DNA of 64,000 bases, from positions 682,001-746,000 of the forward strand of contig NZ_CP129884.1 in NCBI RefSeq assembly GCF_030490285.1, read 5' to 3'. This stretch comes from Methylomonas montana. GTDB lineage: Bacteria > Pseudomonadota > Gammaproteobacteria > Methylococcales > Methylomonadaceae. A program made the translations under genes and the position numbers. Shown here one piece after another: positions 1 through 64,000 of the stretch (positions are counted from its first letter, which is position 1; every line of letters begins with the position of its first letter). Below the pieces are notes generated by a model. The model saw only the letters and a list, made by a program, of their open reading frames with translations, was not told the DNA's origin and did no database searches.

Positions 1-2
1 CC

Positions 3-296
3 AAGAAACTGGTGAATATGATCGCCGGCCATCAGTTGCAGGAGCCGCGCGAGGTGGTCTACATCGAGTACCCGAAGGAAGGCATTTGGGTGCCGGCCTA
101 CGTCACCAATAAAACCGAAGATCGTTATGTATTGTTTGTGCCGACTTCTCCTAACCCCACCTCGGGTTTTGCGGTGATTGTCCACGAATCGAAAGTGATT
201 AAATCGGAGATGAGCATCGAACAAGTGACCAGCTTCATCATCAGCGTTGGCGCCGATTTTGAGAATGTCTCTGAAATCAATAAGCTGCCGAAATAA
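3..296 (+). CDS. DUF502 family membrane protein, C-terminal part
   Basis: The reading frame is open from the left edge of the window, so the 5' end and its membrane segments are missing. The visible part carries the pattern typical of the DUF502 C-terminus: a PREVVYIEYP-like strand, the PTSPNPTSGF signature, and a final stretch resembling 'MSVEDALKLIISGG' (here MSIEQVTSFIISVG). DUF502 proteins are predicted inner-membrane proteins with a soluble C-terminal domain and no firmly assigned function. The family call rests on remembered motifs. The GTG at 12 is probably internal rather than the start. A long hairpin follows the stop codon. Confidence 0.75.
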   Translation, partial: KKLVNMIAGHQLQEPREVVYIEYPKEGIWVPAYVTNKTEDRYVLFVPTSPNPTSGFAVIVHESKVIKSEMSIEQVTSFIISVGADFENVSEINKLPK

Positions 297-304
297 GCCC
301 TCTT

Positions 305-345
305 TGTATTGCAGCGCTGGATAATCAATCGTGCGCTGCAATACA
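305..345 (+). terminator. Perfect 13-bp hairpin after the DUF502 gene
   Basis: Arms at 305-317 and 333-345 are perfect inverted repeats (TGTATTGCAGCGC and its complement) around a 15-nt loop. There is no U-tract, so it may be a Rho-dependent end, an mRNA-stabilising hairpin, or a bidirectional element before pncC. Confidence 0.5.
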
Positions 346-376
346 TCTTCACGATGCCGTTTCATTTGATTAGACA

Positions 377-868
377 ATGAAGCATAACGCCAGTTATCGC
401 CTCGCCGAGACGCTCGGTAGCCGCCTAAAAAATCTTAATCTCCGCCTGGCCTTGGCCGAGTCCTGCACTGGCGGCGGCATCGCCAGCGCGGTCACCGATA
501 TACCGGGTAGTTCCCACTGGTTCGACCGCGGCTTCGTCACTTACAGTAACCAAGCCAAAGTCGATATGCTTGGCGTCAGGCAAACCACGTTGGAGAGTGT
601 CGGTGCGGTCAGTAGCGAAACGGCGCTGGAAATGGCCGCGGGCGCTTTGGCGCATAGTGATGCGGAACTGGTATTGGCGGTCACCGGCATCGCTGGGCCG
701 GACGGTGGTTCGAGTGAAAAGCCGGTTGGCACGGTGTTCGTCGCCTGGCAACGGCGAGGCGAGGCCGGATGCTGGGCCAGAAAGTTATTTGCCGGAAACC
801 GTCAGGCAGTGCGGCGGCAGGTCGTCGAATTCAGTCTGCAACAATTGTTGGAACTGGTCGGCGGCTGA
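377..868 (+). CDS. pncC: Nicotinamide-nucleotide amidohydrolase, CinA C-terminal type
   Basis: This stand-alone CinA C-terminal domain of 163 residues, the usual length of PncC, deamidates nicotinamide mononucleotide to nicotinate mononucleotide in NAD salvage. Visible signatures are the ALAESCTGG motif near residues 26-34, the YSNQAK stretch with the following MLGV, and the TGIAGPDGGS loop near residue 103, which together form the active site of the family. The start at 377 gives a typical N-terminus. In many gammaproteobacteria this gene precedes recA; here a small unrelated gene follows on the other strand, so the recA link is absent from this window. Confidence 0.9.
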   Translation: MKHNASYRLAETLGSRLKNLNLRLALAESCTGGGIASAVTDIPGSSHWFDRGFVTYSNQAKVDMLGVRQTTLESVGAVSSETALEMAAGALAHSDAELVLAVTGIAGPDGGSSEKPVGTVFVAWQRRGEAGCWARKLFAGNRQAVRRQVVEFSLQQLLELVGG

Positions 869-912
869 TGAGCCTGGTGTCTGCCGGTTGGACTGGCCAA
901 GGTAGATAGTGG

Positions 913-945
913 CCGGTTTGCAGCCCGAAATAGGCTACAAACCGG
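913..945. terminator. Hairpin between convergent genes
   Basis: CCGGTTTG at 913-920 pairs with CAAACCGG at 938-945. After one mismatch the stem continues with AGCC/GGCT. It lies between the convergent pncC and the small gene ending at 958, so it could end transcripts from both sides. Neither strand has a U-run. Confidence 0.4.
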
Positions 946-957
946 AACCACAACGGA

Positions 958-1263
958 TTAGCTAAAATGACTCAAACGGTTTTCCACTTCAACAGCCACC
1001 AGGGTGTCGTAATGACGCCGCAAGACCGAGTCCGTTGGGCGAGGAAATAACGTGGCTTCGATTTCGCCTTGCAGTTGCTCCAAAAAGCTGGGAGCCTCGG
1101 CGCTTTGGGAAATGATCGCCTGCTCAGTCGCTGTCATCAGCGTTGCGTTCTCACCGCTTGAACGGGAGGACTTTGCGAAAAACGAAATATTGCTACCCTG
1201 CGACGAGTAGGCGCTCACGGCAATCAGGCCGCTCAGCATGAACAATACGAAGATTTCGAACAT
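958..1263 (-). CDS. Small membrane-anchored protein of unknown function
   Basis: The product is 101 residues. An N-terminal hydrophobic stretch (about residues 3-18, FEIFVLFMLSGLIAVSA) looks like a membrane anchor or uncleaved signal. The rest is a polar, probably extracytoplasmic segment rich in Ser, Glu and Thr. A good Shine-Dalgarno (GAGGTG) sits about seven bases before the ATG, which supports translation. No family is recognised. It stands alone, convergent with pncC and with a gene-free stretch behind it. It could be a lineage-specific envelope protein. Confidence 0.5.
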   Translation of the reverse strand: MFEIFVLFMLSGLIAVSAYSSQGSNISFFAKSSRSSGENATLMTATEQAIISQSAEAPSFLEQLQGEIEATLFPRPTDSVLRRHYDTLVAVEVENRLSHFS

Positions 1264-1600
1264 ATCAACACCTCATGACAAATTAAAAACGCCGGCGAAA
1301 AGAACCAGTTTGTCCTGTCGAGTCGTCGGCGCCTTTCGTAAAGCAATTAAGATGCCATTGATATTTTGTGGTAATTCGTTGATTTTTTAATATAAATTCA
1401 CGTGGTGCTGCGTGAGGGTTTGCCGGGTTCCCAACAATTTGTCGTTTATGCTCCAAGCTTGCACTGCCAGGGGCCGGATATGGCCGCGCCGCGTCTACAC
1501 TCGAATGTCCCGCCACGGAGCAAGGTTTGAAAGCTAGCTCGTTTGCCTTCTTTCAAAGGGTTTAGCTGATTTGGTTTGAGGACGCGAGGGCTAAAAAGGG
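1264..1600. other. Gene-free stretch
   Basis: No convincing gene is visible. One minus-strand open frame (1283-1516) has low-complexity composition, no ribosome site and no recognisable family, so it is not called. The right part holds the candidate promoter of the M48 protease gene. Confidence 0.5.
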
Positions 1601-1629
1601 TTTGGCCGCTAGGTAAGTTAGGCTAAAAT
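1601..1629 (+). promoter_or_regulatory. Candidate sigma-70 promoter of the M48 protease gene
   Basis: TTTGGC at 1601-1606 and TAAAAT at 1624-1629 are separated by 17 bp. Transcription would start near 1636, upstream of the ATG at 1661 but downstream of the ATG at 1628. This supports 1661 as the real start. The -35 is weak. Confidence 0.35.
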
Positions 1630-1660
1630 GCCGCTTCTTTTCCTAGCGGACATTGACGCC

Positions 1661-2446
1661 ATGTTGAAAAAAATTCTGCTTTTCTCGACTACTTTCCTGC
1701 TGTTAAGCGCCTGTGCCACCAGTCCCACCGGCCGAACTCAGTTCATTTACATGCCGGACAATCAGGTCGATCAAATGGGTTTGCAGGCCTTCGACAGCAT
1801 GAAGAGTAAAAACCCCATCAGCCGCAATCCGCGCTATAGCCAGTTCGCTCAATGCGTGGCCTATAGCATCACCCAGCAGACCGGCGGCCAATGGGAAGTG
1901 GTGGTGTTCGAGGACGAGTCCTTGAATGCTTTCGCGCTGCCTGGCAACAAAATCGGCGTGCATACCGGCTTGATCAATCTGGTCGATAATCAGGATCAAT
2001 TGGCGGCGGTGATCGGCCATGAAATCGGTCACGTGCTATCGCGGCACAGCAACGAGCGTTTGTCGCAAGAAACCGCCGTCAGCACCGGATTATCTATGGT
2101 GCAAGCGGTAACGCAGCCACAAACTGCCTTGGGGCAGACCGCGCTGGGTTTGTTGGGCGTCGGCGCGCAATATGGGGTAATCTTGCCATACAGCCGTATC
2201 CACGAAACCGAAGCCGACACCATCGGCCTGGATTTGATGGCCAAAGCTGGTTTCGATCCGCGGCAAAGCATCAACCTGTGGCTGAAAATGGATAAAGCGG
2301 CGCAAGGCGGCCAGCCGATCGAATTCATGTCGACTCACCCCTCGCACGGCAGCCGCATCGACAACCTGAACCAGCACATGAACCAAGCCCTCCAGCTACA
2401 GCAACAAGCCTGGAACTCCGGGAGACAACCGCGTTGCGCCAAATAA
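1661..2446 (+). CDS. M48 family metalloprotease, lipoprotein
   Basis: A zinc endopeptidase of 261 residues, probably acting in the periplasm on envelope proteins (LoiP/YcaL/BepA-like). The start at 1661 gives a clean lipoprotein signal, with a hydrophobic run and lipobox LLSAC (Cys18). An in-frame ATG at 1628 would bury the signal and lies in the -10 box. The zinc motif HEIGH is at residues 120-124, followed by LSRHSNER. The third ligand region ETEADTIGLDLMAKAGFDP is typical of the family. The C-terminus has the THPSHGSRIDNL element. It overlaps dapC by one base (TAATG), suggesting translational coupling. Confidence 0.88.
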   Translation: MLKKILLFSTTFLLLSACATSPTGRTQFIYMPDNQVDQMGLQAFDSMKSKNPISRNPRYSQFAQCVAYSITQQTGGQWEVVVFEDESLNAFALPGNKIGVHTGLINLVDNQDQLAAVIGHEIGHVLSRHSNERLSQETAVSTGLSMVQAVTQPQTALGQTALGLLGVGAQYGVILPYSRIHETEADTIGLDLMAKAGFDPRQSINLWLKMDKAAQGGQPIEFMSTHPSHGSRIDNLNQHMNQALQLQQQAWNSGRQPRCAK

Positions 2447-3696
2447 TGAATCCACATTTACAGCAACTGCATCCTTACCCGTTTGAAAAACTGGCGACGC
2501 TGAAACAAGGCGTCGTCCCGCCGGCCGACAAGGCGCATATCGCGCTGTCGATCGGCGAACCCAAACACGCCACGCCGCATTTCATTCAGGAGGCCTTGTT
2601 GCAGCATCTGCATGGCCTGACTTTGTACCCCACGACCAAGGGCCTGCCGGAATTAAGGCTCGCCAATGCCGAGTGGACTTGCCGGCGGTTCGAAATACCG
2701 GCCGGCGGCGTCGATGCCGAAACCCAGGTGCTGCCGGTCAACGGCACCCGCGAGGCGCTGTTTTCGTTCGTGCAGGCCGTGATCGATCCGAGCGACAAGC
2801 CGGTGGTGATCATGCCCAACCCGTTCTATCAGATCTACGAAGGTGCGGCGCTGCTGGCCGGCGCAGAACCGTATTATCTGAACACCACCGAAGAAAACGG
2901 TTATTTGCCGGATTTCGATAGCGTGCCGGAGGCGATCTGGCAGCGTTGCCAATTGATTTTCATCTGTTCGCCCGGCAATCCGACCGGCACGGTATTGAGC
3001 CAAGCCGATCACCTGAAATTATTGGATTTAGCGGAAAAATACCATTTCGTCATCGCTTCGGACGAGTGTTACACCGAACTCTACGATGACGAAGCTAATC
3101 CGCCGCAAGGTTTGCTGCAAAGCGCTTGGCACAGCGGCAACACCGCATTCAAACGTTGCGTGATTTTCCAAAGCCTGTCCAAGCGCTCCAACGCGCCGGG
3201 CTTGCGTTCCGGCTTCGTGGCTGGCGATGCCGAAATATTGAAACAGTATTTTAAATATCGCACTTATCACGGCTGCCCGATGCCGGTGCCGACCCAGCAT
3301 GCCAGCATCGCTGCCTGGAACGACGAGGAACACGTCAGCCACAACCGTCAGTTGTATCGCGACAAGTTCACCGCATTTATCGATATTTTGCAGGATGTCT
3401 GCGAAATTAGCCGGCCGCCAGCCAGTTTTTATATCTGGCTGAAAATTCCGGGCTCGGACGACCTCCATGGACGGAGGAAGTTCGGCGAGTTGCCGGGAGC
3501 AACCGCCGATACGGATTTCGCACAAAAACTGTTTGCCGAGCAAAACATCACTGTGTTGCCCGGAAGTTTCCTGTCCCGCGACAGCGGGGGCATCAACCCC
3601 GGTGCCAACCATGTCCGCATCGCCTTGGTCGCGCCTATCGAAGAATGTATTGAGGCCGCGCAACGCATTAAAACCTTTATTGAAAATCTTCGGTAG
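2446..3696 (+). CDS. dapC: Succinyldiaminopimelate transaminase
   Basis: A PLP-dependent class I/II aminotransferase of 416 residues. It matches the DapC subgroup that converts N-succinyl-2-amino-6-oxopimelate to N-succinyl-LL-diaminopimelate in lysine and peptidoglycan synthesis. Visible signatures are the N-terminal LHPYPFEKL, NPFYQIYEGAAL, CSPGNPTGTV, SDECYTELY, and the PLP-lysine region SLSKRSNAPGLRSGF. The ATG at 2446 overlaps the preceding stop and gives the family N-terminus; the open frame extends four codons further to a TTG. The neighbour downstream is dapD, the step just before it, which strengthens the assignment over other aminotransferases. Confidence 0.9.
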   Translation: MNPHLQQLHPYPFEKLATLKQGVVPPADKAHIALSIGEPKHATPHFIQEALLQHLHGLTLYPTTKGLPELRLANAEWTCRRFEIPAGGVDAETQVLPVNGTREALFSFVQAVIDPSDKPVVIMPNPFYQIYEGAALLAGAEPYYLNTTEENGYLPDFDSVPEAIWQRCQLIFICSPGNPTGTVLSQADHLKLLDLAEKYHFVIASDECYTELYDDEANPPQGLLQSAWHSGNTAFKRCVIFQSLSKRSNAPGLRSGFVAGDAEILKQYFKYRTYHGCPMPVPTQHASIAAWNDEEHVSHNRQLYRDKFTAFIDILQDVCEISRPPASFYIWLKIPGSDDLHGRRKFGELPGATADTDFAQKLFAEQNITVLPGSFLSRDSGGINPGANHVRIALVAPIEECIEAAQRIKTFIENLR

Positions 3697-3722
3697 GTCG
3701 GGTTAGCGTAGCGTAACCCGAC
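3697..3722. repeat. GTCGGGTTA inverted repeat, dispersed-repeat type
   Basis: GTCGGGTTA at 3697-3705 is mirrored by TAACCCGAC ending at 3722. A related hairpin follows at 3740-3764, and another between the ankyrin gene and clpB (35954-35981). These look like members of one dispersed palindromic family. Confidence 0.55.
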
Positions 3723-3739
3723 AATCACAGCCTTCATGT

Positions 3740-3764
3740 TGGGTTACGGCTAGCGCCTAACCCA
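3740..3764 (+). repeat. TGGGTTA inverted repeat followed by a T-run
   Basis: TGGGTTA (3740-3746) and TAACCCA (3758-3764) flank an 11-nt loop, and GTTTTTT follows at 3771-3777. It could serve as the terminator of the M48-dapC pair just before dapD. Confidence 0.45.
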
Positions 3765-3797
3765 GCCTACGTTTTTTAACTTAACCTGAAAACAACC

Positions 3798-4616
3798 ATG
3801 TCAAATCTGGAAACCATCATTAACGACGCGTTTGAAAACCGCGCCGAAATTAGCCCATCTACCGTCTCAACCGAAGTTCGCAATGCCGTTGCAGAAGTCT
3901 TGAATATGCTCGACAAAGGCGAAGTTCGCGTTGCCGAGAAAAAAAACGGCGACTGGGTCACCAATCAATGGCTGAAAAAAGCCGTGTTGCTGTCGTTTCG
4001 GATCAACGAAAACAAAGTCATCGAAAGCGGTGATGTGCGTTATTACGACAAAGTGCCGACCAAATTCGGCCAATACAGCGACGACGACTTTGCGAAAGCC
4101 GGCGTGCGCGTGGTGCCGAATGCAGTGGCCCGTTACGGCTCTTACATCGCGCCTGGCGCGATTCTGATGCCGTCTTACGTCAACATCGGCGCATATGTCG
4201 ATAGCGGTACCATGGTCGACACTTGGGTAACGGTCGGTTCCTGCGCACAAATCGGTAAAAACGTGCATCTGTCCGGCGGCGTCGGTATCGGCGGCGTGCT
4301 GGAACCGCTGCAAGCCAACCCCACCATCATCGGCGACAACTGCTTCATCGGCGCCCGCTCCGAAATCGTCGAAGGCGTCATCGTCGAAGACAACTGCGTG
4401 GTATCGATGGGCGTCTACATTGGCCAAAGCACCAAGATTTTCAACCGGATGACCCAAGAAGTCAGCTACGGCCGTATTCCTGCCGGTTCGGTAGTCGTCT
4501 CCGGCAACCTGCCATCCAAAGACGGCAGCCACAGCCTGTATTGCGCGGTGATCATCAAGCAAGTCGACGAAAAAACTCGCAGCAAAACCGGGATTAATGA
4601 GTTGTTGCGGGATTGA
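3798..4616 (+). CDS. dapD: Tetrahydrodipicolinate N-succinyltransferase
   Basis: The 272-residue enzyme transfers succinate from succinyl-CoA to tetrahydrodipicolinate in the lysine/diaminopimelate pathway. It shows the DapD architecture: an alpha-helical N-terminus, then left-handed beta-helix hexapeptide repeats ([35 protein letters not shown]), then the [29 protein letters not shown] stretch typical of the family. Length equals the E. coli enzyme (274). It follows dapC on the same strand after about 100 bp containing palindromic repeats. The later lysine gene dapE lies 14 kb away. Confidence 0.95.
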
Positions 4617-4619
4617 TCT

Positions 4620-4645
4620 GTAGCCTGGATGCAGCGAAGCGAAAT
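4620..4645. repeat. GTAGCCTGGATG-type dispersed repeat, left copy
   Basis: The stretch starts with GTAGCCTGGATGCAGCGAAG and continues with ATCCTGGGT. The same GTAGCCTGGATG core occurs at 14356-14367, on the other side of the glycan island. Similar short intergenic sequences are familiar from bacterial genomes as dispersed repeats. Confidence 0.5.
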
Positions 4646-4701
4646 CCTGGGTGCGAGCTTCGTTCCCCGTATTGCGCTTCGCTCCATGCGGGCATGCCGC
4701 A

Positions 4702-4809
4702 TCACAAATTAGAACTTGATAAGATATCCACAAACTCTCTTTCCGCGCGAATCGTAAACGCCATTACCAGCTCGTCATCTTTTTGCAATGTCAACGGCAT
4801 CGGCAGGCG
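4702..4809 (-). pseudogene. Decayed 3' fragment of a mutarotase-like gene
   Basis: Read on the minus strand, 4809-4737 encodes a peptide containing PLTLQKDDELVMAFTIRAER. This is almost identical to the C-terminus of the mutarotase-like protein at 13495-14280 (PLTLQKDEELVMAFTIRAER). At DNA level, 4737-4809 aligns with 13512-13585 at roughly 85-90 percent by eye. Upstream of 4809 the similarity stops, and the C-terminal tail differs. This is a relic, not a functional gene. It lies at the left edge of the glycan island, while the full gene lies at the right edge. Confidence 0.75.
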
Positions 4810-4899
4810 GCCAGAAACCTGGTTTGCGGTGGCAATTTGGTCGGCCCAAACAGCAGTCTGCGACCAGACGGGTATGGCAATGGCAGGCATGGCATGCGT

Positions 4900-5955
4900 C
4901 TAATGCGGATTGTTTAACACGTTTGAATTTACCGACGAGTCGTGGGAATGGCTGTTCAAGACATTTGCCAAACCTTTTTGGATCGAGGTTTTGGCTTCGA
5001 AAGCGAGCGCTAATTTTGCGCGGTTTACTGAGTACTCTGGGCCGCCCAGCAGCACCGAACCGTACACTTGGTCGGCAGCATAAGATTTCCAGCGCGGTCG
5101 CATTGCGTTACCGGAGAGGTTGCGGCTAAACCAGCGTAATTCCTGAGCCAAGCGCACAACTGCAATAGGTAAGGGTACGCATTTCGCCTCATGGCCGGTG
5201 ATGGCTGCATAGGCCGAAGTTAGAGCCTGCAAGTGGGTCGGCGGGCCGGCAATGTTTAGCGTGTCCGAGCCAATGGCGCGGGATGTGCCGGCCCTGACGA
5301 TGGCTTCGATTAAATCGTCGACGTACACCAGCGAGAACGGTCGGGGCGAACGGCCCGCCGTGTACAGGTATTTGCCGCTAAGCATCGACACCAGCATTGC
5401 GGTAAAGCCGCCATCGCCGGGGCCGTAGACCTGACTGGGCCTAAGTATCACGCTACTAAGACTGTTCGTGGCGGCGTTGGCTATTTCCAGTTCCGCAGCG
5501 GCTTTGCTTTGACCGTAACTGTCTCCGCCGCCTGTCGGGCTGTCCTCGTCGAGTAGCGCTTTGAGGGGGGGCGCATAGGCGCAAACCGAGCTGAGGAAAA
5601 CTAGCCGTTTAACGCCATTCTCGATGCACGCTTGCAACAACACCCGGGTGCCGTAATGATTGACGCGCCATTGTTCCGCCTGTCCACCCTTGCCTGGAAC
5701 GATTGCCGCTAAATGATAGACAACCGAGACATTACGGGTGGCGTCGGCCAAGCAGCGTTGGTTCAAAATATCGCCATATTGGTAGCGAACCCCGGACGGA
5801 GTGACTAGATTCGGACACTGGCGGCCTAGCGCGGTGACGGTATGGCCGTGCTCGACGAGAGAACGGACCAAATGCCTGCCTAAAAATCCTGTGGCGCCGG
5901 TCACTAGTGATGACGGTCCGCCACTGTGCATGCTTGATGGTGAGGCGCTAGCCAT
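4900..5955 (-). CDS. NAD-dependent epimerase/dehydratase (extended SDR)
   Basis: An extended short-chain dehydrogenase of 351 residues, probably acting on a nucleotide-activated or lipid-linked sugar. The nucleotide-binding GATGFLG motif is near residue 20, the DxxD-like strand YQYGDILN follows, and the catalytic YGQSK (YxxxK) lies near residues 145-149, with the serine in the preceding LSSVCAY. It is the last gene of a five-gene minus-strand run and overlaps the upstream radical SAM gene by eight bases. HpnA-like hopanoid epimerases are one possible relative, but nothing here proves the substrate. An internal ATG at 5931 is an alternative start. Confidence 0.8.
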   Translation of the reverse strand: MASASPSSMHSGGPSSLVTGATGFLGRHLVRSLVEHGHTVTALGRQCPNLVTPSGVRYQYGDILNQRCLADATRNVSVVYHLAAIVPGKGGQAEQWRVNHYGTRVLLQACIENGVKRLVFLSSVCAYAPPLKALLDEDSPTGGGDSYGQSKAAAELEIANAATNSLSSVILRPSQVYGPGDGGFTAMLVSMLSGKYLYTAGRSPRPFSLVYVDDLIEAIVRAGTSRAIGSDTLNIAGPPTHLQALTSAYAAITGHEAKCVPLPIAVVRLAQELRWFSRNLSGNAMRPRWKSYAADQVYGSVLLGGPEYSVNRAKLALAFEAKTSIQKGLANVLNSHSHDSSVNSNVLNNPH

Positions 5956-7447
5956 TGGCTCGCACCGCGTTCAAAATCGCGTACGCAGCCCCCTTGGGGT
6001 ATTTCAGAATCAAGCGGGCGTTATAGGCGAGTTCGCTTAGCGATGTCAGCGACCTGAGCGCAAAAATGAGTAAGCGTTTGCGCAGATAAGTCCGGTAAAT
6101 CGACTGAATTACATCGGGATCGAAATCGCCGGTTTTAACCTGGTTGTACGCAGTTTCTATAGTGCCGTTATGTAAGCCTTGCGCAGCGATCTCATCGTAA
6201 ACATCGGTGCCGGGGATCGGAATCAAGGGTTGCAGCATAGGCACGACGCCGAACCGCCAATAGCGCTCAAGCGCGTAGGCAACAGTGGCTTTAATATCGC
6301 TCAAGGTTTCGCCCGGAAAGCCAATGATGTAAAAAGCATGCAGCCTTAAACCGACCTCCTGACAATAGTGCATCATTTCATCGACCTTTTTAAGATCCAG
6401 GCGTTTACGCACAATGTCATCCACAACGCGCTGGACGCCTGACTCGATCGCCACTGTCAGAAACTGACAGCCGGATTTTTTGGCGCGGCGGACGCGCTCC
6501 AGAGTCCAGGCGTCGCCTCTGACGCCGTTCGGGGTGTCCCACTTGATGCGCGGATTGAACGTCAGCATGAAGTCGACAATCTGGTCGTAGCGCTCGGTAT
6601 CGTGTACTAGATTGTCGTCCTCGAAATGAATGAAATCGACGCCGTAGTCGTCTACCAAGTGCTGGATATGTTTGCGGGCATAGGCGGGAGAATGGGCCCG
6701 AAACTTATAACCCATTGTGGTTTGAATCGAACAAAACACACATTTATGCGGGCAGCCCCGGCTGGTCAACATGCTGATAGGGCGCTGGCCCCATTCGCGA
6801 AATCGCGGTGATAGACCGCGCCGGGCCAACGCGAAGTAACTTTCCATGTCGACGAGGTCGTATGCCGGGAAGGGTAGTTTATCCAGCGGATCGGCGAAAC
6901 TGACCGGCGCTCGCGGGTTGGGGCGCAACAGGTCCAAGTCGTCACGGTCTGCCGCAACACCTGGTATTTGCGGATGGTTTTCACCACGCTGTAAGGCGAT
7001 CAGTAATTGGCTGAGACGTTCTTCGCCCTCGCCGATCACGACATAATCGATGCACGGTCGAGACAGGGCTTCCAGTGGAAAGACCGATACGTGAGGGCCA
7101 CCGAGGATGATGGTCGCGTTTGGTGCTGCTTGCCTAGCCAGATTGGCAAAATGGTAGGCGCGATCAATCTGACTGCTAAACATATTAGATATGCCGATGA
7201 CATCCGGGTTGGCCGAGCGAATTCGCGTTTCGATCTGTGCGTCGGTATCACCGAAAATCCAGTGATCGTCTTCGCGCCGGAACGCGGCGCTCAGGCGAGC
7301 GTCGTAGATTTGGACCGATCCTCGCCATTCGCTTTGTCGAACGTAGGCGGCGATGGACAGCACGCCAAATGGCGGACTCACCGCGGGTCTGGCTTTCATG
7401 CCATCCAGGCGCACGAGTTGATTCGGTACGCAGAGCAGCAGTTTCAT
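5948..7447 (-). CDS. B12-binding-domain radical SAM protein (second of pair)
   Basis: A 499-residue protein with an N-terminal cobalamin-binding-type Rossmann domain (about residues 1-190; PPFGVLSIAAYVR, VIGISNMFSSQ, TIILGGPHVSVFP), then a radical SAM core. The cluster motif is CPHKCVFC with Cys232, Cys236 and Cys239. The core continues with FEDDNLVHD and VAIESGVQR, and the C-terminal part is typical of class B-like enzymes. No clear DxHxxG cobalamin ligand is visible, so cobalamin binding is not certain. Such enzymes methylate unactivated carbons or rearrange lipids and sugars. Within an operon of sugar epimerases and a WecG-type transferase, a sugar or glycolipid substrate is a reasonable inference. 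Confidence 0.85.
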   Translation of the reverse strand: MKLLLCVPNQLVRLDGMKARPAVSPPFGVLSIAAYVRQSEWRGSVQIYDARLSAAFRREDDHWIFGDTDAQIETRIRSANPDVIGISNMFSSQIDRAYHFANLARQAAPNATIILGGPHVSVFPLEALSRPCIDYVVIGEGEERLSQLLIALQRGENHPQIPGVAADRDDLDLLRPNPRAPVSFADPLDKLPFPAYDLVDMESYFALARRGLSPRFREWGQRPISMLTSRGCPHKCVFCSIQTTMGYKFRAHSPAYARKHIQHLVDDYGVDFIHFEDDNLVHDTERYDQIVDFMLTFNPRIKWDTPNGVRGDAWTLERVRRAKKSGCQFLTVAIESGVQRVVDDIVRKRLDLKKVDEMMHYCQEVGLRLHAFYIIGFPGETLSDIKATVAYALERYWRFGVVPMLQPLIPIPGTDVYDEIAAQGLHNGTIETAYNQVKTGDFDPDVIQSIYRTYLRKRLLIFALRSLTSLSELAYNARLILKYPKGAAYAILNAVRANG

Positions 7448-7495
7448 TTTTCGGCCCTTAGCTAAGTGTCATTGCCAGAGAGTTTTGCGATGCCA

Positions 7496-9052
7496 TCACC
7501 AGCGCATCAAGCGGGCGGTGTCGGTTTTGGCAAGCGTAACCGAATCGCCGGACAGCAATTGCGCGGCGCGGCGAAAGCGCTTGTACAAACCGCGCAGCCC
7601 TTGGCCTTGTAACAGACGTAGCAAATACCGGGCTTGCCGCTGCAGCCACTTGGGCTCGATAAATTTGCGTCGTAGCCAGCGGGTATGTGCAGCGGTGGTA
7701 AAACGTTCCAAATATTCGCCGGAGATATCTTGATAAGTGATTACGCTCATATTGCTACCATCGTACTCTTCCCACTTTACTGGCCGAATTCGACCTTCCG
7801 CGAGCAGTTGCTTGTGGAAATCCGTACCTGGGCAGGGCGTAGCCATGCTGAATTGCACCGAATCAACATCCAATTCACAGGCATATTCAAACGTGTTCAG
7901 CATCGATGCCATCCTCTCGCCGGTCAAGCCAAACACCACCGTCATATGGGTCTTGATGCCCAGCTTTCCGGCTTTATCGATAAGGCCATGCAAACGTTGT
8001 ACCTTGAGCGGTTTTTTGATGGCGTTCAATATATCGGGATCAGCGCTGTCCAAGCCAAACTTCAAACCTACACAGCCGGCGTCCGCCATGCATTCCAGCA
8101 TTTCGTCGTTCAGTGCGATAGCGTCGCCCATTGCCGACCAGGCGATAGCCAGCTTGCGCCGTTTTATCTCGGCACAAAGCAGGCGCACATGTTGTTTGTT
8201 TGAGGTGAAGTTGTCGTCGTCGAAGTAGATTTCTTTGACGCCGAATTCTTCGATCAGCAGCAACATCTCGTCGACCACTCGGTCGGCACTGAAGTAGCGC
8301 TGTGGCTCGCCTCGGTACAGGATTTGTACCCAGGCGCAAAAGTCGCAACGATACGGACAGCCACGGCTGGTGTGCATATAAGCCGTAGGCGTATGCTGAA
8401 ACATGCCGTCGTAGTATGCGCTAATCGAAGGCTCGGCATTTCGAGGGAATAGGCGGCGCGCGGGTGGCGGTAGTTGGTCGAGAGGGTGGATAAGTGCCGC
8501 CGGCGGGTTGAGGCGAGACTGACCGTCATCCGTTCGATAGGCCAATCCCGCTACAGCCTGCAATGGCTTGTCAGCGCTTAGGGCTTGTATTAGGGCCAGG
8601 CAGATTAGCTCGTATTCGCCGGCCAGCACAAAATCGATATGAGGGTGTTGATCGAGAATTTCGGTCGCAAACACGCTGACGTGAGCGCCGGCTAGAATGA
8701 TTTTCGCGCCGGTTGCGGCTTTGAGCGCGAGTGAGAACCGCAATACATCGTCGATGACGGCGGTATTCGGCTCAAGCAGAATAATGGCAGGATTTGCTGC
8801 GAGGGCGTCCCGCAAAAACATATCTTCGGTAAGATTCAAAGGCACACCGTCGATTACATCAACCTTGAAGCCGTCGCGTTCGAGTAAGGCGGCGCTGTAC
8901 GCTAGGAAAAATGGGAAGGTGGTGTAACGCGGTTTATCGGTAGGCCGTTTTAACAGTGTCAGCGGAAACCGCATGCCGGAACCAAGCATGTAACGTTCCA
9001 GGCCGTTGCTTAGCGGGCGGCGAAAGGCCGGATTGGCAATCAGTATATTCAT
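7496..9052 (-). CDS. B12-binding-domain radical SAM protein (first of pair)
   Basis: A 518-residue paralogue-like partner of the gene downstream, with the same layout. The N-terminal B12-type domain contains FFLAYSAALLERDGF, IILLEPNTAV and KIILAGAHVSVFA. The radical SAM core follows, with motif CPYRCDFC (Cys232, Cys236, Cys239, the same positions as in its neighbour) and YFDDDNFTSNK. It overlaps the WecG-type gene by four bases (ATGA), which argues for co-translation. The N-terminus has an unusual insert (residues about 8-40, ending KPRYTTFPF) not seen in the partner, so the two enzymes probably have different substrates. Product unknown. Confidence 0.85.
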   Translation of the reverse strand: MNILIANPAFRRPLSNGLERYMLGSGMRFPLTLLKRPTDKPRYTTFPFFLAYSAALLERDGFKVDVIDGVPLNLTEDMFLRDALAANPAIILLEPNTAVIDDVLRFSLALKAATGAKIILAGAHVSVFATEILDQHPHIDFVLAGEYELICLALIQALSADKPLQAVAGLAYRTDDGQSRLNPPAALIHPLDQLPPPARRLFPRNAEPSISAYYDGMFQHTPTAYMHTSRGCPYRCDFCAWVQILYRGEPQRYFSADRVVDEMLLLIEEFGVKEIYFDDDNFTSNKQHVRLLCAEIKRRKLAIAWSAMGDAIALNDEMLECMADAGCVGLKFGLDSADPDILNAIKKPLKVQRLHGLIDKAGKLGIKTHMTVVFGLTGERMASMLNTFEYACELDVDSVQFSMATPCPGTDFHKQLLAEGRIRPVKWEEYDGSNMSVITYQDISGEYLERFTTAAHTRWLRRKFIEPKWLQRQARYLLRLLQGQGLRGLYKRFRRAAQLLSGDSVTLAKTDTARLMRW

Positions 9053-9804
9053 TGCTCGACCTCATGTTTCAGGAAAAACCGATTTTTCAATAGATGTCCG
9101 GCGAACTCGATGGCGCCTGGGTATATTCGGGATCGATAATGAGGCTCGTGGATGAATCGGTGTACCCATTCGATGCCGATCCTGGAGGTCCAAGCTGGTG
9201 CGCGTGCCTTGCAGCCGGCGTAGACGGCCAAGGTACCGCCGCCGATATGCCAGCATAGCGCCCCTTTGCAAACTTCCCGGGCATTCAGCAGAATTTGTTC
9301 CGACTTGGGGGTGCCAGCGCCTACTAGAACCGCGTCTATCCCGGAGTATTGCGTCAATACAGGCTTGTACTCGTCGGGGTCCATGAAGCCGTGATAGGCG
9401 GCAACAACCTGCCAAGCACCTTTGCGGGCATTTATGGCGTCTGCCGCTAGTTGCGCTTGGCGGGGTGTGCCACCTATAAGCAAGGCGTTTACCCTAGGTT
9501 CCGGCCAAGTTAATGCACAATCAAACAAAGCTGTCGCTACGACACGTGGCGGTGCCTGGCCAAACAAGCAGCGAAATGCCAAGGTAATCCCCACGCCGTC
9601 CAAGCAAACAAGATCGCATGCTTGCATAAAAGAGCGGACGCAAGGATCGCGTTCGACATAATTATAGACATGCGGATTTAGAAACCCTACCAGTTTGCCT
9701 CTGCTGGCTGGGTTCCGCATGGATTGGCGGAGGCAATCATCTAAGCCGGACAAGGTCCCGGTGTGAATGAATAGCGGACCGAGCTTATACCGGAGTTTAG
9801 GCAT
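9049..9804 (-). CDS. WecG/TagA/CpsF family glycosyltransferase
   Basis: A 251-residue GT26 family enzyme. Members transfer N-acetylmannosamine(uronic acid), glucose or similar residues to a lipid-linked acceptor at the inner membrane in exopolysaccharide, teichoic acid or enterobacterial common antigen synthesis. Signatures are FLNPHVYNYVERDP, CDLVCLDGVGI, ALLIGGTPRQAQ, VLVGAGTPKSEQ, and the C-terminal APAWTSRIGIEWVHRFIHEPHYRSR. All are family hallmarks, so the family call is firm while donor and acceptor are unknown. It overlaps the epimerase upstream by eight bases and the radical SAM gene downstream by four. Confidence 0.92.
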   Translation of the reverse strand: MPKLRYKLGPLFIHTGTLSGLDDCLRQSMRNPASRGKLVGFLNPHVYNYVERDPCVRSFMQACDLVCLDGVGITLAFRCLFGQAPPRVVATALFDCALTWPEPRVNALLIGGTPRQAQLAADAINARKGAWQVVAAYHGFMDPDEYKPVLTQYSGIDAVLVGAGTPKSEQILLNAREVCKGALCWHIGGGTLAVYAGCKARAPAWTSRIGIEWVHRFIHEPHYRSRIYPGAIEFAGHLLKNRFFLKHEVEQ

Positions 9805-10804
9805 TGAGGTTTTGCGGGAAGTTATCGTCTATCGGGCGGCGGATTTGCAGGTCCGCGACTGCCCGGTAATGGTTTAGAATGCGTGCCAGACCACTTTCTA
9901 GGCCGATATTGGGGCGCCACCCCGTATCTTCGATGGCTTTGGCGATGTTGGGTACCTTATCGAAGGCCTCGATATAATGTTTGCCGTAAAGGCTCACCGG
10001 GTCCACGTGTCTTATTGCTGAGCGCGATGCGCACAATTCTTTGATTAAATGTGCCAGCTCTTCGATGGGGACGATATTGTCAGGGTGGCCGAGGTTGTAA
10101 ATATTATTGGTTTTTCCTTTGGCCTGTACCTGGATGATGCCATCGACCAGGTCGGATACATGGCAAAAAGAGCGGATTTGTTTGCCGTTTCCAAATACCT
10201 GCAGATCACGCCCAGCTAACGCCGCCTCGAAGAATTTGGGGATGACGAAACCTATAGTGGAGCTTTGCCATTCCCCCATGGCGTTAAACGGGCGCACGAT
10301 CCGTAGCTGGAAATCCCCTTCCATCGCCAGGTTCAACAACACATGCTCTACCGTCAACTTTGCCAGTGCGTACTCCATCCGGGCACCACGCTTGCAAGGC
10401 ACAATCTGCTCGGATGACTCCAGGTGCCGACCGTCTCTACCGTACACTTCCGAGGAGGAGACATACAACAGGCGGGATTTGGAATAAGTGGCAATTTTTG
10501 CGACTTTTTCGGCAAGATCAAGAATATTGCCAGCGATCCTGCCGCTTTTACCTAATATGCCGAGGGAACCCACGGGACTGGCGAGATGGTAAATGTCGTC
10601 AAACTCGGCAAGGCTGTCTGGCAAGGATTCAACGTCCTGGATGGTGATATTCAGACGACCTATCAGGTCTGTGTAGTCCAGTTTGGTGGAACTGAGGTTA
10701 TCGACGACAGTAATCACGCTTGCCGGCTCTAACGCCAATAAGCGTTTGCAAAGATGATATCCTATAAACCCAAGGCCTCCGGTCACCAGAGTTTGCTTTG
10801 CCAT
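9797..10804 (-). CDS. NAD-dependent nucleotide-sugar epimerase/decarboxylase
   Basis: An extended SDR of 335 residues, resembling UDP-glucuronate decarboxylases and UDP-glucose 4-epimerases. It has GGLGFIG at residues 9-15, YHLASPVG, the catalytic SSSEVYG and YALAK (YxxxK), IVRPFNAMGE, and the substrate-loop FGNGKQIRSFCHVSDLVDGI. It is the first gene of the minus-strand run, so it probably supplies the activated sugar for the WecG-type transferase encoded next. A GGGGTG ribosome site precedes the ATG. The exact activity (epimerase, dehydratase or decarboxylase) cannot be told from sequence alone. Confidence 0.85.
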   Translation of the reverse strand: MAKQTLVTGGLGFIGYHLCKRLLALEPASVITVVDNLSSTKLDYTDLIGRLNITIQDVESLPDSLAEFDDIYHLASPVGSLGILGKSGRIAGNILDLAEKVAKIATYSKSRLLYVSSSEVYGRDGRHLESSEQIVPCKRGARMEYALAKLTVEHVLLNLAMEGDFQLRIVRPFNAMGEWQSSTIGFVIPKFFEAALAGRDLQVFGNGKQIRSFCHVSDLVDGIIQVQAKGKTNNIYNLGHPDNIVPIEELAHLIKELCASRSAIRHVDPVSLYGKHYIEAFDKVPNIAKAIEDTGWRPNIGLESGLARILNHYRAVADLQIRRPIDDNFPQNLNA

Positions 10805-11097
10805 TCTTGAGCACCCCGCTTGTATGGTTTCTTGCGAGCTGCAGTACTCTGCTAACCTCTGTTGCTTAGGATAAAGCGGCTGAGTTTAAAAAAGTTAGCG
10901 TCGCATGAGAATATTGATTAGTCTAGTAAACCATATCATTATCCTGGGCCGCCAACAATAGCCATACCCAACTCGTGCCATGACAATTGCTTAATCAGTT
11001 TCGATAAGGCAAAGGGTAAAGCTTTCTGAACAGCTAGAGAATGCGACGAAATAGACATTGTGACCGGATGGTGAGGGCAAATTAAACGCCCCCTGGT
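10805..11097. other. Intergenic leader of the glycan operon
   Basis: This gap of nearly 300 bases contains no supportable gene. It is more AT-rich than its neighbours and must carry the promoter of the minus-strand epimerase operon, but no box pair was clear enough to mark. Confidence 0.4.
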
Positions 11098-11763
11098 TTA
11101 GCGGCAATCTACGATCCGTTTGACCCGAAACGCTTCGGCATAGGGTTTACAGATTTGCGCGCCGCGCAGACTGGCCAGCGAGCGCAGGGTTTCAGGCGAC
11201 CGATGCCCGCGAACCTGTGACGCATAAAGGGCGTAAGCGGCCAATTTTCGCTCGATTTGTATTTCGCGAAAGTAACTTGGTTCATTGTTGGGCGCGGAAT
11301 GAAGCCAGACTAGACTGTCGGGTTGCTCGAATATTAGTACATTCGGCACAAACCAGTTGGTGTCGTGTGGTCGGGTTGCTACGATTCCTGCATCGTAGAC
11401 CGCTCTATGATCCTGGTTATAGGATGGTTCGGGCATTAGTACAGTGCTTGGTTTGAGCTGGTTTATGGTCAATTCCATGGTCAGGATAAGATTCTGCATC
11501 CGGTAGTGGTTTACTGGATTGTCGAGCACGTCCCAGTGGAAGCCGAGCATGTTGGCGGCCCGCTCCAACTCTTGAATCCTTTCGATACGAGAAACATAAG
11601 GCCGGTCTTCCGCGCCGAAATGCAGTACAAAGCAGTCGGGTCCTAAAAATGAAAAGCAGCCTAGCACCTCATCATCGATGTGGGGGGAAAATATCAGGGT
11701 GTTATGATGCATTGGCATTTTGGCATTGTATGCGAAGCCCCGGAAAATCATATCCCTATGCAA
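11098..11763 (-). CDS. PIG-L family deacetylase
   Basis: A 221-residue LmbE/PIG-L zinc hydrolase. Family members remove acetyl groups from N-acetylglucosamine linked to lipids, thiols or antibiotics. The zinc motif SPHIDDE is at residues 26-32 (usual form PHPDDE), and the QDHRAVYDAG motif near residue 125 carries the third metal ligand. In this position it probably deacetylates an amino sugar made by the island. The start is uncertain: ATGs at 11763, 11718 and 11712 all precede the core and none has a strong ribosome site. Its 5' end faces the glycosyltransferase remnant on the plus strand. Confidence 0.8.
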   Translation of the reverse strand: MHRDMIFRGFAYNAKMPMHHNTLIFSPHIDDEVLGCFSFLGPDCFVLHFGAEDRPYVSRIERIQELERAANMLGFHWDVLDNPVNHYRMQNLILTMELTINQLKPSTVLMPEPSYNQDHRAVYDAGIVATRPHDTNWFVPNVLIFEQPDSLVWLHSAPNNEPSYFREIQIERKLAAYALYASQVRGHRSPETLRSLASLRGAQICKPYAEAFRVKRIVDCR

Positions 11764-11810
11764 AATCCAGAGCGCTTAAATTGTGCCGATATGCAAAAGT
11801 AGGGTATTTC

Positions 11811-12149
11811 ATGAGTCAGACTGAGTTTTTGGTGATGCCGTCAGTATGGATAAAAACATTTGGCATCGTGATTGTGGAAGCATTTGCTCATGGCTTGCCG
11901 GTCATTGCCAGCCGACTGGGCGCAATGGCTGAAATTATCGATGACGGCGTCACTGGGTTGCATTTTACCTCTGGCGATGCCAACGACTTAACGGCCAAAG
12001 TCGGTTGGGCAATTGCCAATCCTGAACGCATGGCGGAAATGGGGCTTGCCGCGCGTCGTGTCTATGAGCTGAAGTATACCGAGCACGAGAGCTACCGTCA
12101 GCTCATGCAAATATACCGCGAGGCGCTTGCGGGGCTATCTAAAATGTAA
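11811..12149 (+). pseudogene. Truncated GT4 glycosyltransferase, C-terminal remnant
   Basis: The 112-residue frame starting at 11811 matches only the last third of a GT4 glycosyltransferase: FLVMPSVW, the donor-binding EAFAHGLPVIASRLG, EIIDDGVTGLHF, and the C-terminal KYTEHESYRQLMQIYREAL. The N-terminal acceptor domain and the start of the donor domain are absent, and no homologous sequence is seen upstream, where the PIG-L gene runs on the opposite strand. It cannot be an active transferase by itself. It is the only plus-strand coding sequence inside the island and shows that the locus has been rearranged. Confidence 0.75.
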
Positions 12150-12173
12150 AACCCGGCGCGCCAGCGGCTCCGA

Positions 12174-13355
12174 CTAAGAGCGTTTCAGGCTGGCAATAAT
12201 GCCTTCGGCATATCGATTCGCCATGCTTTCAATAGAATACTGCCGTGAGCTTGCCAAGGCACCGTTGCTCAGCCGGCGAAGTTCGGATTTTGTTTTCAGC
12301 AAAGAAATAATGGCATTTGCGTAAGCCCGAGAATCGTTGGCTATCAATAGCCCGTTCACGCCGTCGTCCAGATATTCGATTTCAGGGCTGTGAATGGGAA
12401 TGTCGGTGGTTATTAGCGGCAAGCCGGCGGTGAATGCATCCAGAATTGCCAGTCCGACTAGTCCTGGACAAAGGAATGCTTTTGCCAGGCGGAAGCATAA
12501 GGCTTTTTCCTTGGCAAAGCATGGGCCGAGGTAGTGAATTCGATGGTCGCTGGCGGCGGCCCGTGAAACCAAGTCTCGTCTGACGCCATCGCCCAATACC
12601 AGTAAATGAAAATCGGGACGGTCGGCCTGGATCAATTTCACCGCCTCGAACAGAAATTCCAAATGCTTTTCATCGTACAATCCGCCGCAGAATAGGCCGA
12701 TCGGAGCGCCAATGGAGATGCCCAGCCGCTTAGCGAAATTGTGTAGTTCGGCCTCGGTTATCGCAGTTAGCATCGCGCGAAAACCGGCAACATCCACGCT
12801 GTTGTTGAGAACGGTGATTTGCTCGCCGGGTATGCCGTCAAGCAAAAGGTGGTTTCGGGTGCCGGAAGTGTAAGCGAACCACCAATTGCCTGCGCGCGTC
12901 AGTTGTCGTCTGATTCGCTCTTTGAACGATCCAGGATTGGCTCGCAAACTTGGCCACCATACCCAAAAAGCCAAATTGCGGCGTCCCAATAACCCGGCAA
13001 TGGCGATTAGGTAATTCAGAACATGGCCGTTAGCGTTAAGGACAATCACTAGATCGGCGGACAGCGCGCGCCCAAATATCGGCTGATAAAGCACCTTGTC
13101 GCCGAAAAACCAATAGTTTTTGACTTTCAGGCCAATGGATTCAGGCAAATCGACTAAGTCGCGCTTGGCGGACTGCTGCGCATTCGGCGTGCCATAGGCT
13201 ACTTGCAGTTCGATACCAACTTGTTGTAAACGTTGATAGAGTAGTTCATAAAGCTTCACGCGGTAATGCGGCACCACTGGCTGGACGATCAGAACGCGAG
13301 GGCGGTCGGATTCGGTTTTCGACTCGGCTAAATGGTGGCGACTAAGAAAAGGCAT
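12174..13355 (-). CDS. Glycosyltransferase family 4
   Basis: A 393-residue GT-B fold glycosyltransferase, cytoplasmic or peripheral. The N-terminal acceptor domain starts with RVLIVQPVVPHYRVKLYE. The C-terminal donor domain contains GLFCGGLYDEKHLEFLFEAV, FHLLVLGDG and the EX7E-like region around GLAILDAFTAGLPLITTDIPIHSPEIEY. The usual first Glu of that motif is replaced (LVGLAILDAF), as in some GT4 subgroups. It is a separate transcription unit from the epimerase operon and lies beside the mutarotase-like gene. Donor and acceptor are unknown; a role in the same glycoconjugate is inferred from position only. Confidence 0.85.
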   Translation of the reverse strand: MPFLSRHHLAESKTESDRPRVLIVQPVVPHYRVKLYELLYQRLQQVGIELQVAYGTPNAQQSAKRDLVDLPESIGLKVKNYWFFGDKVLYQPIFGRALSADLVIVLNANGHVLNYLIAIAGLLGRRNLAFWVWWPSLRANPGSFKERIRRQLTRAGNWWFAYTSGTRNHLLLDGIPGEQITVLNNSVDVAGFRAMLTAITEAELHNFAKRLGISIGAPIGLFCGGLYDEKHLEFLFEAVKLIQADRPDFHLLVLGDGVRRDLVSRAAASDHRIHYLGPCFAKEKALCFRLAKAFLCPGLVGLAILDAFTAGLPLITTDIPIHSPEIEYLDDGVNGLLIANDSRAYANAIISLLKTKSELRRLSNGALASSRQYSIESMANRYAEGIIASLKRS

Positions 13356-13363
13356 GACAGGGA

Positions 13364-13369
13364 ATTATA
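13364..13369 (-). promoter_or_regulatory. Perfect -10 box next to the GT4 start codon
   Basis: TATAAT on the minus strand ends only eight bases before the ATG at 13355, with a weak TGGCTG-like -35 about 18 bp further upstream. If used, the transcript would be leaderless or nearly so. Confidence 0.35.
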
Positions 13370-13494
13370 CAGATAACCGCGAAGTTTCAGCCAAGATCGA
13401 AAGCCTATAGGGCATAGGCTGGGTAGTCTTTGTTGTTCGAATCAGCATCACTTGCTCGACTGGCGTCACTTGGCCTATCCTACGAATTGGATGA

Positions 13495-14280
13495 CTAACC
13501 CGCAAAACTTACTCTTTCCGCACGAATCGTAAATGCCATTACCAGCTCTTCGTCCTTTTGCAATGTCAACGGGGTCGGCAAGCCGTCCGGGCCGGGTTGA
13601 TGACCGATAACCGGTTCTATGCAGACATATTCATATTTTTTATCGCTCCAAACTCCAAATACTACGGATAGGTTCTTCGATGACGGCGCAATGTTGCAGC
13701 TAACCCACGCCGAGTAATTGGCAGTGGTGATTTTAACCTCGTCCGATACCGATGCTACGGCATGTTTTTGCAAGCTATCGTGCGGCAGGGCCGCGATGTC
13801 GATCCGAGTCGCCCCTATATCGATAAAACTGTTTGGCGTGATCGAGAAATAGGGATGGAAGCCGGGGCGTATCCAGGCCTCGTCTGATATGGCGCGAATG
13901 GTGGTGGTGACTTTCAGCGTCTTGCTATGTTGTTCTTCGACCTCTTCCCAGTCGGTAATCACGTCGACATTGCCCCAGTTGTGTTCGGTGGGCGATGACA
14001 GGTTTTTTTGGTGAGGCAGCTTATTGTCGCAAACGGTTGTTCTGTATTCACCGTGCTTGATGCTAAACGGCGGCGTGAGTTCTTCAAAATTGGGTATGCA
14101 AAGATAGACCCCGCCGCGCGAGCCGCCGTCTTCTTTGTTATGCAGGGGTTCGATAATATCGATATCGTCCAGTTGCCAAGTGATTAATGTGCCTGTATCA
14201 GTGAAATTCATGTTTAAAAAAAGTGGATTAGATAAATTGAAGCGTATGCCGGGAACGATCTGTTCGTAAAAGCCGGGCAA
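13495..14280 (-). CDS. Aldose 1-epimerase (galactose mutarotase)-like protein
   Basis: A 261-residue protein with the general shape of the galactose-mutarotase superfamily: LITWQLDDIDIIEP near the N-terminus, RGGVYLCIPNF, the PGFHPYFSI histidine motif near residue 140, and YVCIEPVIGHQP near residue 225 carrying the likely catalytic Glu. Such proteins interconvert sugar anomers or hexose-6-phosphates. The open frame begins at a TTG (14280) and an ATG lies at 14211; neither has a strong ribosome site. A diverged fragment of the 3' end is present at 4737-4809, so this gene marks one edge of the island. Confidence 0.7.
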   Translation of the reverse strand: MPGFYEQIVPGIRFNLSNPLFLNMNFTDTGTLITWQLDDIDIIEPLHNKEDGGSRGGVYLCIPNFEELTPPFSIKHGEYRTTVCDNKLPHQKNLSSPTEHNWGNVDVITDWEEVEEQHSKTLKVTTTIRAISDEAWIRPGFHPYFSITPNSFIDIGATRIDIAALPHDSLQKHAVASVSDEVKITTANYSAWVSCNIAPSSKNLSVVFGVWSDKKYEYVCIEPVIGHQPGPDGLPTPLTLQKDEELVMAFTIRAERVSFAG

Positions 14281-14355
14281 AATATTATGGTCGGAATAAG
14301 GCCTATCGGCTGTATACGTTCGTTACGGATCAGCGATTTTATCAGAACTTAGCCA

Positions 14356-14381
14356 GTAGCCTGGATGTCGCGTCGCAGCAT
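14356..14381. repeat. GTAGCCTGGATG-type dispersed repeat, right copy
   Basis: The GTAGCCTGGATG core at 14356-14367 is the same as at 4620-4631. After it the two copies remain loosely similar (CGCAGCATCTTGGGT against GCGAAATCCTGGGT). Confidence 0.45.
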
Positions 14382-14450
14382 CTTGGGTTTTGGGCTGCAA
14401 TTTCACGTTTGAACAAAGCTGAAAATTTACCGGTCTCGCGCTACACTGGC

Positions 14451-15089
14451 ATGCCTTATTCCGAATCAAACCAGGGAATCAATTTGCTCAACACACCCAT
14501 CACCAGTCATTTCTATGCTTACCTTTCTCGCCTACGTTGGATCAAGCGTTGGGGCTTGAAACGCAACGCGCATGAGGAAAACGTCATGGAGCATAGCTGG
14601 GAAGTGGCGGTGATCGCGCATACCTTGGCGTTGATCAAAAACCGTTATTTCGACGGCCAGGTCGATGCCAATGCCGTGGCCGCCGCCGCGCTGTATCACG
14701 ACATTACCGAAGTCATTACCGGCGATTTGCCGACGCCGATCAAATACCACTCGCCGGCGATACTCGTTGCCTACAAACAGATCGAGCAGCAGGCTGAAAC
14801 CGAATTATTGAATTTGCTGCCCGCTGCGCTCCGTGACGATTTTCGAGCGTTGATTCAGCATGAACAATTGTCGGAGCCGCATCAGCAAATCATCAAGGCG
14901 GCGGACAAGATTTCCGCCTATCTCAAATGTCAGGCCGAGCTGAAGGCCGGCAATAGCGAATTTGAAACCGCCGCCGAGCAACTGGTGAAAAATATTGGCG
15001 AGCTGCAACAGCCGGAAGTGGTTTTTTTCATGCAAACCTTCGTGCCGAGTTGCGGTTTAACGCTCGACGGTTTGATGCAGACTCACTAA
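14451..15089 (+). CDS. yfbR: HD-domain 5'-deoxynucleotidase, YfbR type
   Basis: A metal-dependent phosphohydrolase that dephosphorylates deoxynucleoside 5'-monophosphates. The protein follows E. coli YfbR throughout: SHFYAYLSRLRWIKRWGLKRN, the HD-domain ligands ENVMEHSWEVA and YHDITEVITGDLPTPIKY, ADKISAYLKCQAELKAGN, and the final FMQTFVPSCGLTLD. The start is uncertain. The frame opens at TTG 14409 and has an ATG at 14451. A TTG at 14484 has the best ribosome site (AGGGA, six bases away) and gives the N-terminus closest to E. coli. It is a single gene on the edge of the island. Confidence 0.85.
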   Translation: MPYSESNQGINLLNTPITSHFYAYLSRLRWIKRWGLKRNAHEENVMEHSWEVAVIAHTLALIKNRYFDGQVDANAVAAAALYHDITEVITGDLPTPIKYHSPAILVAYKQIEQQAETELLNLLPAALRDDFRALIQHEQLSEPHQQIIKAADKISAYLKCQAELKAGNSEFETAAEQLVKNIGELQQPEVVFFMQTFVPSCGLTLDGLMQTH

Positions 15090-15202
15090 GGCGCGGATAT
15101 TGCTCGAAATGCTCGGTCCGACGGTCGGTTTCGCGGCGGGGCCGGGTTCGACAATTGCGCTTTCCAAGGTAAGCTGCGCTTCTTTAAGCGGGGAGTAAAG
15201 TC

Positions 15203-15361
15203 ATGGGGCCGTATTATCGTGGTACATCGCAAAGCACCGGTGCATTTTTTGACGCTTTCTATCAGCATCCGATTTTAATGTTGCTGCTGGTGCTGGGCGT
15301 GTCCGGTGCTGCACTATTTCTTTGGAACCGGAAAAGGTCCGGCAAGCAATCGGATTCGTGA
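15203..15361 (+). CDS. Small single-pass membrane protein, 52 residues
   Basis: This short frame has a strong ribosome site (GGGAG, seven bases before the ATG). It encodes a polar N-terminus with two Tyr, then one hydrophobic helix (about residues 24-41, rich in Leu, Val and Gly), then a basic tail (WNRKRSGK). The layout is that of a small inner-membrane protein with a cytoplasmic positive end. No family is recognised. It lies alone between yfbR and a diguanylate cyclase gene. Confidence 0.55.
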   Translation: MGPYYRGTSQSTGAFFDAFYQHPILMLLLVLGVSGAALFLWNRKRSGKQSDS

Positions 15362-15546
15362 GCGCGTGGAGGGGGCGCGGCTGGTTATTGCTGCGCTGTC
15401 CACCGCTAACTTTTCCGAACCCAGTCAAGGCCACGATCGGTTTTGCTAAATGGGGGGCGATACGTTTACCATTGCCCTCAGTGCCCGCGTATCGATACCG
15501 CTAAGCAGGCAGAGCCCCGGATAAACTTACACTAGACGATTGGACC

Positions 15547-17673
15547 ATGTCTGCTAACGATGGAAAAATCGACAGTTTTGTACGACATGGCAATCGGATA
15601 GCCCACTATCTAGTCACGGCCTTCGTGTTGTTGGCTGGCCAATTGTTGCTGCGGCATGTCGAGTGGCAGGGCAGTTCGCAGTTGCACACGCTGATGGAGC
15701 TTGCCGCCACGCTGTTAGCGCTGTTCGTCGGCGCGATGGCGCTGATCCGGTTTTTCAGTCAGCGCGACGACCAGTTTCTATATATTGGCGCCGGCTTTCT
15801 AGGTACCGCATTGCTGGACGGCTATCACGCCGTGGTGACTTACAGTTACTTTCAGCCTTACATGCCGTCCGGCATGCCGTATTTGGTGCCCTGGAGCTGG
15901 CTGGCGTCGCGGCTGTTTTTAGCGATTCTGATGTTCGTCAGTTGGTTGCTGTGGTTTAAGCATCGCGGCGATATGACTTCCGCCCCCAAGACCAAGACCG
16001 TCTTCACCGCCACGGCGCTAGCGACGCTGTGTTTGTTTCTGTTTTTCTTGGTTGTGCCGCTGCCGCGATATTCTTTCGAAGAGGTGATCGTGCATCGTCC
16101 CTTCGAACTGGTTCCCGCCATGTTCTTATTGCTGGCGCTGATCGGCTATTTGTATAAGGGCGACTGGCGACACGATTCATTCGATCACTGGCTGGTGTTG
16201 TCCTTGATAGTCGGTTTGGCTACGCAGACGGCGTTTATGCCTTTTTCCGATCAACTCTACGATACCGAATTCAACCTGGCCCATTTGTTGAAAAAGACCA
16301 GTTACCTGTTGGTGCTGATCGGGCTACTGATCAGTCTCTATCAAACCTACCAGCAATTACGGGCGGAAACCGAAAAAAGAAGGCGAGGTGAACTTTTGCT
16401 GCTGGAACGGGCGGAGGCGTTGACCAAGAGCGAGAGCTGGTTTCGGGCGGTGGCCGATTACACTCACGATTGGGAGTATTGGGTGGCGCCGGACGGCAAG
16501 ATGCTCTATGTATCGCCGGCGTGCGAGCGCATCACCGGTTATGCGGCTCAGGCGTTCATGAGCGGGCAAGTCAAGATTGAGCAGCTCCTGTCGCCTCTCG
16601 AGCGCATGGCGGTTGTCCATCACCTCAGAGAAATCAATACGCTCGAAACCACCGAACTTGATTTTCGCATCGTCACCCAAGCAGGCGAGGAGCGCTGGAT
16701 TGGTCATGTTTGCCAGCCCATTTACGACAAGAGCGGCCAGTTTCTTGGGCGGCGGGCCAGCAACCGGGATATCACCGAGCGCAAATTGGCCGAGCTGCAG
16801 ACGCTGGCGCTGACGACTGCTTTGCATTTTTCGCCGGCCATGGTGGTTATCACCGACGCCAGCGGCAACATCGAATACGTTAATCCTAAATTCGCCGAGG
16901 TGACCGGCTTTCCGGCCGCGGAAGCTTTGGGCAAGAATCCCAGAATCTTAAAATCCGGACAGCATCCGGACGATTTTTACGCGCAGATGTGGGCTACCTT
17001 GACGACCGGCGCCACCTGGACCGGCGAGCTTATTAATAAACGCCGCGACGGCGAACTGTACTGGGAATCGGCATCCATTTCGCCAATTCTGGATGAAGAA
17101 GGCGTCATCAAACGCTATGTGGCGGTCAAACAGGAAATCACCGAGAAAAAGAAATTGGAGGAAACCCTCTACCGGCAGGCTAACTTCGATGCGTTGACCG
17201 GTCTGCCTAATCGAAATCTGTTTCACGATAGATTGGAGCTGGCTCTGAAAAAAGCTGCCAGAAGCACCGCCCAGTTGGCGTTGATGATGCTGGATCTGGA
17301 TTATTTCAAAGAAATCAACGACAGCTTCGGCCACGACGCCGGCGATGAACTGCTAAAACAGGCAGCGGAGCGTATGCAAAGCTGTATTCGCGATTTCGAT
17401 ACGGTGGGCAGAATGGGTGGCGACGAATTCATGATTTTGCTGGAGGGTTTTTCGGAAATGCGGATTCCGCAAGAGATCGCCCAACGCCTGTTGGACGAAC
17501 TGGCCAAACCGTTTGTGATATTCGGCCGCGAAGGCCGGGTTTCGGTGAGTATCGGCGTGGCTTTTTCCTCGCCGCAGGCCATGGACAAGGATGCCTTGAA
17601 AAAACAAGCCGACATCGCTTTGTATCAGGCAAAGGAGCATGGCCGTAATCGCGTGGTATTCTTCAAGAGTTAA
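15547..17673 (+). CDS. Diguanylate cyclase with MASE3-like membrane sensor and two PAS domains
   Basis: This 708-residue inner-membrane signalling protein makes c-di-GMP. Residues about 20-275 form a seven- to eight-helix sensor resembling MASE3 (LHTLMELAATLLAL, then FLGTALLDGYHAV). Two PAS domains follow at about 290-415 and 420-540, each ending in an ITER/ITEK motif, then a GGDEF domain with GGDEF at 624-628. An RxxD inhibitory site (RDFD) lies five residues before the signature, so product inhibition is expected. There is no EAL domain. It is not obviously in an operon. The sensed signal is unknown; the PAS sequences carry no diagnostic cofactor residue. Confidence 0.9.
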   Translation: MSANDGKIDSFVRHGNRIAHYLVTAFVLLAGQLLLRHVEWQGSSQLHTLMELAATLLALFVGAMALIRFFSQRDDQFLYIGAGFLGTALLDGYHAVVTYSYFQPYMPSGMPYLVPWSWLASRLFLAILMFVSWLLWFKHRGDMTSAPKTKTVFTATALATLCLFLFFLVVPLPRYSFEEVIVHRPFELVPAMFLLLALIGYLYKGDWRHDSFDHWLVLSLIVGLATQTAFMPFSDQLYDTEFNLAHLLKKTSYLLVLIGLLISLYQTYQQLRAETEKRRRGELLLLERAEALTKSESWFRAVADYTHDWEYWVAPDGKMLYVSPACERITGYAAQAFMSGQVKIEQLLSPLERMAVVHHLREINTLETTELDFRIVTQAGEERWIGHVCQPIYDKSGQFLGRRASNRDITERKLAELQTLALTTALHFSPAMVVITDASGNIEYVNPKFAEVTGFPAAEALGKNPRILKSGQHPDDFYAQMWATLTTGATWTGELINKRRDGELYWESASISPILDEEGVIKRYVAVKQEITEKKKLEETLYRQANFDALTGLPNRNLFHDRLELALKKAARSTAQLALMMLDLDYFKEINDSFGHDAGDELLKQAAERMQSCIRDFDTVGRMGGDEFMILLEGFSEMRIPQEIAQRLLDELAKPFVIFGREGRVSVSIGVAFSSPQAMDKDALKKQADIALYQAKEHGRNRVVFFKS

Positions 17674-17723
17674 CGCAGGCATGGCGCCGGAAAAACCGGG
17701 GACAGACAGTCTTGGGAAACACC

Positions 17724-17729
17724 TATAAT
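17724..17729 (+). promoter_or_regulatory. Candidate -10 box of the following gene
   Basis: A perfect TATAAT lies 32 bases before the ATG at 17762, with only a weak GACAGA hexamer 17 bp upstream at 17701-17706. Confidence 0.4.
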
Positions 17730-17761
17730 TCTCGGATAATCAAAATAGCGGAGGTTGATCC

Positions 17762-18076
17762 ATGAAAACCAAGTCAGTTGTTTTTGCGTTGCTGATGGCC
17801 TGTGCGCCGCTGGCTCAGGGCAGTGATAGAATTGCCCAAGGTTTGCCTTTTTTCGACATCGTACTGTATCGGCCATTGGGCCTGATCGCTACCGTCGCCG
17901 GCTCCGCGATTTTTGCGGCCACCTCGCCGTTGACGGCTTTTGCCAATATTTCGCCGCCGCACGATGCATTTGAAATTGCCGCCGGGATGCTGGTCGTCGC
18001 CCCCGCTAAATTTACCTTCGATAGACCGCTTGGCGTGATGTTTCCCGATGAGGATGGAGAATACCGCCGACATTGA
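17762..18076 (+). CDS. Secreted small protein, conserved hypothetical
   Basis: A 104-residue protein with a cleavable signal peptide (MKTKSVVFALLMACAPLAQGS). After it come DIVLYRPLGLIATVAGSAIFAATSPL, a hydrophobic Gly/Ala segment, and then APAKFTFDRPLG. This RPLG...FTFxRPLG pattern belongs to a family common in proteobacteria and sometimes labelled 'multidrug transporter' without evidence; the protein is far too small for that. A GGAGG ribosome site precedes the ATG by seven bases. Function unknown, probably envelope-associated. Confidence 0.65.
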   Translation: MKTKSVVFALLMACAPLAQGSDRIAQGLPFFDIVLYRPLGLIATVAGSAIFAATSPLTAFANISPPHDAFEIAAGMLVVAPAKFTFDRPLGVMFPDEDGEYRRH

Positions 18077-18277
18077 CGGTGGATAAGGTGTCGCGAGCCG
18101 TCGCGTTAACGCATGGCATCGAGCAGCCGCTATGCGTTACAATGCCGCCATGAGTTCCACGGAGGCAATACAGCATGAATGCGACACCTTTCGATACGCT
18201 GAATTCGCGCACCTGATTTAATTGCCGCTTTTTGCCGGCACCGTTTTTCCCCTTCAATCCTAACCTGCGAGCACACC

Positions 18278-18523
18278 ATGCCAGAAAATATTTCCAATAA
18301 TGCCCTGATCCTTGCCCTGCTGTCTCTGAACGGCGAGATTGCCATCCAAAAAGATTACCTGGAATCCGGTGAGATTCCCGAAGATGAAGTGACCGACGAA
18401 GAAGAAGTGCTGGACGATTTGGAGCAAGCCTTCATGGAATTTGTCGACGTTTACAAAGCGCGTGCCAAGGCCGATGAGTCTCTGCCTAGCATCGAAGAAT
18501 TGCTGGCCGGCGAAGAAGGCTAA
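18278..18523 (+). CDS. Small acidic protein of unknown function
   Basis: An 81-residue, strongly acidic soluble protein (segments EIPEDEVTDEEEVLDDLEQ and SIEELLAGEEG). It begins with a short helix-forming hydrophobic run (NALILALLSLNGEIA). It lies six bases upstream of the arsC-like gene and then dapE, all on the same strand, so the three are probably cotranscribed. No family is recognised, and no motif suggests an activity. Confidence 0.6.
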   Translation: MPENISNNALILALLSLNGEIAIQKDYLESGEIPEDEVTDEEEVLDDLEQAFMEFVDVYKARAKADESLPSIEELLAGEEG

Positions 18524-18529
18524 TACTGC

Positions 18530-19995
<1,466 letters not shown>

Positions 19996-20010
19996 CCACT
20001 GATCGGTCCG

Positions 20011-20029
20011 GGCGGTGCTTGGCGCCGCC
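20011..20029 (+). terminator. GC-rich hairpin after dapE
   Basis: GGCGGTG (20011-20017) pairs with CGCCGCC (20023-20029) around a five-base loop, and GGGTTTCC follows. It is a weak terminator candidate. Confidence 0.35.
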
Positions 20030-20088
20030 GGGTTTCCTCTCTAACGTCTCTTTGTCAGGCTATTTACAGCTTCTCAAATCAGGCTCGC

Positions 20089-20114
20089 AAAAATTCGTTT
20101 AATCGCGAATTTTT
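20089..20114 (+). terminator. A/T-flanked hairpin downstream of dapE
   Basis: AAAAATTCG (20089-20097) and CGAATTTTT (20106-20114) form a perfect 9-bp stem with an 8-nt loop and built-in A and T tracts. This fits a Rho-independent, possibly bidirectional, terminator between dapE and the next gene. Confidence 0.5.
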
Positions 20115-20252
20115 ACCGCAAGATGGTTGCGGTAGAATCAAAGCGTCGGAGGGCCATATTGAACCAGTGCTAAGCTAGTGGGTACGGGATGGTCGCGATC
20201 GAGCAAACCGCACGACATCGTCAATGGATGCTGACCAACCCTGGGGGGAACG

Positions 20253-22580
20253 ATGACAGATAAGACGATTCAGCAAAAAGTTGCGGCTCGGTATCGGGAT
20301 TTTTACCCGGCGTTCGTCGTGCTAGTGATTTCGCTACTGGCCATCTTCATAGTCGCGCGCCAGATCGATGCGCGCTATCAACAGCGCTTGCTCGAGCACT
20401 TCAATTTTGAAACCGAGCGCATTACCACTATTCTCCGCGAACGCATGGCGCTGCATGGTCATACTTTGCGGAGCGCTGCCGGCTTGTTTGCCGGCAGCGA
20501 TTACGTGAGCCGCAAAGACTGGCGCGAGTTTGTCGGCATGCTGGGGCTGGATGTGAATCATCCCGGCGTGCAAGGTTTGGGATATTCGATGTGGATTCCC
20601 GCCGTACAACTCCGACAGCACCTAGATAGTGTTCGCCAACAAGGTTTTCCCGATTACGTGATTAATCCGCTAGGCGATCGCGAGTACTATACCAGCGTCA
20701 TCTATTTGGAGCCTTTCACCAGCCGCAATCTACGTGCATTTGGCTACGACATGTTTTCCGAGCCGGTGCGACGCCGGGCAATGGAGCGGGCACGTGATCA
20801 TGCCGAATTGGCCTACACCGGAAAAGTCACCCTGTTGCAGGAAACCAACGACGACATCCAGGCCGGCATGCTGGCCTATTTTCCGGTGTATCGCAATGGC
20901 ACGATACCGCAAACCGTCGACCAACGTCGCGCAACATTGGTCGGTTGGGTCTACAGTCCTTACCGGATGACCGATCTATTGAACGGGATACTGGGCAAAA
21001 AGTTGTATGCCTTGCGTTTGGAAGTGTTCGACGCGGACAATCTCACGGCCGCTGGTTTGTTGTACGACAACGGCCGACAGATCGTGCCGCCTGGGGGCTC
21101 GGTTCAGCCCGATGCCCCGACCCGAACATTGCGCCTGGACGTGGGCGGCCATTATTGGACGCTGCGCTACACGGCATTACCGGACTTCAATCAAACCACG
21201 CAGATTACTCGCCCCTGGATAGAAATTTCGACCTTGGCACTGGTCGGCGTCTTGCTTTTTTTTGTCGCATTGGCCTATATCAGCGCTCGTCGCAACGCAA
21301 CGACGGCTCAGCAATTGTCGGAGACCTTGCAACAAAGCGAACGCCGGTTTCGCCGTTTGTTTGAAAATACCCCCGTGGCCTATCTGGCACTCGATCAACA
21401 CGGTTATATACTGGGTTTCAATCCACAGCTTTGCACTTTGCTGGGATACACGACCGACGAATTACAGGGTAAAAAGTTGTTCGAATTCATGGCGGCCGAG
21501 GCTAGACAGGAGTTTGAGCTGAAACTGCAAATGCTGAATCATTACGGCGTCATGGAAACCGAATTACCTTTGTTGAGAAAATCCGGGCACACGCTTACGG
21601 TGATTCTCGATGGGCGACTACAGAAAAATAAATCCGGTCAGGCCGTCGTGCACTGTATCTTGACCAATATCACCGAACGTAAAAAGGCCGAAAACAAATT
21701 ACAACTGGCTGCCAGGGTATTCGGCGAAGCGCACGAAGGCATCACCATTAGCGATGCCACCGGCATCATCATCGATGCCAATCCGACTTTTTGTGCGATC
21801 ACGGGTTATCCGCGCGATGAAGTGATCGGGCAAAGCCATCGTATTCTGAAATCCGGCCGCCACGATAATGCCTTCTACCAGAAGCTTTGGCAAAGCCTGC
21901 TAACGGAAGGTCACTGGCAGGGTGAAATATGGAACCGCAAAAAAAGTGGTGAACTGCATGTCCTCAGCGTGACTATCTCGGCCATGCGCAATCAAAACGG
22001 TGAAATCATCAATTTCGTGGGACTGTTTTCCGACATCACCCAAGCCAAACTTCAGCAACAACAACTGGAAAAAATGGCTCATCACGATCCGCTGACAGAA
22101 CTGCCCAACCGTATCCTGTTTACCGACCGCTTTCACCAGGCCCTGGTGCATTGCAAGCGCGATAAAACTTTGCTGGGCGTGGTTTACATGGATCTGGACG
22201 GTTTCAAGCAGGTCAATGATAGCTTGGGCCATGAGGCCGGGGATCAGTTATTGATCGAAGTTGCCACCCGTATTAAAGCCAGTCTGCGGGAAGAAGACAC
22301 AGTATCTCGCTTGGGTGGCGACGAATTTGCGCTGCTGCTGAGCGGCATCGAATCCAGGGAGCACTGCGAGCAAGTGCTGCAACGTATTCATCAGGCTATC
22401 GTGCAACCCTATGAAATTGATGGCCAGGTTGTGACCATAGGCGTCAGCAGTGGCGTGACCTTGTATCCGCAGGATTTAAGTGATGGCGACTCGCTGTTGC
22501 GCCATGCCGATCAGTCCATGTATCAGGCCAAACAGCATGGACGCAATCGTTTTGAGTTCTTTCCGGCCGATGAACACTAA
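20253..22580 (+). CDS. Diguanylate cyclase with CHASE sensor and two PAS domains
   Basis: A 775-residue inner-membrane protein. A transmembrane helix at about 20-37 and another at about 325-345 enclose a periplasmic CHASE domain (LGYSMWIPAV, ARDHAELAYTGKVTLLQE, GWVYSPYRM are typical). Two PAS domains lie at about 365-480 and 485-605, and then comes GGDEF at residues 688-692. An RxxD inhibitory site (REED) sits five residues before the signature, so both activity and feedback control appear intact. CHASE domains bind small ligands; the ligand here is unknown. It is a single gene with its own upstream region containing two hairpins. Confidence 0.92.
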   Translation: MTDKTIQQKVAARYRDFYPAFVVLVISLLAIFIVARQIDARYQQRLLEHFNFETERITTILRERMALHGHTLRSAAGLFAGSDYVSRKDWREFVGMLGLDVNHPGVQGLGYSMWIPAVQLRQHLDSVRQQGFPDYVINPLGDREYYTSVIYLEPFTSRNLRAFGYDMFSEPVRRRAMERARDHAELAYTGKVTLLQETNDDIQAGMLAYFPVYRNGTIPQTVDQRRATLVGWVYSPYRMTDLLNGILGKKLYALRLEVFDADNLTAAGLLYDNGRQIVPPGGSVQPDAPTRTLRLDVGGHYWTLRYTALPDFNQTTQITRPWIEISTLALVGVLLFFVALAYISARRNATTAQQLSETLQQSERRFRRLFENTPVAYLALDQHGYILGFNPQLCTLLGYTTDELQGKKLFEFMAAEARQEFELKLQMLNHYGVMETELPLLRKSGHTLTVILDGRLQKNKSGQAVVHCILTNITERKKAENKLQLAARVFGEAHEGITISDATGIIIDANPTFCAITGYPRDEVIGQSHRILKSGRHDNAFYQKLWQSLLTEGHWQGEIWNRKKSGELHVLSVTISAMRNQNGEIINFVGLFSDITQAKLQQQQLEKMAHHDPLTELPNRILFTDRFHQALVHCKRDKTLLGVVYMDLDGFKQVNDSLGHEAGDQLLIEVATRIKASLREEDTVSRLGGDEFALLLSGIESREHCEQVLQRIHQAIVQPYEIDGQVVTIGVSSGVTLYPQDLSDGDSLLRHADQSMYQAKQHGRNRFEFFPADEH

Positions 22581-22625
22581 CACCCTGCTACCGCTAACTT
22601 AACCATCATCACGAGGATAACAACT

Positions 22626-23357
22626 ATGCGCTGCCATCAAGTCGACTATCAAATCATCGGCCACGATATACAAATGGTCGAAATCGAACTGGATCCCAAC
22701 GAAACCGTGATTGCCGAAGCCGGGGCGATGACCTATATCGAGCAGGACATAAACTTCGAAGCCAAGATGGGCGATGGTTCCGGCGGGGTGATGGACAAAC
22801 TGTTCGGCATTGGCAAGCGCATGCTGACTGGCGAGTCGGTGTTTCTGACCCATTTCAGTAACAACGGCAAACAAAAGCGGCGGGTGGCATTTGCGGCACC
22901 GTTTCCGGGTTCGATTGCCGCTTTGAATCTTGCCGAGCTGGGCGAGGAAGTGATCTGTCAGAAGTCGGCATTTTTAGCGGCCGCCTTTGGCACCCAGGTC
23001 GATATCGCCTTTAATAAACGTTTGGGCAGCGGTTTTTTCGGCGGCGAAGGGTTTATCCTGCAACGCTTGCGAGGCGACGGCATGGCCTTCATTCATGCCG
23101 GTGGCACGGTGATTCGCAAGGAATTGCGCAACGAAACCCTGCGCCTGGATACCGGCTGTCTGGTGGCGTTTTGCGGCGACATCGATTACAACATTGGCAT
23201 GAGCGGCGGTTTGAAAAGCATGCTGTTCGGCGGCGAGGGGCTATTTCTGGCGACGTTGAAAGGCACCGGCTCGGTGTGGATTCAAAGCATGCCATTTTCG
23301 CGCCTGGCGGAGCGAGTGCTGAGTCAATACAAGCCGGTGAATCAGGACAGCCAGTAA
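22626..23357 (+). CDS. TIGR00266/AIM24 family protein
   Basis: A 243-residue protein of the TRAP-like/AIM24 superfamily. It has the early [25 protein letters not shown], then [40 protein letters not shown], and the C-terminal [16 protein letters not shown]. All are strong hallmarks of the bacterial TIGR00266 group. The family forms beta-rich oligomers, and its function in bacteria is not known. An AGGAT ribosome site precedes the start. It is convergent with radC. Confidence 0.88.
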
Positions 23358-23370
23358 TTGCGGCGGCTTG

Positions 23371-24045
23371 TTATAGCAGACCATGTTCGGCAAACGAAAA
23401 CGGATCGCCATCGCCGACGATGAAATGATCCAGCACCCGGATATCGAATAAACCCAGCGCCTGTTTCAGTTTGTCGGTGATCTGCCGGTCGGCCTGGCTG
23501 GGTTCGTTGATGCCTGATGGGTGGTTGTGGGCAAAGATGACAGCTGCAGCATGATGAAATAAGGCCTTTTTCGCCACTTCACGTGGATAAACGCTGGCGC
23601 CGTCTATGGTACCGCGAAACAGTTCCTCCCAGACAATCACCCGATGCTGATTGTCCAGAAACAGGCAGGCGAACACTTCGTAACTGTAACTGCGTAACTG
23701 GGCGCTGAGATAAGCGCGGGTGATGTCCGGGCTGGTCAAGGCATTGCCGCGTTGCAGGATTTCCGCAAAATGTCGGCGAGCCATTTCCAGCACCGCTTGT
23801 AGTTGGGCGTATTTGGCATCGCCCAGTCCGTTGCTTTGACAGAAACGTTGTTGATCGGCGCCCAGCAGGGCTTGCAAAGAGCCGTATTCGTTGAGTAATT
23901 CACGGGCCATGTCTACCGCCGATTTACCCGGCGTGCCGGTACGCAAAAAAATCGCCAGCAGTTCGGCGTCGGTCAGTGCGGCGGAGCCGCGTTGCAACAG
24001 TTTTTCGCGTGGGCGCTCGTCGGCGGGCCAATCCTTGATACTCAT
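23371..24045 (-). CDS. radC: RadC/JAB-domain DNA repair-like protein
   Basis: A 224-residue RadC family protein: an N-terminal helix-hairpin-helix region ([22 protein letters not shown]) and a C-terminal MPN/JAB domain with metal motif [14 protein letters not shown]. The role of RadC in repair is disputed; the JAB domain suggests hydrolase activity. It is divergent from coaBC, with about 95 bp between them, the conserved radC-coaBC-dut neighbourhood of gammaproteobacteria. Confidence 0.93.
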
Positions 24046-24140
24046 CCCCTGCTCCTGGCCGTTAATGAACGATTTTAAGCATAGAAGAATTGAGTCGAGT
24101 TTGCCATAATTCCAACTATTGATCTTTTCGGGACACGAAT

Positions 24141-25346
24141 ATTAACAAGCGAATTTTATTGGGGGTTTGCGGCGGCATCGCGGCTTACAAAGCAGCGGAG
24201 TTGGTACGCTTGTTACGGAAGCAGGGCTTTGAAGTTCGCGTGGTGATGACTGCCGCCGCCCGTCAGTTTGTCACGCCGCTGACCTTTCAGGCGCTCAGCG
24301 GCCATGCGGTGCATAGCGAATTGCTGGATGCTGACCAGGAACAGGCCATGAGTCACATCCATCTGGCCCGCTGGGCGGATTTATTGCTGATTGCCCCGGC
24401 CACGGCCGATATGCTGGCGAAAATGGCGCACGGTTTGGCCGACGACTTGCTGTCTACCCTCTATCTTGCAGCCGAATGTCCTGTGTTCGCAGCGCCGGCC
24501 ATGAATCAGGCGATGTGGGGCAAGGCGGTTACTCAAGACAATGTTGCCCGTTTGCGGCAGCACGGTGTCACATTGATTGGTCCGGCCGCCGGCGAACAGG
24601 CTTGCGGCGAACAAGGCTTGGGGCGAATGGTTGAACCGGCCGATGTTTGCCGGCAGCTACAGGTCGAGCAACGGCCTGGCATCTTGGATGGCGTTAACGT
24701 GGTCATCAGCGCCGGCCCGACTCGCGAGCCTTTGGATCCGGTGCGTTATATTACTAATCGCAGTTCCGGCAAGATGGGGTACGCCTTGGCTGAAGCGGCC
24801 GTTTCTGCCGGCGCCAACGTGGTGTTAGTCAGTGGGCCGGTGAGCTTGCCGCCGCCGGCCGGTGCCGAATTGGTTCAAGTCGAAACCACTTTGCAAATGT
24901 ATGATGCGGTAATTGCGCATAGCCGCGCTGCCGACATTTACATCGGCGCCGCGGCGGTCGCGGATTATCGCCCGCAAACTGTCGCCGAGCGCAAGATCAA
25001 GAAAGATCGCGATATCGGCAATATAGTGCTGACAAAAAACCCGGATATCATCGCCGAGGTCGCCCGTTTGCAACCCAAGCCGCTGGTGGTGGGTTTTGCC
25101 GCCGAAACAGACGATCTGGAAAATTACGCCCGGCATAAGTTGCAAGCAAAAAACTTGGACATGATAGCCGCCAATTGGGTTGGTCAGGCCGAAGGCGGTT
25201 TCGAGAGCGACCGTAATGCCTTGCAGGTATTTTGGCCGGGTGGCCTGCAAATTCTGGCAATGACCGATAAACATACTTTAGCCGCGCAGCTGCTTAATCT
25301 GATAGCCGAGAAATTGCATGAGAAAAATCCAGTTAAAAGTTCTTGA
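24141..25346 (+). CDS. coaBC: Phosphopantothenoylcysteine decarboxylase/synthetase
   Basis: This bifunctional coenzyme A enzyme has about 401 residues. The N-terminal flavin-dependent CoaC half shows [18 protein letters not shown], and the [15 protein letters not shown] and APAMNQAMW motifs. The C-terminal CoaB half shows [28 protein letters not shown], and KxKK-like KIKKD. The start is odd. No ATG or GTG lies between the in-frame stop at 24120 and the conserved GVCGG; the codons available are ATT at 24141, ATT at 24153 and TTG at 24159. ATT 24141 gives [11 protein letters not shown], the normal length of the first beta strand, with GGGA seven bases upstream. TTG 24159 would remove that strand. 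Confidence 0.93.
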
Positions 25347-25773
25347 TCCACGCTTGGGCAAGGAGATTGCGTTGCCCGCTTATGCCACGCACGGTTCGGC
25401 TGGATTGGATTTGCGCGCCTGCCTGGATCAGGCGATGACCTTGCAAGCCGGCGAAACCGCATTGATTCCTACCGGTCTGGCGATTCATATCGACGATCCT
25501 CATTTGGCGGCGGTGTTGTTGCCGCGTTCCGGATTGGGTCATAAACACGGCATTGTGCTGGGTAATCTGGTCGGCTTGATCGATTCGGATTATCAGGGGC
25601 AGATTTTTATTTCCTGCTGGAATCGCGGCAATAGCGCATTTACCATCGAAATTGGCGAACGTATTGCGCAAATGGTATTCGTGCCGGTGGTGCAGGCCGA
25701 GTTTGAATGCGTCGCCGAATTCGACGAAAGCCATCGCGGTAGCGGCGGCTTTGGCCACAGCGGCCGGCACTAA
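25318..25773 (+). CDS. dut: dUTP diphosphatase
   Basis: A trimeric dUTPase of 151 residues that hydrolyses dUTP to dUMP, keeping uracil out of DNA. All five family motifs are visible: [39 protein letters not shown] and the C-terminal [10 protein letters not shown]. The ATG lies inside the 3' end of coaBC (29-base overlap), which implies cotranscription, the usual coaBC-dut arrangement. Confidence 0.96.
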
Positions 25774-25793
25774 GCGCTTAAAGGAGTGGCAAC

Positions 25794-30219
<4,426 letters not shown>

Positions 30220-30220
<1 letters not shown>

Positions 30221-30795
30221 TAACCCAGTAGACTGACCAATTGATGCAAGGGTGGCAAAATCATCATTTTGGCCAATTGCAACAATACCAGCGCCACCAG
30301 CGGCGACAAATCAATTCCGCCCATATCGGGCAATACTTTTCGGCAGATATTCAGCAGTGGATCGGTCAGGCTGTACAAAATCGATGAGGCGGCGCTGTAG
30401 CTGCCCGCCGCGAACCAACTGAGGATGGCGCCGGCAAAAATAGCGTAGATAAATATATCGATCAGCATTTTCAGCAGATCGGTAAACGACAGCAGTGTTA
30501 ACGCGACAAAACTAATCGACAACCCTTTGATAGCCAGAATCGAGAAATTGGCGATCATTTGCAGCAGCAACGCCAGCAATAAGGAAGAACTGTCGACGCG
30601 GCCGATCGCCGGAATAAAACGGCGCATGATCCGCAAGGGCGGGTGAGTGATTTTGACTAGAAATTGCGATACCGGATTATAAAAATCGGCCTGTGTCCAT
30701 TGCAATAAAAACCGCAATGCAACCGCCAGAATGTACAGCGAAAACAAGGTGTCGATCAAAAACACGACGGGATCGGTCATGTAGTTGCTGCCCAT
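30220..30795 (-). CDS. yggT: YggT family membrane protein
   Basis: A 191-residue inner-membrane protein with two YggT repeats (about residues 8-90 and 100-185), each with hydrophobic helices. The shared motif is P-L-R/L-N...R..P/L-P..G-x-D-S/L (PPLRIMRRFIPAIGRVDSS and DPLLNICRKVLPDMGGIDLS). YggT proteins are linked with osmotic stress and cell-division positioning, but no activity is proven. It overlaps the proC stop in a TAATG, so translation is likely coupled. ATG 30780 is an alternative start. Confidence 0.9.
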
Positions 30796-31622
30796 TAGTT
30801 GGCTCCCAATTCTTGCGACATTTCAATCGAACGATCGCGGGCGGCATGCAGGGCTTTGGCAACCAGCTCGACGAAACCGTTTTGGGTAAAGGTCTCGATA
30901 GCTTGTTGAGTGGTGCCGCCCGGCGAAGTGACGCGTGCGCGCAACTGCGCAGGCGACTCGGAGGATTCCAGCGCAATCTTTGAGGCGCCCAGTGCGGTCT
31001 GTTGAATGAGTAATCTGGCTGAATGTTCGTCTAGCCCTAATTCCAGGGCAGCTTTTTCCATGGCTTCCATCAATAGGAAGAAATAAGCCGGTCCGCTGCC
31101 CGATACTGCGGTGACGGCGTCGAGCTGGGCTTCGTCGCTTACCCAGAGTGTCAAGCCGACCGCGCGCAAAATATTTTCGGCCAGATCTTTTTGTTCACCG
31201 TCGACATTGGCATTGGCGTGCAGCGCGGTCGCTCCGGTCTGCACCAGCGCCGGCGTATTGGGCATGCAGCGCACGACGGCTACGTCACTGCCCAGCCATT
31301 GCGACAGGCTTTGTTGGGAAATGCCGGCTGCGATCGATACCACCAGTACATTTTTTTGTTTCAGGCTGGGGGCGATTTGTTGAGCCACGTCACGAAGAGT
31401 TTGCGGCTTGACCGCCAGCACTACGACTTCGACTTCATTGACGATAGTTTCGTTGCTGGTGGAAATATTGACATGCAGTTGATCGGCGTGAGCTTGCAAC
31501 GTTGCCGGTGCCGTATCGGACACCCATATCTGCTGTGGCGAATGGCCACTGGCAATCAAGCCTCTGATCAAACTGGTCGCCATATTGCCGCCACCGATAA
31601 AACCGATTGTTTTTGTGTTCAT
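30795..31622 (-). CDS. proC: Pyrroline-5-carboxylate reductase
   Basis: This 275-residue enzyme carries out the last step of proline synthesis, NAD(P)H-dependent reduction of pyrroline-5-carboxylate. It has the N-terminal GFIGGGNMATSLIRGL dinucleotide fold, VVLAVKPQ, VRCMPNTPALV, and the signature SGSGPAYFFLLMEAMEKAALELGL near residue 165, plus the C-terminal TSPGGTTQQAIE. proC-yggT is a common gammaproteobacterial pair. Confidence 0.96.
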   Translation of the reverse strand: MNTKTIGFIGGGNMATSLIRGLIASGHSPQQIWVSDTAPATLQAHADQLHVNISTSNETIVNEVEVVVLAVKPQTLRDVAQQIAPSLKQKNVLVVSIAAGISQQSLSQWLGSDVAVVRCMPNTPALVQTGATALHANANVDGEQKDLAENILRAVGLTLWVSDEAQLDAVTAVSGSGPAYFFLLMEAMEKAALELGLDEHSARLLIQQTALGASKIALESSESPAQLRARVTSPGGTTQQAIETFTQNGFVELVAKALHAARDRSIEMSQELGAN

Positions 31623-31707
31623 AGCTTACTGAATATTATCTTGAATCGTTACGGAAACCGCTGTTTGCGGTGCATTCTACATGACTATGGTGGCTCCGCC
31701 GAAAATC

Positions 31708-33255
31708 TCAAGCCGTCGAAGATTTTTGTAAGCCGATATGCCGGGGCCGGACGCCTAACAATAACAGCGATAAGGTATAAATCAGTATTGCTGTGCCGAT
31801 GGTGATGGTCAGATGCAGTCCGCGTTGGGAGGCGCTCCAATCGAGCCACAACTCGACGTCGACAAAATAATATAAAAACGTCGACATGATTGTGTTGGCT
31901 GCCACAATTCGTGCAATGTATAGAGGCCATTGCTTACCTGGCTGATAAATCTTGTTTTTTAGCAAGGTAAACAGCAGCAGCAGCGCGTTTAGATAAGCCG
32001 ACAGGGTGGTTGCCAAGGCTATGCCGGCATGGGCTAACGGCAGTACCAACAATAGATTTAATACCACGTTGGCGACGATCGAATGGATGCCAAAACGCAC
32101 GGGTGTTTGCGTGTCTTGGCGCGAGGTAAAACCGGGCACCAGCACTTTGATCAACATGAAGGCCAATAAGCCCAGCGAGTAAGCCATCAAGCTTTTGCCG
32201 GCCATCCGCACATCGTCGCTGCCAAATTCGTTGTATTGAAACAAGGTCGACAACAAGGGTTCCGCCAATAACGTCAAGCCCAGTGTAGCCGGCAAACCGA
32301 TCAGTAATACCAGTTTCAAACCCCAGTCCAAAGCCTTGGAAAATGCTTGTGCATCGTCGGCGGCGTGATTTTCCGACAATCTCGGCAGAATCACGGTCCC
32401 CAATGCCACGCCTAGGATGCCGAGCGGAAACTCGACCAACCGATCCGAATAATATAACCAGGAGACGCTGCCCGAGGTCAAAAATGAGGCAACCAAGGTG
32501 CCGAATAATAAATTGACCTGTACCACCGACACCCCAAAAATGGCTGGCAGCATCAGTTTCAGCATCCGCTTCACGATCGGGTCGCGGTATCCCCAGCGCG
32601 GTCTCGGCATCAAGCCCAGACGAAATAAGGCTGGAATTTGGAACAACAGCTGCACTACGCCGGCGCCAAATACGCCCCAGGCTAGCGCGATGATCGGTTC
32701 AGTCAGCAAAGGCGAGAGCCAAATTGCTGCGCCTATCATGCAAATATTCAAAAATACTGGCGTCAGCGCCGGAATTGCGAATTTGCCGCGTGCGTTTAAA
32801 ATGGCCCCGGCAAACGCTACCAGCGTGACGAAAAACAAATAAGGAAAGGTGATGCGGAGCATTTGCACGGCCAATTGGTACTGGCCGCCCTCCCATAGGA
32901 AGCCGGGGGCGAACAGCATAATCAGCAAGGGCGCGGCGATCACGCCTAGCAGCGTGGCCAGCATCAGTAACAGCGCCAGCGTCCCCGCCGAACGGTCGAT
33001 GAATAATTGCAAGGCCTGGCGGCTGCCTTTTTCGTTATAATCCGCGAGGATAGGCACGAAAGCTTGCGCAAAAGCGCCTTCCGCGAACAGGCGGCGTAGG
33101 AAATTCGGAATTCTAAACGCCACGAAAAACGCGTCGGTCGCCGCGTTCACACCGAAAATGTTGGCAAACAGCATGTCTCGGACAAAGCCCATGACCCGCG
33201 AAATCATGGTCATACTGCTAACGATCGCGGTGGATTTAATAAGCTGCTTGCTCAC
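31708..33255 (-). CDS. murJ: Lipid II flippase
   Basis: A 515-residue polytopic inner-membrane protein (MVF family, about 14 helices) that moves lipid II across the membrane for peptidoglycan synthesis. The N-terminus is MSKQLIKSTAIVSSMTMISR, followed by GVNAATDAFFVAFRIPNFLRRLFAEGAF, the family signature. Conserved Arg and Asp residues in the first loops are present. It is divergent from rpsT, with the shared region 33256-33356 between them, the classic rpsT-murJ arrangement. Confidence 0.96.
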   Translation of the reverse strand: MSKQLIKSTAIVSSMTMISRVMGFVRDMLFANIFGVNAATDAFFVAFRIPNFLRRLFAEGAFAQAFVPILADYNEKGSRQALQLFIDRSAGTLALLLMLATLLGVIAAPLLIMLFAPGFLWEGGQYQLAVQMLRITFPYLFFVTLVAFAGAILNARGKFAIPALTPVFLNICMIGAAIWLSPLLTEPIIALAWGVFGAGVVQLLFQIPALFRLGLMPRPRWGYRDPIVKRMLKLMLPAIFGVSVVQVNLLFGTLVASFLTSGSVSWLYYSDRLVEFPLGILGVALGTVILPRLSENHAADDAQAFSKALDWGLKLVLLIGLPATLGLTLLAEPLLSTLFQYNEFGSDDVRMAGKSLMAYSLGLLAFMLIKVLVPGFTSRQDTQTPVRFGIHSIVANVVLNLLLVLPLAHAGIALATTLSAYLNALLLLFTLLKNKIYQPGKQWPLYIARIVAANTIMSTFLYYFVDVELWLDWSASQRGLHLTITIGTAILIYTLSLLLLGVRPRHIGLQKSSTA

Positions 33256-33290
33256 GTTTTGTCTGAGAGTGTTTCGGAGTCACTAAAAAT

Positions 33291-33319
33291 TTGACAATCA
33301 TAGCATCCAAAAAGATAAT
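33291..33319 (+). promoter_or_regulatory. Sigma-70 promoter of rpsT
   Basis: TTGACA at 33291-33296 and GATAAT at 33314-33319 are separated by exactly 17 bp and lie about 40 bp before the rpsT start. This is a near-consensus promoter fitting a highly expressed ribosomal gene. Confidence 0.75.
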
Positions 33320-33356
33320 ACGCGGTTCCAAATTAACTCAAACGAACTGATAGACT

Positions 33357-33620
33357 ATGGCTAATTCACCACAAGCTAGAAAAAGAGCGCGTCAGGCTGA
33401 GAAAAGCCGTATTCGCAATGCCGGACAGCGCAGTAACTTACGCACTTTTATCAAAAAAGTGATCGCCGCTGTTAGAGCAGGCGATAAAGAGCAAGCTCAA
33501 GCCGCGTTTAAAACCGCTGTTCCTGTGATCGATTCGGCCGTTAACAAAGGCCTGATCCACAAAAATAAAGCCGCTCGCAGCAAAAGCAGACTTAACGACA
33601 GACTGCGCGCGATGGCTTGA
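33357..33620 (+). CDS. rpsT: 30S ribosomal protein S20
   Basis: The 87-residue S20 protein binds 16S rRNA. It has the typical basic start [18 protein letters not shown], the [15 protein letters not shown] helix, and the C-terminal [23 protein letters not shown]. Length matches E. coli (87). It has a strong promoter upstream and a good terminator downstream, so it is monocistronic. E. coli S20 represses its own translation; the leader here is short and no structure was judged diagnostic. Confidence 0.98.
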
Positions 33621-33646
33621 TCTCGGCCTAAAGCCGATAGATCACC

Positions 33647-33682
33647 AAGGCCTATGCAACCGATGTTGCTTGGGCCTTTTTT
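33647..33682 (+). terminator. Rho-independent terminator of rpsT
   Basis: AAGGCC (33647-33652) pairs with GGCCTT (33673-33678), and GCAAC pairs with GTTGC inside. The loop is CGAT and a run of six T ends at 33682. Confidence 0.8.
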
Positions 33683-33724
33683 ATGCGCGGCGTTTTTTTT
33701 GGTTTTGCTGGCGGATGGCGCTGA

Positions 33725-33762
33725 TCTCGCACCCCGCCATCCGACGGACGTGGGGTGCGAGA
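33725..33762 (-). terminator. Perfect 11-bp hairpin downstream of the TIGR04073 gene
   Basis: TCTCGCACCCC (33725-33735) and GGGGTGCGAGA (33752-33762) enclose a 16-base loop. It lies just after the minus-strand gene ending at 33785. There is no U-run. Confidence 0.45.
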
Positions 33763-33784
33763 ATGGGTTCGTGTCAGATCGAAT

Positions 33785-34114
33785 TTATTTGAAGTAGCTC
33801 CAAGGGTATTCAGGGCTTAGAATCGGCCGGAAACCCGCCGGTACCGGAAACGGTGCGCTGACGAATTCGTAAACGCCTACCAATTCGCGAGTCACGATCA
33901 TCCCAATGCCCATCGCCAAACCCACGGGCAAGCCGGCTGCGCCTTTGGCGTTGGTTTCCTTGACGATATTGCCAGGTAATTCCAGAAAACCGCAAGTCAT
34001 CCCGGCCAAGCCGCGGCCGAATTTATGGGCAGCTGTATCGGCCGACACGTTTGGTGAGGCCAGCATCATTAGTGCTATCGGCGCCGCAAATAAAAAATGT
34101 CTTAGTGAATGCAT
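33785..34114 (-). CDS. Exosortase system-associated protein, TIGR04073 family
   Basis: A 109-residue secreted protein with a signal peptide (HFLFAAPIALMMLASPNVSA). It then follows the TIGR04073 pattern: HKFGRGLAGMTCGFLELPGNIVKET, GLPVGLAMGIGMIVTRELVGVYEFVSAPFPVP, and the C-terminal ILSPEYPW. These proteins co-occur with exosortase/PEP-CTERM systems in many genomes; molecular function unknown. An AGGAGG-type site lies before the ATG. No exosortase or PEP-CTERM gene is visible in this window, although sugar-modifying genes are. Confidence 0.8.
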   Translation of the reverse strand: MHSLRHFLFAAPIALMMLASPNVSADTAAHKFGRGLAGMTCGFLELPGNIVKETNAKGAAGLPVGLAMGIGMIVTRELVGVYEFVSAPFPVPAGFRPILSPEYPWSYFK

Positions 34115-34339
34115 TGTTCCTCCTGGGAAGTGAAGTAATCGGTGGGCAATCCGAGCTGCGGTTGCCCGGTATTATTGGCTTCGTATGGTGATGCATAATC
34201 AAGCGATTTGATTTACGCAAGCTTGGCTATTTATCATAGACCGTGAGCGCCCGTCATAATTTTTTGGTTTTAGACGCTTGCGGCATGCGGACAAACTGCT
34301 AATCTGATAGCTCTTTGCTCATCAGTTCAAGGTACTGCC

Positions 34340-35356
34340 ATGAATAACCAAGATCAAGCCAAGCTGCGCTGGGGCATCCTCGGTGCGGCGCGCATCAACG
34401 AACGCCTATTGCCTGCGATAGTCGAAGCATCGAACGCCGAGCTGATTGGTATCGCCAGCCGCCGGCCCGGAGCCGCAGCGCAAACCCTGGCTCAATATGC
34501 GCCTTGTCATCCGGAAATACAGAGTTACGACAATCTGGATGCATTGCTCAACGACGAAGACGTACAAGCCATCTATTTGCCGATGGCGAATCATGAGCAC
34601 GCTGAATGGACCTTGCGTGCCATCGAGCATCGCAAGCATGTGCTGTGCGAAAAACCGATGGCATTGGCGGTTGCCGACATTGATGCGATAGAAACGGCCG
34701 CCCGCCGTTACCGTGTGACCGTGATGGAAGGCTTTATGTACCGTTTCCATCCGCAACACGCCCGAGTGCTGGAGTTGATCCGTTCCGGCCTGATAGGTGA
34801 AATCCGATCGGTACGCGCCAGCTACTCGTTCATGATGCGGCCGGCGCGGATGTACCGATTGGCCGACGATGTCTCGCGCGGCGGCGGGGCGATGTGGGAT
34901 ATCGGTTGCTATGCGATTCATTCATTACGAATGTTTTTTCAACAAGTGCCACGTACCGTTACCGCCATATCCAAATACGTGGAAAGCGGCGCCGACATCA
35001 CCACCAGCGGCGTGTTGGATTTCGGCGACGGTAAATTCGCTCATTTCGATTTCAGTTTCGAACGGGCTCGGCGCTGCGAATACGAAATCATCGGTACCCA
35101 AGGCGGTATTAAATGCCATGTGGTCTGGCAATTGCCCGGCGACGTGCCGGTGATTTCCTGGTGGACAGAAGACGGTCGTCAGTCCGAAGAGCGCTTGCCT
35201 GCTTCCAATCACTTTCGTCTGGAGATCGAACATTTCAGCAATTGCGTGCTGAACGGTAAGGAGCCACAATTATCTCTGGACGATGCCCGTGATAACTGCA
35301 GAATTATCGTGGCTGCGTTGCAATCGGCCGCCGAGGGCCGGGTGATTAAAATTTAG
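34340..35356 (+). CDS. Gfo/Idh/MocA family oxidoreductase
   Basis: A 338-residue NAD(P)-dependent dehydrogenase with an N-terminal Rossmann fold (LRWGILGAARINERLLPAI) and the EKPMALAV motif near residue 115 carrying the catalytic Lys. A C-terminal alpha/beta domain follows (MEGFMYRFHPQHARVLELI, GGGAMWDIGCYAIHSLRMFF). Family members oxidise sugars, inositols or dihydrodiols. The MYRFHPQH and GGALxDIGCY elements are those of glucose-fructose oxidoreductase/dihydrodiol dehydrogenase-like enzymes. It stands alone, so the substrate cannot be inferred from context. Confidence 0.85.
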   Translation: MNNQDQAKLRWGILGAARINERLLPAIVEASNAELIGIASRRPGAAAQTLAQYAPCHPEIQSYDNLDALLNDEDVQAIYLPMANHEHAEWTLRAIEHRKHVLCEKPMALAVADIDAIETAARRYRVTVMEGFMYRFHPQHARVLELIRSGLIGEIRSVRASYSFMMRPARMYRLADDVSRGGGAMWDIGCYAIHSLRMFFQQVPRTVTAISKYVESGADITTSGVLDFGDGKFAHFDFSFERARRCEYEIIGTQGGIKCHVVWQLPGDVPVISWWTEDGRQSEERLPASNHFRLEIEHFSNCVLNGKEPQLSLDDARDNCRIIVAALQSAAEGRVIKI

Positions 35357-35514
35357 TCCGGAACAAGATTATAGGGTTTCTAAATGGATTCTACCTCGAA
35401 GATCAAAAAAACTGCCCTGTCGGATGTCATCGGAGATGTACGCATCCCGTTCATACGCGTTTGTGGCATCAATACGCTATGAGTATCTGGATTTATGCCC
35501 TAAAGAGGCCAAAG

Positions 35515-35919
35515 ATGAACGGCAAAATTTTACTTAAAACTAATCTGAATATTGTGTTGGCGATCATAGCACTACTGGCAACGAGTATTTTCCATACGGA
35601 TGCGGCATGGGCCGGGGATGCCTTGCAAGCCCGGAAAGATCTGCAAAAAATAGGTGTCGAATATACCGAGCAGCAATTCGCAACATCCGCCGGTTCCGGT
35701 GATATGGCTACGGTGCGCTTATTTCTGGACGCGGGAATCGATGTAAATGCTGGCGATAGTGCGGCATTGGGGTTGGCTGCCGGCAGAGGGCAGTTGGAAG
35801 TGGTAAAGCTATTGCTGGCAAACGGCGCCAAGCCAACGGCAAATGCCCTGCAGTTTGCACGGACACGGGGATATAAGGAAATTGAAACTATTCTGGTTCA
35901 GGCCGGAGCGAAAGAATAA
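35515..35919 (+). CDS. Small secreted ankyrin-repeat protein
   Basis: A 134-residue protein beginning at ATG 35515, which has an AGAGG ribosome site; the open frame extends upstream to a TTG without one. A signal peptide or anchor spans residues about 8-32 (IVLAIIALLATSIF...AWAG). Two to three ankyrin repeats follow (FATSAGSGDMATVRLFLDAGIDVNAG, LGLAAGRGQLEVVKLLLANGAKP, FARTRGYKEIETILVQAGA). Ankyrin repeats bind proteins, and the location is probably periplasmic. The partner is unknown. It is convergent with clpB across a palindrome. Confidence 0.75.
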   Translation: MNGKILLKTNLNIVLAIIALLATSIFHTDAAWAGDALQARKDLQKIGVEYTEQQFATSAGSGDMATVRLFLDAGIDVNAGDSAALGLAAGRGQLEVVKLLLANGAKPTANALQFARTRGYKEIETILVQAGAKE

Positions 35920-35953
35920 AGTCAAGATTGGTTGGACATTTGCTTTCATTGCT

Positions 35954-35981
35954 GTCGGGTTGGAAGATAGCCCAACCCGAC
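35954..35981. terminator. Palindrome between convergent ankyrin gene and clpB
   Basis: GTCGGGTTGG (35954-35963) and CCAACCCGAC (35972-35981) form a perfect 10-bp stem with an 8-base loop, and TTTTTATTT follows after a few bases. The GTCGGGTT core is shared with the repeats at 3697-3764. It probably works as a bidirectional terminator. Confidence 0.6.
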
Positions 35982-35992
35982 GCTATCTGTTT

Positions 35993-38566
35993 TTATTTAC
36001 TAAACGTCAGCCCGTCGTTAGCTACATCGATTTTGATCGAGTCCCCAGGGATGAAGTGTCCTGACAAAATTTCATTGGCCAGCGGGTTTTCCAGCTGCCT
36101 TTGAATAGCTCGTTTCAGCGGACGGGCACCGTAAACAGGGTCGAAACCGGCTTCGCCGAGCAAATCCAATGCGGCTTCACTGATGTCCAAACCGATGTCC
36201 TTTTCCTGTAGACGGCGGCGCAGTAGCTCGATCTGAATTTTGCAGATCGCCCGAATCTGACCTTGGCCGAGCGGATGAAACACCACGGCTTCGTCGACCC
36301 GATTGATAAACTCCGGCCGAAAATGCTGGCCGACGATTTCCATCACCGCGTCTTTCATAGTGATGTAGTTTTCCTCGCCCGCGAGTTCCTGGATCACGCT
36401 GGAACCGAGGTTGGAAGTCATTACCACCACGGTGTTCTTGAAATCGACGGTGCGGCCCTGGCCGTCGGTCAAGCGGCCGTCGTCCAGCACTTGCAGCAAT
36501 ACATTAAACACATCGGCATGAGCTTTTTCGATCTCGTCCAGCAGAATGACCGAGTAAGGTTTGCGGCGCACGGCCTCGGTGAGATAGCCGCCTTCCTCGT
36601 AACCGACATAACCGGGAGGTGCGCCGATCAGGCGTGCTACCGAATGCTTTTCCATGAACTCCGACATATCGATCCGCACCATGGCTTCTTCGGTATCAAA
36701 CATGAATTCGGCCAGGGCCTTGCACAGCTCGGTTTTGCCGACGCCGGTCGGGCCGAGGAACAGGAAAGAGCCGTTGGGCCGGTTCGGGTCGGACAAGCCC
36801 GCGCGGGAGCGGCGAATGGCGTTACTAACGGCTTTCAAGGCTTCGGTCTGGCCTATCACCCGTTTGCCCAGCTCTTCTTCCATGCGCAACAATTTTTCCC
36901 GCTCGCCTTCCATCATTTTTGATACCGGAATGCCAGTCCATTTCGAGACGACTTCGGCGATTTCTTCTTCGGTGACTTTACTGCGCAACAAAGTGGTGTC
37001 CTGCATTTCCGCTTGCGAAGCCAGGTCCAGCTCTTTTTCCAGTTTGGGTATATCGCCGTATTGCAACTCGGACATACGAGTGTAATCCTGACTGCGACGG
37101 GCGGCTTCCAGCTCTAGGCGGGCGTGTTCCAGGCGTTCCTTAATCGTGGCGGTGCCTTGTAATGCAGCTTTCTCGGCTTTCCAGATTTCGTCCAGATCGG
37201 AATATTCTTTTTCCAGTTCGGCGATTTCCACTTGCAGGATTTCCAGGCGCTTTTTCGACGCGGCGTCGCTTTCGTTTTTCATCGCCTCGCGTTCTATTTT
37301 TAATTGAATCAAACGTCTATCCAGTTTATCCATCGCTTCCGGTTTGGAATCCATTTCCATGCGGATGCGGCTGGCGGCTTCGTCGATCAAGTCGATGGCT
37401 TTATCCGGCAACTGGCGGTCGGAAATGTAGCGGTGGGATAACACGGCAGCGGCGACGATGGCCGGGTCGGTGATGTCGACGCTGTGATGGATTTCGTAAC
37501 GCTCTTTCAAACCGCGCAAAATGGCGATGGTGTCTTCGACGCTGGGTTCGTCGACCAACACTTTTTGAAAGCGCCGTTCCAATGCCGCGTCTTTTTCGAT
37601 ATAACGCCGGTATTCGTCTAGCGTGGTGGCGCCGACGCAATGTAGTTCGCCGCGGGCCAAGGCGGGTTTCAACATGTTGCCGGCGTCCATCGCGCCTTCG
37701 GCCTTGCCGGCGCCGACCATGGTGTGCAACTCGTCGACGAAAAGGATGACTTGGCCTTCTTGCTTGGCGATGTCGTTCAGCACGGCTTTCAAACGTTCTT
37801 CAAACTCGCCGCGGAACTTGGCGCCAGCGATCAGCGCAGCCATATCCAGCGATAGCAATTGCTTGCCCTTGATGCCTTCGGGCACTTCGCCGTTGACGAT
37901 GCGCTGCGCCAGTCCTTCGACGATGGCAGTCTTGCCGACGCCGGGCTCGCCGATCAGCACCGGATTGTTTTTGGTGCGGCGCTGCAAGACCTGGATGGTG
38001 CGGCGGATTTCGTCGTCGCGGCCGATGACCGGGTCCAACTTACCTTGCTCGGCGCGTTCGGTCAGGTTGATGGTGTATTTTTTTAGGGCTTGGCGTTGAT
38101 CTTCGGCATTGGCGTCATTGACGTTCTGGCCTCCGCGCATGTTTTCGATGGCTTTTTCGACCGAAGATGCGGTGACGCCGGTTTGTTTCAGAATCTTTTG
38201 CAAGGAACCGTTGGTTTCCAGCGCGGCCAGCAGAAATAGCTCGCTGGAGATAAAAGCGTCCTTGCGCTTCTGCGCCAGTTTGTCGGTCAGATTCAACATG
38301 CGCGACAGCTCGTTGGAAATCTGCATGTCGCCGCCAGCGCCGGAGACGCTGGCTAGCCGGTCGATCTCCTTGCTCAGCTCATTGCGTAGCGCATTGACTT
38401 GAATGCCGACCTGCATCAGCAGCGGTTTGATGCTGCCGCCTTCCTGGTCGATCAGCGCCAGCATCACATGCAAAGGCTCGATGAATTGGTGGTCCTTGCC
38501 CAATGCCATACTTTGCGCGTCGCTGAGCGCTTGTTGAAATTTGCTGGTTAATTTATCCATTCGCAT
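35993..38566 (-). CDS. clpB: ATP-dependent disaggregase ClpB
   Basis: The hexameric AAA+ chaperone dissolves protein aggregates together with DnaK. From the ATG at 38566 (GAGG site eight bases upstream) the product has 857 residues, the same as E. coli ClpB. Order: N domain ([19 protein letters not shown]), first AAA domain with Walker A GEPGVGKT, the coiled-coil middle domain ([18 protein letters not shown] and following), second AAA domain with GPTGVGKTE and the [16 protein letters not shown] stretch, and a C-terminal domain. A consensus heat-shock promoter lies immediately upstream. Confidence 0.98.
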
Positions 38567-38606
38567 GCTGCGTACCTCGTTAGGAATATAAATTGAGTTG
38601 CCGCCG

Positions 38607-38635
38607 AGATGGGGCAGCATAGATCACTTTTCAAG
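38607..38635 (-). promoter_or_regulatory. Sigma-32 heat-shock promoter of clpB
   Basis: On the minus strand CTTGAAA (38635-38629) is followed after 14 bp by CCCCATCT (38614-38607). Both boxes match the E. coli sigma-32 consensus (CTTGAAA, CCCCATNT). The -10 lies about 40 bases before the clpB ATG. Confidence 0.85.
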
Positions 38636-38856
38636 CAAGCGGCGTCGGTCGGCCGATAATTTATTAAAAGGGAATGTTTGTTTACGACGCTTATTTCTAT
38701 CGACATCCTTGGTAGCCTTGCCAAATATTTCAAAGTACAATGGCCGCGCTCAGATAACAGATGTTGAGAGATTATGGCCGTTGCTAATCAGTAGGTCCGG
38801 TTGTCAATATTGTCGGTCTGCGTAACCATTAGTTTTATTTTGTAGGAGTTTTAAAA

Positions 38857-39060
38857 ATGGCAACAGGCACTGTAAAGTGGTTTAACAACACTAAAGGGTT
38901 TGGATTTATCGAGCCTTCCGAAGGCAAAGAAGATGTTTTTGTGCATCACTCGGTCATTAAGGGCGAAGGATTCAAAACTTTATCTCCAGGCCAGTCGGTT
39001 CAGTTCGATATCGAATCCGGTCCCAAAGGTTTGACTGCTGCTAATGTCCTGCCCAGATAA
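38857..39060 (+). CDS. Cold-shock domain protein
   Basis: A 67-residue single-strand nucleic-acid-binding protein of the CspA family. RNP1 KGFGFI and RNP2 VFVHHS motifs are intact ([30 protein letters not shown]), and the C-terminus is [20 protein letters not shown] ribosome site is well placed. It has a long upstream region shared with clpB and a clear terminator, so it is monocistronic. Which csp paralogue it is, and whether it is cold-induced, cannot be told. Confidence 0.95.
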
Positions 39061-39080
39061 GCGATAACGGTTACGGGTAA

Positions 39081-39110
39081 AAAGGCTCTTGATGATCAAG
39101 GGCCTTTTTT
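39081..39110 (+). terminator. Rho-independent terminator of the cold-shock gene
   Basis: AAAGGCTCTTGAT is followed by ATCAAGGGCCTTTTTT. The stem pairs AAGGC/GCCTT and CTTGAT/ATCAAG with one bulge on each side, and ends in a run of six T. Confidence 0.85.
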
Positions 39111-39197
39111 ATGCCCGAAACAAACTGGATTTTTTGGTCGATGACAATATAACCAAGCTATAATGCAGCCATCCCTTCCAAACTAGCGTAACTAACT

Positions 39198-40121
39198 ATG
39201 GCACGCGAATTTTCTTCGTTAAAACAAATGGATACCCCCGTCAAGGTGCTGTTTACCGGCTATTTGACTACCGTTGCGGTCGGGTATCTGATGGCTTTGA
39301 TCCAAATTTTGTTTACCCACGGTATGGCTGACGGCAAGTTTGGCTTGTCGATAGATGACATTGTCTACAGCTACTACGGTAACCGCTCGGGAACCTTGCT
39401 GGAAACCAAGCTGAACGGTTCCATGAAAGAGAATGCCTCCGAACAGGAGCGTTTCGCCATCATTCAATGGGTGCGCGACGGTGCCGATCAGGACGATTTT
39501 GTCGATGATGGCATTGAAAAAATCATCCAGGAACGTTGCGTGATGTGCCACAACAAGGGGGCTTCGATTCCCGATCTGAGCGATTTTAAGGTGGTGGAAG
39601 AGTTGACCAAGGAAGACGAAGGTGCCACGTTTAGTTCGCTGACGCGGGTTTCTCACATCCATTTGTTCGGCATCAGCTTCATATTCATGTTTGTCGGTCT
39701 GATTTTCAGTTTTTCGGAAACCAGTACCGTCAAGTACAAATGTATCGCGATCGGCATGCCGTATGTGTTTTTGCTGGTGGATATTTTATCGTGGTGGTTG
39801 ACCAAGCTGGACCCGATATTCGCTTGGCTGGTAATCGTGGCTGGCGGCGGTATGGCGGTCTCGTTTGCGTTTATGTGGACGGTTTCCGTTGCGGAAATGT
39901 GGTTGTTCGACAGAGTGTTTCTGGATGCCGAAGGCCGGCCGAGGCCGCAATGGAGTACCGTTGTCGAGGCTAGATTTATAGAGATGGGCGGCGAGACCAT
40001 GGCCCAAAAGCTAGGCCAGTTGCTTAAGCAAGCCACTACCTATTGTTGGTCGCAAGTTCAACGTCGCGGATTGCCGTTCTTTAACGAGTTATATCTAAAA
40101 ATATTCAAGAAAGACAAATAG
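39198..40121 (+). CDS. Inner-membrane protein with one c-type haem motif
   Basis: A 307-residue protein with one helix at about 17-40, an extracytoplasmic loop with the haem c motif CVMCH at residues 114-118, then three more helices (about 155-172, 182-203, 208-233) and a cytoplasmic tail. Histidines 153 and 155 stand at the start of the second helix. The loop also has a SxxxxxGASIPDLSDF-like stretch as in monohaem cytochromes. It may pass electrons to or from a membrane partner, or sense redox state. A remote similarity to PuuD-type proteins (membrane domain plus cytochrome c) is possible but not established. It is a single gene, with no strong ribosome site visible. Confidence 0.7.
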   Translation: MAREFSSLKQMDTPVKVLFTGYLTTVAVGYLMALIQILFTHGMADGKFGLSIDDIVYSYYGNRSGTLLETKLNGSMKENASEQERFAIIQWVRDGADQDDFVDDGIEKIIQERCVMCHNKGASIPDLSDFKVVEELTKEDEGATFSSLTRVSHIHLFGISFIFMFVGLIFSFSETSTVKYKCIAIGMPYVFLLVDILSWWLTKLDPIFAWLVIVAGGGMAVSFAFMWTVSVAEMWLFDRVFLDAEGRPRPQWSTVVEARFIEMGGETMAQKLGQLLKQATTYCWSQVQRRGLPFFNELYLKIFKKDK

Positions 40122-40232
40122 TTAAGTAATGTGACTGGATAGGCAAAACGGCATCGAAAAGTTAAAGTTCTATGCTTGGCAAGCCGATAACCGGGGCGGT
40201 ATTATGCAAACTCGATTTGCAGGAGGTACACC

Positions 40233-40487
40233 ATGATTAGCAACGCAATGAATAGTGCAAGCAGTATGATCGCTCATGCACAGCAAAAAACCGCCACCGC
40301 CGCGCAAACGCTAGCCAAACTGCCGATGCAAGAGCAAGAGGTGGGTGGTTCCAAGGATGTGAGCCCCGCTGATCCTTTCAAGCCGGTGTTGAGTTTGAAA
40401 GAAGCTGAGTTTGAGACGATGGCTGCCACCAAAGTCATTAAATCCGAGCAAGAAAGAGTCGGCTCTATCCTCGATGCCCTAGCTTAA
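40233..40487 (+). CDS. Small soluble protein of unknown function
   Basis: An 84-residue protein with an excellent ribosome site (GGAGG, seven bases before ATG). The N-terminal half is an Ala-, Gln- and Thr-rich helix (SASSMIAHAQQKTATAAQTLAKL). The C-terminal half is charged (LKEAEFETMAATKVIKSEQERVGSILDAL) and likely helical. No signal peptide or family is recognised. Its stop overlaps the convergent radical SAM gene by four bases. Confidence 0.6.
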   Translation: MISNAMNSASSMIAHAQQKTATAAQTLAKLPMQEQEVGGSKDVSPADPFKPVLSLKEAEFETMAATKVIKSEQERVGSILDALA

Positions 40488-41335
40488 CTAGCGACGCTGA
40501 CATCATAGCCCAAGGCCTTGATGTCAGCTGCAAATGCATTCATCTCCTCAAGACTCATTTTTTCCAGTTTTCCTGCTTCGGGTTGGAATGACTGTCTCGC
40601 GATGCTGTAAAGCATGATTTGTTGCAGTGCTATATCGCTGTCCCGCACTTCCCGCAAAAGCGCCAAATAAGCTTGTTTTTCGCTGTCCGACCATGCTTGT
40701 CCATAATGCAACATGCAGGTTTGCAATTTGGTTGGACAGAGACTGGCCGCGAGCTTTAAATGCGCCAGCAGTTTTTGCTGGCTTTGCCCGGTGTTGTTGA
40801 CTAGCTTGCGGCCCTGTTCTGTAGCGCTGTCCAGCTTGAACCATAATTCGCCGTGGTAGCGAGCCAATTCCGTTAAGCCCGCTTGAACCGTTGTTTGATG
40901 CAACAAGCTGCCGTTGCTGATCAATACGAATTTGCTGGCCGGGAACACTCCCGATTCCGTGGCGATCTCGCCAATTAATCTGACGGCTTTATCGAAGTCT
41001 TTAAGGCTGGTCGGCTCGCCGTTGCCGGAAATGGCGATGTCTTTGATAACGCGCTGGTGAATTTCGACGTTGAATTGCTCGAAAAAGTCGCCGTGCCGCA
41101 CGTAATCGAGAAAGAAGCGCAGTTCTTGTTCCAGTAAGGCAAAATCCATTTCCGGCGCATTGCCGCGTTGTAACTCAGGCACTTGGCAATAAATACAACG
41201 CCAGTTGCAGGCGTTATTCGGATTGAAATTAATGCCTATCGATAAGCCGCCGGCACGGCGGGAAATGACCGGGTAAACATATTTCAGGCCGGCGATATCG
41301 CGGTCGTGATTGGTGGTATTGAGGGTTTGGGTCAC
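40484..41335 (-). CDS. Radical SAM protein downstream of the fhc operon
   Basis: A 283-residue radical SAM enzyme with cluster motif CNWRCIYC (Cys43, Cys47, Cys50), followed by the usual core strands: DIAISGNGEPTS (GGE-like motif), FVLISNGSLL, and LWFKLDSATEQG. The YPVISRRAGGLSIGINFNPNNACNW start is characteristic of a group with the PS/RRLGxSLGIN pattern. It lies 50 bases downstream of fhcC on the same strand, with a hairpin in between. A role in tetrahydromethanopterin or methanofuran-analogue chemistry is possible, but this is inferred only from position. Confidence 0.8.
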   Translation of the reverse strand: MTQTLNTTNHDRDIAGLKYVYPVISRRAGGLSIGINFNPNNACNWRCIYCQVPELQRGNAPEMDFALLEQELRFFLDYVRHGDFFEQFNVEIHQRVIKDIAISGNGEPTSLKDFDKAVRLIGEIATESGVFPASKFVLISNGSLLHQTTVQAGLTELARYHGELWFKLDSATEQGRKLVNNTGQSQQKLLAHLKLAASLCPTKLQTCMLHYGQAWSDSEKQAYLALLREVRDSDIALQQIMLYSIARQSFQPEAGKLEKMSLEEMNAFAADIKALGYDVSVAS

Positions 41336-41345
41336 TTGAGCAGGG

Positions 41346-41377
41346 CATACAAACTGAGGTGTGTCTCAGTCTGTATG
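41346..41377 (-). other. Intercistronic hairpin between fhcC and the radical SAM gene
   Basis: CATACA pairs with TGTATG, and CTGAG with CTCAG, separated by a 2x2 internal loop and closed by GTGTGT. There is no U-run on the minus strand. It may attenuate or stabilise the upstream fhc mRNA rather than terminate fully. Confidence 0.5.
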
Positions 41378-41385
41378 GCAATTTC

Positions 41386-42201
41386 TTAGATTCGAACCAG
41401 TACTTCGCCCCGCCCAGTCTCGGCCATATCGCCGCCGTATCTACGTACTCGATTAAGCGTCACGCTGCTATCGGCGAAGCGAGAGTCCAAGGATTTAAAG
41501 GATGCGAACAGCATCGGCAAAAACGCCAAGGTATGGGAGCCGCAGTCGTTGAAGGTCGCGGACAGTTGCGGCTGATTCCACAGCAGCAAGGTGCCTCGGC
41601 GCATCGCATAGCCTAAGTAACGGCCGGTGCTGCCCATTACCGCGATAGTGCCTGCTACCATCCGCGAACCGCAATAATCGCCGGCGTTGCCTTCGATCAG
41701 AATTTGACCGCGGCGCATGTGGTCGCCGGCGCGCTGGCCGACATTGCCTTTCACCAGCACAGTGCCGCCTTTCATGCCTTGCTTATTGCCGGGCAGGGCG
41801 CCGCCGAGGAAGTCGCCGGCATTGCCTTCGATTTGAATCAGGCCGTTTTTCATTTCGCAGGCGGCGTAGAGACCGACGTCTCCGATGACGCTGATTGTGC
41901 CGGCCTTCATTTGCATGCCCAGATAAGCGCCGGCATCGCCTTGGACGCTGATGCTGCCGCCGTTCAGTTCCTTGCCGATGTAGTCCAGCTTGTCGGTGCT
42001 GGCGGCAATGGCGATATCCTGAGTATTGCTACCGGTGATGTAAAACAATTGATCGACGCGCAGTTTGCGTTTGCCGCATTGCAGTTCGATAGCGGCGATT
42101 TCGTTCAGGGTCAAGCCCTCTAGTTTTTGGCAAACCAGCGGCGACATATCGACGCGTTGAGCGGGCGGCGTCTCGGTCAGAGTGAATGTCAATGTGGTCA
42201 T
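41386..42201 (-). CDS. fhcC: Formyltransferase/hydrolase complex subunit C
   Basis: The 271-residue FhcC belongs to the complex that takes formyl from formyl-tetrahydromethanopterin and releases formate in methylotrophs. It is homologous to FwdC/FmdC of archaeal formylmethanofuran dehydrogenase and to the glutamate synthase C-terminal domain. It is a right-handed beta-helix with repeated G-xx-G-xxx-G turns (GDAGAYLGMQMKAG, GDVGLYAACEMKNG, GNAGDFLGGALPG, GNVGQRAGDHMRRG, GNAGDYCGSRMVAG, GSTGRYLGYAMRRG). It overlaps fhcD by four bases. Confidence 0.95.
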   Translation of the reverse strand: MTTLTFTLTETPPAQRVDMSPLVCQKLEGLTLNEIAAIELQCGKRKLRVDQLFYITGSNTQDIAIAASTDKLDYIGKELNGGSISVQGDAGAYLGMQMKAGTISVIGDVGLYAACEMKNGLIQIEGNAGDFLGGALPGNKQGMKGGTVLVKGNVGQRAGDHMRRGQILIEGNAGDYCGSRMVAGTIAVMGSTGRYLGYAMRRGTLLLWNQPQLSATFNDCGSHTLAFLPMLFASFKSLDSRFADSSVTLNRVRRYGGDMAETGRGEVLVRI

Positions 42202-43094
42202 GCCATGATCTCCTGCAAATGAAAGTGGAACGGTCCCAGTTTGCCGCCATAGTTACCGGCGCTGATGCGCTTGATACCGTTGGCCGCGCCCAGGTCGCAG
42301 ACTGCCTGGATGCCGACGCGCATCGCCTTGTCGATGTCTTCCTTGCTCAAGCCGTCGATAACGATCTCCATCACCGATTCGATTTCCGGCGACAAATCGG
42401 TCTTGGTCATGCCTTTCAAGGTTGGGCAAAAGGCGTCGTTGGTCGAAGCGCCCAGCGCCGGATATTTGGAGCCGACTTTGGAGCCGGAACGCACCACACC
42501 GCCGGGGAAGGGCATGATCACGTTGGGGATTTTTTTCATTTCCTCGATGGCCGCTTCGCAGGCCGCCAAGGCTTGCGGTTGCGATTCGGCTAGCACCAGG
42601 AAGTTGCCGCCGCCGACTGCTTCGACCATGCCGGTGGTGGCTTCGGTCAGGAATTCGCCGTCCATCACCGGCACCCGCCAATAGCGCTTGCCGGCGATTT
42701 TCTTGGCAATTTGAAAGCCGTCGCCAAAGTAGCGCAGGTTTTTGCCCAACGGAATCGGCTTGCCGCCTTCGATGCCAGCGAATAGCGCCGAGGTTGGCGA
42801 GGTCAATACGCACTGGCCGGCGCGGGTTTCCAGTTGCTTGGCCAGGCCTTTGGCGCCCATCGCAAAAATCATGATGGAAACGCCGGGCCGTCCGTCGGGT
42901 GTCTCTTCCGGGGACAATACGCGCTCGATGCCGGCCTCGCAGCCGCAGGCAATCACCGAGGTGGCAAATCCGGTCATGGCCTGAGCGGAAATCATCGCCC
43001 ATTTTTCGTTCTGGGCGGTGATGATGGCGCGGGTGCCTTTCATCGGGAAGGCTTCGGCGAAGGTTTTGTCTATGGTTACACCATTAATGATCAT
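42198..43094 (-). CDS. fhcD: Formylmethanofuran:tetrahydromethanopterin formyltransferase subunit
   Basis: FhcD (Ftr homologue), 298 residues, moves the formyl group between tetrahydromethanopterin and the methanofuran analogue. Features are the start MIINGVTIDKTFAEAFPMKGTR, the central GEFLTEATTGMVEAVGGGNF, and FPGGVVRSGSKVGSKYPALGASTNDAFCPTL, all as in archaeal Ftr. It overlaps fhcA and fhcC by four bases on each side, as in a tightly coupled operon. Confidence 0.96.
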   Translation of the reverse strand: MIINGVTIDKTFAEAFPMKGTRAIITAQNEKWAMISAQAMTGFATSVIACGCEAGIERVLSPEETPDGRPGVSIMIFAMGAKGLAKQLETRAGQCVLTSPTSALFAGIEGGKPIPLGKNLRYFGDGFQIAKKIAGKRYWRVPVMDGEFLTEATTGMVEAVGGGNFLVLAESQPQALAACEAAIEEMKKIPNVIMPFPGGVVRSGSKVGSKYPALGASTNDAFCPTLKGMTKTDLSPEIESVMEIVIDGLSKEDIDKAMRVGIQAVCDLGAANGIKRISAGNYGGKLGPFHFHLQEIMA

Positions 43095-44755
43095 GCTGCA
43101 CCTCTCAACGGATGCACGGTGATGCTGCCGCGCCCATCTTCTGTAATTTCATCGTCGCTGATTTTAAAGTTGCCCAGTTTCATGGTCAGATAACGGTCGA
43201 AGTATTTTTGCAGGTCTTTTTCGATGGACATGTCGAAGTCCGGCCGGACTACATGGGTGGTGCCCCAGACCACTTTCACGACTTCGCCGTCTTTGACCAC
43301 CAGATTGCCGTCTTTAAACACATAATCCGGCTTGGTGAACATGGCCTGGCGGTCGGCGTTTTCGGTGTAGACGGTGATGTCCGCCCAGTTGCCAGGGCTC
43401 AATGCGCCGCGGTCTTTCAAGCCGATGATGCGGGCAGCGCCGGCGCGGGTCATGATGGCGATTTCATTGAAGGTATATTCGCGGTCGATGGAGGCCAGCG
43501 TGGTCATTTTCTGAGCTTCCGGATGGATGGTCGCCAACATGTCGTTGCGGAAGCTTTTGTCCATCAGTAAGCGGATCAGATGCGGATAGCTCATGAACGG
43601 CGCGCCGTTGGGATGGTCGGTGGTCAGGAATATCCGCCAGGGATCGTTGACCAGCAGGAAAATTTCCAAACCAATCGCCCATTGCAAAGCGTTGACGAAG
43701 TTCTGGTCCCGATATTTGAACGGCACCACGCCGCAGCCGGCATCGCATTCGATGTCCATGCACACCCATTTATTGGGGCTGGCGAACTTGTGATTATAGT
43801 GTTGACGCATGCTGTCGCCGGACGCGGTGACCGTCTGTCCGAACAGGACTTGACCGACATCGGCGGTGATGTTGGGGGTGCGGTTGATCGCCTCGGCTAT
43901 TTGCGCGGCTCCCGAGGAAAATTTGAAATCGCCTTCGGTGCCGTAACTGTGGAACTGGATATGCGTCAAATGCAACGGCAGGCCGTCTATGCCTTGGATG
44001 GTATTCAAGGTGGTGTCGACATTGCCCGGCACGCCCAGATTGCAGCCGTGCACATGTAGCGGGTGAGTCAATCCCAGTTCCTTGACCGCGCGGGCCAGGG
44101 TTTGCAGGATTTGCCGTGGCGAGACGTCGTAATGGCTGTTCTTCTCGTCCAGATCCAGTTTGCGCTGGTTGAATTTAAAGGCGCTGATGCCACCGGCGTT
44201 CACCACTTTGATGCCTATGCCTTTGGCGGCATGCAGCGTCCAGGCCACATAATCGTTGATGGCTTTTTGATCTTTTTTAGCGGTCAGCATGCGCAGCAAA
44301 AAGTCGTCGCTGCCCAGCATCACATAGCCGCCCTTGTCCAGAATCGGAATGTCGCCCATTTCCATGTGCGCCTGGCGGGCGTTGATCGGTAGCACCGCCG
44401 GTTCGAAGCCGGCTGTGTAGCCCATTTCCGCGTAACGGTAACCGCTGACGAAGGTGCTGGGCATGGCGTGGCCGTTGCCGGAGCGAGTCACCGCAGTACG
44501 GGCGACCGGGTCCATGCGGTGATCTTCCGGCAGCAGGGTGCGGGCGATATTACCCTTGCCGCCGCCGATATGAGTGTGCATGTCGATGGCGCCGGACATC
44601 ACCACCTTGCCGCGCAGATCGTATTCCTGATCGACCGGTCTGCCGTCGGTGGGGGCCGTGACGATACGGCCATCTCGAATGTAAATGTCCTGTTGTTGGC
44701 CGTCGATGCCGCTGGCCGGATCGTAAACGGTTCCACCTGTGAGTTTTATCAGCAT
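43091..44755 (-). CDS. fhcA: Formyltransferase/hydrolase complex subunit A
   Basis: FhcA, 554 residues, is the amidohydrolase subunit that hydrolyses the formyl group to formate. It is homologous to FwdA of archaeal formylmethanofuran dehydrogenase. The metal-binding DMHTHIGGGKGNIAR is near residue 58, with further histidines in LHVHGCNLG, LTHIQFHSYG and the DHPNGAPF segment. A C-terminal amidohydrolase barrel end (MTRAGAARIIGLKDRGALSPGNWADI) is present. It starts ten bases after fhcB. Confidence 0.96.
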   Translation of the reverse strand: MLIKLTGGTVYDPASGIDGQQQDIYIRDGRIVTAPTDGRPVDQEYDLRGKVVMSGAIDMHTHIGGGKGNIARTLLPEDHRMDPVARTAVTRSGNGHAMPSTFVSGYRYAEMGYTAGFEPAVLPINARQAHMEMGDIPILDKGGYVMLGSDDFLLRMLTAKKDQKAINDYVAWTLHAAKGIGIKVVNAGGISAFKFNQRKLDLDEKNSHYDVSPRQILQTLARAVKELGLTHPLHVHGCNLGVPGNVDTTLNTIQGIDGLPLHLTHIQFHSYGTEGDFKFSSGAAQIAEAINRTPNITADVGQVLFGQTVTASGDSMRQHYNHKFASPNKWVCMDIECDAGCGVVPFKYRDQNFVNALQWAIGLEIFLLVNDPWRIFLTTDHPNGAPFMSYPHLIRLLMDKSFRNDMLATIHPEAQKMTTLASIDREYTFNEIAIMTRAGAARIIGLKDRGALSPGNWADITVYTENADRQAMFTKPDYVFKDGNLVVKDGEVVKVVWGTTHVVRPDFDMSIEKDLQKYFDRYLTMKLGNFKISDDEITEDGRGSITVHPLRGAA

Positions 44756-44764
44756 GTTTTGATC

Positions 44765-46039
44765 CTAAAGAGCTTGTTCGATGGCGGACAGTACTTCGGC
44801 GGTGCTGGGCAGGCCGGAGTCGCGCAATTTTTTCAGGCGGATGGCCACCACGTTATCCAGACGGTAAGCATGGCCCGGATGGTCTATGCCCGGCGTGCCG
44901 ACCGGAATGAATACGTCCGGCTCTTTCTCGAAGCTCATGCCGGAGCGGCCGACGACGATGGTCGGTATGTTGGCTTGCGGTGGCCGCGCGCCGCTGTTAA
45001 AGGCTTGCACCCATAGCAAGGCATCGGCTTCGCCGTTTTTTAGCAGGGCCTGGCTGTCATAGAGATAAGGATCGTATTCGGGATAACCGCGGGCGAAATT
45101 GACGCGAGCCGGGTAGCCGGTGGTCCAGCCGCAGACTTGGTTGGCGGTCTGGTCGCCTTCTTTGCCGCCCAAGGGGAAGCCTGAACAGCGCGTGCCTTGC
45201 AAGTTGATGTCCTTGACGATGCCGCACAGGGTTTGTACGGTCAGTTCGGCTTGGTCGAAAGCCAAGGCTGCGGCTCCCCAAAGCACTACGCCGTATCGCG
45301 CGGCTTTCAGTTTGTCGGCGATCGCTTGCAGGTCGCTGATGGCGATGCCGGCGACGCTTTGCGCCTGCAGCAAGCGGCCTTTGATCAAGGCGGACACTGC
45401 GGCGGTTACTTCCGGCAAGTCGGCGTCCGCGCAAGGCAGTACCGTCGCCTTACGGCCGGTTGGCGAAGTCGATGCGTCGCCGGACGGGGCTTTACCCAAA
45501 TAAATGACTTCGCGGTTGGCGGTGTCCTCGAGGAACATTGCCTCTTCGTTCCACAAATATTTCTCGAAAAAACGCGGGGCGAAGCCTTCCAGGTCGGTGC
45601 CGACGATCAGCAACACGTCGCAACGGTTTTTCACTTCCGCCAGCGTGGTGTTCATCCAACCGGAGTCTTGCAGCGTCAGCAGGTTGCGGCGGGCATTATT
45701 GAACGCGGCGCTATCGACTACCGCGCCGCTACGGTCCGCCAGGGACAGCAAGGCACGCATGCCGCCGACATCGGTGGCACAGCCGCCGAATAGCGGTTGC
45801 TGGGTGTCGCGCAAAATTTCGGCAGCTTTAGCTGCCGCGGCTTCCAGACTAACCGATTGGCCGGCGATGCGCGGAGATGTGTCGGTGATAGCTTGTTCGA
45901 ATGCTGGCGTATTGACCGCGCAGCCGTTAGCTGTCATTTTCAGCGACACGCCCTCCACCTGTATGCTCAGGTCGTCGGTACCGATGCCGCAAAAAGGACT
46001 GGGTACCTCGGTTATTTCAGTCATAGGATAAGTCCTCAA
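44765..46039 (-). CDS. fhcB: Formyltransferase/hydrolase complex subunit B
   Basis: FhcB, 424 residues, is a homologue of the molybdopterin-binding subunit FwdB/FmdB. The N-terminus has only PFCGIGTDDL and lacks the CxxC...C iron-sulfur pattern and the metal-ligand residue of the archaeal dehydrogenases. This matches the known lack of dehydrogenase activity in bacterial Fhc. Later stretches (PLFGGCATDVGGMRALLSLADRSGAVVD, VLLIVGTDLEGFAPRFFEKY) keep the family fold. It overlaps the dehydratase gene by four bases. Confidence 0.94.
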   Translation of the reverse strand: MRTYPMTEITEVPSPFCGIGTDDLSIQVEGVSLKMTANGCAVNTPAFEQAITDTSPRIAGQSVSLEAAAAKAAEILRDTQQPLFGGCATDVGGMRALLSLADRSGAVVDSAAFNNARRNLLTLQDSGWMNTTLAEVKNRCDVLLIVGTDLEGFAPRFFEKYLWNEEAMFLEDTANREVIYLGKAPSGDASTSPTGRKATVLPCADADLPEVTAAVSALIKGRLLQAQSVAGIAISDLQAIADKLKAARYGVVLWGAAALAFDQAELTVQTLCGIVKDINLQGTRCSGFPLGGKEGDQTANQVCGWTTGYPARVNFARGYPEYDPYLYDSQALLKNGEADALLWVQAFNSGARPPQANIPTIVVGRSGMSFEKEPDVFIPVGTPGIDHPGHAYRLDNVVAIRLKKLRDSGLPSTAEVLSAIEQAL

Positions 46040-46413
46040 TCTTTTTTAATGTATTTGAAACGGGGGTCGTCGGGTGTGCCTTCGAAGATGCCGGCGGAGC
46101 TTTCCGCCGCATCCCACATCACCACTTCTTCAATTTTTTTGGCCAGCGTAAAATCTTTATCCGTGATGCCTTTGGCGGCATGGGTGACCAGTTTGACGAT
46201 CACGAAAGCATAGGAAACCGTGAGGTCGGGATGGTGCCAGGCCTTTTCCGCTAAGTGGCCGACGGTATTCACGACCATCAATGTCGCTTTCCAGCCGCTG
46301 GTCTTGATTTTGCGGCGTATCCAGCCGTTTTCGTAGTACCAATGCGGCAGTTCTTGTTTTAAATACTCGGCGATTTCGGTCTCGCTATAGACCTTGGGCG
46401 TATCTTGCGACAT
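46036..46413 (-). CDS. Pterin-4a-carbinolamine dehydratase-like protein
   Basis: This 125-residue PhhB/DCoH family protein has the motif AWHHPDLTVSYAFVIVKLVTHAAKGITDKD, which matches the catalytic pattern H-H-P-x5-Y...H...D. No phenylalanine hydroxylase gene is near. Its four-base overlap with fhcB ties it to the tetrahydromethanopterin pathway, as known in other methylotrophs where a pcd gene sits in the C1 cluster. It is the first gene of the operon, so the operon promoter should lie in 46414-46560; no clear boxes were found. The substrate (a pterin) is inferred. Confidence 0.88.
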   Translation of the reverse strand: MSQDTPKVYSETEIAEYLKQELPHWYYENGWIRRKIKTSGWKATLMVVNTVGHLAEKAWHHPDLTVSYAFVIVKLVTHAAKGITDKDFTLAKKIEEVVMWDAAESSAGIFEGTPDDPRFKYIKKD

Positions 46414-46566
46414 CGTTCATCCCCTGCAAATAAAATGACTGGGCATTCTATCGCACAGTTTCGCCGCTGTCTTTAACGGTATGCAGCTGTTTGCGGGCTT
46501 TGTACGGTATTTCAGCCCAGTGGAAAGTGATGGGCCTTGAGGGGGTGGGGTGGTGCTTGAGTCTGT

Positions 46567-46600
46567 TTGAAGAATGCGTAGTCGAGCTCGCATTCTTCAA
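46567..46600 (-). terminator. Perfect 12-bp hairpin downstream of sspB
   Basis: TTGAAGAATGCG (46567-46578) and CGCATTCTTCAA (46589-46600) enclose a 10-base loop just after the sspB stop. The minus strand has no U-run, but the symmetric AT-rich ends give a strong stem. Confidence 0.5.
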
Positions 46601-46615
46601 TATTCGGTTGGGCGC

Positions 46616-46996
46616 TTACTTAACGACCCGCAGTTGCGGTTTTTGCGGCGTTTTCGGTTCCGGCGGCGGAGGCGTTTCATCCTCGTTTTCTTCCGGATCG
46701 AAAATCATGCCTTTGCCGTTTTCTTTGGCGTAGATGGCTAGTACGGCTTTGCAGGGCGTGGTGATGCGCATCGGTTTGCCGGCAAAACGGGCGTTGAACT
46801 GAATCTCGTCGTTGCCTAGCACCAAGCCTTGAATCGCTTCCGGGCGAATGTTCAGGACGATGCGTCCGTCCTCGATGAAGTCGCCCGGCAGTACCACGCC
46901 CGGATGCTCGGCATTCACCAGTAGATGCGGGGTCAGGTTATTGTCGACGATCCATTCGTAGATGGAGCGTATCAGATACGGTTTGAGTGGGGTCAT
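46616..46996 (-). CDS. sspB: ClpXP protease specificity-enhancing factor
   Basis: SspB, 126 residues, delivers ssrA-tagged peptides to ClpXP. The ATG at 46996 overlaps the sspA stop (ATGA) and gives the family start MTPLKPYLIRSIYEWIVDNN. Further motifs are PHLLVNAEHPGVVLP and the LGNDEIQFNARFAGKP substrate-binding strand. A Pro- and Glu-rich linker leads to the C-terminal LRVVK, the ClpX-docking tail. The open frame continues far upstream inside sspA, but that part has no family similarity. Confidence 0.95.
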   Translation of the reverse strand: MTPLKPYLIRSIYEWIVDNNLTPHLLVNAEHPGVVLPGDFIEDGRIVLNIRPEAIQGLVLGNDEIQFNARFAGKPMRITTPCKAVLAIYAKENGKGMIFDPEENEDETPPPPEPKTPQKPQLRVVK

Positions 46997-47631
46997 TTGC
47001 TTGGGTTGGGCATCATGTCTTTTTCTTCTCGGCTCAAGCTCTCTTGAAAGGCCTTTCGGGCGAAGAGGCGGTTGGCGTAGGCAGTGATGCCTTTGCCGAG
47101 GCTGGCGATGTCGATGCCGATGCTGGGTAGCCGCCATAAAAACGGTGCCATCGCGCAATCGATCAATGAATATTCCTCGCTCATGAAATAAGGGGTGGCT
47201 TCGAACACCGGCGCGGCGGCCATCAGACTTTCCCGGAGCATTTTTTTGGCCTTGGCGGCTTTCTTGTCGCCGTGGACCTGAACCTCTTCCAGCATCGGGT
47301 ACCAGTCCTGATCGATACGTTTGATCAGCATGCGGGCGTTGGCGCGCGACACCGGGTCCATTTGGTGCAAGGCCGGATGCGGGAAGCGCTCGTCCAGGTA
47401 TTCCATGATGATACGGGCATCGTACAGTACTAAATCCCGTTCGACAAAAGTCGGTGCGTTGCCGTTGGGGTTGAGTTCTAGCAAATCTTCGGGCGGGTCG
47501 TTCGGGTCGAAAAATTCAATGTCCGCTGGCACGCCTTTTTCGTACACCACGAGTCTAGCGCAGTGGCTCATAATGCAGGATGGAGACGAAAAAAGAGTCA
47601 TTGCGGATTTTCGGCTGGTGATGTTTGCCAC
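46993..47631 (-). CDS. sspA: Stringent starvation protein A
   Basis: A 212-residue glutathione-S-transferase-fold RNA polymerase-associated regulator, the same length as E. coli SspA. The chosen start is GTG 47631, which has an AGAGG ribosome site eight bases upstream and yields VANITSRKSAMTLFSSP, aligning with the E. coli N-terminus; the open frame runs further upstream to 47745 without support. Motifs are NPNGNAPTFVERDLVLYDARIIMEYLDERFPHP and SLIDCAMAPFLWRLP. The conserved PHP loop is intact. Confidence 0.95.
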   Translation of the reverse strand: MANITSRKSAMTLFSSPSCIMSHCARLVVYEKGVPADIEFFDPNDPPEDLLELNPNGNAPTFVERDLVLYDARIIMEYLDERFPHPALHQMDPVSRANARMLIKRIDQDWYPMLEEVQVHGDKKAAKAKKMLRESLMAAAPVFEATPYFMSEEYSLIDCAMAPFLWRLPSIGIDIASLGKGITAYANRLFARKAFQESLSREEKDMMPNPSK

Positions 47632-47784
47632 GAAGTGAACCTCTTTGAGTAACGGGATTTGAAACGCGGCAGATTGTAGCATGGATGATCGGGCTTTTGG
47701 GGCGATGCCCGGTGCATTCGCCGTCGAAACTGAAGGGTTTGCCAAGGTCTGTATCGGGGTGTTTTTTCGGTACTAAAAGCTGTT

Positions 47785-48426
47785 TCAGCCGAGTTTGACG
47801 ATGATGTCTTCCAGCACGTTGGCGGTGGCGTGAACTTTATCGGCGGCGTTGGATAAATGCCGGTAAAGCTCGCGTTGTTTGAACATGTTTAAGTAATCTT
47901 GGCCTTGGAACAAATCGGCAATGGCTTTGCGATACATCTTTTCGATGCGTCGCTCGGAATGGCGGGCGGCGAAGGCATGTTGTTCGGCGTCGCCGGGATG
48001 TTTGCCCAAGATCGCAAAGCCTCGCTCCAGCGCTTTGATGCCGACCTGCAGTTCAATCACCATCGCTTTGGAATGGTGGTCGGGATTGAGCTGCAATGCT
48101 TCCATTTCGTTGTAAGTACTCTTGCAATAGGTGACGATGCTATCCATCGAGGCGATGGCCCGGTAGATGTCCTCCCGGTCTATCGGGGTGGAAAACGAGC
48201 TGTTCAGTTCGTGCAGATTATGCATGCGCAGGCGGTCGGCTTCGTGCTCGTCTTCCTTCAGCATTTTGCCGGCGTCCGGACATTCGCTGACCATGAAATG
48301 CACCAAATTGTCCACCGTGACGCAGACTTGTCGGCATTGTTGGTGCAGCAATAGATAAAAGTCCGCGGTTTTCGGGAATATATGTTGCAGCAGGCGCGAA
48401 GCCAGCGATTGTTTCGAGGCATTCAT
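47785..48426 (-). CDS. DUF47/PhoU-like regulator of a phosphate transporter
   Basis: A 213-residue all-helical protein of the TIGR00153/DUF47 family, related to PhoU. It starts LLQHIFPKTADFYLLLHQQ and carries EDEHEADRLRMHNLHELNSSFSTPIDREDIYRAIASMD, where the E/D-rich stretch probably binds metal. It is encoded six bases downstream of the Pit transporter and probably controls it. Such pairs are frequent in bacteria. Confidence 0.92.
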   Translation of the reverse strand: MNASKQSLASRLLQHIFPKTADFYLLLHQQCRQVCVTVDNLVHFMVSECPDAGKMLKEDEHEADRLRMHNLHELNSSFSTPIDREDIYRAIASMDSIVTYCKSTYNEMEALQLNPDHHSKAMVIELQVGIKALERGFAILGKHPGDAEQHAFAARHSERRIEKMYRKAIADLFQGQDYLNMFKQRELYRHLSNAADKVHATANVLEDIIVKLG

Positions 48427-48432
48427 TCGAAA

Positions 48433-49476
48433 TTATTGGGCGGATTGAAAGAAATAATGGACTATCAGGAAGCTCGCGCTGGCGATGATAGCCGAACCGG
48501 GGATGGTAATCAGCCAGGTCAGCAGAATATTCCAGGCCGTACCCCAGCGCACTCGTTTGGGACGGTCCGATGCGCCAATGCCCATAATCGACGAGGCGAC
48601 TACATGCGTGGTGGAAACCGGTGCGCCGAGCAAGGAACTGGCAAAGATAATGCCGCATGCGCTCAATTGGGCATTGAGGGCATGGATTGGTCTGATTTTA
48701 TAAATTGCAAAACCCAGTGTGCGGACGATGCGCCAGCCGCCAGTTAACGCACCTGCGGTCATTGCGCTGGCACAAAATAACATGACCCATCCCGGCACCC
48801 GAAAGCTGTCGATTTGACCGCTGAGCAGCAAGATCAAAGTCAACACTCCCATGCTTTTCTGGGCGTCGTTAGCGCCGTGGGAAAAAGCTAGGGAGGCCGT
48901 CGTCAGCCACTGGGCGTTGCGCAGGTGCCGGTTGATGCTGGGCGGCGCGGCGCGCAGTAAAAACATCGTCAATCGCTGCAGTCCAAAACCTAGTAGAAAG
49001 CCCAGTATCGGCGAGATGAACAATGCTAGCAGGATTTTGCTGAAGCCGTGAATCCGGCCCTGGCTTAAGTCGGTAAAGCCCCAGGCGATCGGCTCGCTAC
49101 CAATACCGACCAACGTCGCGCCGACCAGGCCGCCCATCAGCGCATGCGAGGATGAAGAAGGCAGTCCACGCCACCAAGTATAAAAGTTCCAAAAAACGGC
49201 GGCAAATAGTCCCGACACGACGATCAGTAAGGCATCGGTTTTGGGGATGGTCGATAAGTCGAGAAGGGTGCCGACCGTATTGGCGACGGCGGTGCCGCCC
49301 AGCAGAGGGCCTAAAAATTCGAAGCCGGCGACTACCAGTACGGCTTGGCCTGGTGTCATCGCTCGGGCGGCGATGGCGCTGGCGATAATATTGGAGGCAT
49401 CGTGAAAGCCATTGGTGTAGTCGAACACCAGGACAATGACGATCGCTAGGCCGATAAACGGAAGAAATGCCTCCAA
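48433..49476 (-). CDS. pit: Low-affinity inorganic phosphate transporter, Pit family
   Basis: A 347-residue polytopic inner-membrane protein. The PiT signatures are present twice: near the N-terminus DYTNGFHDASNIIASAIAARAMTP, and in the second half AFSHGANDAQKSMGVLTLILL. The SSSHALMGGLVGATL and GAPVSTTHVVASSIMGIG stretches are the matching helix pairs. It imports phosphate (as metal-phosphate) with protons. It is cotranscribed with the DUF47 gene. No Pho box was noticed upstream. Confidence 0.94.
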   Translation of the reverse strand: MEAFLPFIGLAIVIVLVFDYTNGFHDASNIIASAIAARAMTPGQAVLVVAGFEFLGPLLGGTAVANTVGTLLDLSTIPKTDALLIVVSGLFAAVFWNFYTWWRGLPSSSSHALMGGLVGATLVGIGSEPIAWGFTDLSQGRIHGFSKILLALFISPILGFLLGFGLQRLTMFLLRAAPPSINRHLRNAQWLTTASLAFSHGANDAQKSMGVLTLILLLSGQIDSFRVPGWVMLFCASAMTAGALTGGWRIVRTLGFAIYKIRPIHALNAQLSACGIIFASSLLGAPVSTTHVVASSIMGIGASDRPKRVRWGTAWNILLTWLITIPGSAIIASASFLIVHYFFQSAQ

Positions 49477-49499
49477 GGTTTCCGCGACGCTATTGCTGA

Positions 49500-49892
49500 T
49501 TAATTGACCACGTTGTGGCCGCGTTGTCTCAGGCAGTTGCGATAGGCGTTTTTATAACTATCGTTGGAATGGATGCCTTGTTGCGCGCCGCCGCCGATGC
49601 CGCCGGCCGCAGCGCCGATGGCTGCACCCGTGCCGGGGTTGCCTGTGATCGCGCCGATCGCTGCGCCGCCAGCGGCGCCAACCAAACCGCCTACGGCGGC
49701 ACCGGTAGCGGTGTCCTTAACAGTGCTAGCGGACTGCGAAGCCAGTTGTTGGCATTCCTGCATGTCTTGGTTCAAACGGTAAGCGTTGCGGTCGTTGTAT
49801 GTATCCACGGTGGGTGTCCAGCCGGTGGTGGTGGCGCAGCCGGCTACCAACAGGCTGGTTGCGAAAATCGACGTGAGCAATAATTTAGTCAT
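49500..49892 (-). CDS. Glycine-zipper outer-membrane lipoprotein
   Basis: A 130-residue lipoprotein starting at ATG 49892 (AAGGAG site eight bases upstream). The signal is MTKLLLTSIFATSLLVAGC, with lipobox LVAGC (Cys19). A central glycine zipper (about residues 60-110: GAAVGGLVGAAGGAAIGAI and GTGAAIGAAAGGIGGG) could insert into or span a membrane. The tail YKNAYRNCLRQRGHNVV resembles YMGG-type glycine-zipper proteins. The open frame extends upstream to 49973, without a ribosome site. Confidence 0.85.
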   Translation of the reverse strand: MTKLLLTSIFATSLLVAGCATTTGWTPTVDTYNDRNAYRLNQDMQECQQLASQSASTVKDTATGAAVGGLVGAAGGAAIGAITGNPGTGAAIGAAAGGIGGGAQQGIHSNDSYKNAYRNCLRQRGHNVVN

Positions 49893-49979
49893 GATAAAAC
49901 TCCTTAAGCGATGCCTAATGGGCAAAAGACAGTTAGAGAGTAGCTGATTTCGCACCATTTTGGAAATGATCAAGTCAAA

Positions 49980-50009
49980 TTGACAGTCGCGCGGCTCATC
50001 ACGTATGAT
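49980..50009 (+). promoter_or_regulatory. Sigma-70 promoter of the rpmH operon
   Basis: TTGACA (49980-49985) and TATGAT (50004-50009) are separated by 18 bp and lie about 45 bases upstream of rpmH. The -35 is perfect and the -10 has one mismatch. Confidence 0.75.
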
Positions 50010-50052
50010 TCGCAGCCTTTTTTATCCGTTTTATCACCATAGGCAGTAGCAA

Positions 50053-50187
50053 ATGAAAAGAACTTATCAACCTAGCAAAATCAAACGTGCCAGAACTCAT
50101 GGTTTTCGTGCCAGAATGGCTACCGTCGGTGGTCGTAAAGTGATCAACGCGCGCAGAGCAAAAGGTCGCGCATCGCTGACGGTTTAA
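50053..50187 (+). CDS. rpmH: 50S ribosomal protein L34
   Basis: The complete 44-residue L34 begins [20 protein letters not shown] and ends GRASLTV. Highly basic, it matches the family over the full length. It is the first gene of rpmH-rnpA-yidD-yidC-mnmE. The dnaA gene that usually lies upstream near the origin is absent here; a lipoprotein gene is found instead. Confidence 0.98.
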
Positions 50188-50556
50188 TTGTCGGCGGAAG
50201 ATTTCGGCTTTCCCGATCAGTATCGGCTAGGGACGCCCGCTGAGTATAAAAAAGTATTTACCAATCCCGTAAAATCGACCGATAAGTATTTTACGGTGTT
50301 GGCGACCGGCAACAGCCTGACGCATCCGCGTTTGGGTTTAGCCATCGCCAAAAAAACTATAAAAAAAGCAGTCGCAAGGAACCGCATTAAGAGGGCTGTC
50401 AGGGAAAGTTTTAGATTACAGCGTCAACATATCGTCGGCATTGATATTGTTGTTTTGGCACGAGGCGATGCAGCAAATGCAGCCTCGCCGATATTGAGGA
50501 AGTCATTGGAAAGGCATTGGCTTAAACTGGTAGATCGATGCGATTCCTGCTCATAA
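50188..50556 (+). CDS. rnpA: Ribonuclease P protein component
   Basis: RnpA, 122 residues, assists the RNase P RNA in maturing tRNA 5' ends. The signature [13 protein letters not shown] is at about residues 69-81, with [15 protein letters not shown] before it and [11 protein letters not shown] after. The frame begins at TTG 50188, directly after the rpmH stop (TAATTG). It has no other start before TPAEYKKVF, so translation probably depends on coupling to rpmH. Confidence 0.95.
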
Positions 50557-50762
50557 CCCTGATCAAGGTTTACAAATACTTCATAAGTCCTTTGCTGGGA
50601 CCCAGATGTCGTTTTTATCCCAGCTGTTCAAGTTATGGCTTAGAGGCAATCCAGATTCATGGTGCTTTCAAAGGCTCTTACCTCACGCTTCGACGATTAT
50701 TGAAATGCCACCCGTTCCACGAAGGTGGCATTGATCCCGTTCCGGAAAAATTGAGTAAATAA
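50538..50762 (+). CDS. yidD: Membrane protein insertion efficiency factor YidD
   Basis: A 74-residue protein assisting YidC-dependent membrane insertion. It has an amphipathic N-terminal helix ([35 protein letters not shown]), with three conserved cysteines, and [12 protein letters not shown] at the C-terminus. It overlaps rnpA by 19 bases, and yidC follows two bases later. Confidence 0.96.
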
Positions 50763-50764
50763 CA

Positions 50765-52468
50765 ATGGATAACATAAGATTTGTACTGGTCATGGCGATG
50801 TTGATGATCTCCTATATGCTTTGGGAGTCATGGCAGATTGATTATGGTCCGAAACCGCAGGCGATCATCTCGGACAAGCCCATTGTTGCCGGCGATGCAG
50901 GAGCGGTAACGGGGCAAGCCCAGGTCGGCGCTCAGCAAGCCGGCGCTGAAGCGGTAGCAGCGCAGGTCGCGGCCGACAAAGTGGTCAAAGTCAAAACCGA
51001 CGTCTTCGAGTTGGAAATCGACACCCAGGGCGGTACCTTGCGCAATCTCGATTTGTTGCAATATCCGCACGAAAAAGAAAATTCAGCGGTCACCAAAGCC
51101 TATGCCTTGATCGGTATGGATGCGCCGGCGAAAGATCTGTCGCCGATCCGTCTGTTCGATAGCAGCAACGAAAACATGTTCCTGGCGCAAACCGGCCTGG
51201 TGGCCAGCCAAAATTCGGCTGCAGCTCCCGATCATCATGCCGAATTCACCGCCGAGCAAACCTCTTATGTCTTACAAGACGGCCAGGAGCAAATCAGCAT
51301 TCCGTTAAGCTGGACCAATCAACAAGGCCTGAAAGTCGTCAAGACTTTTACCTTTAAGCGTGGCAGTTATGTGGTGCAGGTCGATCAAAAAGTCGTCAAC
51401 CAGACAGCCAACCCTTGGGTCGGCAAACAATACGATCAATTGTTGCGGGTCGAACATAGCGACAAGAACAATAATAATTTCATCAGAACTTACTCCGGTG
51501 GCGTGGTTTACACCGAGAAAGACAAATACAAGAAAGTTAAATACGAAGATATGGCGGACGACACCTTAAATGTCACCAGCCAAGGTGGTTGGAGCGCGTT
51601 TATCCAGCATTACTTCGCCGCTGCCTGGATTCCGCCAGCCGATCAGGAAAACCATTTCTACACCAAGGCGCTGAACGATTTCCGCTACGTCATCGGTTCT
51701 TACTCGCCGGATGTGACCGTGGTGCCGAATAGCGAAGCGGTACTTAGTGCTCAATTGTTTGTCGGCCCTAAAATTCAGCCGATCATGGAAGCCACCGCGC
51801 CGGGTCTGGAATTGACAGTCGATTACAGCTGGTTGACCGTGGTCGCCAAACCGATCTATTGGTTGTTGAATCAAATTTATGGCTATGTTAACAACTGGGG
51901 TATCGCGATTTTGGGTGTCACCTTGTGCATCAAACTGCTGTTCTTCAAATTGTCTAAAACCAGCTTCCAGTCCATGGCGAAAATGCGCAAAATTCAGCCG
52001 CGTTTGAAAGAGCTGCAAGAGCGTTATGGCGAGGACCGTCAGAAATTCAACACCGAAATGATGGCGATGTACAAGCGCGAGAAAGTCAACCCCTTGGGCG
52101 GTTGCTTGCCGATCATGGTGCAGATTCCGGTGTTCATTTCCTTGTACTGGGTGTTGATCGAAACCGTTGAATTGCGTCAGGCCGAATTTGCGCTGTGGAT
52201 ACATGACTTGTCCGCGCAAGACCCATTCTATCTGCTGCCGATTCTGTACGGCATCACCATGAAGATTCAGCAAAGCCTGAATCCGGCGCCGATCGATCCA
52301 TTGCAAGCGCAGGTGATGAAAATGTTCCCTATCGTGTTTACGGTGTTCTTCCTGTTCTTCCCGTCGGGCTTGGTACTGTACTGGATTTGCAACAACAGCT
52401 TGTCGATCATCCAGCAATGGTACATCACCAAGCACGTGCTTGAAGAAGACGCTCACGCACATCACTAA
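50765..52468 (+). CDS. yidC: Membrane protein insertase YidC
   Basis: A 567-residue polytopic insertase. It has one N-terminal helix, a large periplasmic beta-sandwich domain (about residues 75-340), then the five-helix core. In the core, PLGGCLPIMVQIPVFISLYWVL and the SGLVLYWICNNSLSIIQQWYI end are typical. The linker after the first helix is Ala- and Gln-rich. It is part of the rpmH operon; mnmE starts five bases after the stop. Confidence 0.97.
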   Translation: MDNIRFVLVMAMLMISYMLWESWQIDYGPKPQAIISDKPIVAGDAGAVTGQAQVGAQQAGAEAVAAQVAADKVVKVKTDVFELEIDTQGGTLRNLDLLQYPHEKENSAVTKAYALIGMDAPAKDLSPIRLFDSSNENMFLAQTGLVASQNSAAAPDHHAEFTAEQTSYVLQDGQEQISIPLSWTNQQGLKVVKTFTFKRGSYVVQVDQKVVNQTANPWVGKQYDQLLRVEHSDKNNNNFIRTYSGGVVYTEKDKYKKVKYEDMADDTLNVTSQGGWSAFIQHYFAAAWIPPADQENHFYTKALNDFRYVIGSYSPDVTVVPNSEAVLSAQLFVGPKIQPIMEATAPGLELTVDYSWLTVVAKPIYWLLNQIYGYVNNWGIAILGVTLCIKLLFFKLSKTSFQSMAKMRKIQPRLKELQERYGEDRQKFNTEMMAMYKREKVNPLGGCLPIMVQIPVFISLYWVLIETVELRQAEFALWIHDLSAQDPFYLLPILYGITMKIQQSLNPAPIDPLQAQVMKMFPIVFTVFFLFFPSGLVLYWICNNSLSIIQQWYITKHVLEEDAHAHH

Positions 52469-52473
52469 AAGCC

Positions 52474-53814
52474 ATGCTTGACGGCGACACCATAGCCGCC
52501 ATCGCCACGCCGCCGGGAAACGGCGGCGTCGGCATCATTCGCATCTCCGGGCCGGCCGCGCCCGGCATCGCCGAAAACCTCACCGGCAAAATCCTACCCA
52601 AACCGCGTTACGCGCAATTCTCCAATTTTCTCGATGCCGACGGTTACGTAATCGACAGCGGTTTGCTGCTGTATTTTGCCGCGCCGGCCTCGTTTACCGG
52701 CGAACAGGTATTGGAATTGCAAGGCCACGGCGGTAGCGTGGTGTTGGATATGCTATTACGACGTGTGCTGGAACTGGGCGCGCGTTTGGCTAACCCCGGC
52801 GAATTCAGTCAGCGGGCTTTTCTAAACAACAAAATTGACTTGGCCCAGGCCGAAGCGATTGCGGACCTGATCAGCAGCGGCACCGAACAAGCCGTGCGTT
52901 CTGCCCAGCAATCCATGCAGGGCGTGTTTTCCGAGCAAATCAACGAACTGATAGACGAACTGATCGAGTTGCGGGTGTTTATCGAAGCGGCCATCGATTT
53001 TGTCGATGAAGAAATCGATTTTCTCGGCGACGGTGTGGTGGCCGGGCGAATCCAGCGCTTGCAAGCCAAGCTTGCCGAAATCTGTAAAACCGCTCAGCAG
53101 GGTAGGTTGTTACATGACGGCATGACTGTGGTGCTGGCCGGCAAACCCAACGCCGGCAAATCCAGTTTATTGAATGCCTTGGCCGGTCACGACGCGGCGA
53201 TTGTGACCGACATCGCCGGCACCACCCGCGATGTATTGCGCGAACGCATCCAACTGGATGGCATGCCACTGCATGTCATCGACACCGCCGGCTTGCACGA
53301 CAGCGATAATCCGGTCGAGCAGGAAGGTATCCGCCGTGCCCGCCAGGAAATCGCCAAAGCCGATCAGATTTTATTGTTAATAGACAGCACCGATACCGAT
53401 AGCGCCAGCTTAGACGACAGTCTGCCCGCCAATATTGCCATTACCAAAGTCTTTAACAAAATCGATTTGGTTGGCGGCCAAGCTCGAGCCGCACAAACCC
53501 CGCAAGGCACGGAAATTCATTTATCCATCAAACACCGGCTGGGCCTGGATTTGCTGCGCCAGCACCTGAAGCAAAGCATGGGTTTTACCGAAAGCGCGGA
53601 TAACGTGTTTGTCGCCAGAACCCGCCATATCCAGGCCTTACAGCAAGCGGCGCAAGCCGTAGACAGCGCCGCCGAGCAGCTACGTCATCAGGCTCACGAG
53701 TTGGTCGCCGAAGAACTGCGCCAGGCCCAAACCAGTTTGTCGGCCATCACCGGCGAATTCACTTCCGACGATTTGTTGGGCGAGATTTTTTCCAACTTTT
53801 GTATCGGAAAGTGA
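52474..53814 (+). CDS. mnmE: tRNA modification GTPase MnmE
   Basis: With MnmG this 446-residue GTPase makes the 5-carboxymethylaminomethyl modification on wobble uridine. It has an N-terminal formyl-tetrahydrofolate domain (DTIAAIATPPGNGGVGIIRISG), a helical domain, and a G domain with G1 GKPNAGKSSLLNAL, G2 GTTRD, G3 DTAGLHD and G4 NKID. It ends at the obligatory FCIGK. A hairpin follows in the AT-rich stretch. Confidence 0.97.
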   Translation: MLDGDTIAAIATPPGNGGVGIIRISGPAAPGIAENLTGKILPKPRYAQFSNFLDADGYVIDSGLLLYFAAPASFTGEQVLELQGHGGSVVLDMLLRRVLELGARLANPGEFSQRAFLNNKIDLAQAEAIADLISSGTEQAVRSAQQSMQGVFSEQINELIDELIELRVFIEAAIDFVDEEIDFLGDGVVAGRIQRLQAKLAEICKTAQQGRLLHDGMTVVLAGKPNAGKSSLLNALAGHDAAIVTDIAGTTRDVLRERIQLDGMPLHVIDTAGLHDSDNPVEQEGIRRARQEIAKADQILLLIDSTDTDSASLDDSLPANIAITKVFNKIDLVGGQARAAQTPQGTEIHLSIKHRLGLDLLRQHLKQSMGFTESADNVFVARTRHIQALQQAAQAVDSAAEQLRHQAHELVAEELRQAQTSLSAITGEFTSDDLLGEIFSNFCIGK

Positions 53815-53920
53815 AGCAGTAAAACAAGCGAAAACAACAAAAAATAAAGTGCTGTAAAAACAACGATATAGGTGCTTTTTCCTGTTTTTTGCTTTCTGTT
53901 TATTTCCATTTATTTCTATA

Positions 53921-53963
53921 TTTTTACACTTTTGCTCTCTACGAGTGTAAGCAAGTGTAAAAA
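53921..53963 (+). terminator. Long inverted repeat after mnmE
   Basis: TTTTTACACTT (53921-53931) is mirrored by AAGTGTAAAAA (53953-53963) in an AT-rich stretch downstream of mnmE. The A- and T-ends would let it work in both directions. A second AGTGTAA copy lies in the loop. Confidence 0.5.
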
Positions 53964-54011
53964 AATGAAGATAAGTATCGAGAAGCAAAAAAACAAAGAG
54001 GGCTCCAATCG

Positions 54012-54320
54012 GCGATTCGGCGGATTCTGGCGGGCGGCATTTATCTAAGCGACGACATGCAAAAACGGGTATTAGAACGCATGGGCGCTCGCCGTTTCGA
54101 GCAGGCGACAGCCGATCTTACGGCGAGCCCGACCAACCGCGAGTTCGAGGTGTTGAGGCTGATCGGTTTTGGTTTCGGGACTCGGCAGATTGCTGAAAAA
54201 CTAAAGCGCAGCGTCAAGACCATCGAAGCCCATCGCGCCAATATCAAGGAAAAACTGGGGCTAAAAACCGGAACGGAATTGATTCGTTACGCAATCATGT
54301 GGATAAAAGATAAGGACTGA
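54012..54320 (+). pseudogene. Truncated NarL/FixJ-type response regulator, DNA-binding part only
   Basis: From ATG 54057 the frame gives 87 residues with a complete LuxR-type helix-turn-helix (REFEVLRLIGFGFGTRQIAEKL, SVKTIEAHRANIKEKLGL). Upstream in the same frame, 54012-54056 still encodes AIRRILAGGIYLSDD, the normal linker of such regulators. Before that the sequence becomes AT-rich with no receiver domain, and a stop lies at 53958. So the N-terminal receiver domain has been lost. The DNA-binding piece could still be made if a start is used, but no ribosome site is evident. A palindrome lies just downstream (54329-54349). Confidence 0.7.
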
Positions 54321-54328
54321 TATCAATA

Positions 54329-54349
54329 AAATAGGGGAACTCCCTATTT
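54329..54349. promoter_or_regulatory. AAATAGGG palindrome, possible operator
   Basis: AAATAGGG and CCCTATTT are perfect inverted repeats around GAACT. It sits nine bases after the response-regulator remnant and lacks a U-run, so it could be an operator for a LuxR-type protein as well as a weak hairpin. Confidence 0.35.
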
Positions 54350-54539
54350 CAGATTGAGGGTAATGCCTATTAACAAGCCGGGCATCGCCTTATATCCTAC
54401 AAAAGCTTGCCACCCTACACCCATAACAAGCAAGTTACAGCGTTAGCTGTATGGTGTCCGGCTCAACTTCATTAGCTTCCTATCCATGATGACGGTTGGA
54501 CTAGTCCAAAATTCTAATTCTAAACACGAGAGGCTTGTC

Positions 54540-54818
54540 ATGTTTAAATCGCGTAAATTATTTCTTAGCTTATCTGCTCTTATAGTTTTATTTTGCTCAA
54601 ATTGCCACGCGGAATCGCTTGCTCAGTCGCAGACTGACGAACAACTGAATGCCCAGATCCAGGAACTGCAAACGCAAATATCGACAGCAAATACCAAAAT
54701 TGCCGAATTGGAAGATATAAGAAATTTAAATATATCTGAGGCGCGTATATTGGATGAACCGCGCGGAAACGACATAAAGCGTTTGCCGGCGAAGCTATGC
54801 AAACCTTGCTGGCGCTAG
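54540..54818 (+). CDS. Small secreted coiled-coil protein of unknown function
   Basis: A 92-residue product starting at ATG 54540, which has an AGAGG ribosome site; the frame continues upstream without one. The signal peptide (KLFLSLSALIVLFCSNCHAES) is followed by a heptad-like coiled coil (DEQLNAQIQELQTQISTANTKIAELED) and a basic Cys-containing tail. It is probably periplasmic or lipid-anchored (LFCSNC could also be read as a poor lipobox). No family is recognised. It is convergent with the SagB-like gene. Confidence 0.5.
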   Translation: MFKSRKLFLSLSALIVLFCSNCHAESLAQSQTDEQLNAQIQELQTQISTANTKIAELEDIRNLNISEARILDEPRGNDIKRLPAKLCKPCWR

Positions 54819-54861
54819 GCGAGTAAGCCGGCGTGAACATGAAAATAGCATGGGCTCAGCG

Positions 54862-56454
54862 CTAACCCGATAGATGCGCATAAGCCGGTAAACTCTGGAG
54901 TCGGCCGTCGTCCAATGGCTCTCCCACAGTAAAGTGATACAGGCTTTGCCAAGCGTTATCCCGTAACCCCAGCATGCCGTGCACGGCGTCGTCGAAAAAA
55001 CAGCCAATGCCGGTGCCTCGTACACCGGCGACTTCGGCTTCCAGATATAAAATTTGTCCCAACATCCCACATTCCCAGAACAGCCGACGATAGCGCCAGG
55101 CTTCGGCTTCGACCTGATCGGCAAAGCGCGCCAGCATCCCCAGGCTAAAGGCGCTGTCGCTGGCGATCGGTTGGTGACAGGAGATAGTTTTGGCGGCTTG
55201 TCTGACATTGCCCGGCGTTAGGCGGTAGAACTCGAACGGCATCTCGATTGTTTGCCAGACAAAGTCTGTGGAAAATGCTTGCTTTAACTCGGTGAGCGCT
55301 TGCGGATCGCGCGGCAGTAGATATAAACCCGGTTCCAAGCCGGCGACTCGGTGAACGAAGATAACCGGATGCACTTGTGCCGGCCAGTTCCAGGCCGTGA
55401 ACGGCGGTTTGGCGTTGGGCAGAAGTGCCGACAACATGCGTTGAAAATCCGCCAATGGCAAATCCGGGGATTTGCCATTGAAGTGCTGGGCGCTGCGGCG
55501 TTGGCGAAATAATGTGCTGGCAGCGATGTTGTGGCTGGGTAGTGGCAGATCCAGGCCCGGCAGCGTGAGCCGTTCGGCGGCGCTAGCCGGCTTTGCGGCG
55601 TGCGCGGAGACTTCATCGATAATCGGCCAGCGGTAAAAATGCCGGCCGCTCAAACGTTCGGCAGTGCCGAACCATTCTGCCGATTGCAGGATTTGCGACA
55701 AATGTCCGGCATCGAAACCAGTCACCGCTTGCCGGTCGCTGCGTATGCGGCAAAATAAATCGGGCGCTTCGTGTTCGGTTGGGACAAAATCGTCGTTACG
55801 ATCCAGTCCTAACCAGGCGGCGACATCGGCATCGGCGGATTCGCTCAGCAATTCAATTGACCAACCCAGGCCGGCGGCGGCGTAGCTCAATGCGGCTAGT
55901 GCATGGCCGATGTCGTGCTGGCAATAGCGAAACGCCCGCTCGCCGTATTTCCAGGCTTCTCGCCAATGGATGGACGACAAGCCGATGTATAACTCGGGCC
56001 GAGTAGCGTCGGCATGGAACCGGCTGCGCCGTTCCAGCGCATGATCGTGGCTGACATAATGATATACGCCGGGTTGCAACAGATCTGGGTCGGTGCACAA
56101 TAAATAGGCTTCGGTCGGGTGCAGATTGCCGCTGGACGGGTTGCAGCGCAAGGCCCAGCGATCCGGGCCGAATTGTTTCCAGGCCGACAAGCCGAACGAC
56201 AATTCCAACATCAGCCCCAGGTTGGTCAGCGTCAAAGGCTGTGAAGCAATCTGTTCCGGTTTGTCCATATCGCCAAACAAGCAAGCCAATTGCGCGCCGG
56301 GCAGCGGCAAGGCTAGCGTTTCGCAGCCGCTAAAACGCCGGAACGGATTGGGTTGGTCGTCCCAGTCCAGCGTTTCCGGGCCTTTGGCATAAGCGTTGAG
56401 CTGGTGTTTGGTGCGCTGGTGGTACTGGATGACGGCTTCGGATGAGTTTTCCAT
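54862..56454 (-). CDS. SagB-type twin nitroreductase-fold dehydrogenase
   Basis: A 530-residue protein with two nitroreductase/SagB-like halves. The first (about residues 50-270) contains LALPLPGA, RCNPSSGNLHPTEAYLL, YHYVSHDHALE and DIGHALAALSYAAAGLGW. The second (about 285-520) contains RRSAQHFNGKSPD, HRVAGLEPGLYLLPRDP and FWECGMLGQILYLEAEVAGVRGTGIGCFFDDAVH. These FMN-dependent folds oxidise azolines in thiazole/oxazole-modified peptides or reduce other substrates; no cyclodehydratase or precursor peptide is visible. The ATG at 56454 has a GAGGA site. It lies downstream of nifZ on the same strand, separated by a strong hairpin. Confidence 0.78.
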   Translation of the reverse strand: MENSSEAVIQYHQRTKHQLNAYAKGPETLDWDDQPNPFRRFSGCETLALPLPGAQLACLFGDMDKPEQIASQPLTLTNLGLMLELSFGLSAWKQFGPDRWALRCNPSSGNLHPTEAYLLCTDPDLLQPGVYHYVSHDHALERRSRFHADATRPELYIGLSSIHWREAWKYGERAFRYCQHDIGHALAALSYAAAGLGWSIELLSESADADVAAWLGLDRNDDFVPTEHEAPDLFCRIRSDRQAVTGFDAGHLSQILQSAEWFGTAERLSGRHFYRWPIIDEVSAHAAKPASAAERLTLPGLDLPLPSHNIAASTLFRQRRSAQHFNGKSPDLPLADFQRMLSALLPNAKPPFTAWNWPAQVHPVIFVHRVAGLEPGLYLLPRDPQALTELKQAFSTDFVWQTIEMPFEFYRLTPGNVRQAAKTISCHQPIASDSAFSLGMLARFADQVEAEAWRYRRLFWECGMLGQILYLEAEVAGVRGTGIGCFFDDAVHGMLGLRDNAWQSLYHFTVGEPLDDGRLQSLPAYAHLSG

Positions 56455-56544
56455 GGAGTCCTCGGTAGGCGGGGATAAAAGCGTTGGGTAAACCTTAAAA
56501 GAGCGGCGAGACTGCCGTTGTGCCAATGACTGGATTTCGGCTCG

Positions 56545-56578
56545 GCGCGCCGAGACCAATAGATGGCTCTCGGCGCGC
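56545..56578 (-). terminator. Very GC-rich 11-bp hairpin between nifZ-like gene and SagB-like gene
   Basis: GCGCGCCGAGA (56545-56555) and TCTCGGCGCGC (56568-56578) form a perfect stem with a 12-base loop. It follows the nifZ-like stop, so it may separate the two transcription units. No U-run. Confidence 0.5.
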
Positions 56579-56617
56579 GGCGAGTTTTATCGGCGTCAGG
56601 GCGAATGATGAGCTTGC

Positions 56618-56878
56618 TTAGGATACCAGTTCCGGCAGCATTAAATCTTCGGTCCAGCAGCCGATAGGCCGGCCCAGATTTAATTCTTTGTCTTCGAAGC
56701 GCACCAGAAAAACGGTTAGTGCCGGGTCTTCCTCGACATGGCCTTTCATGACGATCACGCCGCGCGTACCTTCCTCAGCCAACACTTCGCCTTCCTCGCT
56801 ATCCGGCATACTGCCGTCGTCGACGATGGTGCGCGAGGCGTAGACCACATCGCCTAAATCCAAATCTTCTACATTCAT
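56618..56878 (-). CDS. nifZ: NifZ-domain protein
   Basis: An 86-residue protein, essentially only the NifZ domain: LDLGDVVYASRTIVDDGSMPD, EGEVLAEEGTRGVIVMKGHVEEDP, FLVRFEDKELNLGRPIGCWTEDLM. NifZ helps form the P-cluster during nitrogenase MoFe protein assembly. It is shorter than Azotobacter NifZ because the C-terminal tail is missing. The ATG at 56878 has an AGGAG site; the frame extends upstream to 56920 without one. It is divergent from iscA-nifUS, and the NifA site at 56900-56915 lies between, close to this gene. Confidence 0.85.
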   Translation of the reverse strand: MNVEDLDLGDVVYASRTIVDDGSMPDSEEGEVLAEEGTRGVIVMKGHVEEDPALTVFLVRFEDKELNLGRPIGCWTEDLMLPELVS

Positions 56879-56899
56879 TCTAATCTCCTGTGAGAGTTT

Positions 56900-56915
56900 T
56901 GTAGCAAAGCTGACA
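56900..56915. promoter_or_regulatory. NifA upstream activator site
   Basis: TGT-AGCAAAGCTG-ACA matches the NifA consensus TGT-N10-ACA exactly. It lies about 97 bp upstream of the sigma-54 promoter at 57012-57027, within the usual activator distance. Confidence 0.75.
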
Positions 56916-57011
56916 ATCACACCGGGTTTGTTGTGAAACGGCTTGCCGATAAAGTTTGGCCGGCTACCTTTGAGTGAGCAATTTCAGCGGTTTAGCCGAA
57001 ATTTTCGCGTA

Positions 57012-57027
57012 TGGCATGCTGGTTGCT
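57012..57027 (+). promoter_or_regulatory. Sigma-54 promoter of iscA-nifU-nifS
   Basis: TGGCATG-CTGG-TTGCT matches the -24/-12 consensus TGGCACG-N4-TTGCW with one mismatch. GG and GC are separated by exactly 10 bp. The start codon of iscA follows 47 bp downstream. Confidence 0.85.
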
Positions 57028-57073
57028 TTAACTGTTTACAAGATCAATGCCAAACCGTTCAGGAGACTTAAAG

Positions 57074-57430
57074 ATGATTACATTAACCGAAAGCGCCATT
57101 ACAGCCGTGGGTCGTTTTATTAGCAGTTCCGACAAGCCGACCGGTGGGCTGCGCATCGAAGTTACCGATGGCGGTTGTTCCGGGCTGTCTTATGGATTGC
57201 GCCTGGAAGCGAAAGAAAACCAGGACGATACCGTGATTGATTGCGGCGATGTCAAAGTGTTTGTCGATCCGCTCAGTCTGCCGAGTCTGGACGGTATGTC
57301 CATCGACTTCGTCGATAGCCTGGAAGGGTCGGGCTTTAAATTTACCAATCCCAATGCTGTAAAAAGCTGCGCATGCGGATCATCGTTTACCACCGGGGAG
57401 AGCGGCGGCACCCCAAAAACCTGTTCTTAA
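57074..57430 (+). CDS. Nif-type A-type iron-sulfur carrier (IscA/HesB family)
   Basis: A 118-residue protein starting at ATG 57074, with AGGAG eight bases upstream. The conserved cysteines are Cys35 (GGCSGLSY), Cys99 and Cys101 (SCACGSSF). A-type proteins carry Fe-S clusters from scaffold to target. It is the first gene under the sigma-54 promoter and is followed 18 bases later by nifU, as with the nif-linked IscA of Azotobacter. A short variable Gly/Ser/Thr tail ends the protein. Confidence 0.93.
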   Translation: MITLTESAITAVGRFISSSDKPTGGLRIEVTDGGCSGLSYGLRLEAKENQDDTVIDCGDVKVFVDPLSLPSLDGMSIDFVDSLEGSGFKFTNPNAVKSCACGSSFTTGESGGTPKTCS

Positions 57431-57448
57431 GAATTCGAGGAAGTAGCT

Positions 57449-58360
57449 ATGTGGGATTATTCAGATAAAGTAAAAGATCATTTTTTCAACCCTAAAAATG
57501 CCGGTGCGGTAGTCGATGCCAACGCGATTGGCGAAGTGGGTTCCATCAGTTGCGGCGATGCCTTGCGTTTGACCTTGAAAGTCAACGACGACACCGAAGT
57601 GATCGAAGATGCCGGTTTCCAGACTTTCGGCTGCGGCTCGGCGATTGCCTCGTCTTCGGTATTGACCGAGATCATCAAAGGTTTGACTTTGGACGAAGCT
57701 TTGAAAGTCACCAACCAAGATATCGCCGCCGAACTGGACGGTCTGCCGCCGGAAAAAATGCACTGCTCGGTGATGGGTCGCGAAGCCTTGCAAGCCGCGG
57801 TTGCTAATTATCGCGGCGAAGAATGGAAAGACGATCACGCCGAAGGTGCGCTGATCTGTAAATGTTTTGCGATCGATGCGGTGATGATTGAAGAAATGGT
57901 GTGGGCCAACAAGCTGCGCACCGTCGAGGATGTCACCAACTTTACCAAAGCCGGCGGCGGTTGCGCCTCTTGCCATGAAGACATCGAAGCCATTTTGGAA
58001 AAAGTGATGAAGGAACGCGGTGAAAGCTTCGATCCAAGTGCTGCACCAGTAGCCAAAGCGGAGCCAGTGGTTGCCAAAGGCCCGATGACTAACCTGCAAC
58101 GCATCAAGAAAATCGAGGAAGTGATCATGTCCTTCCGTCCGCAATTGATGGCCGACGGCGGCGATGTCGAGTTGGTGGAAGTGGTCGACAAAACTGCGTA
58201 CGTGAATATGACCGGCGCTTGCAACGGTTGCCAAATGTCAGCGATGACGATTGCCGGTATCCAGCAGCGTTTGATGGAAGTGATGGGCGAATTCATCAAG
58301 GTCGTGCCGGCTTCGCAAATGCCGAAACTGGTCAACATACAGGAGGCTGGTCATGCCTGA
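57449..58360 (+). CDS. nifU: Nitrogenase Fe-S cluster scaffold NifU
   Basis: The full three-domain NifU, 303 residues. The N-terminal IscU-like scaffold has Cys35, Cys62 and Cys106. The central domain has a permanent [2Fe-2S] site from Cys137, Cys139, Cys172 and Cys175 (CKC...CASC). The C-terminal Nfu domain has Cys258 and Cys261 (CNGC). It assembles clusters with sulfur from NifS for nitrogenase. It overlaps nifS by eight bases. Confidence 0.98.
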
Positions 58361-59567
58361 TATTTATCTGGATAACAACGCGACCACCAAGGTGGATAGC
58401 GCGGTGGTCGATGCGATGATCCCGTTTTTTACCGAGCAGTTCGGTAACCCGTCGTCCATCCATCGCTTCGCCGACGGTGTGGCCAAGGCCATCAAGAAGG
58501 CCCGTGCACAGGTTCAAGAATTGATTGGCGCCGAGCACGATTCGGAAATTATTTTCACCTCGTGCGGCACCGAGTCTGACTCGACGGCGATTTTGTCGGC
58601 GATCAAGGCTCAGCCCAATCGCAAGGAAATCATCACCACGGCGGTGGAGCATCCGGCGATTCTGAATCTGGTCGAGAATCTGGAGAAAGAAGGCTACACC
58701 ATCCACCGGATGCCGGTGGATAAATGCGGCCGCTTGAATCTGGAGTCGTACAAGAATTTGCTGTCCGATCAGGTTGCTATTGTGTCGGTGATGTGGGCCA
58801 ACAACGAAACCGGTACCATTTTCCCGGTCGTGCAAATGGCCGAAATGGCCAACGCGGCCGGGGTGATGTTTCATACCGATGCGGTACAAGCGGTCGGCAA
58901 AATCCCGATGATGCTGCAAGATACCAAGATCGATATGCTGTCGATTTCCGGACACAAACTGCATGCGCCTAAAGGCATCGGTGTGTTGTATCTACGCCGC
59001 GGTACCCGTTATCGGCCGTTGCTGCGCGGCGGTCATCAGGAGCGCGGTCGCCGGGCCGGTACCGAGAACACCGCCTCCATCGTCGGTTTGGGCAAGGCTT
59101 GCGAGCTGGCAATCGAACACATGGAATACGAAAACGTTCAAGTCAAAGCCATGCGCGACCGTCTGGAACAAGGCATCGTCGAAGCGGTTCCGCATTGCTT
59201 TATCACCGGTGATCTGAACAACCGCCTGCCTAACACCACCGATATCGCGTTCGAATATATCGAGGGCGAAGCGATTCTGATGTTGTTGAACAAAGCCGGT
59301 ATCGCTGCTTCCAGCGGATCGGCTTGTACTTCGGGCTCCCTGGAGCCGTCGCATGTGATGCGGGCCATGGATATTCCTTACACTGCAGCGCATGGCACCA
59401 TCCGTTTCTCGTTCTCGCGCTATAACACGATGAGCGATGTCGATGAAGTATTGAAAGTCATGCCGAGCATCGCCGCGACCTTGCGGAAATTGTCGCCGTA
59501 CTGGGATAGCGCCAACAATTGCCCGGTTGCCGATCCGGAACAAGCGTTTCAACCGACTTATGCTTAA
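58353..59567 (+). CDS. nifS: Nitrogenase-specific cysteine desulfurase
   Basis: A PLP enzyme of 404 residues that supplies sulfur from cysteine to NifU. It has the start [12 protein letters not shown], the PLP lysine Lys202 in [10 protein letters not shown], and the catalytic Cys325 in [17 protein letters not shown], the NifS subgroup form. It overlaps nifU and is followed by a perfect terminator hairpin, so it ends the operon. Confidence 0.98.
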
Positions 59568-59594
59568 TTGATTTGCTGCGTTTGTCTTAACTAA

Positions 59595-59624
59595 GAACGC
59601 CGAGCTTGTCTCGGCGTTCTCGTT
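59595..59624 (+). terminator. Terminator after nifS
   Basis: GAACGCCGAG (59595-59604) and CTCGGCGTTC (59610-59619) form a perfect 10-bp stem with loop CTTGT, followed by TCGTTT. It may also serve the convergent membrane-protein gene. Confidence 0.75.
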
Positions 59625-59636
59625 TGATCGGCAATA

Positions 59637-60011
59637 TTAAAGAGGCTGCCTTGCTTGGGTATTGCCGTAAATACGTGCGATCAAACGATAAAACCATAGC
59701 GGTCTGATCGTGATGATAAAAAAGGCGACGACCGGCGTGACCGGGACCGGCGCAATATCGAGAATGAACAGGCCTAATAGGCCGAAGAAGCATTTTTTCC
59801 TGGCCTGCTTGCTGTCTTGGACGATATCCGTCGAGACCGGTGGTTGAGGTCTAGGCAAATCGGCATACAGACTATTGGCCAGTGCCCAGAACCAATACGG
59901 CCTGAACGCGACGATATAGATGCCGATCAGGCAGCCGGGTGAAACCGGACCGAAGCCAATGACAGCGAACACGGCGAATACACAAAGACATTTAATTTGG
60001 GCGGAGTTCAT
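59637..60011 (-). CDS. Small membrane protein with an internal duplication
   Basis: This 124-residue hydrophobic protein consists of two similar halves. The first (about residues 13-50) has GFGPVSPGCLIGIYIVAFRP then YWFWALANSLYAD. The second (about 75-115) has IAPVPVTPVVAFFIITIRPL then WFYRLIARIYGN. Each half has hydrophobic segments around a xPV...P turn and ends in an aromatic-rich RP-WF helix. The linker is Gln-, Lys- and Asp-rich. No family is recognised. It lies 22 bases downstream of the globin-coupled cyclase gene, probably cotranscribed with it. Confidence 0.65.
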   Translation of the reverse strand: MNSAQIKCLCVFAVFAVIGFGPVSPGCLIGIYIVAFRPYWFWALANSLYADLPRPQPPVSTDIVQDSKQARKKCFFGLLGLFILDIAPVPVTPVVAFFIITIRPLWFYRLIARIYGNTQARQPL

Positions 60012-60033
60012 CGTCGTCGTTTAGAAGGGTGGG

Positions 60034-61179
60034 TTATTCGTCATGAGGAAACATGCCGTATTTTCCTGCCGTTTCCTGAGTGTCGCAAAGCCAGAATCCA
60101 GGGTCGTTCCGAGATGCCGCTTTGGCGATATACATGCGTTTGTCGGCGGCATTGACCAACTCGTCTCCGGACATCAGCTTGTCCGGCCCGGTTTGGCAGA
60201 CGCCGATACTGAAGGAAATCTTGTGCTTTTCGTTTCTGGCGATGAAGTGCTTGATTAGACGTTCGCAAACATCCTTGGCATGGCCGTTGGTGGCGCCCGG
60301 CATGATAATGCAAAATTCGTCGCCGCCGTAACGGCAAGCGATGTCGGTTTCGCGGATGCTGGCCAAAATACTTTTTCCCACCGCTTCCAACATTTGATCG
60401 CCAACGATGTGGCCGTGGCTGTCGTTGAGTATCTTGAAGCCATTCAGGTCAAAATAAACCAGGGTCAAGGGTTCCTTGCGTCTGGTGCAACCAGCCAGTT
60501 CCACCCGGAGACGCTCGTAGAAGGCGCGGTGATTGAACAGCCGGGTCAGGCCGTCCTGGCATGACAGCTCGCGCAGTTCCTTGGTCTGCTTGGCAACCGT
60601 TTCCGCCAAATCGCGCGCGTAATCCTCCAGTTCTTGCTTGGCCTTTTCCACTTCAGCTACCAAGGCGCCGGTATAGGTTTCGAAGACAAACTGCACGTCG
60701 AACATCAGCAATTTGGTGAGACTGCGTTGACGCCGGTCCGCTTCGTCGCGCGTGCAGTTGCCCACTCGGTACTCTTTTTCGAACTGGTCGGACAGAATGT
60801 CCCACAGCAAACGCACCGCCGACATGTACAGCGCTGGCGAGACGCCGATTCGTTTATGGACCTTGCCTACCCGCAGCCGGTTGGTGACGTAGTGTTCGTC
60901 GTATTTCCCGGAAAATACCTCCTGAATATAGCCGCGCATGCTGTTTTTTAAGCGCGTCAGGGTTTCCGAATCGCCGATGACGATTTCCACTTCGATGTGG
61001 GTCAGTTGCTTTGCATAAAACTCTTCGACGATGGCGTCCAGATTGTTATTAATAAACTGTTCCGACGCCAACAGATTGTCTTCGTCTTCCTTGGTTAGAT
61101 CGAACAACTTCTTGATCAGCTCTATTTTGCGTTCCGTGAGCTTTAGTTGTTCCACCATGGTGTGATTGGTTAAAAGCAT
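60034..61179 (-). CDS. Globin-coupled sensor diguanylate cyclase
   Basis: A 381-residue soluble protein. Residues about 10-165 are a protoglobin/globin-coupled sensor domain: YxxxF-like Tyr55 (EEFYAKQLTH), a likely distal residue, and His108 in KVHKRIGVSP, the expected proximal haem ligand. After a coiled-coil linker (EVEKAKQELEDYARDLAETV) comes a GGDEF domain with GGDEF at 285-289 and an RxxD inhibitory site (RETD) five residues before it. It should make c-di-GMP in response to O2, as DosC does. A GAGG site precedes the ATG. It is divergent from nifV in a shared 322-bp region. Confidence 0.9.
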   Translation of the reverse strand: MLLTNHTMVEQLKLTERKIELIKKLFDLTKEDEDNLLASEQFINNNLDAIVEEFYAKQLTHIEVEIVIGDSETLTRLKNSMRGYIQEVFSGKYDEHYVTNRLRVGKVHKRIGVSPALYMSAVRLLWDILSDQFEKEYRVGNCTRDEADRRQRSLTKLLMFDVQFVFETYTGALVAEVEKAKQELEDYARDLAETVAKQTKELRELSCQDGLTRLFNHRAFYERLRVELAGCTRRKEPLTLVYFDLNGFKILNDSHGHIVGDQMLEAVGKSILASIRETDIACRYGGDEFCIIMPGATNGHAKDVCERLIKHFIARNEKHKISFSIGVCQTGPDKLMSGDELVNAADKRMYIAKAASRNDPGFWLCDTQETAGKYGMFPHDE

Positions 61180-61317
61180 GGATATCGCCTCAATTCGAAA
61201 GGGGGCTGCGCGGCGTCAACATAAACCGATATGACGGCTTTAGCAAACCGGCGGTCTTAGGATTTGCAGGGCCAAGCGGGGGAGCATCACATCGTTGGCA
61301 ATATGATAATGGCATTT

Positions 61318-61333
61318 TGTAGGGTTTGCGACA
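61318..61333. promoter_or_regulatory. NifA upstream activator site of nifV
   Basis: TGT-AGGGTTTGCG-ACA matches TGT-N10-ACA exactly and lies 86 bp upstream of the sigma-54 box at 61419. It is also 139 bp from the start of the divergent cyclase gene. Confidence 0.75.
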
Positions 61334-61418
61334 ATCAGCCTTTCCCGCACCAACTTGTTTTGTCGTTATCGCGACCTTCGATCCTTTCAGGCTGCCAATT
61401 ATCAAGGTTTAAGCAGTT

Positions 61419-61434
61419 GGCAAGCGTCTTGCAT
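61419..61434 (+). promoter_or_regulatory. Sigma-54 promoter of nifV
   Basis: TGGCAAG-CGTC-TTGCA matches the -24/-12 consensus with GG and GC 10 bp apart. It lies 68 bp before the nifV ATG. Confidence 0.85.
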
Positions 61435-61501
61435 TAGTTAAGTCGAAGGCGTTTGTAACGCATGGGTTAAAACAGTTACCCGCTCGATTTGAGGCTAAAG
61501 C

Positions 61502-62626
61502 ATGAAAACCGATTTCCGCACCATCATCATCGACGACACCACGCTCCGCGACGGCGAACAATCGGCCGGGGTAGTGTTCTCGCTGGAGGAAAAGCTGGCC
61601 ATCGCTGGACAACTGGCAACCTTGGGCGTGCCGGAGCTGGAGATCGGTATCCCGGCGATGGGTGCTCAGGAGCGGGAAGAAATCAAAGCCATCGCCGCAT
61701 TAAAACTGCCCAGCAATTTATTAGTATGGTCGCGGATGCGTGACGAAGATTTGCAACATTGCCTGGGGTTGGGTGTCGGCAGCGTGGATTTGTCGATTTC
61801 CGCTTCCGATCAACATATCCAACACAAACTCAAACAAAGTCGGGCCTGGGTGTTGGCGACCATCGAACGTTGCGTGAAAAACGCCGTCGACGCCGGCATG
61901 CGGGTCTGTGTCGGCGCCGAGGACGCATCCCGCGCCGACAGCGATTTTCTGGCGCAAATGGCCGAAGTCGCGCAAACCGCCGGTGCCTGCCGGATTCGCT
62001 TCGCCGACACCGTCGGCGTGATGGAACCGTTCGGGGTATTCGAAGCGATTCGTAAGTTGCGCACTGTCACCGACATGGACATCGAAATGCACGCCCACGA
62101 CGATCTGGGTTTAGCCACCGCTAATACGCTGGCGGCAGCATTCGCCGGCGCCACCCACGTCAACACGACCGTCAACGGCTTGGGCGAGCGGGCCGGTAAC
62201 GCGGCGCTGGAAGAGGTCGTGGTCGGTTTGAAACAACTGTACGGTTTTGAAACCGGCGTCGATCTGCGTAACTTTCCGGCTTTGTCGCATCAAGTGGCCA
62301 CTGCTTCCGGCGACACCATCGGCAGCCGTAAAAGCTTGATCGGCCGCGATGTGTTCAGCCACGAAGCCGGCATCCACGTCGATGGTTTGCTGAAAGATCC
62401 CAACAATTATCAAGGCGTCGATCCGGCCTTGGTCGGCCGCAGCCACCAACTGGTATTGGGCAAGCATTCCGGCAGCCAAGGGGTAATGCATGCTTACCGC
62501 CAACTGGGTATCCAAATTAACCGCTGGCAGGCCGGTCGCCTGCTACCGCTGATCCGCGAGTTTGTCAGTCTGCATAAACGCGCGCCGCAATCGACCGATT
62601 TAAATCAATTTTTACATAGCCTATAG
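61502..62626 (+). CDS. nifV: Homocitrate synthase
   Basis: A 374-residue enzyme that condenses acetyl-CoA and 2-oxoglutarate to homocitrate, the organic ligand of the FeMo cofactor. It has [16 protein letters not shown] at the N-terminus, [16 protein letters not shown] with the metal-binding Hx[21 protein letters not shown], and [14 protein letters not shown], all characteristic of the NifV group of the isopropylmalate-synthase family. A GAGG site precedes the ATG. The next gene follows after 11 bases. Confidence 0.97.
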
Positions 62627-62637
62627 CGAGGTGTCCG

Positions 62638-62805
62638 ATGAGTAGCAATCGTCAAAAACCAGCCGTGCCCAGCACCGCCAAAGTAGACGTACCACAGCAC
62701 AATCCTGCGCAACACGAGGTTCAGGACGACCGTTACCCAGGTACATTTTTCCGGGTGCCGGGTGTACCGATGCCGGGCAAAACCACTTGGAGCCTAGCAA
62801 AATGA
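62638..62805 (+). CDS. Small soluble protein between nifV and cysE
   Basis: A 55-residue ORF starting 11 bases after nifV with a GAGG-type site, and ending in an ATGA overlap with cysE. The N-terminal part is polar and low-complexity ([15 protein letters not shown]). The C-terminal part ([22 protein letters not shown]) looks more ordered and rich in Pro, Gly and aromatics. No family is recognised with certainty. Coupling to both neighbours strongly suggests a real nif-associated gene. Confidence 0.65.
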
Positions 62806-63578
62806 TGTTCTTCTCGCCGTTCCGCCCCGGCACCAAGCCCGGCCTTTGGCAGGACTGGCGCGAGGATGTGGCTTGTGTATTCGCCCGCGATCCGGCGGCG
62901 CGCGGTTTGCCGGAAGTGTTGCTGGCTTATCCGGGCGTGCATGCGGTGCTGCTGCATCGAGTAACCCATCGTTTGTGGCATGCGGATTGGAAATTGACGG
63001 CGCGTTTGCTGGCGGCATTTGCCCGCTGGCTGACCAATGTCGATATTCATCCCGGTGCGACGATAGGCAAACGCTTTTTCATCGATCATGGCGCTGGCGT
63101 GGTGATCGGCGAAACCGCCGAGATTGGTCACGACGTGACGATGTATCACGGCGTGACGCTGGGCGGTACCACCTGGAACAAGGAAAAACGCCATCCGACA
63201 TTAGGTAACAACGTGTTGATCGGCGCCGGTGCCAAGATATTGGGGGCGATCAATCTGGGCGACAACGTTCGGGTAGGCGCCAACTCGGTGGTGATCAAGG
63301 ATGTGCCGCCATGCTGTACGGTGATAGGGATTCCAGGCCGGATTATTCAGCAAAAAGGCGTGAAGATTCAGGACCCTCGCGGTATCGATCTGGATCATCA
63401 TCTGGTGCCCGACCCGGTCGGCAAAGCGCTGAATTGTCTGGTAGAACGTTTGGACGAGCTGGAGAACAACCAAAAACGTTTCGTGGTGGCGGAAGAAACC
63501 TGCGGCAGTTGCGAAGCGGAAGCCGTCTGTCACGGCGAAGACGTAGTGATCCTGAAACAAGCGGCGGGCGGTAAGTGA
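62802..63578 (+). CDS. cysE: Serine O-acetyltransferase (nif-linked CysE)
   Basis: A 258-residue left-handed beta-helix acetyltransferase that makes O-acetylserine for cysteine synthesis, here probably to supply cysteine to NifS. The ATG at 62802 overlaps the small upstream gene; the frame opens at TTG 62787. It has [61 protein letters not shown] and [14 protein letters not shown]. The C-terminal tail is extended and carries three cysteines ([10 protein letters not shown]), which E. coli CysE lacks. It occupies the position of Azotobacter cysE1 after nifV. Confidence 0.95.
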
Positions 63579-64000
63579 TGGAAATGGATTTGTTGCAATT
63601 CGACGCCAAGGATCTGTACTACGAGAAAGCGGACACTCAGGAAGTGGAGGATTTGATCCAATACGCATCCGAGCGTTACGCCAGCGGCGAGGCCGAATTG
63701 CCATTGCTGCAAGCCTATCTCAGGGCGCCGGAGTCGTTGAACGTGTTGGTGTCTTTGAACAGATTTTATTACTACCAGCATCGCTTGGCAGAAGCCTTGC
63801 TGATATCCGAGAGAGCGTTGACGCTGATCCGACCCGGCATTGGTTTTCCGGATGATTGGCGGCAGCTGGAAAGACAGCACATCAGCGAGGCGCCGAAAGA
63901 CTTGCTGACCCGGATCAGGCTGTATCTGTTTACCTTGAAGTCGATCGGTTTTTTGAACATGCGTTTAGAGAATCTGGAGTTGAGCCGGTCGATTTTCGAA
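63578..64000 (+). CDS. Helical-repeat (TPR-like) protein, nif-linked, 5' part
   Basis: The frame starts at ATG 63578, overlapping the cysE stop by one base (TGATG), and runs off the window after 141 codons. The visible part is alpha-helical with TPR-like packing (ESLNVLVSLNRFYYYQHRLAEALLISERAL, RIRLYLFTLKSIGFLNMRLENLELSRSIF). No signal peptide. Similar tetratricopeptide ORFs follow cysE in nif clusters of other diazotrophs. Function unknown; a chaperone or assembly role is only a guess. Confidence 0.7.
   Translation, partial: MEMDLLQFDAKDLYYEKADTQEVEDLIQYASERYASGEAELPLLQAYLRAPESLNVLVSLNRFYYYQHRLAEALLISERALTLIRPGIGFPDDWRQLERQHISEAPKDLLTRIRLYLFTLKSIGFLNMRLENLELSRSIFE

Follow-up and report, generated by a model that had tools for sequence, protein, structure and literature searches.

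In the synthesis of hopanoid cyclitol ether, HpnI is assigned the GlcNAc transfer, HpnK the deacetylation and HpnJ the radical SAM reaction that yields the ether, as outlined in PMC12583986, and in apramycin biosynthesis AprD4 acts on paromamine with the reductase AprD3 in a C3′ deoxygenation, as outlined in PMC5461906. The locus analyzed here lies in a 64,000-nucleotide stretch of Methylomonas montana DNA (the window). It is like the HpnI-HpnK-HpnJ route to bacteriohopanetetrol cyclitol ether in its predicted sugar transfer, N-deacetylation and radical SAM step, but has a GT26 glycosyltransferase (WecG) in the place of HpnI, a PIG-L-type protein in that of HpnK, and two SDRs (Epi1 and Epi2) and a second radical SAM protein (rSAM2) in addition to the first (rSAM1). 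With AprD4/AprD3 it has in common a radical SAM protein with a putative reductase partner and a presumed amino-sugar substrate, and AprD4 is the first-ranked solved structure for rSAM1 both by sequence and by fold. However, rSAM1 falls below the cut-off of the AprD4 model (NF033070, 92.5 bits against 500), as does rSAM2 (64.9 bits), the cassette includes WecG, and no aminoglycoside genes were recognized. The first-pass annotation had known of no described pathway with exactly this set of genes. That statement still holds for the open-licence literature, where the listed titles and beginnings of abstracts on the set, its enzymes and aminocyclopentitols (15 of 21 matches in one case) gave no matching description and no characterized hopanoid, O-antigen or antibiotic cluster. 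Our best reading is that the cassette would represent a known logic of transfer, deacetylation and radical chemistry in a new gene combination.

Layout, conservation and insertion of the gene block

Five open reading frames were re-found on the minus strand between positions 4900 and 10804, as first annotated: Epi2 (4900–5955), rSAM2 (5948–7447), rSAM1 (7496–9052), WecG (9049–9804) and Epi1 (9797–10804). Re-measurement gave the same overlaps (8, 4 and 8 bases) and the same sole gap of 48 bases. The idea of a five-gene unit has to be revised, since the conserved unit also takes in the upstream gene of the PIG-L-type de-N-acetylase (11098–11763, minus strand), and since rSAM2 and Epi2 are absent from one locus, L063. 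Alignment across loci suggests that the true PIG-L start is probably an ATG inside the ORF. Beyond it lie the 3′ remnant of a GT4 gene, GT4a (11781–12134, plus strand), and the GT4 glycosyltransferase gene GT4b (12174–13355, minus strand; PF13692, 78.3 bits). The remnant matches residues 269–386 of a 389-residue protein of Eleftheria terrae (59% identity at 131.6 bits, against 51.4 bits for the runner-up in the genome), and GT4b is 54% identical to the E. terrae GT4b, a homologue that also adjoins the cassette of that organism.

When gene neighborhoods were compared, a check that the first-pass annotation had proposed, the genes were found to stay together in distant bacteria. The order PIG-L, Epi1, WecG, rSAM1, rSAM2, Epi2 is common to the window and to L003, L051, L052 and L055, which lie on an E. 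terrae plasmid and three MAG contigs (one titled Acidimicrobiaceae and one Terriglobia). Because this order is kept in the window and four other loci at protein identities to the window of 36–64% (57–64% for rSAM2), the gene set is far beyond chance. A sixth locus, L063, holds just PIG-L, Epi1, WecG and rSAM1, with no Epi2 ortholog found in its stretch, and for this reason these four look like a core, to which rSAM2 and Epi2 would be an optional add-on; rSAM1 is present at all six loci. The occurrence of homologues singly, which had been named as an argument against the unit, is seen in part, as rSAM2 relatives with 51–54% identity stand without other cassette genes in L053 and L054. When genome contigs were scanned with the window rSAM1 as the sole query, none of 12 stretches was confirmed. 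Where rSAM1 profiles were run against genomes, scoring covered the best three to five candidates of each. A UDP-sugar dehydrogenase gene adjoins the cassette in L051 and L055. NDP-sugar dehydrogenase is uninformative, being over cut-off in all five carriers but just as well in 13 of the 14 genomes taken as controls.

Four of five congeners have 0.6–0.8 kb at the site where the window carries the block as an insertion of 8.9 kb. It is bordered by a direct repeat with a left copy of 88 bp (4737–4824) and a right copy of 87 bp (13512–13598, within the 3′ end of the gene at 13495–14280), and 67 of 78 bases are identical in the ungapped part. The repeat block scores 113; the highest score was 41 among 500 shuffles and 51 among 287 other window pairs. 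By GC content, the operon (54.5%) does not stand out as foreign against the window (53.6%). That the block moves horizontally as a cassette is part of the explanation that we consider best, and to which we give a little less than even confidence.

The radical SAM proteins and their partner enzymes

Both radical SAM proteins have, as had been claimed, a CxxxCxxC motif beginning at Cys232 and a B12-type domain, PF02310 being matched at 77.2 bits by rSAM2 and 38.1 bits by rSAM1 (cut-off 32.1); PF04055 is found in both (60.6 bits in rSAM2). The motif is present in every rSAM1 and rSAM2 member, and the PF02310 cut-off is exceeded by all five members of rSAM2 and five of the six of rSAM1, that of L063 falling just below at 31.0 bits; the HpnJ of L066 scores just 17.3 bits. 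By these profiles and the motif, both belong to the B12-binding radical SAM family, and cobalamin binding is predicted. The AlphaFold model of rSAM2 has a pLDDT of 81.6. The two proteins are not a close pair: in a tree in which the bootstrap had not settled, with one reference HpnJ and with L017 (833 aa) dropped beforehand, the rSAM1 clade is sister to the HpnJ clade (support 96/89) and apart from the BchE, HpnR and rSAM2 rows. On this tree, HpnJ shares ancestry with rSAM1 and is its closest characterized relative. Whereas the reference HpnJ passes the HpnJ model TIGR03471 (799.3 bits, cut-off 577.6), the rSAM1 proteins of the window, E. terrae and L063 all score below it (224.2, 183.9 and 207.9 bits). 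The earlier suggestion of unusual C-methylation or rearrangement of a sugar or glycolipid is retained insofar as a radical-modified lipid-linked sugar fits best, but C-methylation becomes just one option, rSAM1 being nearest to HpnJ by tree and AprD4 ranking first among its matches of solved structure, although methylases score nearly as high by fold.

The assignment of WecG to its family was borne out (PF03808, 102.6 bits, cut-off 27.4), and the protein also enters the GT26 WecB/TagA/CpsF superfamily (TIGR00696, 70.4 bits, cut-off 69). Like the enzymes of TagA/WecG linkage-unit synthesis, it is of the GT26 family and keeps, in all six members, DGxG and W..R...EP..R.R motifs that correspond to the catalytic Asp65 of TagA and to the arginines of its C-terminal appendage; in the HMM alignment, one of these three arginines is shifted by a single position relative to TagA R221. 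Unlike them, it has Phe or Tyr at the TagA Thr37 column (6/6) and does not reach the equivalog cut-offs of TarA (62.9 bits against 350) or WecG (61.2 against 323). The two proteins first called epimerases are extended SDRs (PF01370, 129.3 bits for Epi1 and 134.7 for Epi2), but the epimerase label assumes an activity. Epi1 has EYxxxK and SSSEVYG motifs in all six members and finds its closest PDB relatives in UXS and ArnA, the best being a human-type UXS1 (166 bits), but the Arg of the RKPDI motif, an active-site residue of UXS and ArnA, is Lys in 6/6, and the score against the UDP-xylose synthase model NF008872 (103 bits) is below the curated cut-off of 294. Epi2 has TGxxGFxG and YGxSK motifs in 5/5 members, and its best NCBIfam models, OleD and HpnA, are both below cut-off. 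The PIG-L protein exceeds the PF02585 cut-off (36.7 bits against 28.2) and has, in all six members, PHxDDE and NQDHRAV motifs, presumably with a metal role; deacetylase activity is predicted.

Possible pathway and competing explanations

We tentatively favor, at somewhat less than even confidence, a reading in which the product of the cassette is an amino-sugar glycan, modified and carried on a membrane lipid, that is built along the three-part logic of HpnI-HpnK-HpnJ, and we infer its reaction, acceptor and product as follows. Epi1 would prepare an unusual UDP-sugar donor, and WecG, with a TagA-type base and membrane appendage, would by its family transfer the sugar to a HexNAc on a lipid diphosphate, with GlcNAc-PP-polyprenol as the likeliest acceptor. 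PIG-L, judging by family and motifs, would strip the N-acetyl group to give a free amine, and rSAM1 would act on the free-amine sugar, most likely in an HpnJ-like ring contraction or an AprD4-like loss of a hydroxyl. In the larger version, which includes the window, rSAM2 and Epi2 may make a second radical or redox change, and the GT4 enzymes may lengthen the glycan. UDP-ManNAc as an obligatory WecG donor is weakly disfavored, the UDP-GlcNAc 2-epimerase family being over cut-off in four of five carriers and not in G500. A bolder version, which we regard as quite unlikely, is a polyprenyl-diphosphate-linked glycan whose glucosamine ring is contracted by rSAM1 to a carbocyclic aminocyclopentitol and altered again by rSAM2; this would be a carbocyclic sugar in a lipid-linked cell-surface glycan, its genes passed from phylum to phylum in a block of four to eight.

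It could also be that the product is a soluble specialized metabolite, similar to an aminoglycoside, nucleoside or aminocyclitol, with GT4 or WecG joining sugars, PIG-L deacetylating, the radical SAM enzymes deoxygenating or contracting a ring, the SDRs reducing and the small molecule being exported. Apramycin synthesis likewise uses a radical SAM enzyme with an SDR partner on an amino sugar, the patchy distribution and block insertion would suit a metabolite cluster, a VOC-family gene adjoins the E. terrae set, and ORFs that look MFS-like by eye lie 1.7 kb past the L051 set. However, WecG keeps the membrane-associated GT26 appendage motif in 6/6, and no cyclitol synthase was recognized in the cassettes by annotation or eye, so that we consider a soluble product rather unlikely. 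The tunicamycin gene set has similar kinds of enzyme, a likeness in favor of the soluble product, but membership in a system of that type was rejected, as UXS1 is a far better match to Epi1 than is 3vps (55.8 bits), presumably TunA, which also speaks against the soluble product.

Alternatively, the radical SAM enzymes might be C-methylases that decorate the repeat unit of an exopolysaccharide or O-antigen, and the cassette a branch module of surface polysaccharide synthesis. This would be in keeping with the B12-binding domains, with the neighborhoods of rSAM2 relatives in L053, L056 and L057, which look polysaccharide-like by eye, and with the best NCBIfam model of rSAM2, the Sden_1168 P-methyltransferase (NF038361), although the score of 207.5 bits is below the cut-off of 575. 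By fold, the methylases TsrM and CysS score about level with AprD4 for rSAM1, and fold comparison gives no separation among the candidate reactions. Yet rSAM1 falls with HpnJ rather than among the HpnR methylase rows, inspection by eye next to the full cassettes showed neither a flippase nor a polymerase, and the L063 cassette adjoins genes that read by eye as housekeeping rather than a polysaccharide locus, which makes C-methylation of this kind unlikely. Far less probable is that the cluster modifies hopanoids and yields a variant cyclitol ether, despite the sister position of rSAM1 to HpnJ and the presence of HpnH in the window's genome (549.8 bits). HpnH is over cut-off in one of the four carrier genomes searched (G000, and not G498, G499 or G500, three MAGs that may be incomplete) and does not occur on the E. 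terrae plasmid record, which covers the plasmid and not the chromosome, and no window gene matches an HpnI or HpnK model. Since hpnH is missing from three of these four carrier genomes, a hopanoid is an improbable acceptor, and this absence together with the sub-cut-off HpnJ score led us to rule out membership in the hopanoid pathway itself.

On the lipid-linked amino-sugar reading, the cassette would extend the transfer, deacetylation and radical logic of the hopanoid cyclitol ethers to another acceptor, and its four-gene version would offer a means to test what HpnJ-like enzymes do. The cassette suggests that widely separated bacteria, including Eleftheria terrae, the source of teixobactin, make a glycan or metabolite that is not yet described.

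Gene content and distribution of the cassette

The first-pass annotation had described an operon of two radical SAM enzymes, a WecG-type transferase and two epimerases, and these five genes were found exactly as described; by Pfam they are an extended SDR, a WecG-type GT26, two B12-binding and radical SAM proteins, and a second extended SDR. As a unit, however, the set had omitted PIG-L, which forms part of the corresponding run in Eleftheria terrae. None of the five genes reached an equivalog cut-off among the NCBIfam matches listed, and the window WecG is barely over the GT26 superfamily model TIGR00696 (70.4 vs. 69). The PIG-L and Epi2 motifs are intact.

On the E. terrae plasmid, tblastn located a gene closely related to rSAM1 (full-length match, 54%) within an annotated run of PIG-L, NAD(P)-dependent oxidoreductase, WecB/TagA/CpsF, radical SAM, cobalamin-dependent protein, epimerase, GT4 and GT4. 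Each of these genes has an equivalent in the window, although one of the two GT4 genes is reduced to a fragment: GT4a is the 3′ remnant of a GT4 gene (11781-12134) adjoining the intact GT4b. In E. terrae this pair is found at the opposite end of the cassette. Scanning genome contigs with rSAM2 yielded eight loci, three of which, on MAG contigs (L051, L052 and L055), have the entire six-gene order. The expectation that the genes stay together in other genomes is thus borne out by these loci and the plasmid, at 36-64% protein identity to the window (six proteins, four loci). The other five loci encode an rSAM2 relative without WecG or PIG-L matches (L053, 54%; L054, 51%; L056, 36%; L057, 35%; L058, 37%). 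An extra GT4-like gene separates rSAM1 and rSAM2 in L051 and L055, where a UDP-sugar dehydrogenase also adjoins PIG-L, and GT4a lies downstream of Epi2 in E. terrae and L052. The MAG labels of L051 disagree (Acidimicrobiaceae vs. isolate name Acidobacteriota), its genome being in the same class as that of L055. A different pair of B12-type radical SAM genes is present in L056 (4669-8687; 36% to rSAM2, 28% to rSAM1), amid SDR and glycosyltransferase-like genes, with no WecG or PIG-L match.

Carriers were counted with rSAM1 profiles at E 1e-90, scoring the best few candidates per genome, in genome draws that overlap one another. Three of 345 genomes passed in the class of carrier G498 (G498, G500, G814), one of 349 in that of G499 (itself), one of 369 in the window's own class (the window genome) and two of 296 in the G814 phylum (G814 itself and G1660, which is more distant). 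With the window rSAM1 as query, in draws that likewise overlap, the best non-self match was 158.3 bits among 101 genomes including its own, and 251.3 bits across the phylum (398 genomes, scoring the top few candidates in each). In G814, the cassette (L063) consists of PIG-L, Epi1, WecG and rSAM1; its neighbours, named by eye, are a pnp-like gene at one end and, at a greater distance beyond the other end, truB- and ribF-like genes. An rSAM2 gene may be present in G814 outside this stretch. G1660 has an rSAM1 relative (39%) with other SDRs and a GT4 (L065), and no match to WecG or PIG-L there. This distant rSAM1 of another lineage, beside GT4 and SDR genes (L065:7445-11939), may show an older context of the enzyme.

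Insertion and mobility

From dapD to the match in the gene at 13495-14280, the window spans 8.9 kb; in four of the five same-genus genomes fetched, this pair of matches is separated by 642-809 bases. The fifth (L072) gave no match past dapD, and by eye a repeated stretch beyond its dapD (~13700-14493) resembles an insertion-sequence transposase. The block is flanked by an 88-bp direct repeat (4737-4824 and 13512-13598) that duplicates, in diverged form, the 3′-terminal part of the gene on the right, with 67 of 78 bases identical in the ungapped part and a score of 113 (best control scores: 41 in 500 shuffles, 51 in 287 other window pairs). Such a repeat is what flanking DNA from a donor would leave, as a recombination footprint. 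No integrase was recognised around the cassette. Protein identities do not mirror host taxonomy: E. terrae is nearest to a Terriglobia MAG in all six proteins, and the window is nearest to L051 or L055 in five of six, the exception being rSAM1, slightly nearer E. terrae. A second break in colinearity with congeners (14220-18103) contains, by eye, HD-hydrolase- and PAS/GGDEF-like ORFs. ORFs resembling formylmethanofuran dehydrogenase and related C1 genes were seen by eye at ~40484-46039, and the host is therefore probably a methylotroph.

Enzymes and possible function

In a 50-row tree, with rows L016 and L020 labelled BchE and HpnR via NCBIfam, the rSAM1 clade is sister (support 96/89) to that containing the HpnJ of L066 (799.3 bits on its own model), and rSAM2 is placed elsewhere, apart from rSAM1. 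HpnJ catalyses a ring contraction. In the hopanoid route, BHT is converted to BHT-GlcNAc (HpnI), deacetylated (HpnK) and lastly made into a cyclitol ether (HpnJ) (PMC12583986). Among solved structures, AprD4 ranks first for rSAM1 by sequence; it is a radical SAM diol dehydratase acting on paromamine with partner AprD3 (PMC5461906). Predicted models of both enzymes fit the B12-radical-SAM architecture (rSAM1, pLDDT 70.3, 4 sequences; rSAM2, 81.6, 8 sequences). Since AprD4, TsrM, CysS and OxsB tie in fold comparison for rSAM1, and AprD4 is first for rSAM2 as well, the models do not tell the candidate reactions apart. Of the two enzymes, rSAM1 has the weaker B12 domain (31-54 bits, vs. 69-85 in rSAM2). 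WecG retains TagA Asp65 and the appendage arginines but not Thr37 (reference residues from PMC6493773). In Epi1 the SDR Tyr/Lys pair and SSSEVYG are conserved, but the Arg of the UXS1 RKPDI motif is replaced by Lys.

The four core genes fit a route in which an amino sugar is transferred, de-N-acetylated and modified by radical chemistry, while the SDR would provide the donor. For rSAM1, ring contraction is the likeliest candidate reaction, followed by deoxygenation and then C-methylation; none of the three is favoured for rSAM2. From GT26 biology we infer a lipid acceptor for WecG, a hopanoid being unlikely in that role; the main rival is that the product is a secreted small molecule. Because the L063 cassette lacks GT4, the core may still be functional in the window despite the GT4a remnant. 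No account of this gene set was found among open-licence papers. It is best called a variation on the known logic of transfer, deacetylation and radical chemistry, and not a new category.
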